IMG/VR virus record: IMGVR_UViG_3300033148_003007
Coordinates: 1-27,431 of that record
Source of the DNA: a virus
DNA length: 27,431 nucleotides
Reading direction: 5' to 3' (one strand)
In this document: positions 1-27,431 of the stretch, in pieces
Numbering within the stretch: the first letter of the stretch is position 1
Layout: every line of letters begins with the position of its first letter
Made by a program: the position numbers and the translations under genes
The notes under the pieces: generated by a model
Databases searched by the model: none
Told to the model about the DNA's origin: nothing
What the model saw: the letters and a program-made list of their open reading frames with translations, nothing else

Positions 1-1731
1 TGTAATTGCATAGACCACATAATAACAAGTCCAAACGGAACAGAAATAACATCTACTACCTGCGATACTTGCCATGAAGACATTACAACAGAAGTATTCC
101 AAGAAATCAATCCAGATACTTTCATCCTTAAGAACAACGAACCCATTTATGAAGTTATGGAGAAATCAACCAAATTTGAGAAGATTGATGATGGTTGGGG
201 ATATGCAGTTTGGACAGATGTTAATATTATGAGTATGGAAATAGAAGGTGCTACATGGTGGAACGCAACTTTTGGATGTTATGTTAATTTTACTGTTGGT
301 GATTTACCGGAAAGTTATTTCCAAGTAAACTTAAATTTTGATGAATCTGATTTTGAAAGTTCATGTACTATTGGTTCTGAAAAGGAGATTAGATTTGTGA
401 ATTCTACTGGTCAGGAGTTAGATTTCTGGGTTGAGAACGATAGCTTTTCTACTGCAAATAATAACTCAATTTGGGTTGAGGTAACAAATAACGAAACAAT
501 ATCAATGTACTATGGAAATACAAGCGAAGTTAGTTCTGTTAGTAATGGTGATAATACATTTTTATGGTTTAATGATTATGATGGTGCAGACCCATACACT
601 GGAGATACAACAAGAATATTGGGTGAAATTACAACTTATGATGAGAAGAGTGTGTATAAATTAATTGCTAATGACGGTGCTTATATTACACTACCTTCAC
701 GTACAACAGTAGATATAAGAAATAGGGTTTATAATGTTGATGCTACAAATAATTTATGGATATTTTGGATGACTGCACCATACACGTCATCTTCATCAGA
801 CCAAGGATATGCCTGTTATAGAACTTCAGCCGTAAAGAAGCTATATACGAATAATAATGCATTAACTGAAGTTGCGACAGTAACAACTACAACACCACTA
901 AACCAGTGGAATACATTACAATGTAACATTGAGAATACAGATGTTGATTTTGAATATATAACTTCTGGAAATACATTACAAACAGAAAATGCAGTTACTT
1001 ACAGTAATCTTGATACATGGGAATTAATGGTATCAGCAGGTGCAGGTAGTCAATATGTTGACTGGACATTCCATAAGAAATATTCAGCAACAATTCCGAC
1101 ATATTCATTCGGCGCAGAAGAAACAAGTGGTGGTGCAGATTACACAGTTTGTTCAGTAGATGGGGATTGTTCTTCCGGAAATTGTGATGCTGCATGGAAC
1201 ACTACTACTAAATATTGTCACCCAAACGCTGCTAATTGTGTAAATGGTACTTATGATGGAGAGGAAACAAACTGGGTAGAAGTGTGTTTAAATATAAGTT
1301 ATTATGAGACTTGTAATAGTGGAACTTGGAGTGCTGATACATATATAGGGGACGGAAATATATGTGGTAATGTAAGTTTTGACGTAACACAAACAACTGG
1401 AACAGTATTTTATTTTTATAATTATATACCAATTCAATTTGAAATAGAACCATACGGTCAGACTTCTACAATTGGTGTAATCAGTCTTGATAATAATTTA
1501 ACTTATACAATAGACGTTTATGCTAAATTAAATGAAGTAAACTCAGCATTAACGTTAAAATTAGATGAAACTTATAGTTACTCTGATTCGGTTTCAATTA
1601 CAGATGAATATAAACTAATTTATAATGATTTAGCGATTGGTTCTACCGAATATATTTGGGCGTGGGCTGATTTTAATAATTTATTAACACAATGGAGTCC
1701 AGATTTGGATATAGTAGGAGTTGCTTCATAA
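1..1731 (+). CDS. DUF2341 Cys-rich tail/adhesin protein, 5' end outside window
   Basis: The frame is open from base 1, so this is the C-terminal 576 residues of a longer protein. ATG codons such as the one at 157 are internal. A DUF2341-like, lectin-type beta-sandwich region is visible: acidic residues before an EIRFVNS strand, then IWVEV, then MYYGN (roughly residues 110-180), ending near YSFGAEE (about residue 370). A Cys-rich stretch follows (about residues 380-460, with CSVDGDCSSGNC), then a beta-rich tail. The N-terminal part also has CNC and CDTC pairs. DUF2341 domains are known from secreted and surface proteins that probably bind carbohydrate. It lies immediately upstream of the hub gene, with its stop overlapping the next start by one base (TAATG), so a tail fibre or adhesin contacting the host surface is inferred. 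The exact role is not known. Confidence 0.75.
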   Translation, partial: CNCIDHIITSPNGTEITSTTCDTCHEDITTEVFQEINPDTFILKNNEPIYEVMEKSTKFEKIDDGWGYAVWTDVNIMSMEIEGATWWNATFGCYVNFTVGDLPESYFQVNLNFDESDFESSCTIGSEKEIRFVNSTGQELDFWVENDSFSTANNNSIWVEVTNNETISMYYGNTSEVSSVSNGDNTFLWFNDYDGADPYTGDTTRILGEITTYDEKSVYKLIANDGAYITLPSRTTVDIRNRVYNVDATNNLWIFWMTAPYTSSSSDQGYACYRTSAVKKLYTNNNALTEVATVTTTTPLNQWNTLQCNIENTDVDFEYITSGNTLQTENAVTYSNLDTWELMVSAGAGSQYVDWTFHKKYSATIPTYSFGAEETSGGADYTVCSVDGDCSSGNCDAAWNTTTKYCHPNAANCVNGTYDGEETNWVEVCLNISYYETCNSGTWSADTYIGDGNICGNVSFDVTQTTGTVFYFYNYIPIQFEIEPYGQTSTIGVISLDNNLTYTIDVYAKLNEVNSALTLKLDETYSYSDSVSITDEYKLIYNDLAIGSTEYIWAWADFNNLLTQWSPDLDIVGVAS

Positions 1732-3293
1732 TGTTAAATCCTGTATTTGTTCCGATAATCGGTAGAACTTATGTAAAATTAACTGTAAACGGAATTACTT
1801 ATTCAGACGCTTTACAGATAGATGTAGAAAAGAATATAGGTGACTTTAACGCAACTTCAAATTTCACTGCTGAATTTGATAATTTCACTGGTAATTTAAA
1901 AGACGCTTTTAGTCTAAACGATGAAATTATTATTTACGCCGATATAGGCACTAATCCACCGACTACTAAAATTTTTACTGGAGTTATAGAAGATATTAAT
2001 TTCTCTGGTTCAGCAGAAGACGAGAAAGTTGTTATAACCGGCAGAGATTACGGTGCGGTACTTCAAGATATGACAGTTATACCTGTTATTTTTAAAAACA
2101 AAGACGCTGGATTTATAGCGAGGACAATTATTGAAAATAATACTGATAATATAGTAACTAATAATAACATTGATATAAATACTGGTACTACTATTACCAA
2201 AATTGGTTTTAACCATAAGACTATATTTGAAGCTTTGAAAGAATTAGCTGAATTATCAGATTATTATTTTTATGTAGATGTTGATAAAGACGTTAATTTT
2301 ATTGCGAAAGAATCTATTCCACTTTATAGGACTTTTGACAAAAACAGCGTAATTAACGCAGACTTTAGAACAGAAGACCGAGAGATTTATAATAAAGTAT
2401 GGGTTTACGGCGACCGTATTCTTACAGGTAACACAGAAGCTTTTGCAGCTGATGGAACTGGTTCGGTTTTTATTCTTTCAGATAAACCTCATAATACAAG
2501 AGTAACTTCACATGGAGTATTGCAACAAGTTGGTGGAATACTTGATATGAATGACCCATCAACAGACCCAGATTTGAAATATGTTATAGATTTTAATGAA
2601 AGAGAAGTTATATTTGTTTCAGGAGCGTTATCTGGTGATAATATACCAGCTTCAGGGACTTTACCAATTTCAATAGATTATGATAGAAATGTTCCTGTGC
2701 TTAAAACAAGACAAGATAATGATAGTATAGCTGCTTACGGACCAAAAACTAAAATTATTACTGACACAAGTATTAAAAGTTATAGTGAAGCTAATACAAA
2801 AGCTTTGAAATTTCTTGCTGATAACAAAGACCCTAAAATACAAGGGTCTATTTCTTTAAAGGGAATTTTAAATGTTGACGCTGGTAATACTTGTAAAGTA
2901 AATTTACCTTGGCATGGAATAAACTTTCAAAATTATACTATACTTTCAGCAAGTTACTCGTTTAATAAAACAAATAACTTGACCAACAAAGTTCTAACAC
3001 TTGAACTAAACAAAAAAATAGCTGATTTTACTGACACTTTAAAAGAACAGATGAATAAAACTAAGAGCCTTGAAGTTGGACCTTTGGAAGGTAATTTTGC
3101 TGCTGTTGAAACGTCTTTAGACCATGTAGTTATTGATACACATTATGAAGTATGGGCTGGCTCAATAGGAGACAATTTTATATTTCATTCGCCTAAACAT
3201 GGTTTATTAAATAGTCCAGATAGTAGAATTGGTGAAGGGAATTTACGGCAAGGCGTTCTTGGTAGTATATTAATCGCTAGTGGCGGTTTTTGA
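1731..3293 (+). CDS. Baseplate hub / gpD-like tail protein
   Basis: A 520-residue protein. I chose the ATG at 1731 over the in-frame ATG at 1692 because GGAG at 1717-1720 is well placed and the start overlaps the upstream stop by one base. The N-terminal half reads like the T4 gp27 / phage P2 gpD / Mu gp44 hub fold: a beta strand pair, FTGVIEDI, VVITGRDYGAVLQD, then an ARTIIENN helix and a TIFEALKELAELSDYYFYVD segment followed by NFIAKE. In such proteins these build the ring at the tail tip that joins tube and fibres. The C-terminus (about 440-520) is different and may attach to fibres. Neighbours on both sides are fibre-like proteins, which supports the call. Family membership is by pattern recognition, not a search. 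Confidence 0.72.
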   Translation: MLNPVFVPIIGRTYVKLTVNGITYSDALQIDVEKNIGDFNATSNFTAEFDNFTGNLKDAFSLNDEIIIYADIGTNPPTTKIFTGVIEDINFSGSAEDEKVVITGRDYGAVLQDMTVIPVIFKNKDAGFIARTIIENNTDNIVTNNNIDINTGTTITKIGFNHKTIFEALKELAELSDYYFYVDVDKDVNFIAKESIPLYRTFDKNSVINADFRTEDREIYNKVWVYGDRILTGNTEAFAADGTGSVFILSDKPHNTRVTSHGVLQQVGGILDMNDPSTDPDLKYVIDFNEREVIFVSGALSGDNIPASGTLPISIDYDRNVPVLKTRQDNDSIAAYGPKTKIITDTSIKSYSEANTKALKFLADNKDPKIQGSISLKGILNVDAGNTCKVNLPWHGINFQNYTILSASYSFNKTNNLTNKVLTLELNKKIADFTDTLKEQMNKTKSLEVGPLEGNFAAVETSLDHVVIDTHYEVWAGSIGDNFIFHSPKHGLLNSPDSRIGEGNLRQGVLGSILIASGGF

Positions 3294-3302
3294 GGTGATA
3301 TT

Positions 3303-3665
3303 ATTTTAACAGATGACGGAGTACAGGAAATTGCAAGCATGATGGGAGGTTCTGCTAATATACCCGGTTATATAGGAATTGGAACTGGTAGTAGTACAGT
3401 TACTTCCAGTGATACTGCTTTATTGACAGAAACAGACAGAAATTTAATAACAAGCAGAGATACAAGTGTAGCTAAAGATGTGACTTATATAGTAGATTTC
3501 AGTGCAACTGAATTAAGTGGCACTACTATAACAGAATTTGGATTGTTTAACACTGTTACAGCAGGAAGTTTAATAACAAGAGACGTAATAGGAAGTTTAG
3601 CATTTGCCGGCGATATGGAAATGCAAATACAAAGTACTCTTAGATTTAGTAGAAGTGGTGTATAA
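3303..3665 (+). CDS. Tail fibre/collar-type structural protein, probable ATT start
   Basis: A 120-residue protein from ATT at 3303 (or 108 residues from ATG 3339). GAGGTGAT at 3293-3299 is an excellent Shine-Dalgarno sequence and places ATT 3303 exactly where ATG sits in neighbouring genes (five bases after GGTG). No ATG, GTG or TTG is in frame between the upstream stop and 3339. The extra residues, ILTDDGVQEIAS, look like the normal start of this family. The body has the pattern YIGIGTG, then DTALLTETDR, then ITEFGLFN and a final ITRD strand, common in phage tail-fibre or collar proteins. It overlaps the next start by one base (TAATG at 3663-3667). Confidence 0.65.
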   Translation: MLTDDGVQEIASMMGGSANIPGYIGIGTGSSTVTSSDTALLTETDRNLITSRDTSVAKDVTYIVDFSATELSGTTITEFGLFNTVTAGSLITRDVIGSLAFAGDMEMQIQSTLRFSRSGV

Positions 3666-3874
3666 TGGAATGGAATAAATTTGAATCTGAATTGAAAAAT
3701 AAACTTAAAGAAATTACAAAAAATGATTTAGATGAAGGTAGTTTACAATTTGAGAAAATAGTTGCCTCTGTTTTATTAGATTCGTTTATAAAAGAAGGAG
3801 TAATAAAAAGAAAAAAGATAACTGGTAATAAATTAAAGAAAATACAGGATAAGTATATATTAATAAGGGGATAA
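3665..3874 (+). CDS. Small lysine-rich protein of the tail operon
   Basis: A 69-residue, charged, mostly helical protein with no recognisable domain. The start overlaps the previous stop by one base and the next gene begins two bases after its stop, so it belongs to the tail transcript. The C-terminal half is strongly basic (KRKKITGNKLKKIQDKY). It could be a small assembly factor or chaperone, but nothing in the sequence decides this. Confidence 0.6.
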   Translation: MEWNKFESELKNKLKEITKNDLDEGSLQFEKIVASVLLDSFIKEGVIKRKKITGNKLKKIQDKYILIRG

Positions 3875-3876
3875 AA

Positions 3877-4248
3877 ATGGTGTTATTAAATGAAAAATTT
3901 GCCAGTGGAAATATGTTTACATGCGGCGCTTCTGGTGGGCATGTTGGTGCAAGCGGTATAAATGATTTAACAGGTAGAATGAATTTCGGTTGTTTTGATT
4001 TTCCACAAAATCAAACTATGGTATATACAACAAATGAAGTAGGAAATTTAACTGCTGCCACTATTAGCGGAGCAGACCATTATTATACAGTAATAGGTTC
4101 TTATAATGCAGATGAAGAACCAATAGAAATTATATTCAGTGGAACTTCAATTGGAAGTACAATTAAACAAGTATTTTGGTATCAAACTAACGGAAGCTTA
4201 TCTACAAGTACAGGAAGTATAATATCAGGAACAATGACGGTGTTCTAA
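3877..4248 (+). CDS. Predicted beta-rich virion protein
   Basis: A 123-residue protein that I do not recognise. It begins with ATG after AAGGGGATA, a good ribosome site. The sequence is rich in Gly, Ser, Thr and short hydrophobic strands (for example TVIGSYN, EIIFSGTS, IISGTMTVF) and poor in charged residues, as in beta-structured fibre or decoration proteins. It overlaps the next start by one base (TAATG at 4246-4250). Its place between the tail-collar protein and the duplicated fibre proteins suggests a virion surface or fibre component. Confidence 0.6.
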   Translation: MVLLNEKFASGNMFTCGASGGHVGASGINDLTGRMNFGCFDFPQNQTMVYTTNEVGNLTAATISGADHYYTVIGSYNADEEPIEIIFSGTSIGSTIKQVFWYQTNGSLSTSTGSIISGTMTVF

Positions 4249-4802
4249 TGGTGGAAATAAATTTTGGTGGACTTTCTTTCGGGTGCGAACCAAAAATAAA
4301 AAGTGTTCAAAATGGTTCTATTACAATAACTGGTACTTCAAACACGACAAATATAAATTCAGTTGATACAAATAACAGTGTATTGATATATCTTGGGTTC
4401 AATACGCCATCATCGGATGGACTTACAGGTTTTGACGATATTATGTGTAGAGTAGAATTAACAAATTCTACAACTGTTACTGGTATAAGAACGCACAACC
4501 ACGATTCTGTGGTTATGAATTTTTGTGTTCTTGAATTTTATCCAAAAATTTTAAAATCAAATCAAGCAGGAACAATTGTTATAACAGGTACTTCAGCTAC
4601 TGCAAATATTAATTCAGTTAACATAGATAAAAGCGCTTTGTTATATTTAGGGCATACTACAACGTTTGACCATACTGATACAAGACATTCGCAGTATGCT
4701 TTCACAAATATAATTCTAACAAATTCTACTACTGTTACTGCTACAAAAACAGCTTCAGGTTATAGTTCTACAGTTGGTTATCAGGTAATAGAATTTTATT
4801 AA
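4248..4802 (+). CDS. Tail-fibre-like protein with two repeat modules (copy 1)
   Basis: A 184-residue protein made of a short N-terminal segment (VEINFGGLSFG) and two tandem modules of about 80 residues. Each module runs G-S/T-I-x-I-T-G-T-S, N-I-N-S-V, a hydrophobic L-x-Y-L-G strand, L-T-N-S-T-T-V-T, and ends in a V-x-x-F-Y or V-I-E-F-Y strand. Such short beta modules occur in phage fibre and receptor-binding proteins. The gene is paralogous to the next one (4812-5360), and a 48-bp stretch (4443-4490) is identical to 5001-5048. The start overlaps the upstream stop by one base. A role in host recognition is inferred from position and repeat structure. Confidence 0.68.
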   Translation: MVEINFGGLSFGCEPKIKSVQNGSITITGTSNTTNINSVDTNNSVLIYLGFNTPSSDGLTGFDDIMCRVELTNSTTVTGIRTHNHDSVVMNFCVLEFYPKILKSNQAGTIVITGTSATANINSVNIDKSALLYLGHTTTFDHTDTRHSQYAFTNIILTNSTTVTATKTASGYSSTVGYQVIEFY

Positions 4803-4811
4803 GGTGATTTT

Positions 4812-5360
4812 ATGAAAATAGGTTTTGGCGGTTTAAATTTTGGTAAGAAAATACTAATAAAAAGTATCCAGTATGGTTCTATTACAATGAACGGTACTTC
4901 AACTACTGCAAACATTAATTCAGTTGATACGAGTAATAGTATATTATTGTATTTAAACAGAAAATCAGACAGTGTGATTTATACAAACGTTAATAATTTA
5001 ATGTGTAGAGTAGAATTAACAAATTCTACAACTGTTACTGGTATAAGAAATTCATCTTCACGCACACCTATAATAAATTTTTGTGTTCTTGAATTTCATT
5101 CAGGGGTTTTAAAATCAAATCAATTTGGAACTATTACAATTACTGGTACAAGTAATACAGATACTATTAATTCAGTTAATACAACAAAAAGTACTTGTTT
5201 TTTTTTAGGTTTTACTACAATATTAGCATGGGACGATTTAATGGTAGCAGACAGTGTTTATGCAACATTAGAATTAACGAATTCTACAACTGTTACCGGT
5301 GCAAGAGCTTCAAGTACTGACTCATCCACAGTTGGTTATCAAGTAGTAGAATTCTACTAA
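4812..5360 (+). CDS. Tail-fibre-like protein with two repeat modules (copy 2)
   Basis: A 182-residue paralogue of the preceding protein with the same layout: KIGFGGLNFG at the N-terminus, then two modules each containing G-T/S-I-T-x-x-G-T-S, I-N-S-V, and L-T-N-S-T-T-V-T-G, ending VGYQVVEFY. The start follows AAGGTGATTTT. The two proteins differ most between the INSV strand and the LTNSTTVT strand of each module, which are likely exposed loops. It is the last gene before the first non-coding region, so the tail operon probably ends here. Confidence 0.68.
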   Translation: MKIGFGGLNFGKKILIKSIQYGSITMNGTSTTANINSVDTSNSILLYLNRKSDSVIYTNVNNLMCRVELTNSTTVTGIRNSSSRTPIINFCVLEFHSGVLKSNQFGTITITGTSNTDTINSVNTTKSTCFFLGFTTILAWDDLMVADSVYATLELTNSTTVTGARASSTDSSTVGYQVVEFY

Positions 5361-5460
5361 AAAAACAGTATGCCAAACCCCACTAAATTTCATATCTATA
5401 TATTCATCGTGACCCCTACCCTAAACGCTGACGATTGTGGTAAGAATGAGGTTTTAAAAT

Positions 5461-5798
5461 TTACTGCTATCGTTTTTAACCCCTTTTTCCAATTTCAATT
5501 TCGCTAACAGTAGAGGGTTAGATAAAAACACGATTAAATCGTTAATAATATTCTTTTCTTATTTTTATTTCTACTTAGGTTCACCCTTGTCCAAAAGTGG
5601 ACTAGGGTCTTTTTCTATTTTATTCATATCAGTAACAAGGTTTTACCTTACTTTTCAAAAATAATCGTTATCAGTAATATTTTTTTTACTTTTTTGTTAA
5701 TTCAGTTTTCAAAAACGGTATCAGTAATATTTTTTACAAAATCTATTTTGCTTAGTTTTACCTCTTTTTCTTCAATTTTACACGTTCTACTGTTAACG
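5461..5798. repeat. Cluster of 11-bp motif CGNTANCAGTA (region 1)
   Basis: Copies read from the sequence: reverse strand at 5462-5472 and 5788-5798; forward strand at 5502-5512, 5666-5676 and 5716-5726; and a weaker forward copy at about 5625-5634 lacking the leading CG. The copies at 5666 and 5716 sit in a longer direct repeat beginning TTTTCAAAAA and ending CAGTAATATTTTTT. The motif is not palindromic and the copies are not evenly spaced. They may be protein-binding iterons or operators. Confidence 0.6.
5583..5615 (+). terminator. Strong hairpin followed by CTTTTTC
   Basis: An 11-base stem pairs ACCCTTGTCCA (5583-5593) with TGGACTAGGGT (5598-5608), closed by an AAAG loop, with a single T-T mismatch in the middle. 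CTTTTTC follows directly. Shape and U-tract fit an intrinsic-type terminator for the upstream tail operon; archaeal termination usually needs only the U-tract, so the stem may have another role. Confidence 0.55.
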
Positions 5799-5832
5799 AA
5801 AAAAGGTGAAACGACAACAGCAACGTGCGGTA

Positions 5833-5843
5833 ACTATATAAAG
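5833..5843 (+). promoter_or_regulatory. Archaeal-type TATA box for the replication operon
   Basis: The sequence ACTATATAAAG matches an archaeal TATA element. A start of transcription about 25 bases downstream (near 5863) would leave a leader of about 30 bases carrying GAGGGATT before ATG 5895. One copy of the 11-bp motif (5788-5798) lies about 35 bases upstream, where a regulator could touch the promoter. Confidence 0.5.
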
Positions 5844-5894
5844 GAACGTAACATATATATATATTAGGAAGTAGAAAAATATAGAGGGATTGAA

Positions 5895-6053
5895 ATGCTA
5901 GTGAAAATTGTATATAAAGATGGTGAAGAAGTAAAAGTTAAAAAAGGGGAATTAATTAAAGAAGATGAGTTTACTATTAAAATTCAAACTTTAGTTAAAC
6001 CAATTACAATAGGTAAAATGAATTTAATTGAAATGTCTCAAATAGGTGAGTGA
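5895..6053 (+). CDS. Small protein, first gene of replication operon
   Basis: A 52-residue protein (MLVKIVYKDGEEVKVKKGEL at the start) not recognised. It has an N-terminal beta hairpin pattern and a hydrophobic, weakly charged C-terminus ending QIGE. GAGGGATT at 5884-5891 gives a good ribosome site. Its stop is directly followed by the next ATG (6054), whose ribosome site AGGTGAG lies inside this gene, so translation is coupled. As the first gene after the promoter it may be an early regulator, but no DNA-binding motif can be claimed. Confidence 0.55.
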   Translation: MLVKIVYKDGEEVKVKKGELIKEDEFTIKIQTLVKPITIGKMNLIEMSQIGE

Positions 6054-6275
6054 ATGAAAACTTATAATTTAGAATTAACAAAACCAGAATTAACACAGTT
6101 ATACCATCTGTTAATGGATGTAAAACCAAGAATACAAAGAAATATAGATAGAAGTTATTCTGGAAAAGACCCCATGTGGATAGCTAAAATTGTTAAAATT
6201 AATAGTATTTTAAATAAAGTAAATAAAGTTAAAGATTATAAATTACAAGATAAACTATATAAATGTTTATGTTAG
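6054..6275 (+). CDS. Small helical protein upstream of polymerase
   Basis: A 73-residue, lysine-rich and apparently all-helical protein that I do not recognise. Helices fit about residues 8-20 (PELTQLYHLLMDV) and 43-65 (WIAKIVKINSILNKVNKV). The start abuts the previous stop, with AGGTGAG as ribosome site. The gene ends CLC followed by TAG inside the AGGTGAG of the polymerase gene. Its position suggests an accessory factor for replication. Confidence 0.6.
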   Translation: MKTYNLELTKPELTQLYHLLMDVKPRIQRNIDRSYSGKDPMWIAKIVKINSILNKVNKVKDYKLQDKLYKCLC

Positions 6276-6283
6276 GTGAGTGT

Positions 6284-7618
6284 ATGAGTGAATGGTTTAA
6301 CCCAAGATTAACAACAGCAACAGAAGAAGTGAATAATTTAGTTAATGAAATTTATATTCAATTAGACGGATATAAAAAAGAACTAAAAAAAGAAGCGCTT
6401 ATTTCTATTATTTCAAATATAAGAATGTATAAAGACGTAAGAGTAACAAGAGATAAAAATGATTATACTAAATTCAAAAATGAAAATAACCCTTTTTATA
6501 CATATAAAATAATGGTTCAAATGTTTGATTTCTTAGAAGAAATTGGATTAATAGAACAATTCAGCCCCCCGATGCTTTGGAGTAGAATAAACGGAACTGA
6601 AATGTTTTATAATAAATTAGAGTTCTTTAAAAGAGAAAATATTTATAAAAAAGAACTTTATAATAAATTAATACTAAAACAAAACGATAATTATATTAGT
6701 TATAAAGAAACAAGAAAAACAATTGAAATGAAGAAAACACTTGAAGATTATAAATATATTAATAAATTCAAGGTTTCACTTAAAATTGAACCAAATGAAT
6801 TCAAAAAACTTTCTAATAAAGCAATTAATTGGATTATGTATAAATATAAAGGATTTATTATAACAGAATATGAAAGAGAATTAATAGATAATGACTTAGA
6901 AAGTAGTAAAGTAGAGAAATATAAGAAATTAAGAAAGAGAATGTTTACATATACCCATACCTTTTGCTCTTCAAACCTTCTACTACATCGGGTTTTCAAT
7001 GTAATCAATTCGGGTAAAATAGGTAGAAATCACACTTTTTATTACGGTGGAAGATTCTATGGTTCAGAGATTCAAAACATACCAAAAGAACTAAGAAAAT
7101 TCATTTTTATTGACGAAAAAGAAACGTGTGAACCAGATTTTTCAGCTTTACATCCAAGAATGTTATATCATTTAGAAGAAATTGATTTCAAAGATGACCC
7201 TTATAAAAGTAAATACAGGGATTTAATGAAACTAGTTGGAATGATTGTCATAAACGCATCTGATAAAAAGTCTTCTGTTTATGCAATTAGAAGTAAATTC
7301 AGAAAGGGCATTCGTAAAGGTGACTTAAAATACGAGTATAATATTCTAAAAGATAATTTCATTAAAAAACTAATGAAAGAATTTGAAGAAAACAACGAAC
7401 AAATCAAAAAATACTTTTATACTGGTAAAGGAATTGAACTACAGGCAATGGATTCTGATATAATAAACGAAGTATTGAATTATTTTATAGATAAGAATAT
7501 ATTAATAATACCAATACATGATTCTATTATAATACAAACTAAACATAGAGAAGAGTGTATTAAAGTAATGAACGAAAAATATAAAGAGAAAATCGGGTTT
7601 GAACCGATTATTAAATAA
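6284..7618 (+). CDS. TV-Pol-like polymerase (family A / T7 RNAP-related)
   Basis: A 444-residue protein starting at ATG 6284, chosen over the in-frame ATG at 6263 because AGGTGAG (6274-6280) precedes it. The C-terminal half carries polymerase-like motifs: YYGGRFYGSEIQNIP (253-267), then motif A with EPDFSALHPRMLYHL (Asp285), a possible motif B region with Lys and Arg around 325-345, and motif C IPIHDSIII (His412-Asp413). This arrangement resembles the TV-Pol family of transposon- and virus-associated polymerases related to family A DNA polymerases and T7-type RNA polymerases. The N-terminal 240 residues are helical and lysine-rich, without a recognisable exonuclease. It is likely the main virus replication enzyme; whether it makes DNA, primers or RNA cannot be told from sequence. 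Confidence 0.62.
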   Translation: MSEWFNPRLTTATEEVNNLVNEIYIQLDGYKKELKKEALISIISNIRMYKDVRVTRDKNDYTKFKNENNPFYTYKIMVQMFDFLEEIGLIEQFSPPMLWSRINGTEMFYNKLEFFKRENIYKKELYNKLILKQNDNYISYKETRKTIEMKKTLEDYKYINKFKVSLKIEPNEFKKLSNKAINWIMYKYKGFIITEYERELIDNDLESSKVEKYKKLRKRMFTYTHTFCSSNLLLHRVFNVINSGKIGRNHTFYYGGRFYGSEIQNIPKELRKFIFIDEKETCEPDFSALHPRMLYHLEEIDFKDDPYKSKYRDLMKLVGMIVINASDKKSSVYAIRSKFRKGIRKGDLKYEYNILKDNFIKKLMKEFEENNEQIKKYFYTGKGIELQAMDSDIINEVLNYFIDKNILIIPIHDSIIIQTKHREECIKVMNEKYKEKIGFEPIIK

Positions 7619-7624
7619 AGGTGA

Positions 7625-7813
7625 ATGAAAATGGGAGAAATTAAAGAGTTAGGATATAATGAAGCAGGTATGAAACAAGCGGGAAAAAGGTTGATAAAAT
7701 TCTTTTCAGTTATAGGTGTAATATTTGGAATATTATTGATGTTATTTGGGCTGACTATAACAGGATTAAGTATAAGCGCAGTATGTTCTTATATATTTAT
7801 AGCGTTAAAATAA
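7625..7813 (+). CDS. Small two-TM membrane protein
   Basis: A 62-residue protein. Residues 1-24 are polar and helical (KELGYNEAGMKQAGKRLIK), followed by two predicted membrane segments, about 26-43 (FFSVIGVIFGILLMLFGL) and 45-60. GGTGA lies just before ATG 7625; a second in-frame ATG at 7631 is also possible. The function is unknown. A small double-spanning protein in a virus could be a holin, but the position in the replication block does not particularly support it. Confidence 0.6.
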   Translation: MKMGEIKELGYNEAGMKQAGKRLIKFFSVIGVIFGILLMLFGLTITGLSISAVCSYIFIALK

Positions 7814-7828
7814 AATGAGAGTGATTGA

Positions 7829-8140
7829 ATGATAGTAAATGTAAAGTGTGATTATTGTGGAGAATATTTTCCAAGGCATGATTATGAGGTTGTAAGAACG
7901 AAAAACCATTTTTGTAAATTAGAACACGCATATGCTTTTAGAGTTGGTAAAAAAACACAACCATGTTCAGAAGAAACAAGAAAGAAAATAGGTAAAGGAA
8001 ACACAGGTAAAACAAAAACAGAAGAATGGAAACAAGAAAGAAGTGCAGCATATAGCGGAAAAGGAAATCCGTTTTATGGTTGTAAACATACAGATAAATC
8101 CAGAGAACAAATGAGTGTAAATAGTATGAGTACTAAATAA
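7829..8140 (+). CDS. Zinc-finger plus NUMOD3 DNA-binding protein
   Basis: A 103-residue protein. The N-terminus has a treble-clef-like zinc site: Cys7-x2-Cys10, then Cys29 and His33 in FCKLEHAYAF. Residues 47-95 contain NUMOD3-type motifs (SEETRKKIGKGNTG and NPFYGCKHTDKSREQMS), short DNA-binding segments known from homing endonucleases of the HNH and GIY-YIG groups. No nuclease domain is present, and the protein ends soon after the last motif. It may be a stand-alone DNA-binding protein or the remains of a homing endonuclease. GAGAGTGATT precedes the ATG. Confidence 0.6.
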   Translation: MIVNVKCDYCGEYFPRHDYEVVRTKNHFCKLEHAYAFRVGKKTQPCSEETRKKIGKGNTGKTKTEEWKQERSAAYSGKGNPFYGCKHTDKSREQMSVNSMSTK

Positions 8141-8190
8141 AATAATTAAATTTACTATAATTATAAAACAACGGGTGATATAATTGAAAA

Positions 8191-8679
8191 GTGAAAGTGA
8201 AAATGATAATAAAAATAAAAGAAGAAGAAATAAAACAAGCAAAGGAACAAATAAAAGAATTTGATAAAATCAAAATTTACAATAAATTCCCTTGTAAGAA
8301 TAATTATATAGGAATATTAGGAGAGATTGTATTCAATAGATATTTAAATGAAAGAAATATCGCACATAAATGGGTTAAATTCGTTAAAAAAGGATATAAC
8401 ACACCAGATTTTGTTATCAACGGAAAGACCTTTGATATAAAAACAACAAGGTCATCTGTAATGTGGTTTCAGAAACCTATTTACAATGTTTATATATATG
8501 CTTATATAAACGAAAATGATACAATTTTGAACATAAAAGGATGGACAACAAAGAAAATAATAGAAAAGTTAATTAACGAAAATAAAATAGAAATAATTAC
8601 AAGAAATATAAGAAAAGATTATATAATAAAACAAGAACAATTAAATAAAAATTGGTTAAATGTGGTAATGGGTGTTTAG
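8191..8679 (+). CDS. PD-(D/E)XK-fold nuclease-like protein
   Basis: A 162-residue protein. I chose GTG 8191, eleven bases after GGGTGAT (8173-8179); ATG 8203 would remove four residues. The PD-(D/E)XK core is readable: a helix ending GILGEIVFNRYL with Glu45, then TPDFVINGKTFDIKTT with Asp73 and D82-x-K84. A C-terminal part rich in Lys and Asn may bind DNA. Such folds are found in Holliday-junction resolvases, restriction enzymes and phage exonucleases, and I cannot say which. Next to a polymerase it probably works in replication, repair or attack on host DNA. Confidence 0.58.
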   Translation: MKVKMIIKIKEEEIKQAKEQIKEFDKIKIYNKFPCKNNYIGILGEIVFNRYLNERNIAHKWVKFVKKGYNTPDFVINGKTFDIKTTRSSVMWFQKPIYNVYIYAYINENDTILNIKGWTTKKIIEKLINENKIEIITRNIRKDYIIKQEQLNKNWLNVVMGV

Positions 8680-8793
8680 ATGAAATATATAACAAAAGAT
8701 ATGAAAATGAATAAAATAATGAAAACAATAAAAATGTATAAAATATATTTAGTAATAGTTACTATTGCGTTGATAATAGCAATTGTTATATAG
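8680..8793 (+). CDS. Small single-TM peptide
   Basis: A 37-residue peptide starting one base after the previous stop (TAGATG). The N-terminal half is basic (KMNKIMKTIKMYK) and the C-terminal half is one hydrophobic helix, IYLVIVTIALIIAIVI, which would sit in the membrane with the N-terminus in the cytoplasm. Its stop lies within the ribosome site of the next gene (TAGGTGATTAAATG). The function is unknown. Confidence 0.45.
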   Translation: MKYITKDMKMNKIMKTIKMYKIYLVIVTIALIIAIVI

Positions 8794-8801
8794 GTGATTA
8801 A

Positions 8802-8957
8802 ATGTTAAGAGAATTTGTAACAGAAAGTTTTATTGCATGTACAAGTGCAATAGTAGTATGTTGGATATTACCAGTAGAAGGTGTTTTAACCGGAGCAGCA
8901 GCAGGAGTATCTGGATACGTATTTCCAGAGATTTATAGAAAAATAAAAGGAGAGTGA
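8802..8957 (+). CDS. Small hydrophobic membrane protein
   Basis: A 51-residue protein preceded by AGGTGATTAA, an ideal ribosome site here. Residues 8-24 (ESFIACTSAIVVCWILP) and 27-43 (GVLTGAAAGVSGYVFPE) form two hydrophobic segments rich in small residues, followed by a basic tail YRKIKGE. The pattern of two short membrane helices and a charged C-terminus is seen in small holins, but the evidence is only topological. Confidence 0.5.
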   Translation: MLREFVTESFIACTSAIVVCWILPVEGVLTGAAAGVSGYVFPEIYRKIKGE

Positions 8958-8961
8958 AAAT

Positions 8962-10314
8962 ATGAAAAAAGTGTTAGTATTAATAATGGTTTTGTTAATT
9001 ATGATACCAAATGTTAATGCAGAGTGTGTAGATTATGAATTAGATATAGAAGGAGACTATCTGGTTTCAAATATAGTTTGGTATGTAGATAATTCCCATA
9101 CAGGATGGGGTTATACAGACGGATATTTAGTATATGATATAAATTACAGTTCTGGATTACAGGAAGTAAAAGTAAAATATTATGGTGGTGACGATAGTAA
9201 AACATGGGAAATAACAGAAGAAGGGATTTACCATGCTGCTATTTTTGTAATACCCGGAATAGAACATAGAGTAGAAATGTATTTAGAAGGTGAATTGGTT
9301 AATAGTGTGCCAATTCCACACCAATCTGTTAATTCATTAAATAAAGTCAGTATAGGTAATGCTGTTGATTCAACTTATTTAAATATACAAGTTTGTTCTG
9401 AGTTACCTGTTTATAATCAAACTGAAAAATGTATTCAGAATTGGAGTTGTACAAATTTTACAGAATGTACAAATGAAACACAAGAAAGGGTTTGTATAGA
9501 TTTAAACGAATGTAATAATAACACAGGAAAACCAAAAGAAATACAAAATTGTACTGTAGAAAATGAAACCGAAATATGTATTGTAAATTGGAATTGTTCA
9601 AACTGGACTGAATGTATAAATGAAACACAAACGAGAATATGTTCAGATTTAAATGAATGTAATAACGAAACATTGAAACCTTTTGAAATACAGAATTGTA
9701 CAAACGAAACAAATGAAATTATTAATAAAACTTGCATTATAAATTGGAGTTGTTCTAATTGGACTAACTGTATTAATTTAACACAAACAAGAATATGCGA
9801 AGATTTAAACAATTGTATCAACGAAACTGGAAAACCTATTGAATTTCAAAATTGTACAAATGAAACTATTAATGAAACCATACCCGAAATTTGCATATCT
9901 GATTGGAAATGTAATAATTGGGGTAGATGTATAAACAGAAAAAAAACAAGAGAATGTATAGATTTAAATTCTTGTGAAATTCAAACTAATATACCCAAAG
10001 TTTTAGAAAGTTGTGTTAGCAATTCAGGAGGTTCTGGTGGTTCTGGCGGAGGCGCTTATATACCCAAACCAATTATAAATAAAACTGAAAACATTACAGA
10101 AAAAATAATTGTAAACAATGTTATTAAAATAGAAGAACCAGAAAACGAAACCGAAATAATTTTGGAACAAAACGTAATTGAACCAGAAATAAAAGAACCT
10201 GAAACGATAAAACATGAAATAGTTAAACCAGAAATAAAAGAACCAGAAATAACTAAAACATGGTTAGACAAAATAAAAGAATTTTTAATTAAAATATGGA
10301 GATGGTTAATATAA
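8962..10314 (+). CDS. Secreted, sequon-dense Cys-rich repeat glycoprotein
   Basis: A 450-residue protein with a clear signal peptide (residues 1-20, ending NVNA before ECVDY). A beta-rich domain (21-150) is followed by four thrombospondin-type-1-like repeats (about 155-350), each with W-x-C-x-x-W/F-x-x-C, then Q/K-x-R-x-C, D-L-N-x-C and a final N-C or S-C. A Gly-Ser linker (GGSGGSGGG) leads to an acidic Glu-Pro-Lys-rich stalk and an amphipathic Trp-rich end (WLDKIKEFLIKIWRWLI). By my count 25 N-x-S/T sequons are present, most in the repeats. Similar Cys repeats occur in surface proteins of DPANN-type archaea. It is likely exported and heavily N-glycosylated. It could be a virion spike or a protein displayed on the infected cell. 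The downstream glycosyltransferase gene overlaps its end. Confidence 0.7.
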   Translation: MKKVLVLIMVLLIMIPNVNAECVDYELDIEGDYLVSNIVWYVDNSHTGWGYTDGYLVYDINYSSGLQEVKVKYYGGDDSKTWEITEEGIYHAAIFVIPGIEHRVEMYLEGELVNSVPIPHQSVNSLNKVSIGNAVDSTYLNIQVCSELPVYNQTEKCIQNWSCTNFTECTNETQERVCIDLNECNNNTGKPKEIQNCTVENETEICIVNWNCSNWTECINETQTRICSDLNECNNETLKPFEIQNCTNETNEIINKTCIINWSCSNWTNCINLTQTRICEDLNNCINETGKPIEFQNCTNETINETIPEICISDWKCNNWGRCINRKKTRECIDLNSCEIQTNIPKVLESCVSNSGGSGGSGGGAYIPKPIINKTENITEKIIVNNVIKIEEPENETEIILEQNVIEPEIKEPETIKHEIVKPEIKEPEITKTWLDKIKEFLIKIWRWLI

Positions 10315-11531
10315 AAATAGCAATACTTTCAGATTCGCCAACTTTGCCGACTGGGTACAGAAACCAAGCACTCCAGCTTGCACAATATTTAACAAAAAAA
10401 GGGCATGAAATACATTATATGGGTAACGCATACGCTGGTATGCCTTTAAACAATTTTGAACTATATGATGGAACTAAATGTAATTTTAAACTATACGGTG
10501 AAATGCAACATGGATACTTCAGGAATTCAATGTCTGAAATACTTAGAACAAATATGATAGATAGATTTATTATTTTGTTAGATACATTTATGTTGCATGA
10601 CTGGTTTCTTGGAATAGACACCGCACCAGCAAAAACGTTTTTTTGGTTCCCAACAGACGGTGGTGGAGGACTTCCTCTTGGTTGCGAAAATATATTAAAA
10701 AAAGTAAACGTTCCAGTTTCTATTTCAAGATTTGGACAGAAACAAGTAAAAGAATATCATAACTTAGACGCAGAACATATACCGCATGGAGTAAATACTG
10801 ATTTGTTTTATAAAATGCCAGATGAAGAAAGGAATAAATTAAGAGCAATGTATGGACTACAAGATAAATTTGTAATTGGAGTAGTAGCAAGAAACCAGCC
10901 AAGAAAACATTTGGATAGAACTCTAAAAGCTATGAGTTTAATTAAAGAAAAGATACCAAACGCAATTCTATTTCTTCACCTTGACCCAGATGACCCTGCT
11001 CAACCTCTTTGGCGAATGAGAAGTTTAATATCTAAATTTGGTCTTGAAAATAGAGTTGTGTTTACTGGAATGAAAGCGTTTAAAGGAATACCAGATAAAG
11101 ATATGAAGAACATTTATAATATAATGGATTGCTTTCTACTTACAACTTCTGGTGAAGGATTTGGAATACCAATTATAGAAGCAATGGCATGTGAAGTTCC
11201 TGTTGTAGCGACTTCTTATACAACAACATCTGAGTTAGTTGAATTAAATAAAGCAGGATTTGGTATTAAACTATCTGGAGTAGAAACATTGGATATGTTT
11301 GAATCAACCTCACAAGAATACGACTATAGATGCATGAACGGCACAATAACCGGCAGTTGGGAAGTAGAAAGAGCAATTTGCGATATAGAAGATGCAGCCA
11401 AATTAGTAATTAACTTATTTAACGACCCAAAACTAAGTAGATTAATGGGTAAGAACGGTAGGGATGCTGTCTTGAAAAAGTATGATTTTGAAAAAGTTGT
11501 CGGACCAAAATGGGAGAAATTATTGAGTTGA
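10296..11531 (+). CDS. GT4-family glycosyltransferase (GT-B fold)
   Basis: A 411-residue glycosyltransferase. The N-terminal Rossmann domain starts IKIAILSDSPTLPTGYRNQ, with a glycine-bearing turn typical of GT-B enzymes. IPHGVNTDLF (162-171) joins the two domains. The C-terminal domain has FVIGVVARNQPRKHLDR (192-208) and GEGFGIPIIEAMACEVPVVAT (286-306) with the E-x7-E pair Glu287 and Glu295 that binds the sugar nucleotide. Length is normal for the family. The start overlaps the previous gene by 19 bases; ATG 10296 and ATG 10302 are both possible and neither has a clear ribosome site. It probably transfers a nucleotide-activated sugar in the cytoplasm. Confidence 0.85.
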   Translation: MEMVNIKIAILSDSPTLPTGYRNQALQLAQYLTKKGHEIHYMGNAYAGMPLNNFELYDGTKCNFKLYGEMQHGYFRNSMSEILRTNMIDRFIILLDTFMLHDWFLGIDTAPAKTFFWFPTDGGGGLPLGCENILKKVNVPVSISRFGQKQVKEYHNLDAEHIPHGVNTDLFYKMPDEERNKLRAMYGLQDKFVIGVVARNQPRKHLDRTLKAMSLIKEKIPNAILFLHLDPDDPAQPLWRMRSLISKFGLENRVVFTGMKAFKGIPDKDMKNIYNIMDCFLLTTSGEGFGIPIIEAMACEVPVVATSYTTTSELVELNKAGFGIKLSGVETLDMFESTSQEYDYRCMNGTITGSWEVERAICDIEDAAKLVINLFNDPKLSRLMGKNGRDAVLKKYDFEKVVGPKWEKLLS

Positions 11532-11535
11532 TAAA

Positions 11536-11712
11536 ATGAAATGGAATTTACATGACAATGTACATATATCAGTTTGTGAATGTGGTGAACATCATTACCA
11601 TCTTTTAAAGATAGGCAATGCAGTCTATTTACAATGCGGTAAATGTTCTAAACTAACACCAATTATTTTAGATATGTACGAAAGAGAAAAATTAAAAGAG
11701 GGGAAAATATGA
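11536..11712 (+). CDS. Small zinc-ribbon protein
   Basis: A 58-residue protein with CECGEHH (14-20) and CGKCSK (34-39), a two-pair Cys zinc ribbon. The strand pattern between the pairs (HYHLLKIGNAVYLQ) is usual for this fold. The start lies four bases after the glycosyltransferase stop and its own stop overlaps the next start (ATGA). Zinc ribbons of this size bind nucleic acids or proteins. The specific role is unknown. Confidence 0.55.
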   Translation: MKWNLHDNVHISVCECGEHHYHLLKIGNAVYLQCGKCSKLTPIILDMYEREKLKEGKI

Positions 11713-11888
11713 TAATACGAAAAGTATGGCAAGCAAAAAGTAATGGAACAAAATATATTACAATCCCAAAGAATTGTAATATTAATGCTGGAGATTATGT
11801 AAAACTTATACGAATTATAGAACCAAATTGTGAATATGAAACTGAAACAATTGAATATGATAATTCAAAATTTGGTAATACAAATTAA
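11709..11888 (+). CDS. AbrB/SpoVT-like DNA-binding regulator
   Basis: A 59-residue protein. Residues 1-38 (RKVWQAKSNGTKYITIPKN, then INAGDYVKLIRI) match the swapped-hairpin AbrB/SpoVT/MazE fold: a first strand, the ITIPK turn and the GDYVKL strand. Proteins of this fold dimerise and bind DNA as transcription regulators or antitoxins. No toxin gene is beside it, so a regulator is more likely. It overlaps the zinc-ribbon gene by four bases. It is a candidate to bind the repeated motif in the non-coding regions, though nothing shows this directly. Confidence 0.65.
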   Translation: MIIRKVWQAKSNGTKYITIPKNCNINAGDYVKLIRIIEPNCEYETETIEYDNSKFGNTN

Positions 11889-11895
11889 TTGATAT

Positions 11896-11925
11896 AACAC
11901 TTTATCTTTTTTCGGATTAAGTGTT
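11896..11925 (+). other. Imperfect hairpin between genes
   Basis: AACACTT at 11896 pairs with AAGTGTT ending at 11925; a partial inner stem (ATC with GAT) surrounds a T-rich loop. It lies in the 56-base gap after the AbrB-like gene and before a strong GAGGAGAGG ribosome site. It might slow or end transcription, or be an operator. The evidence is weak. Confidence 0.3.
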
Positions 11926-11944
11926 TTAATGAGGAGAGGATTAA

Positions 11945-12091
11945 ATGAGTGATTATACACATTTTAAAGAAAGGATGAAAATAATAACAGAGATGAATAA
12001 AAAGGGATGGAGTGTTTGTAATGAAAAACATTATAGAGATAATTATATAGAAATAACATTTGGAAAATGTCTTGAGGTATATTTAAAATGA
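11945..12091 (+). CDS. Small unknown protein
   Basis: A 48-residue protein that I do not recognise. A helix (HFKERMKIITEMNKKGW) is followed by two probable strands (YIEITFG and LEVYLK). It has one of the strongest ribosome sites in the window (GAGGAGAGG at 11931-11939), so it is probably well expressed. Its stop overlaps the next start by four bases (ATGA). Confidence 0.5.
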   Translation: MSDYTHFKERMKIITEMNKKGWSVCNEKHYRDNYIEITFGKCLEVYLK

Positions 12092-12210
12092 GTAAAAAAT
12101 ATGAAAAATGTAAAAGATGTGGTTCTTATTTATTTCCATGGGAAAGACAAAATCCCATTTGTGAAGGATGTATAGAAGTAGAAGATTACAAAAAGGAGGG
12201 GTTATTATGA
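12088..12210 (+). CDS. Small zinc-ribbon protein
   Basis: A 40-residue protein with two Cys pairs, C8-x2-C11 (KCKRCGS) and C25-x2-C28 (ICEGC), a minimal zinc ribbon. It overlaps both neighbours by four bases, and its end carries the AAAGGAGGGG ribosome site of the following glycosyltransferase gene. The function is unknown. Confidence 0.5.
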   Translation: MSKKYEKCKRCGSYLFPWERQNPICEGCIEVEDYKKEGLL

Positions 12211-13487
12211 ACAAACTCAACGTGTGTATTATGGGACAAAATTGTGAGAAGTTCTTGCCTATGTGTTTAAACAGTGTAAAAGATGCAGATAATATTATTT
12301 ATTGTGACGGTGGTTCTACAGATAATACTTTAGACATTATAGATACTTATCATCATCTACATGTTAATGAAGGATACAAAGTACAACCGATTATTATTAA
12401 AAATAAATATAACCAAGAAGATAAAGGAATGAACGGAAAACAGAGAAACTTTTATTTATCATACCTAAAGAAACATCACATGGGAGAATTTTGTATTTGT
12501 ATTGACGCAGATGAGGTAGTTGAAGATATTTCTAAAATAAAAGAATTGATAAACAACCCTCCAGAAGGAATGAAAGATATTATCTCAGTTAAAATGCGAC
12601 ATTTTATAGGAAATTTAGGAACTGAAGATGCAACTGTAAAAGAACATTATGTACCTCATAGATTGTTTAAGATAAAAGAAGAACTTATATACCCAGAAAC
12701 AGAACATTGTGTATTAGTTAAAAAAGTAAATGGTAAATTGGTTTTACCAGAAATAAGTTATTTTAATGGAACTGTTATTTGGCATTTAGCTTATATAACA
12801 GGTATGTTTGATATAAGAAAAAAGTATTTAAATCATTTAAAAAAGTCAGAAATGCATTCAAAAGAGTTTCTTAATAATTGGTATTCTTCACATTTATTTG
12901 GAATTTATCCAAATAGTAGAATAAACGCAATGGAAATACCAGAAGTAATATTAAATGAGTTTTTAATAGAAAAGGATATGATTTATTACAGTACGCATAA
13001 TCAACTGGAAACAAAACATTTTATTATGAGCAAACAATGGATAGACTATTTTAAACCAAAGAAAGTACTTGAATTGGGTTGTGGACTTGGCATGTTTGGG
13101 TTTGCTTTAGATAGTTATGAAATTGATTATACTGGTATGGAAAAGTCACAATGGGCTATTGATAATACCAAATTTAAACTTAATTTAAACCAAGGAGATA
13201 TAACAAAGAAACAGGATTATAAAGATTTTGATTTAGTATTAGTATTAGACGTATTAGAACACATAAAAGAAACTGATTTGGATAAAACTCTTGAAAACAT
13301 AAAAGAATATGGAACTAAGTTTTTGTTCAGTATTCCTTATATAGATGACCCGAATATTGATTTAGATATAACACATGTAACAAAAAAATCAAAAGAATGG
13401 TGGGTAACTAAACTAAGTCAATTCTTTAAGATTAAAGATGTACCAAATACATTTTTATATAACAAACAATTATTAATAGGTGAGTAA
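12207..13487 (+). CDS. GT2 glycosyltransferase fused to SAM methyltransferase
   Basis: A 426-residue protein from ATG 12207, chosen over the upstream in-frame ATG 12168 because AAAGGAGGGG (12193-12201) precedes it. Residues 1-210 are a GT-A fold, family 2: a first strand NVCIMGQNC, DGGSTDNT (34-41) and the metal-binding D-A-D at 100-102. Residues 275-426 are a class I methyltransferase: VLELGCGLGMFG (287-298), a second acidic turn at YTGMEK and LDVLEHI (347-353). The fusion suggests a sugar is added and a sugar or acceptor methylated by one polypeptide. Methyl caps often stop chain growth in other glycans, so chain-length control is one inferred possibility. Confidence 0.8.
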   Translation: MNKLNVCIMGQNCEKFLPMCLNSVKDADNIIYCDGGSTDNTLDIIDTYHHLHVNEGYKVQPIIIKNKYNQEDKGMNGKQRNFYLSYLKKHHMGEFCICIDADEVVEDISKIKELINNPPEGMKDIISVKMRHFIGNLGTEDATVKEHYVPHRLFKIKEELIYPETEHCVLVKKVNGKLVLPEISYFNGTVIWHLAYITGMFDIRKKYLNHLKKSEMHSKEFLNNWYSSHLFGIYPNSRINAMEIPEVILNEFLIEKDMIYYSTHNQLETKHFIMSKQWIDYFKPKKVLELGCGLGMFGFALDSYEIDYTGMEKSQWAIDNTKFKLNLNQGDITKKQDYKDFDLVLVLDVLEHIKETDLDKTLENIKEYGTKFLFSIPYIDDPNIDLDITHVTKKSKEWWVTKLSQFFKIKDVPNTFLYNKQLLIGE

Positions 13488-13565
13488 ATGATAGAATGTA
13501 TATTTTGTGGATTTATAGGTGGGATTGTAGTGATTATAATGTATAGAATCGGGGTGTTGGAATGA
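13488..13565 (+). CDS. Possible 25-residue membrane peptide
   Basis: A short frame directly after the previous stop, with GGTGAG as ribosome site and a four-base overlap with the radical SAM gene. The peptide contains CIFCGFIGGIVVIIMYRI, a single possible membrane helix. It could be real, or simply a coupling leader that carries ribosomes to the next gene. Confidence 0.3.
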   Translation: MIECIFCGFIGGIVVIIMYRIGVLE

Positions 13566-14680
13566 AAAAAATGAGTGAAGAATGGTCAGAAAAATGGAAT
13601 CCATTTAATTCTGATAAATTAATTGCACATGTATATAGATGGAGTAAAATAGAAAAAGGAAAACCTATTCCTAATCCAATACTTGTTACAATAGACCCGA
13701 CTGATGTATGTAATTTAAAATGTATATGGTGTAATTCTGAATATATTCAAAAATATAACAGTTCAAGTATGACAAAAGAGACGTTATTAAAAATAGCTGA
13801 CTTTCTTTCTGAGTGGAAAGTAGAAGCTGTATGTGTAGCAGGCGGCGGAGAACCTTTACTTAATCAGAATACTTCCTTTTTTATAGATAGATGTATTGAA
13901 AACGGAATAAAGGTTGGTGTTGTAACAAATGGTTTTTTTATAGATAAACATCTTGATTCTTTATCTAAATGTGATTGGGTAGGAGTTAGTATAGATGCAG
14001 GAACACCAGAAACTTATACAAAGCTTAAAGGTGTTAATGTTTTTAATAAAGTAATAAATAATATGAAACTTTTAATCAATTATAAAAAAGAATCTAATTT
14101 AATGAAAGAAGGTCAAGGTTATGGTGTAACATATAAATTTCTTCTTCATCCATTTAATGTAGAAGATGTTTATAAAGCTACTAAAATAGCGAATGAAATA
14201 GGTTGTAAAAATATGCATATAAGACCATTTGGTGAGCCTTGGGATAAATTAGGTAAAATAGAAGATAAATTTACTTATTCTGATATACAAGAATTTAAAG
14301 AACAATTAACAAAAGCAAGAATTTTAGAAAATAAAAAATTTAGAGTGTTTGGTATTACACATAAATTTAATGGCGATTTTAGAAAGAAAAATGAGTTTAA
14401 AGAATGTCATGCCATATTTATGACAGGTGTTTTTATGCCGCCAAGTGGTACTGGTAATTTTGATTATGGGTTTTGTTGTGATAGACGAGGGGATAAAAAA
14501 CTTACATTATATAATTTAAAAGAACCTAATGAAATTAAAAAAATATGGGGCAGTAAAAAACATTGGGAAATATTTAATGAAATAAAGGTAAATAAATGTC
14601 CACGATGTACATATCAGCCACATAATATTATTTTTGAAAAAGTAATAAAAGAAAATAATACAACATATCAATTTATATAG
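13562..14680 (+). CDS. Radical SAM enzyme with extra C-terminal cysteines
   Basis: A 372-residue protein starting at ATG 13562, five bases after GGGGTG. The radical SAM cluster motif is Cys50-x3-Cys54-x2-Cys57 (CNLKCIWC). VAGGGEPLLN is the SAM-binding GGE motif, and VVTNGFFI and VGVSIDAG are later strands of the half-barrel. The C-terminus has more cysteines (FKECHAIF, DYGFCCDRR and KCPRCTY), which resemble a SPASM or twitch-type auxiliary iron-sulphur site. It needs reduced iron-sulphur clusters, so it fits an anaerobic host. Lying between two glycosyltransferase genes, it may change a sugar or a lipid or peptide acceptor. The substrate cannot be deduced. Confidence 0.82.
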   Translation: MKKMSEEWSEKWNPFNSDKLIAHVYRWSKIEKGKPIPNPILVTIDPTDVCNLKCIWCNSEYIQKYNSSSMTKETLLKIADFLSEWKVEAVCVAGGGEPLLNQNTSFFIDRCIENGIKVGVVTNGFFIDKHLDSLSKCDWVGVSIDAGTPETYTKLKGVNVFNKVINNMKLLINYKKESNLMKEGQGYGVTYKFLLHPFNVEDVYKATKIANEIGCKNMHIRPFGEPWDKLGKIEDKFTYSDIQEFKEQLTKARILENKKFRVFGITHKFNGDFRKKNEFKECHAIFMTGVFMPPSGTGNFDYGFCCDRRGDKKLTLYNLKEPNEIKKIWGSKKHWEIFNEIKVNKCPRCTYQPHNIIFEKVIKENNTTYQFI

Positions 14681-14690
14681 AGGTAAAATT

Positions 14691-15353
14691 ATGAACGAAA
14701 AAGTAGCTATAATAATACCAGTACGTAACTCAGGTGAGTTTTTACAGTTAACTATTGAAAGTATTATAAAAACATTTAATTATCAGTATAAAATACTTCT
14801 TATAGACAGTGAAAGTACTGATGGAACTACTGAATATTGTAAAAGAATGTCTGAATTGGATTATATAGAATATTTTCCTTTTCCAAAAGGTTCTGTAACT
14901 AAAGCAATAAATTACGGAATTAAACAAGCTGGTGATTTAGATGTTTTATTGACACAAGATGATGTTATTTTCCATAAATTTCTAAGAAGAGATTTGTTAT
15001 CTGAACTAAACCATGCTGCCAAAAAAGATAATTGTGGGATTGTAACTGTTTATAACGGTATTGGCGTATCTGGTGATACTTATGTAAAGGGTTTTAGATG
15101 GGTAGGTACTTGGTGTATGTATATTCCAAGAAAAACTATAAATAAAATAGGTCTATTTGATGAAAATTTCAGTCCCGGTGATGGTGACGATATAGATTAC
15201 AGTTATAATATTTATAAAAATTCATTGGATATTTATATAAATGATTTATTTGTAGAACATCATAGAAAGTTTGATATAAATGCACATGAGCATGAAAGTC
15301 AGGAAATTAAAAAGAGAAACTCAGAATATTTTAAAAGGAAGTGGAAAATATGA
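14691..15353 (+). CDS. GT2-family glycosyltransferase
   Basis: A 220-residue, single-domain GT-A enzyme. The first strand is VAIIIPVRNSG (5-15), followed by ILLIDSESTDGT (35-46) and the QDD metal-binding triad (89-91), with a late acidic region FSPGDGDDIDYSYN that includes the likely catalytic base. The length is short but complete for GT2. AGAGGTAAAATT precedes the ATG. Its stop overlaps the dehydrogenase start by four bases (ATGA), beginning a chain of coupled genes. Confidence 0.83.
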   Translation: MNEKVAIIIPVRNSGEFLQLTIESIIKTFNYQYKILLIDSESTDGTTEYCKRMSELDYIEYFPFPKGSVTKAINYGIKQAGDLDVLLTQDDVIFHKFLRRDLLSELNHAAKKDNCGIVTVYNGIGVSGDTYVKGFRWVGTWCMYIPRKTINKIGLFDENFSPGDGDDIDYSYNIYKNSLDIYINDLFVEHHRKFDINAHEHESQEIKKRNSEYFKRKWKI

Positions 15354-16522
15354 ATAAAATTAGCGTTTTTGGACTTGGGCGGCTTGGTAAACCATTAGCA
15401 GAATTTATGGCTACCAAGGGGTTTGAAGTAATTGGTGTAGATGTAGATAAGAATAAATTAGGTAGTGATTTAATTGAAACTACTAATGAAAGTGAGTATG
15501 CAGTTAACCACTCGGACGTGTCAATTATATTTGTAAACACACCTAATTTAAAAGACGGAGCATTTAATTTAGTTTACGTTAATCAAGTAGCAGATAGTAT
15601 AGGAGAAGCTCTTAAATATAAAGATAAATATCATTTAGTTGTGCTTAGAAGTACTGTTCTTCCGGGCGCTACTGAAGAAATAATAAAAAGAATAGAGAAA
15701 ATTTCAGGTAAAAAAGTTGATAAAGATTTTGGAATGATACATCACCCAGAGTTTTTAGCACTTGGAACTGAAATAGAAAATATAAGAAACCCGGAATATC
15801 TTTTAATTGGTGAACATGATAAAAAAGCAGGTGATATTTATAGACATATTTGTTATACAGTTATGGACAATGATGCACCTATAATTAGAACAAATCTAAG
15901 AAATGCTGAATTGGCTAAACTAATGGCTAATAATTATATTACAATGAAAATGAATTTTGCTAATATGATAGGTGAGATTTGCGATAAAACAGATGCAGAC
16001 CCAGATGTAATAAGTAATATACTCGGTCACGACAGTAGAATAGGTAGAAAGTTTTTAACTGCTGGTTTATCTTACGGTGGAACGTGTTTTCCAAGAGATA
16101 ATGAAGCGCTATCATTTTATTTAGATAAGTTGGGAATGGATATGAATTTTCCAGGAGTAATGACCGTAATGAACAATCACCAGATTGATAGAATGGTAAA
16201 TAAAATAATAGATAAATCAAATACAAATAAAATACTTATAATAGGCACTTCATTTAAACCAAACACGGATGTAGTAGTAGAAAGCGCTTCTATTAAAATA
16301 ATAAATAAATTAATTGAAAAAGGGTTTGTTATTACAGTACATGACCCGAAAGCTATTTCAAATACAAAAGAAGTTCTTGGAAATAAAGTAAATTATATTA
16401 AAAACGTACAAAAAGCAATTAACGAATCTGATTTTACAGTATTAGCAGTACCTTGGAATCAGTATATTAAATTAAAATATAATAAAGATAAACTATTAGA
16501 TTGTTGGAGGTGTGTTAAATGA
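15350..16522 (+). CDS. UDP-glucose/GDP-mannose 6-dehydrogenase family
   Basis: A 390-residue enzyme from ATG 15350; GTG 15341 also fits the frame but overlaps the ribosome site. The NAD-binding Rossmann motif is VFGLGRLGKPLAEFM (6-20). AELAKLMANNYITMK (186-200) holds the conserved Lys190 and Asn194. SYGGTCFPRD (241-250) carries the catalytic Cys246, and GTSFKPNTDV begins the C-terminal domain. All key residues are present, so it should be active. Members oxidise the C6 of a nucleotide sugar to a uronic acid using two NAD+. This implies an acidic sugar in the virus-directed glycan. Whether the substrate is a UDP- or GDP-sugar cannot be told. Confidence 0.88.
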   Translation: MNKISVFGLGRLGKPLAEFMATKGFEVIGVDVDKNKLGSDLIETTNESEYAVNHSDVSIIFVNTPNLKDGAFNLVYVNQVADSIGEALKYKDKYHLVVLRSTVLPGATEEIIKRIEKISGKKVDKDFGMIHHPEFLALGTEIENIRNPEYLLIGEHDKKAGDIYRHICYTVMDNDAPIIRTNLRNAELAKLMANNYITMKMNFANMIGEICDKTDADPDVISNILGHDSRIGRKFLTAGLSYGGTCFPRDNEALSFYLDKLGMDMNFPGVMTVMNNHQIDRMVNKIIDKSNTNKILIIGTSFKPNTDVVVESASIKIINKLIEKGFVITVHDPKAISNTKEVLGNKVNYIKNVQKAINESDFTVLAVPWNQYIKLKYNKDKLLDCWRCVK

Positions 16523-17745
16523 AAGAATTTGCATTTAAAATATATGATAAATTAACCAAAAATACAATCAAATGGCGTGAATATTTGACTGAATATAAAA
16601 ACGCAAGTCACAAAGAACTAAAAGAACTACAACGGGGTAGATTGAACGTATTACATTGGTCTGGTTTTAGGACAAATAGAAAAAATCTATGGTTATGGAA
16701 AGGATTTAATAATACTCCTCTAACAACAAAAGAAGACCTAAGAAATTTCAAGCCAATCCTAAAAGGAAACGAAACTAAACATTTTTCATCTGGTTCAACA
16801 GGAGAACCGTTAAAAACATACGGTCCAGATGAACTACAATCAATTAAATCAGCAGTATTTGAAAGAGCTTGGAAGTCAGTTGGCTGGAATGGAAAAGACA
16901 AAATACTTAGACTAACAGCAGGAGAACCACAATGGAAATTATTTGACTGGCTAAGAAATGTTAAACCAATGAATTACAGAAATATTGGTTTAAAACATTA
17001 TAATTGGGTCATAAATAACAAACCATTTTTGATACATGGTGGTTCAGGCGCTATTAGAGAAATTACAACAGGAATAATTAATCTTGGTATAGAAGATTGT
17101 TTAAAAGATATAACTCTTTATCTTATGAGTGAAGATACAAAAGAACATACAAAAGAACTAAAAAAGTATTATAAAGCAGTTTACTCTGGTTACGGATTAG
17201 CAGAACTTTGTACAGTAGCTTCACAATGTAAATACGGAAATTATCATGTAAATATGGATACTTGTATAACTGAGGTAATTGACGGAGAGATAGTTGTAAC
17301 TGATTTGTTCAATAACGTAACTCCTGTAATTAGATATAAAACTAAAGATTATGGTAAATTAAAAAAGAGCAACTGTAAATGTGGTAGGAAAAGTGATATA
17401 CTTTACGACATAGAAGGTAGAAGTATAGATTATTATGATGGCGATTTAACACTTAAACCTCTTGGGTGGTGGATATTAAGCCCTATTAGTAATGACTACG
17501 GACATTTAATAAACCAATGGAAAGTAAAGGTAAATTTGAAAAAGAATCAATTTATTTTATATGTTGTTTGGTCAGATAAAATATTGACATTTGAAACAGA
17601 AACAGGGTCTTATCCTATAACCAATATTGATTTAATATCATATAGAGAATGGATAAAAGAAGAATCAGGACTTGACTTAGTAATTAAAACACAAAAGAGT
17701 ATGAGCAACAAGGGTAGAATGAAATTACTTAAAGTGGTTAAATGA
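16519..17745 (+). CDS. CapK/PaaK-like adenylate-forming enzyme
   Basis: A 408-residue protein with the AMP-binding signature SSGSTGEPLKTY (90-101), a YSGYGLAELC motif, and VIRYKTKDYG with a following CKCGR, the order expected in the PaaK/CapK branch of adenylate-forming enzymes. PaaK makes phenylacetyl-CoA; CapK-like relatives sit in capsule and exopolysaccharide gene clusters and activate unknown acids. Four-base overlaps with both neighbours tie it to the dehydrogenase and the HAD gene. It may activate an acid for attachment to a sugar. The substrate is not known. Confidence 0.75.
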   Translation: MKEFAFKIYDKLTKNTIKWREYLTEYKNASHKELKELQRGRLNVLHWSGFRTNRKNLWLWKGFNNTPLTTKEDLRNFKPILKGNETKHFSSGSTGEPLKTYGPDELQSIKSAVFERAWKSVGWNGKDKILRLTAGEPQWKLFDWLRNVKPMNYRNIGLKHYNWVINNKPFLIHGGSGAIREITTGIINLGIEDCLKDITLYLMSEDTKEHTKELKKYYKAVYSGYGLAELCTVASQCKYGNYHVNMDTCITEVIDGEIVVTDLFNNVTPVIRYKTKDYGKLKKSNCKCGRKSDILYDIEGRSIDYYDGDLTLKPLGWWILSPISNDYGHLINQWKVKVNLKKNQFILYVVWSDKILTFETETGSYPITNIDLISYREWIKEESGLDLVIKTQKSMSNKGRMKLLKVVK

Positions 17746-18014
17746 AAATATATGCAATTGATTTGGATGGAACGCTTGTAATAAAAGGTAAACCAGTAAA
17801 AAAAGTCATTGATTCTGTTAACAGATTATATGAAAAAAAGGATACTATGGTTATAATTCATACTGCGAGAAATGAAACTATTAGAGAAAGAACAATTGAA
17901 TATCTTAAAATTCTTAAAGTTAATTATCATTTATTGATTATGAATAAACTCAGAGCAGATTATTATATAGACGATAGAAATATAAGTATAAAAGAATTTG
18001 GTGAAATGAAATGA
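17742..18014 (+). CDS. Short HAD-superfamily phosphatase
   Basis: A 90-residue minimal HAD protein with all motifs: DLDGT (7-11, nucleophile Asp7 and Asp9), HTAR (40-43), the Lys in MNKLRADYYIDDR (Lys69) and acidic Asp77-Asp78. There is no cap domain, as in small phosphatases of capsule loci that act on sugar phosphates or larger substrates. It overlaps its neighbours by four bases on both sides. A phosphate-removing step in the same pathway is likely. Confidence 0.78.
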   Translation: MKIYAIDLDGTLVIKGKPVKKVIDSVNRLYEKKDTMVIIHTARNETIRERTIEYLKILKVNYHLLIMNKLRADYYIDDRNISIKEFGEMK

Positions 18015-19072
18015 AATTATTTATAGCTGGTCCAGTAAATACATCAGAAAGTTTAAAGAAAATAATTCCTTATAATGAAATGGGACATAGAGAACCAGAG
18101 TTTGAGAATTTGTATAAAGGAGTTAAAACCAAACTTTATAAAGTATTTAAAATAAATAAAAAAGAATTTGACTTTGCAATTATAGGCGGTTCTGGTACTT
18201 CTGCAATAGAAAGTATGATTTCATCTATAGTAAATAAGAAAATATTAGTCATTTCAAACGGTGCGTTTGGTGAAAGGGCTTATGAGATATGTAAAATATA
18301 CGGTTTGCAAAGAGTTTATTTACAATATTCATGGGGTGATTATCCAAATGAATTAGAAATAGAGAAGATTCTACAAAATGACCCGGAAATTGGTTTTGTT
18401 TATATGGTACACATGGAAACCAGCACAGGTATGTTGAACCCAATAAAAGAAGTAGGAAATTTGTGCAAGAAGTACAACAAGACATATCTTATTGATTCTG
18501 TCTGCGCTATAGGTTGCGAGAAATTAGATATGAACGAGTTTAATATAGATTTCTGCGCATTTAGTTCTAATAAAGGTATTGGTGGAGTTCCTGTAGTTGG
18601 AATGGTATGTTGTAGAAAAAATAAGTTAAATAACCAAAAAAGGAATATGTACTTAAATTTAAATTCTTATTTGGATTATAGTAAAAAGAATCAAACCCCA
18701 TTTACTCCTGCTATACCGATGTTTTATTTTTTAAATGAAGTTTTAGTTGATTTACTTAAAGAAGGTGTAAATAATAGATTGAAAAGGTATAAAAATAATT
18801 GTGATTTATTGAAAAAGGAATTAACTAAATTAGATTTGGAATTTTATTTGAAAGATTATATGGCTAATATAATGGTAAATGTAATTATACCAAATGGATT
18901 AACATTTAAATTAATCCATGATGAATTAAAAAAAAGGGGATTTATTATTTATAATGGTAAAGATGAATTGGAGGGTAAGATTATGCATATAGCAACTATG
19001 GGAGATTTAACTGAAAAAGATATAAAAGAATTTGTAAAGAATTTAAAAGAAATAATAACCATAGTCCATTAA
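18011..19072 (+). CDS. Class V aminotransferase, 2-aminoethylphosphonate transaminase-like
   Basis: A 353-residue PLP enzyme. FIAGPVNTSESLK (4-16) and GHREPEF (25-31) are typical of the PhnW/alanine-glyoxylate aminotransferase group. GGSGTSAIES (59-68) binds the cofactor phosphate, IDSVCAIG holds Asp162, and SSNKGIGGVP (185-194) carries the PLP lysine, Lys188. Within class V, the GHREPEF start and the SSNKG-x-x-G-V-P site most resemble 2-aminoethylphosphonate:pyruvate transaminase, but serine- or alanine-glyoxylate enzymes are close relatives. No PEP mutase or phosphonopyruvate decarboxylase is in the window, so phosphonate chemistry would need them elsewhere. It overlaps the HAD gene by four bases. 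Confidence 0.75.
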   Translation: MKLFIAGPVNTSESLKKIIPYNEMGHREPEFENLYKGVKTKLYKVFKINKKEFDFAIIGGSGTSAIESMISSIVNKKILVISNGAFGERAYEICKIYGLQRVYLQYSWGDYPNELEIEKILQNDPEIGFVYMVHMETSTGMLNPIKEVGNLCKKYNKTYLIDSVCAIGCEKLDMNEFNIDFCAFSSNKGIGGVPVVGMVCCRKNKLNNQKRNMYLNLNSYLDYSKKNQTPFTPAIPMFYFLNEVLVDLLKEGVNNRLKRYKNNCDLLKKELTKLDLEFYLKDYMANIMVNVIIPNGLTFKLIHDELKKRGFIIYNGKDELEGKIMHIATMGDLTEKDIKEFVKNLKEIITIVH

Positions 19073-19077
19073 TGGAC
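19064..19077. repeat. Perfect 14-bp palindrome over a stop codon
   Basis: GTCCATTAATGGAC is a perfect inverted repeat with the TAA stop of the aminotransferase gene (19070-19072) inside it. As RNA it would need a short loop, so it may be a DNA-binding site or a weak hairpin. Its arms repeat the GTCCA/TGGAC core of the hairpin at 5583-5608. Confidence 0.4.
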
Positions 19078-19098
19078 AGGGGTCAAAAAGGTGAATAA

Positions 19099-19974
19099 AT
19101 GAAAGAATTAGCAGTGTTGATAAACACAAGAGATAGACCAACTGAATTGGCGCTTTTACTACAAAGTTTAAGAACGCAAACTTATAAGAATTTTGATATA
19201 TTTATATTAGATGACCAATCTGGAACAAATTTAAGTAACTATCATTTTTTTAATTGCATGGTTACAAGATTGAAATTAGAAGGAATTAAAGTATTTTTAA
19301 AAAGAACAGAATTCCCATTGGGAGTTAGCAGAGCCAGACAGACTATAGCAGATTGGGCTTTAGAAAAAGATTATAAATATACTTTACGTGTGGATGATGA
19401 TGTTTTACTTGAAACAGATTATATAGAAAGATTGTTTAAAGTAATTAATTCGGGATTTGATATAGCAAGCGGAGTTACAGTACCAATGACTGGTCCAGTT
19501 TTTAGGCGAGAACCAAAGTTTTTAAATGGAATGGTTAATAGAGTAATTTTAGATAAAGACGGTAATCATATTATGAACGGTGACGATTGTGGTTGGGCTT
19601 ATACAGAATCAGTTATTTTACCTGCTTGTCATTTTAGAAGTTGCGCATTAATAAAAAGAAAAGTACATGAAAAAGTAAATTATTATCCAACTAAGTTTAG
19701 TAAACATGGTTTTAGAGAAGAGCAAATATTTAGTTATAAAGCTCAGATGTTTGGTTTTAAAATAGGTGTAGACACAGGTGCAGTTAATTATCATCAATTA
19801 ACACCAAGCGGTGGAGAAAGATTTGCAGATTCACAAAATTTGACTGTATTTAACCAAAAGGTTTTTGAAGAGTTTACAAGAGAAAATAAAGTTGAGCTAA
19901 ACAAGATATTTAACAAAGACAATATTCCAAGTAAACTATCTTTACTAAAAGAAACTAATTTAATAATGAGATGA
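19099..19974 (+). CDS. GT2-family glycosyltransferase
   Basis: A 291-residue GT-A enzyme: ELAVLINTRDRP (3-14), FILDDQSGT (35-43) and RVDDDV (97-102) containing the metal-binding acidic triad. GVSRARQTIADWA between them is the usual helix lining the nucleotide site. A Gly- and His-containing late region, HGFREEQIFSYKAQ, holds the likely catalytic Glu. AAAAGGTGAATAA precedes the ATG. It follows the coupled dehydrogenase-CapK-HAD-aminotransferase set after 26 bases and probably uses its product or a related sugar. Confidence 0.83.
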   Translation: MKELAVLINTRDRPTELALLLQSLRTQTYKNFDIFILDDQSGTNLSNYHFFNCMVTRLKLEGIKVFLKRTEFPLGVSRARQTIADWALEKDYKYTLRVDDDVLLETDYIERLFKVINSGFDIASGVTVPMTGPVFRREPKFLNGMVNRVILDKDGNHIMNGDDCGWAYTESVILPACHFRSCALIKRKVHEKVNYYPTKFSKHGFREEQIFSYKAQMFGFKIGVDTGAVNYHQLTPSGGERFADSQNLTVFNQKVFEEFTRENKVELNKIFNKDNIPSKLSLLKETNLIMR

Positions 19975-19979
19975 TATAA

Positions 19980-20183
19980 ATGAGAATATTCAAAGAAAAT
20001 AAAGGAACTATATTATGTAGATTATTTGGACATAGTTGGAGTTTTCCTATACACATGTTAGGACATTCAAAATCTATTATGTCATCAGATTATAGATGTC
20101 GTAGATGTGGAATAAATAAAGAAGATTCATTAGAAGGAAAAGAATGGATAAAAACATGGAATGAATTTAATGAAAAAATATGA
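19980..20183 (+). CDS. Small Cys/His zinc-binding protein, DUF1660-like
   Basis: A 67-residue protein with CRLFGHSW near the N-terminus and YRCRRCGI later. The C-x-x-x-G-H plus C-x-x-C layout resembles DUF1660-type phage proteins, which bind zinc and have no known function. It lies between two glycosyltransferase genes with short gaps. The ribosome site (GATGAT) is weak. Confidence 0.55.
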   Translation: MRIFKENKGTILCRLFGHSWSFPIHMLGHSKSIMSSDYRCRRCGINKEDSLEGKEWIKTWNEFNEKI

Positions 20184-20195
20184 GGTAGTGATTAA

Positions 20196-21311
20196 ATGAT
20201 AAACATAATAGGAAGTTTTTTTGGCAGTTCTGGATACGATTCGCATGTAAGAAATTTGTTAAAAGCATTGGATAAAATTACAGAAGTAAGATTAACTACA
20301 AACGGAGTACCAAATTGGGAAAGATTAGTAACAGATAGAGAATTGGAATTGATTAAAAGAAAACCAGTTAAAGACGAGATAAATTTAATAATTTCAAACC
20401 CTTTACATTGGAGACTGAACGCTACAGCTGAAAGAAATTGGGTTTATTTAGTTAGTGAAGGAGATAAAATACCAGTTTGTTTTATAGAAGAATGCATGAA
20501 CCCAGATATAGAAAAAATATTTTGCCCTTCTACACATGTTATAGATGCAGTTATGGAAACAATGTATATATTAACTTCAGATGAACAAAGCGAATTATAC
20601 GATAAATTGGAGAAGATTCCTCATGGAGTAGATTTAGAGCTATTCTATCCAAAAGAAAAACAAGATAAGTGTATATTCTTAGCTAATAAAGGATTTAGGA
20701 ACTTACAGGACAGAGGAGGTATACAATATCTTATAAGGGCATACTTTGAAGAGTTTACCGATAAGGATAATGTGGAGTTAACATTAAAAATAAACCCCGC
20801 TTATGGAATACCAGATTTGAATAAACTAATTGAAGAATTAGTTCCTAAGAAAGAATATAAAACAGTTCCTGATAGATTACCGAAACTAAATATAAATACA
20901 AACAATATCCCTTATGATAAGATGGTTGATTTATATAATTCAGCTACAGTATTCGTAAGTCCAACAAGAGCAGAAGCATTTAATTTACCTTGTTTAGAAG
21001 CATTAGCATGTGGTCTTCCTGTTATTACAACTAATTACGGAGGGCAGACTGATTATGTGGTTAATAATATAAATGGATTGTTTATAGATTATAAACTTGA
21101 AGAAATAGAACATGAAGTTTTATATGAAGGAATAAGTTGGGCTACTCCTGATATTGGAAGTTTAAGAAATGAATTAAGATATGCTTATGAAAACAAATCA
21201 CTTATGAAAAGGATGGGTAAAGAAGGGATTAAAACTGCTAAAGAGTTTACATGGAGTTCTACAGCTAAAAAAATAAGCGAAATTATAAATACTTCTGAAG
21301 ACAATATATAA
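20196..21311 (+). CDS. GT4-family glycosyltransferase (GT-B fold)
   Basis: A 371-residue glycosyltransferase. It starts MINIIGSFFGSSGYDSHVRN with the glycine loop of the first Rossmann domain. IPHGVDLELFYP (141-152) links the domains. SPTRAEAFNLPCLEALACGLPVITT (255-279) contains the E-x7-E pair, Glu260 and Glu268. It is distinct in sequence from the first GT4 (10296-11531), so it probably transfers a different sugar or uses another acceptor. GAGGTAGTGATTAA precedes the ATG. It closes the glycan island. Confidence 0.85.
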   Translation: MINIIGSFFGSSGYDSHVRNLLKALDKITEVRLTTNGVPNWERLVTDRELELIKRKPVKDEINLIISNPLHWRLNATAERNWVYLVSEGDKIPVCFIEECMNPDIEKIFCPSTHVIDAVMETMYILTSDEQSELYDKLEKIPHGVDLELFYPKEKQDKCIFLANKGFRNLQDRGGIQYLIRAYFEEFTDKDNVELTLKINPAYGIPDLNKLIEELVPKKEYKTVPDRLPKLNINTNNIPYDKMVDLYNSATVFVSPTRAEAFNLPCLEALACGLPVITTNYGGQTDYVVNNINGLFIDYKLEEIEHEVLYEGISWATPDIGSLRNELRYAYENKSLMKRMGKEGIKTAKEFTWSSTAKKISEIINTSEDNI

Positions 21312-21337
21312 TTAATGACTAAATTAGAGGTAATAAA

Positions 21338-21496
21338 ATGGGACGAAAGCAGATAACAACTAAAGAAAGAATTATGAACAGGAGTATTGGATTCCACATT
21401 AGACAAATTGAATTTTTCAATAAATACCCAGAATTCAAGCCCGATAAATTTTGTAGAATGGCAATAGATGAACAGATAAAATTAATAGGTGGTTAG
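21338..21496 (+). CDS. Possible ribbon-helix-helix regulator
   Basis: A 52-residue basic protein preceded by AGAGGTAATAAA. A short strand-like segment (IGFHIRQIEFF) is followed by FKPDKFCRMAIDEQIK, which resembles the second helix of ribbon-helix-helix proteins. The motif is not clear enough to be certain. Its leader is the same twelve bases as before the terminase gene (23452-23463), which makes it a useful ATG reference for that gene's ATT start. The next ATG abuts its stop. Confidence 0.5.
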   Translation: MGRKQITTKERIMNRSIGFHIRQIEFFNKYPEFKPDKFCRMAIDEQIKLIGG

Positions 21497-21784
21497 ATGA
21501 AAAGAGAATTAGATACAGAAGAAGTTAAAAAATCACTTAAAGGAATTGAAAGAATTGAAAATGAATTAAAAGATTTAAAAGAAACAATAAATTACAATAA
21601 AAAAACAATTGATTTTCAGAAAATCCAAGATGAATATCAAGACTTTATAAGACCTTATGTAAAGAAAAAGAAAGATATAGAAAACAAAAAAGCAATGGAT
21701 TATTTGAACCAAGACCTTAAAAGTAAAATGAGTATAGTAAATAATCTAAAAGAACAAATAGAAAAAGGAGTAGAAATTAAATAA
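21497..21784 (+). CDS. Coiled-coil protein of unknown function
   Basis: A 95-residue, highly charged protein. Residues 5-40 and 60-93 have heptad-like spacing of Leu, Ile and Val (for example RIENELKDLKETI and MSIVNNLKEQI), so a coiled coil is likely. It starts directly after the previous stop. No enzyme motif is visible. Small coiled-coil proteins near terminase genes can be scaffolds or small terminase subunits, so this is an alternative candidate for such a role. Confidence 0.58.
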   Translation: MKRELDTEEVKKSLKGIERIENELKDLKETINYNKKTIDFQKIQDEYQDFIRPYVKKKKDIENKKAMDYLNQDLKSKMSIVNNLKEQIEKGVEIK

Positions 21785-21795
21785 GAGGCGATATT

Positions 21796-22323
21796 ATGGC
21801 AGATGAATTTTTTAGACCACAGACAAATGATGAAAAGAAAGATTTTAAAGATGTTGGACCGTTTAAACAAAAAGACGCTAAAATACTTTTTTTATCAGAT
21901 TTGGCGCTAATAAGAGCAAAGAAAAACAAAGAAAAAGTACCTTTCTTTAAAAAGGCAGCTTTAGACGATTTTGATGAATATTATAAAGAACAAACAAAAA
22001 TGTCTGTAAGAAAAAACGGATATGTTAAACTAGAAGACATTAAACCAATTAAAATGAACTGGAAAAAATATAGTTCTCCAGACAATATTAAGTTGATAGA
22101 AGTAATAGAAAAAAGAGATGCACATGTAAGTAAAAAGCATCCATTTGATGTATTTGTAAAATCTTATAGATACAAGTACAAAGATTATGGTGTAGAAGGT
22201 GTTTACAATATATCTGTTATGGAAAATGAAGTTGACGCAGTTAAGAGAATGAAAGCTATTTACGACAATAAAGAATATAAAGAAGTAACAGAAATTGAAA
22301 AAATAAGTAAACTATATAAGTGA
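21796..22323 (+). CDS. Unknown charged protein
   Basis: A 175-residue, lysine- and aspartate-rich soluble protein that I do not recognise. GAGGCGATATT precedes the ATG. It has a helical N-terminal half and an apparent strand-rich part around residues 95-150 (IKLIEVIEKRD, FDVFVKSYRYKYKDYG, VYNISVMENEV). No catalytic motif is seen. It lies 12 bases after the coiled-coil gene and may act with it. Confidence 0.55.
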   Translation: MADEFFRPQTNDEKKDFKDVGPFKQKDAKILFLSDLALIRAKKNKEKVPFFKKAALDDFDEYYKEQTKMSVRKNGYVKLEDIKPIKMNWKKYSSPDNIKLIEVIEKRDAHVSKKHPFDVFVKSYRYKYKDYGVEGVYNISVMENEVDAVKRMKAIYDNKEYKEVTEIEKISKLYK

Positions 22324-22327
22324 TAAA

Positions 22328-22498
22328 TTGAAAAAGAAAAAATATTGGTGTAATAACGGTTGTGGTAAAAAAGTAACTTTATTTGAATATAATCACGACA
22401 CTAAAGAAGCAACTTATAAATGTAGTAAATGCGAGACAGTATTTAAAAAGTTAAGTAAAGGTTATAGTAAACCAATTGTATTTAAAAAAGAGGATTAA
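22328..22498 (+). CDS. Small zinc-ribbon protein, TTG start
   Basis: A 56-residue protein starting with TTG at 22328; no ATG or GTG lies in frame before the zinc ribbon. AAGTGATAAA directly upstream is a fair ribosome site. Cys8-x3-Cys12 (WCNNGCGKK) and Cys32-x2-Cys35 (KCSKCET) form a zinc ribbon, with a basic tail. The next ATG comes one base after its stop. It probably binds nucleic acid or protein. Confidence 0.5.
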   Translation: MKKKKYWCNNGCGKKVTLFEYNHDTKEATYKCSKCETVFKKLSKGYSKPIVFKKED

Positions 22499-22499
22499 T

Positions 22500-22700
22500 A
22501 TGAAAGGAATGATAAAATTTTATAACAATGAAAAGGGATATGGATTTATTGAAACAACTACAGCAGATATATTTTTCCATATCAGTGCAGTAAAGAATAA
22601 AGAAATGGTTGAATCTGGCGAATCAGTAGAATTTGATACGATAGAAAAGGATAGAGGGACTATTGCTATTAATATAACAGTGTCAGAAGAGACAAAGTGA
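22500..22700 (+). CDS. Cold-shock domain protein
   Basis: A 66-residue protein from ATG 22500, with GAGGATTA as ribosome site; the in-frame ATG at 22476 lies within the preceding gene. The cold-shock fold is clear: GMIKFYNNEKGYGFIET with the RNP1-type KGYGFI, IFFHISAV as RNP2, then the strands SVEFDTIEK and AINITV. It binds single-stranded RNA or DNA. Length is normal. In a virus it may keep transcripts unfolded or act in replication or regulation. Cold-shock proteins are patchy in archaea, so the gene may have come from a bacterium. Confidence 0.85.
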   Translation: MKGMIKFYNNEKGYGFIETTTADIFFHISAVKNKEMVESGESVEFDTIEKDRGTIAINITVSEETK

Positions 22701-22704
22701 TTAG

Positions 22705-23118
22705 ATGAAGTCAAGTAATTCAGATAACCCCCACCGTTTTGATAATATGTCAAAAACGGAAGCGGATAATCTAAGAGCAAAGGCAAAGTCTGTTCATAAG
22801 ACTGAAGCATTTAGTAAAAAAATGAAAGAAGTTGCTAATAAAAGATATTTCAGGGAGAAGAACCCTGATATATCTGCGCTAATGGAACTCTATAACAGTG
22901 GTGACGAAAAGGAAGTAATGAATAAATACGTTACAGATGTTGAAGTGTTTAAAGAGTTATTTGAAAACGCTGATACTGTAGAAAGCAGACGAAGAATTTG
23001 GAGTGACTATATGTCTTTTAACTTAAAGATATTTGAATTAATGTTCGGTACTAAGAGTAAAATAGACCAGAAAGTACAGTCAGTTAATTATAACGTAGTC
23101 ATACATGAACCAAAGTAA
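22705..23118 (+). CDS. Candidate small terminase subunit
   Basis: A 137-residue, mostly helical protein directly upstream of the large terminase gene. The basic N-terminal half (RFDNMSKTEADNLRAKAK to VANKRYFREK) could bind DNA; the middle (NPDISALMELYNSGDEKEV) and C-terminal helices could oligomerise, ending in a strand VNYNVVIHEPK. The call rests mainly on gene order and size, since small terminases are very divergent. AAGTGATTAG precedes the ATG. A 345-base non-coding region separates it from the large subunit, which is unusual for a terminase pair. Confidence 0.42.
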   Translation: MKSSNSDNPHRFDNMSKTEADNLRAKAKSVHKTEAFSKKMKEVANKRYFREKNPDISALMELYNSGDEKEVMNKYVTDVEVFKELFENADTVESRRRIWSDYMSFNLKIFELMFGTKSKIDQKVQSVNYNVVIHEPK

Positions 23119-23150
23119 CTGAGAGAAAGTAAGAGGGATGGATAGGTAGT

Positions 23151-23163
23151 AGTATATAATATG
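23151..23163 (+). promoter_or_regulatory. TATA-like element of region 2
   Basis: AGTATATAATATG resembles an archaeal TATA box. Transcription about 25 bases downstream (near 23182) would begin inside the shared 19-bp element, so a protein bound there could block it. The leader to the terminase would be long, about 280 bases, so a second promoter nearer the gene (for example GGTTTTAAAAT at 23360-23370) is also possible. Confidence 0.35.
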
Positions 23164-23175
23164 TAATACCATTTG

Positions 23176-23406
23176 AGGTAAAACCCTTTTACTGTTGTTC
23201 TTTAATTTCTCAAAAAAACTGCCTAAAAAGTACCAGAAACGCACTTTTTCAATTACCCAAAAACGGTAACAGTAAAAAATAAGTTCAATACTTAGCAACA
23301 TTGAGGGCGTTTACCCTACCCTCCAGAGATAACATTCATTTCACCCCTTTACTGGTAACGGTTTTAAAATAGTGTGAAAACAAAGAAAGTTGTGTTACTG
23401 ATGCCG
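23176..23406. repeat. Cluster of 11-bp motif CGNTANCAGTA (region 2)
   Basis: Forward copy at 23264-23274; reverse copies at 23350-23360 and, with one mismatch, 23396-23406; a degenerate reverse copy at 23190-23200. The copy at 23264 lies in CAAAAACGGTAACAGTAA (23258-23275), which matches 5710-5727 at 17 of 18 positions. AGGTAAAACC at 23176 plus the adjoining TTACTG matches the reverse complement of 5630-5648 at 17 of 19. Confidence 0.6.
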
Positions 23407-23463
23407 AAAAGCAACGAAACCAAAGAAATTAATCTTGTCAGTGTCTAAAAAAGAGGTAATAAA

Positions 23464-24816
23464 ATTAGAGAAGTAAATATAAATTGGATTCCAACCAAGA
23501 AACAAATGGAAGCATTTAAAATACTGAAAGATAAAAAGACGAATGAACTTCTATTTGGCGGTGGTGCAGGCGGGGCTAAATCTCATCTTGGTTGTGCATG
23601 GTTGATTTTGAACTGTTTAGAGTATCAGGGGTCTAGATGGTTAATGGGTAGAGCAGTGCTTAAGTCGCTTAAAGAATCAACTTTATTAACCTTTTTTGAT
23701 ATTTGTAAATCATGGGGCTTAATTAAAGGTGAAGATTATACTTATAACCAAATAGAAGGTATAATCAATTTTACTAAAACTAATTCAACTATTTATCTAA
23801 AAGATTTATTTGCTTATCCAAGCGACCCCGAATTTGACTCTCTTGGTTCTACTGAATTCACTGGAGTATTTATAGACGAAGGCGCACAGATTACTCTTAA
23901 AGCTTTTAATATATGTAAGTCAAGAATTAGGTACAAGTTAGATGAATTCGGGATTATACCTAAAATATTAATTTGCTCTAACCCATGTAAGAACTTTCTT
24001 TATTCAGATTTCTATAAACCTTGGAAGTCTGGAGAGTTATTAACTTATAGAAAGTTCTTACCTGCATTGGCAAAAGACAATCCATTTGTTTCAAAGTTCT
24101 ATATAGAAAACTTAAAGAAATTAGATATAATAAGTAAGGAAAGACTACTTTACGGTAACTGGGAGTACGATGACGACCCAAATAGATTATTTGAATACGA
24201 TAAAATAGTGGATATGTTTACTAACAACGTTAAAAGAGGAACTAAATATTGTATAGTAGACCAATCAGGTAGAGGAAGAGATAAAGCTGTTATAACTCTT
24301 TGGGACGGACTTTTTGTTTATAAAATATATATTTACTCAGTTGGAATAAGCAGTATGGATTTAGATAAAATACTTCAGACTGAGGGGATAAATAGAAGTA
24401 ATTGTTTAGCAGATGAAGATGGTGTAGGTTTTGGACTTGTTAAAGACCTACCGGGAATAAAAGGATTCGTTAACAATGCAACTGCTATTAAAGGATTAAA
24501 AAAAGCGTTGGACCAGACCAGAGTAGACATAAATTACGCTAATTTAAAAGCGCAGTGTTGGGACACGTTAGCAAATTACGTTAACGTTGGACAAATTGGC
24601 GTCTATAGAGATATTAAAATAGAACAGAAAAAATTAATTATAGAAGACTTAGAACACATAAAACAAACTAACGTAGGTAAAGACCAACCGTTTAGAGTAA
24701 GTACAAAAGAAAACTTAAAAGAAGAAATGGGTAGGTCAACAGATATAGGAGACACTTTTATGATGAGAATGTTCTTTGAGCTTAAACCCAGTTATGTACC
24801 GTATATTTCTATATAG
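23464..24816 (+). CDS. terL: Terminase large subunit (TerL), probable ATT start
   Basis: About 450 residues. The first in-frame ATG (23506) would cut off NINWIPTKKQ, the typical terminase N-terminus. The only start that fits AAGAGGTAAT is ATT 23464; the same twelve-base leader AGAGGTAATAAA precedes an ATG at 21338. In ATT numbering: Walker A GGGAGGAKS (32-40), Walker B VFIDE (135-139), an ATPase coupling motif near ILICSNP (about 169-175), and an RNase H-like nuclease with Asp266 (IVDQSGRGRDK), Asp317/Asp319 (ADEDG) and a late GDTFM. The enzyme packages DNA into the head through the portal and cuts the concatemer. All catalytic parts are present. Confidence 0.9.
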   Translation: MREVNINWIPTKKQMEAFKILKDKKTNELLFGGGAGGAKSHLGCAWLILNCLEYQGSRWLMGRAVLKSLKESTLLTFFDICKSWGLIKGEDYTYNQIEGIINFTKTNSTIYLKDLFAYPSDPEFDSLGSTEFTGVFIDEGAQITLKAFNICKSRIRYKLDEFGIIPKILICSNPCKNFLYSDFYKPWKSGELLTYRKFLPALAKDNPFVSKFYIENLKKLDIISKERLLYGNWEYDDDPNRLFEYDKIVDMFTNNVKRGTKYCIVDQSGRGRDKAVITLWDGLFVYKIYIYSVGISSMDLDKILQTEGINRSNCLADEDGVGFGLVKDLPGIKGFVNNATAIKGLKKALDQTRVDINYANLKAQCWDTLANYVNVGQIGVYRDIKIEQKKLIIEDLEHIKQTNVGKDQPFRVSTKENLKEEMGRSTDIGDTFMMRMFFELKPSYVPYISI

Positions 24817-24838
24817 ATTTAGGTAAAAGTACAGCGAA

Positions 24839-24848
24839 CTTATAAATA
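24839..24848 (+). promoter_or_regulatory. TATA box downstream of terminase
   Basis: CTTATAAATA in the gap after the terminase gene fits an archaeal TATA box. Transcription 24-27 bases downstream of its centre would begin at about 24869, exactly at the TTG that opens the next reading frame. It would drive the portal and head genes separately from the terminase. Confidence 0.5.
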
Positions 24849-24868
24849 CTTTCGTAACTAATATATAA

Positions 24869-25282
24869 TTGAGTATAAAGGTGATTATTATAGATGCACA
24901 ATATGAGAAAGATATTCCTTATGTTTATAGGGAATTACAAGATACTGTACAATTTTTCAATCTCACGACCGGCTCGCAAACGAAGGACATTCCACTTTAC
25001 GGAACTGTAAAAGGGATTTCCGAGATTTCTGTATCAGTTGGAAGCGTGGGAAATGAGTGGATTAGAAATGCTTCCTTTTCAGTTTTCAGAACGAACACAG
25101 TAGCCTCAATTGACGAAAGCTATCCAAGTGACAATTTACTTGGTAAAGTTAGTATGAACAATGCAAACGTTTTGTTTTTTGATAAAATAAGATTCAGTGA
25201 ACAGGATTTAAAAATTGTAATAAACCACAATGCCGGGACAAATAAATTAACTTCAGTTAACGTAAAATATTATTCTAAGTGA
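24869..25282 (+). CDS. Virion-type protein between terminase and portal
   Basis: A 137-residue beta-rich protein (IKVIIIDAQYEKDIPYVYRE at the start), not recognised. It has no in-frame ATG near its beginning. TTG 24869 would give a leaderless message from the TATA box at 24839, while GTG 24881 lies inside AAAGGTGATTA, the only Shine-Dalgarno-like sequence. ATT 24887 and ATA 24890 are further options. The C-terminal half has regular strands (DKIRFSEQDLKIVINHN, LTSVNVKYYSK), as in head-tail or decoration proteins. It sits between terminase and portal, which suggests a head component or head-tail connector. Confidence 0.6.
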   Translation: MSIKVIIIDAQYEKDIPYVYRELQDTVQFFNLTTGSQTKDIPLYGTVKGISEISVSVGSVGNEWIRNASFSVFRTNTVASIDESYPSDNLLGKVSMNNANVLFFDKIRFSEQDLKIVINHNAGTNKLTSVNVKYYSK

Positions 25283-25286
25283 TTAC

Positions 25287-25364
25287 GTGAAGAGGAAACG
25301 TTTAACAGTAGCAGAGATTTTTAGAAAAAGAATGTGGTATCTTAAACGTAGAGGAAAGCTGTGA
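25287..25364 (+). CDS. Possible 25-residue basic peptide
   Basis: A GTG-started frame with AAGTGATTAC as ribosome site codes for a strongly basic peptide (starting VKRKRLTVAEIFRKR; eleven of 25 residues are Lys or Arg). It fills the gap between the virion-type protein and the portal gene, whose ribosome site overlaps its end. It could be a DNA-binding peptide or only a leader that couples translation. Confidence 0.3.
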   Translation: MKRKRLTVAEIFRKRMWYLKRRGKL

Positions 25365-25368
25365 TTGT

Positions 25369-26664
25369 ATGAAAATATTAAATTTCAAAAAAGAGAAACA
25401 ATTAAGTTTAAGTGGGTATCTTTCTATTAAAAATGAAGTTAAAGAAAGTTTCAAAGGAGAAGTACGTGATATTCCAGTTAATTTTCCTAAAGATTTAGGA
25501 GCAGACCACCCATTCACTTTTGAAGATATGGAAAAAATATATAAATCTATTGGTATAGTAACTGGTGGAATCAATAAAATAACTGATTCAGTAGTAGGAG
25601 ATTTTTCTTTTAAAACTAAAACCAAAAAAGCAGAATTGATAATAAATAATTTCATAAAAAGCACTAATTTTACATCTGTTTTAAGAGAATGGATAAGAGA
25701 AGGTTTTGTAAAAGGAAATGGGTTCTTGGAATTAGATTTCGCTGGTAAAGGCATTAAAGTTCTCAATGCAAATAACATGTATGTAAAAAGAGATAATAAA
25801 GGTAATATAGAAGAATACAACCAATGGGTAGGAAATTTAACAAGATATACAAGGAAAAGCGCTAAATTGACTACATTTAAACCAAATCAAATAGCTCATC
25901 TAAAGATTAATAAAATATCTGGAGAACCATACGGAATTGGTATTATTTACCAAAACGAAAGAGTTATAGAAAATCTTGTACTTAACGAAGAAGAATTACA
26001 TAAATTAATTAGCAGAAAAGCCGGTGCGCCTATTCATGTTAAAGTAGGGAGAGAAGGCGAACAAGTTAATACAACAAATATTGATAAAGTTAAGACCAAT
26101 TTACAGTATATGACAAACAGAACAGAATGGGTAACTGATTCAAACGTTGATATGAAAGTAATAGAATTCGGCGAAATAGGAAAAAATTTAACTGATACAC
26201 TTAACCATGATATGACTATGTTGGCTTACGGTATGGAAATACCTATAGTTCTTTTCGGTGGCGGAAATATACCAGAAGGATTAGCAAAAGTTCAGTTAGA
26301 GGCATTTCAAAGAAAAATGGCTGTAATTCAGGAAGAAATAGAAAGTATAATAGAAGAAAACATATTCAAACCTTTATTGGAACTAAATGGCAGTAATGAC
26401 GAAGTTGACTTTACTTGGAATCTACCCGGAGAGGAAGAGATAAATAAGAGACTTGAAAAGTTAACTGCTTTACTTGGAAGTAATGTTTTTACATCAGAAC
26501 CTTTGAGACGAATGGCTGAATTGGAGATAGCTAAATTACTGGATTTAGAGGATGCAATTAAGTATCTTGCTAAACCTGAGAAGGAGAAAGAAGATGAAGA
26601 ACCTGAAGTAAAAAAGGAAGTTGAACCGGGAAAATCTAAAAGGGAAGATGGAGAGAGATTATAA
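25369..26664 (+). CDS. Phage portal protein
   Basis: A 431-residue protein with the HK97/SPP1-type portal layout. The N-terminal part has MEKIYKSIGIVTGGINKITD, the characteristic opening helix, and WIREGFVKGNGFLELDF follows. Then come VLNANNMYVKRDNKGNIEEY, FKPNQIAHLKI and GEPYGIGII. A long stem helix region (LNEEELHKLISRKAGAP) precedes HDMTMLAYGMEIPIVLFGGG, and a C-terminal crown contains LRRMAELEIAKLLDL. The acidic Lys/Glu-rich end (KPEKEKEDEEPEVKKEVEPG) is probably disordered. Twelve copies would form the ring through which TerL moves DNA. GTGATT precedes the ATG. Its stop overlaps the next start by one base (TAATG). Confidence 0.87.
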   Translation: MKILNFKKEKQLSLSGYLSIKNEVKESFKGEVRDIPVNFPKDLGADHPFTFEDMEKIYKSIGIVTGGINKITDSVVGDFSFKTKTKKAELIINNFIKSTNFTSVLREWIREGFVKGNGFLELDFAGKGIKVLNANNMYVKRDNKGNIEEYNQWVGNLTRYTRKSAKLTTFKPNQIAHLKINKISGEPYGIGIIYQNERVIENLVLNEEELHKLISRKAGAPIHVKVGREGEQVNTTNIDKVKTNLQYMTNRTEWVTDSNVDMKVIEFGEIGKNLTDTLNHDMTMLAYGMEIPIVLFGGGNIPEGLAKVQLEAFQRKMAVIQEEIESIIEENIFKPLLELNGSNDEVDFTWNLPGEEEINKRLEKLTALLGSNVFTSEPLRRMAELEIAKLLDLEDAIKYLAKPEKEKEDEEPEVKKEVEPGKSKREDGERL

Positions 26665-26873
26665 TGGCACAATTATGTGGTTCTGGTACTGGAAACGGAA
26701 TTAATTATGCAATGGTAGATAGTTCAATTGGAACTAATCAGGGCAGGTTATTAACCGTATCAGATGTAAAGGTAGAAGAGATTGGTTCACCTTGTTTCAA
26801 ACAAGCAACTATGGCTGCTTCAGTATTAATATTTCAAGCAGACGTATTAAATTATGTGGTGCAACCAATATGA
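26664..26873 (+). CDS. Small protein downstream of portal
   Basis: A 69-residue protein that I do not recognise, with GAGAGATT as ribosome site and a one-base overlap with the portal stop. It is Gly/Ser-rich at the start (CGSGTGNGINYAMVDSS) and hydrophobic at the end (ASVLIFQADVLNYVVQPI). It could be a small head protein. The next gene overlaps it by four bases. Confidence 0.5.
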   Translation: MAQLCGSGTGNGINYAMVDSSIGTNQGRLLTVSDVKVEEIGSPCFKQATMAASVLIFQADVLNYVVQPI

Positions 26874-27025
26874 AGATACTAAATAAACCAAATTGTCATA
26901 ATTATGATAGATGTGGCAATGAAGCAATTACATTAGTTAACGGGCTTTGGCTATGTGGCGAATGTTTAATTAAAGTAAACGAGAAAATCAAAAAACTAAA
27001 AGAAAAAATACTATTGGAAGAATGA
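26870..27025 (+). CDS. Small zinc-ribbon protein
   Basis: A 51-residue protein from ATG 26870, which overlaps the previous stop (ATGA); the longer in-frame ATG at 26792 is not supported. CHNYDRCGNEA and LCGECLI give two Cys pairs around WL, a typical zinc ribbon. The C-terminal half is a lysine-rich helix (VNEKIKKLKEKILLEE), which may dimerise as a coiled coil. It lies in the head operon between the portal and a virion protein. Confidence 0.55.
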   Translation: MKILNKPNCHNYDRCGNEAITLVNGLWLCGECLIKVNEKIKKLKEKILLEE

Positions 27026-27029
27026 TATT

Positions 27030-27110
27030 ATGTATTGTAAAAAATGTAAAAGAAATCATGCTAACAAATTAGTAGATTGTGATATTATTGGACTTGAAAC
27101 TAGACCATAA
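27030..27110 (+). CDS. Very small zinc-binding peptide
   Basis: A 26-residue peptide, MYCKKCKRNHANKLVDCD at its start. C3, C6, H10 and C17 form a possible single zinc site. GGAAGAATGATA lies before the ATG. It is close to the limit of what can be called a gene, but the metal-ligand pattern and gene-like position support it. Confidence 0.4.
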   Translation: MYCKKCKRNHANKLVDCDIIGLETRP

Positions 27111-27113
27111 AAG

Positions 27114-27431
27114 GTGATTAAATTTAGCGGAATAGAAGGAACAAGTGGAAGTCTGACAGGAACTACTCACAGAGCAGAAGTAACTGAAGATAATAAAATA
27201 GCTGTTTATGATAGTGTTATAAGCGGAGTATCTGTCCTTGAAGAAGGTTTAGTAGTAATGACTCATAGACATTGGAGAACTACAAGATGTTTATCTTATT
27301 CAGCTGGTTCAACATTTTATGAAATACCTCAAAATGGAAGTGCATCTATTTTATTTGATGTAGGAAGTGTAAATGGACATTTTAGTATCAGTACAGAAGC
27401 AGACGGCGATACTAAAACTGTATTTATGGAG
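27114..27431 (+). CDS. Probable virion protein, 3' end outside window
   Basis: The frame is open to the last base, giving at least 106 residues (VIKFSGIEGTSGSLTGTTHR at the start). It is rich in Gly, Ser, Thr and short strands (KIAVYDSVISGVSVLEEGLVVM, ASILFDVGSVNGHFSIST) and resembles a virion protein. There is no ATG near the beginning: GTG 27114 lies inside AAAGGTGATTA, the same setting as at 24881, and ATT 27117 or a codon further on are alternatives. Its place after the portal gene suits a head or decoration protein. Confidence 0.58.
   Translation, partial: MIKFSGIEGTSGSLTGTTHRAEVTEDNKIAVYDSVISGVSVLEEGLVVMTHRHWRTTRCLSYSAGSTFYEIPQNGSASILFDVGSVNGHFSISTEADGDTKTVFME

Follow-up and report, generated by a model that had tools for sequence, protein, structure and literature searches.

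The short repeats found at positions 5461-5798 of this viral DNA raise the question of what recognizes them and why they recur 17 kb away in a second non-coding region. The window, meaning here the whole stretch of DNA that was analysed, is a 27,431-base tailed-virus record with both ends open. All of its main genes are carried on the plus strand, in the order tail genes (to 5360), early block (from 5895), sugar-modifying genes, and terminase and portal genes. Two non-coding regions, gap 1 and gap 2, separate parts of this series (Table 1), and a preliminary description of the sequence had named them as its only long gene-free stretches; they are the longest, and one shorter gap of about 127 bp exists besides (26665-26791). 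Relatives of the terminase were numerous in IMG/VR and were also present in genomes of Nanoarchaeota, Patescibacteria, and Bacteroidota. A nanoarchaeal host appears likely from these sequence matches, because the closest genome match to the window terminase was a Nanoarchaeota assembly (65%) and relatives of the portal and glycosyltransferase proteins were both present in another Nanoarchaeota genome. Little is known of gene control in tailed viruses of DPANN-type archaea.

The 11-bp word CGNTANCAGTA matched the window exactly seven times, against 0.11 expected (100 dinucleotide shuffles: mean 0.11, largest 1), and all seven matches lie within the two gaps, five in gap 1 (spanning 5462-5798) and two in gap 2. 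Allowing up to one mismatch gave 13 matches against 3.0 expected, and 3,000 letter-permuted patterns of the same word never gave more than three matches in the window (mean 0.106). A chance origin of the repeats was ruled out by these shuffle and permutation controls. The five to six copies described earlier for gap 1 stand, with five of them exact, while the "at least three" of gap 2 resolve into two exact copies and a third, at 23396, with one mismatch. Two longer matches between the gaps, 17 of 18 bases (5710-5727 and 23258-23275) and 17 of 19 bases (5630-5648 reversed and 23176-23194), were exactly as claimed. Orientation of the exact copies is mixed (four plus, three minus) relative to the plus-strand genes. 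Two further words are also overrepresented: AGGTAAAAC with four copies against 0.46 expected, three of them within gaps (5640 and 5755, minus; 23176, plus) and one coding (8005, plus), and CCCTACCCT with two copies against 0.12 expected, one per gap (5414 and 23314).

Table 1 Positions of the gaps, repeated elements, and candidate binder in the window.
Feature	Position	Strand	Remark
Gap 1	5361-5894		Non-coding, tail genes to early genes; no conserved ORF
CCCTACCCT	5414-5422	+	Adjoins CGTTT (minus, from 5428)
Motif copy CGATAGCAGTA	5462-5472	-	Exact match
Motif copy CGCTAACAGTA	5502-5512	+	Exact match
Second word AGGTAAAAC, paired with TTACTG	5640-5648	-	Word scan
Motif copy CGTTATCAGTA, then ATATTTTTTTT	5666-5676	+	Exact match
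Motif copy CGGTATCAGTA, then ATATTTTTT	5716-5726	+	Exact match
Second word AGGTAAAAC	5755-5763	-	Word scan
Motif copy CGTTAACAGTA	5788-5798	-	Exact match; runs on as GAACG
Degenerate copy CGACAACAGCA	5812-5822	+	Same degenerate form in G022 gap
AbrB-like protein, 59 aa, candidate binder	11709-11888	+	Relative in G001
Gap 2	23119-23475		Non-coding, small to large terminase gene
Composite AGGTAAAACC...TTACTG	23176-23194	+	Matches reversed 5630-5648 at 17/19 bases
Composite element: motif, CGTTTACCCTACCCTCCA, inverted motif	23258-23370		Homologous to G022 tail gap
Motif copy CGGTAACAGTA	23264-23274	+	Exact match
Core CGTTTACCCTACCCTCCA	23308-23325	+	First 17 bases in only two IMG/VR contigs
Motif copy CGTTACCAGTA	23350-23360	-	Exact match
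Motif copy CGGCATCAGTA	23396-23406	-	One mismatch

Neither coding sequence nor a known RNA element appears to account for the main copies. Mechanical ORFs of 45-73 aa overlap both gaps. Relatives were searched for the plus-strand pair in gap 1, and none were found in related viruses; all gap-overlapping ORFs, including minus-strand 23080-23301, were treated as spurious. Coding of tail or other proteins by the main motif copies was ruled out on the grounds that the gap 1 ORFs are not conserved. A known RNA element was likewise rejected: Rfam gave no match in the window, neither gap sequence was more stably folded than its shuffles (z -1.0 and -0.2), and the presence of sites in both orientations also argues against an RNA element. 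No named element containing CGNTANCAGTA was found by literature search in a relevant context, in agreement with the preliminary description. A bacterial-type scan showed no excess, and the TATA-like tracts near them, for example 5833-5843, are uninformative given the AT-rich sequence.

About 35 related viral records were compared with the window. Strict clustered copies in gene-free gaps were present in two of them, G001 (33.3 kb, terminase 67%) and G022 (34.5 kb, portal 72%), in the form AAMCGNTANCAGTAR. This form is also the consensus over 13 aligned sites, in which the motif bases are fixed and the surroundings diverge. All four strict copies in G001, CGNTANCAGT at 3850, 17852, 18858, and 18893, are in gaps, and the G001 equivalent of gap 2 separates the terminase genes, as in the window; the GAACG continuation of the copy at 5788-5798 is also seen in G001 as CAGTAGAACG. 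In G022 a pair at 106 and 142, with degenerate copies alongside, occupies the gap at the end of the tail genes, one more match (15364) is within a gene, and there is no gap before TerL. Absence from the same gaps of related genomes had been named in the preliminary description as a refutation; the motif is instead present in the equivalent gaps of G001 and G022, and it is missing in more distant relatives. The other related records, including G021, G407, G408, G409, and G026, had no motif clusters, their scattered single matches were about as frequent as those of the reversed-pattern control, and in most relatives no gap separates the terminase genes.

Searches were extended to possible host genomes and to other viruses. 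The motif was not enriched relative to the reversed pattern in 371 Nanoarchaeota genomes, and no comparable arrays were seen there, which rules out a host-genome motif. Among the matches listed from a scan of IMG/VR for direct pairs, most were coding repeats or unrelated repeats, plus G022, and a scan for inverted pairs gave 28 contigs, nearly all coding. Repeats of similar letters but a different unit, CGTTANCAGTACCGT-type, form two non-coding clusters in an unrelated virus contig (L188 2540-2850), and palindromic CGTTATCAGTACGTACTGATAACG repeats occur in viral contigs of about 50% GC (L306 2687-2766, L314 46-125). The cis-element itself is new, well supported, and of a known kind.

Several of the sites are embedded in longer conserved or duplicated elements. 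The composite in gap 2 is 65% identical to the G022 tail gap over 106 bp (E 7e-7), with nearly equal spacing: a motif, CGTTTACCCTACCCTCCA 44 bp on, and an inverted motif that is exact in the window and degenerate in G022. This similarity persists with the motifs masked (0/1,000 shuffles), and among 2.9 million IMG/VR contigs only two contained CGTTTACCCTACCCTCC: G022, and another in which a chance match falls in GC-rich coding DNA. Since G022 lacks a TerL gap and has the composite in its tail gap, this type of composite is not tied to the TerL promoter. A possible counterpart is seen in the left part of gap 1, which also has CCCTACCCT: CGTTT(A), on the minus strand from 5428, and the motif that starts at 5472 are 44 bp apart, the same distance as in gap 2. 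Similarity between this part of gap 1 and gap 2 was not significant once motifs were masked (247/1,000 shuffles), so an inverted core in gap 1 is suggestive only.

The G001 sites are in or beside diverged non-coding duplicates of two families, of 103 bp (82%) and 142 bp (72%). Copies of the 103-bp repeat, whose AT-rich, TATA-like centre is flanked by an ACGAWAGTTCC inverted repeat, are directly upstream of two operons, one before TerL and one before early plus-strand genes. Each copy of the 142-bp repeat (8880-9021 and 18781-18922) has two sites 35 bp apart; the second copy lies between convergent gene ends, and the first is next to an HNH endonuclease gene and to an aminotransferase gene that is truncated. 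That aminotransferase gene is intact in the window and reduced in G001 to a 3' remnant (L148 8074-9150) beside the HNH/NUMOD3 endonuclease gene. Two G001 elements folded better than shuffles (z -2.7 and -4.2). In the second, this is explained by an imperfect dyad at each site, to which the site itself belongs.

An asymmetric word is thus kept amid diverging surroundings in the gaps of three viruses, and the simplest reading is a protein-binding site. The repeats are very probably an array of binding sites for a single putative protein, and the earlier proposal that one protein acts at both gaps holds as the best explanation of the shared conserved site; the alternatives it had left open, joint control of early and late operons or replication, are weighed below. 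One sequence-specific DNA-binding protein would recognize the full form AAMCGNTANCAGTAR, and the gaps would be control regions, with several sites in both orientations plus the accessory words AGGTAAAAC, CGTTTACCCTACCCTCC, and, in G001, the ACGAWAGTTCC inverted repeat. The gap 1 array would control the early block and the gap 2 array the TerL-led late block. We give an even chance to the proposal that the array serves transcription control of the flanking blocks. It is the first choice because two G001 elements precede operons and because regulators of archaeal viruses use repeated promoter sites. F55 of SSV1 binds tandem repeats in several promoters, and SvtR of SIRV1 binds far upstream of TATA (PMC5569661). 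As in those systems, a short site is repeated in more than one non-coding control region per genome, in G001 and G022 as well as in the window, and the proposed arrangement of a small viral protein with several promoter regions, some sites being well upstream of TATA, is a feature of F55 and SvtR. The sequences themselves differ, the F55 consensus being ATAGATAGAGT and the SvtR site an inverted repeat, whereas the window sites are asymmetric, occur in both orientations, and are embedded in elements of 100-140 bp. Against transcription control, no promoter is expected at the G001 copy between convergent gene ends, the gap-2-type composite of G022 is in the tail gap and away from TerL, and the spacing from motif to TATA-like sequence is not constant.

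The stoperators of mycobacteriophage L5 offer another comparison, with an asymmetric 13 bp site that recurs in gene-free spots, at more than 20 places in the genome, and whose orientation follows the direction of transcription (PMC9283540). The window site is also asymmetric, of similar length (11 bp), and in gene-free spots. Its strict copies are of mixed orientation and limited to two gaps, unlike those of L5, and stoperators of this type are a poor fit because copy orientation does not follow plus-strand transcription.

The protein that would bind the sites is probably encoded by the virus. Among the three window proteins put forward in the preliminary description, the small AbrB-like protein may be the best candidate binder, weakly supported at most. 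A relative of it occurs in G001 (41% over 41 aa, E 4e-7), and it is thus common to two viruses, the window and G001, whose early genes are not shared. No relatives were present in 28 of the 30 related records searched, and none was found in G022, a contig that stops short of the early genes. Against this candidate, a weaker relative occurs in G006, where motif clusters are missing, and the structure model is of low confidence (four strands, pLDDT 64, no significant fold match). The protein had no Pfam or NCBIfam match, and its label reflects a resemblance in sequence that profiles and structure did not confirm. The ribbon-helix-helix-like protein (21338-21496) is conserved in many motif-free relatives, and the NUMOD3 protein (7829) had no relative in G001 or G022 (tblastn, 1e-3). 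The small terminase subunit was not supported as the binder: among motif-bearing viruses this subunit comes in two types (23-25% identical), and motif-free G407 has the window type.

The main rival to transcription control, ranked second to it, is a pair of replication origins like those of SPP1, in which the repeats would be iteron-like initiator sites with an early origin in gap 1 and a second in the late gap 2. This is possible, if distinctly less probable. In SPP1, the direct repeats recognized by gp38 are found at oriL and at oriR, origins about 12-13 kb apart, one of them in a late region, with similar repeats and AT-rich parts (PMC6316719, PMC3485210). The window resembles this in that the same repeats occur in two regions far apart, one next to replication-type genes and one late, and the block that follows gap 1 includes a polymerase-like gene (6263-7618). 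Gap 1 also contains a 250-bp tract between sites (5540-5790; 49% T, 9% G) that might serve as an unwinding element; the AT content of gap 2 is not especially high. The G001 site in a convergent gap suits replication better than transcription. Opposing this reading, the repeats differ in sequence from those of SPP1, there is no GC skew turn at either gap, and motif-bearing elements occupy four to five places in G001, many for origins and more than the two regions of SPP1. No initiator gene common to the window and G001 was found, and the window early-block genes (5895-8957) had no relative in G001 or G022 (tblastn, 1e-3). The polymerase-like protein belongs to phrog_4756, of unknown function; no relatives were found in IMG/VR, and its structure model (pLDDT 34) was useless. 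The relatives that it has among phages come from large Aeromonas and Vibrio phages and are hypothetical proteins. Should the sites prove to be origins, they would provide a handle on replication start in viruses with otherwise unrelated early genes.

Dispersed centromeres are known in phages and are the comparison for a role in partition or genome organization, with the repeats as centromere-like sites for plasmid or provirus maintenance. The dispersal of the clusters over non-coding spots, one of them a convergent gap, would suit such a role, which is nevertheless unlikely, as no ParA or ParB was detected among selected proteins of the window and G001 with Pfam and PHROGs. Also improbable is a mobile or recombinational nature of the long repeats, as non-autonomous insertions or as boundary sequences aiding viruses in the exchange of gene blocks. 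The elements do lie at block boundaries, one G001 copy (8880-9021) beside the truncated aminotransferase and HNH endonuclease genes, and the early block between motif-bearing gaps has been replaced wholesale between the window and G001. Yet the short motif is kept in copies that are 65-82% identical, which indicates selection on the motif, some motif copies are outside the long repeats, and no terminal repeats with target duplications were identified. A packaging signal for the small terminase subunit is highly unlikely, for although gap 2 is between the two terminase genes in both the window and G001, the main cluster, that of gap 1, is 17 kb off, G022 has no gap at the terminase, and the small subunits are of the two types described above.

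Returning to the binding-site array, the 110-bp composite, an inverted motif pair around its core, might be a module in which a symmetric nucleoprotein site encloses a polar core and the core sets a direction, such as that of replication or of a change from circular to concatemer replication, in a virus group that probably infects Nanoarchaeota. We consider this decidedly unlikely. It would draw on the orientation of CCCTACCCT, which keeps to the plus strand in gap 1 and gap 2 alike although the flanking half-element is inverted in gap 1; in G022 its orientation relative to the tail genes is unchanged, and the core is asymmetric and C-rich. The conserved site array, together with the short list of candidate binders, provides a target for binding tests and a marker for this virus group.

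Two minor observations concern individual genes. In the window (23449-23508), the reading frame of the terminase is already open at 23449, and the conserved residues NINWIPTKKQ lie ahead of its first ATG at 23506. No ATG, GTG, or TTG is in frame upstream of that ATG, so translation may begin at a rare codon (ATT or ATA) after GAGGT. A predicted tRNA-Pro (TGG) gene is present in both G001 (L148 13182-13254) and G021 (L174 5558-5631).

Follow-up and report, generated by a model that had tools for sequence, protein, structure and literature searches.

The gene for the terminase large subunit (TerL) in the window, the 27,431 nt stretch of an IMG/VR virus record, most probably begins with the codon ATT at position 23464, as the original prediction had proposed. 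This reading, to which we give a probability of roughly three in four, draws on homologous N-termini, the ribosome-binding site and the absence of a usable alternative. The ATT of TerL does not appear to be the sole rare start in the window: judged from sequence, such starts recur in two to four of 29 ORFs. Because one or more further late genes behave likewise, we regard them as a recurring feature here.

Table 1. Coordinates of TerL, its start region and the other genes with a candidate rare start (SD, Shine-Dalgarno sequence).
Feature	Position	Strand	Details
TerL	23464..24816	+	450 aa; proposed start codon ATT 23464-23466
Upstream in-frame stop TAA of TerL	23446..23448	+	sequence read directly
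SD AGAGGT of TerL	23452..23457	+	6 nt from ATT; leader AGAGGTAATAAA (12 nt) shared with the gene at 21338
First in-frame ATG of TerL, rejected as start	23506..23508	+	no SD; follows the codon of invariant Q14 (23503-23505)
Comparison leader AGAGGTAATAAA-ATG	21326..21340	+	belongs to the 52-aa gene 21338-21496
Probable terminase small subunit	22705..23118	+	assigned from position alone, family searches giving nothing significant; no clear gene in the next ~330 nt
Tail-fibre-like gene, second candidate ATT start	3303..3665	+	ATT 3303 or ATT 3300; SD GAGGTGAT 3292-3299; first ATG 3339
Gene between TerL and portal	24890..25282	+	probable ATA start 24890; SD AAAGGTGATT 24877-24886; canonical alternative TTG 24869 without SD
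Gene continuing past the window end	27123..27431	+	TTT 27123 behind SD AAAGGTGATT 27110-27119; canonical alternative GTG 27114

The open frame of TerL spans 23449-24816. After the upstream stop the letters run AAA AGA GGT AAT AAA ATT (23464) AGA GAA GTA AAT ATA AAT TGG ATT CCA ACC AAG AAA CAA ATG (23506), and direct reading confirms the original statement that this frame holds no ATG, GTG or TTG between the stop and the ATG at 23506. The product of this frame is identified as a terminase large subunit by its family profiles (phrog_2 of PHROG, E = 6.5e-25; phrog_979, E = 7.3e-19), its P-loop (GGGAGGAKS), the conserved upstream Q14 seen in the alignment and its fold, the best fold match of the model being Sf6 gp2 (E = 5.6e-20). 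The predicted structure has a mean pLDDT of 84.8, with residues 11-30 confidently folded as part of the confident core.

A scan of IMG/VR yielded 80 related loci. Among relatives whose locus is collinear the closest is L003 (same gene order, 67% identity), in which TerL starts ATG ACA GAA ATA AAC ATA GAT TGG AAA CCA TCA AAG AAA CAA ATG. The first ATG occupies the exact column of the window's ATT, the codons downstream are near-identical, and the similarity between the two sequences begins at the start codon, with none upstream of it. Other relatives carry TTG (L002 and L004) or GTG (L222) one codon past the ATT column, or ATG at nearly the same place (L011, L013 and L017). Q14, the Q of KKQ, is invariant across 19 aligned TerLs; residue 15 corresponds to the ATG at 23506. 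The residues NINWIPTKKQ, taken in the original prediction for the conserved terminase N-terminus, are borne out as such by this alignment, which had been suggested as a check, and no intact relative starts at the residue coded at 23506.

Of 113 distinct TerL N-termini surveyed, 91 offer ATG and 19 only GTG or TTG. With L070 set aside, its frame being broken or truncated, only the window and L028 (IMGVR_UViG_3300040801_001992, 2191-3486) have no canonical start ahead of the conserved Q; L028 has ATA where L107, L108 and L110 have ATG. The rare start of TerL is not kept in relatives, which carry ATG, GTG or TTG, and an exact-pattern search for another copy of this virus found none. The TerL gene of L005 (3978-5050) is split, behind the glycines of the P-loop, by a long insertion in frame that starts CGVGHTPVHTLSG and resembles an intein.

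In most genes of the window GGT lies 6 nt from the start, as part of an SD of the GGTGA or GAGGT type. For ATT 23464 the SD score is 13 with a spacing of 6, which is typical of this genome; for ATG 23506 the score is 5. In gene interiors such an SD occurs by chance at 0.9% of in-frame codons, and at 0 of 215 internal ATT codons. Among the 29 window ORFs of at least 80 codons, 20 begin canonically behind an SD, and in four the SD is aimed at ATT, ATT, ATA and TTT. TerL shows two marks of an SD-assisted AUN start: its conserved N-terminus is compatible with no canonical start, and a normally spaced SD precedes the AUN codon. The leader itself was said to match that of the gene at 21338, and AGAGGTAATAAA does stand at both sites. 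The sequence AGAGGTAATAAAAT is found twice in the window (21326 and 23452) against 0.12 expected, and none of 100 shuffles gave two copies even with one mismatch permitted; chance does not account for the repeat. Upstream of it, the stretch between the probable small subunit and TerL (23119-23451) contains the inverted repeats TTTTACTGTT/AACAGTAAAA and AAAAACGGTAACAGTAAA/TTTACTGGTAACGGTTTT and might serve in packaging or regulation; a search of this 330-nt leader for structured RNA gave no Rfam match and a fold z-score of -0.42.

We compared the frames of 17 sequences all-against-all, flagging genes without a canonical start at a conserved N-terminus. This comparison flagged a second gene of the window, the tail-fibre-like ORF from 3294 (3294-3665), which passes both tests that TerL passes. 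Its ATT, at 3300 or 3303, stands directly behind the stop codon TGA of the preceding tail gene and has an SD score of 20, the strongest among the four rare-start ORFs. The collection scan returned no homologue of this ORF, and the L003 contig supplied a relative; in L193 the homologue has an ATG start that lies before the residue coded at window position 3339. The ATA at 24890 and the TTT at 27123 are weaker, probable cases. All canonical start candidates of the gene at 24869-25282 lack an SD, a strong SD is aimed at the ATA, and no homologues of this ORF were found. In the gene at 27111, the TTT stands in a column occupied by TTG in four relatives and by ATG in L003; GTG 27114 sits inside the SD and could serve as the start instead. 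Elsewhere, a small gene of L010 (1042-1150) has ATC behind GGAGGATTTAAA at the position taken by ATG in the window and in L201, and comparison with its paralogue and L199 is suggestive of an ATA start, with the SD GGTGAG, for the gene at 8707 of L193.

These further cases bear on the possibility that the ATT is a sequencing or assembly error, or belongs to a minority or defective variant, the real codon being ATG (or GTG or TTG). The source is a single metagenomic contig, one base change would suffice, the TerL starts of relatives are canonical, and AUU starts are very rare (PMC5622118), which raises the prior weight of error. However, errors would have had to hit this one contig two to four times, always at start codons, far beyond a plausible base error rate. 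Because two cases are well supported and two probable, the conserved frames of the window are otherwise intact, and ATA or ATC occurs in parallel at homologous starts in independent contigs, we consider error unlikely.

Ribosomes might alternatively enter the TerL frame from a mini-ORF beginning at ATG 23401 (MPKSNETKEINLVSV), by readthrough of the TAA at 23446, or the mini-ORF might act as a leader with reinitiation at the ATT. It lies in the same frame, with its end 15 nt short of the ATT, and the rare starts at 3303 and 27123 lie 9-12 nt past the stop of the upstream gene, as coupled reinitiation would have it. Yet the mini-ORF has no SD before it and no counterpart in L003, and TAA, TGA and TAG all serve as gene stops in the window. 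Its similarity to the longer TerL N-terminus of L083 is at shuffle level (23% of shuffles score equally), leaving entry by readthrough unsupported. We hold either version to be improbable. A start at ATG 23506, the first canonical one in frame, with the upstream residues unmade, is very unlikely, because it would cost the ATPase domain its K13 and its invariant Q14, within the confident core of the predicted structure, and would do so at a codon without an SD that no intact relative uses.

With translation from the AUU at 23464, the helix between AGAGGU and the 3' end of 16S rRNA would set this codon in the P site at the distance normal for the genome, and initiator Met-tRNA would pair with it at two of three positions, so that the protein would begin Met-Arg-Glu-Val-Asn-Ile-Asn-Trp. 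The ancestral start was probably canonical, as the ATG, GTG or TTG of relatives suggests, with the third base later changed to T; SD pairing likely makes up for the two-base codon match, as in bacterial AUU and AUA starts. Since at least one further late gene would have changed likewise, a weak start behind a good SD seems to be tolerated or repeatedly used in this virus.

A lower terminase level through the weak start is plausible by analogy with Staphylococcus aureus, where extended SDs accompany AUU and AUA starts that are in use and yield ~10-30% of the output of AUG (PMC13009471). The idea of gene-specific regulation is weakened by the rare starts on other late genes and the canonical starts in relatives; as the latter are canonical, a conserved regulatory role of the TerL start is not supported. 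Coupled reinitiation may help, since three rare starts lie 6-15 nt past an in-frame stop, two of them following the stop of an upstream gene. As a tentative wider account, possible rather than likely, the virus and sporadically its relatives may use AUU, AUA, AUC and even UUU behind strong SDs on several late genes (TerL and its downstream neighbour, a gene past the portal and a tail gene), either because the host, probably a DPANN archaeon, discriminates starts less strictly or because coupled reinitiation makes the third base matter little.

A DPANN archaeon is the likely host on sequence comparison. The TerL of L083, on a contig of a Nanoarchaeota MAG, is 64% identical to that of the window, and the MAG genome holds an archaeal 16S ending GGATCACCTCCT. 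Of 237 genomes of the phylum Nanoarchaeota, 98 contain a match to the Cys-Trp-rich protein at 8962-10314, against none of four bacterial genomes, a small control. GGTGA-type SDs also fit archaea. In six sampled DPANN genomes, taken as possible hosts, SD sites were rare, far below the virus, and none was convincingly aimed at an AUN start; with so little SD use and no comparable starts, the host assignment stays tentative. These six genomes gave no support for rare starts as a trait of DPANN archaea in general, though genes without an SD cannot be judged in this way. The virus genome also carries, at 10296-21311, a long block of genes that read as glycosyltransferase-like, radical-SAM-like, UDP-sugar-dehydrogenase-like and aminotransferase-like.

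A gene finder limited to ATG, GTG and TTG would strip TerL, a main marker gene of tailed viruses, of its conserved Q, and the gene at 3303 of its N-terminus. Should AUN codons open several genes per genome, start-codon discrimination by the host becomes testable, in DPANN archaea provided that the host is assigned correctly. Archaeal aIF1 promotes discrimination against non-canonical starts (PMC6237735). Published reconstructions count one switch of a start from AUG to AUU in 61,358 (PMC5622118), and the frequency of rare starts here would therefore lie far outside the usual range; that figure is probably a lower bound, owing to annotation bias against AUU.

The terminase fold is shared with Sf6 gp2 (PDB 4idh) and with the TerL of L083, which, unlike that of the window, has an ATG start and a longer N-terminus. 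For the start itself, the nearest parallels are bacterial. Escherichia coli infC starts with ATT (PMC5472188) and pcnB has an AUU start (work cited in PMC13009471). Both resemble TerL in the codon, and both starts are inefficient, but these genes are chromosomal, whereas the rare starts of the window are on late genes of a virus; infC is moreover autoregulated by IF3, a factor that archaea are not known to possess. Streptomyces sigR, an IF3-repressed regulator, differs in its codon, GTC, a rare start misannotated as a canonical codon in all available genomes (PMC5472188). In S. aureus, ccpN (AUA), cvfC1 (AUU) and infC (AUA) have, like the window, an AUN start helped by a strong SD (PMC13009471); their rare starts are conserved across species, whereas those of the window are not kept in relatives. 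Since bacteria use SD-assisted AUU and AUA initiation in infC, pcnB, ccpN and cvfC1, this kind of start is already known; the new elements are the gene concerned, its setting in a virus of a probable DPANN archaeon and the repeated occurrence in a single genome.
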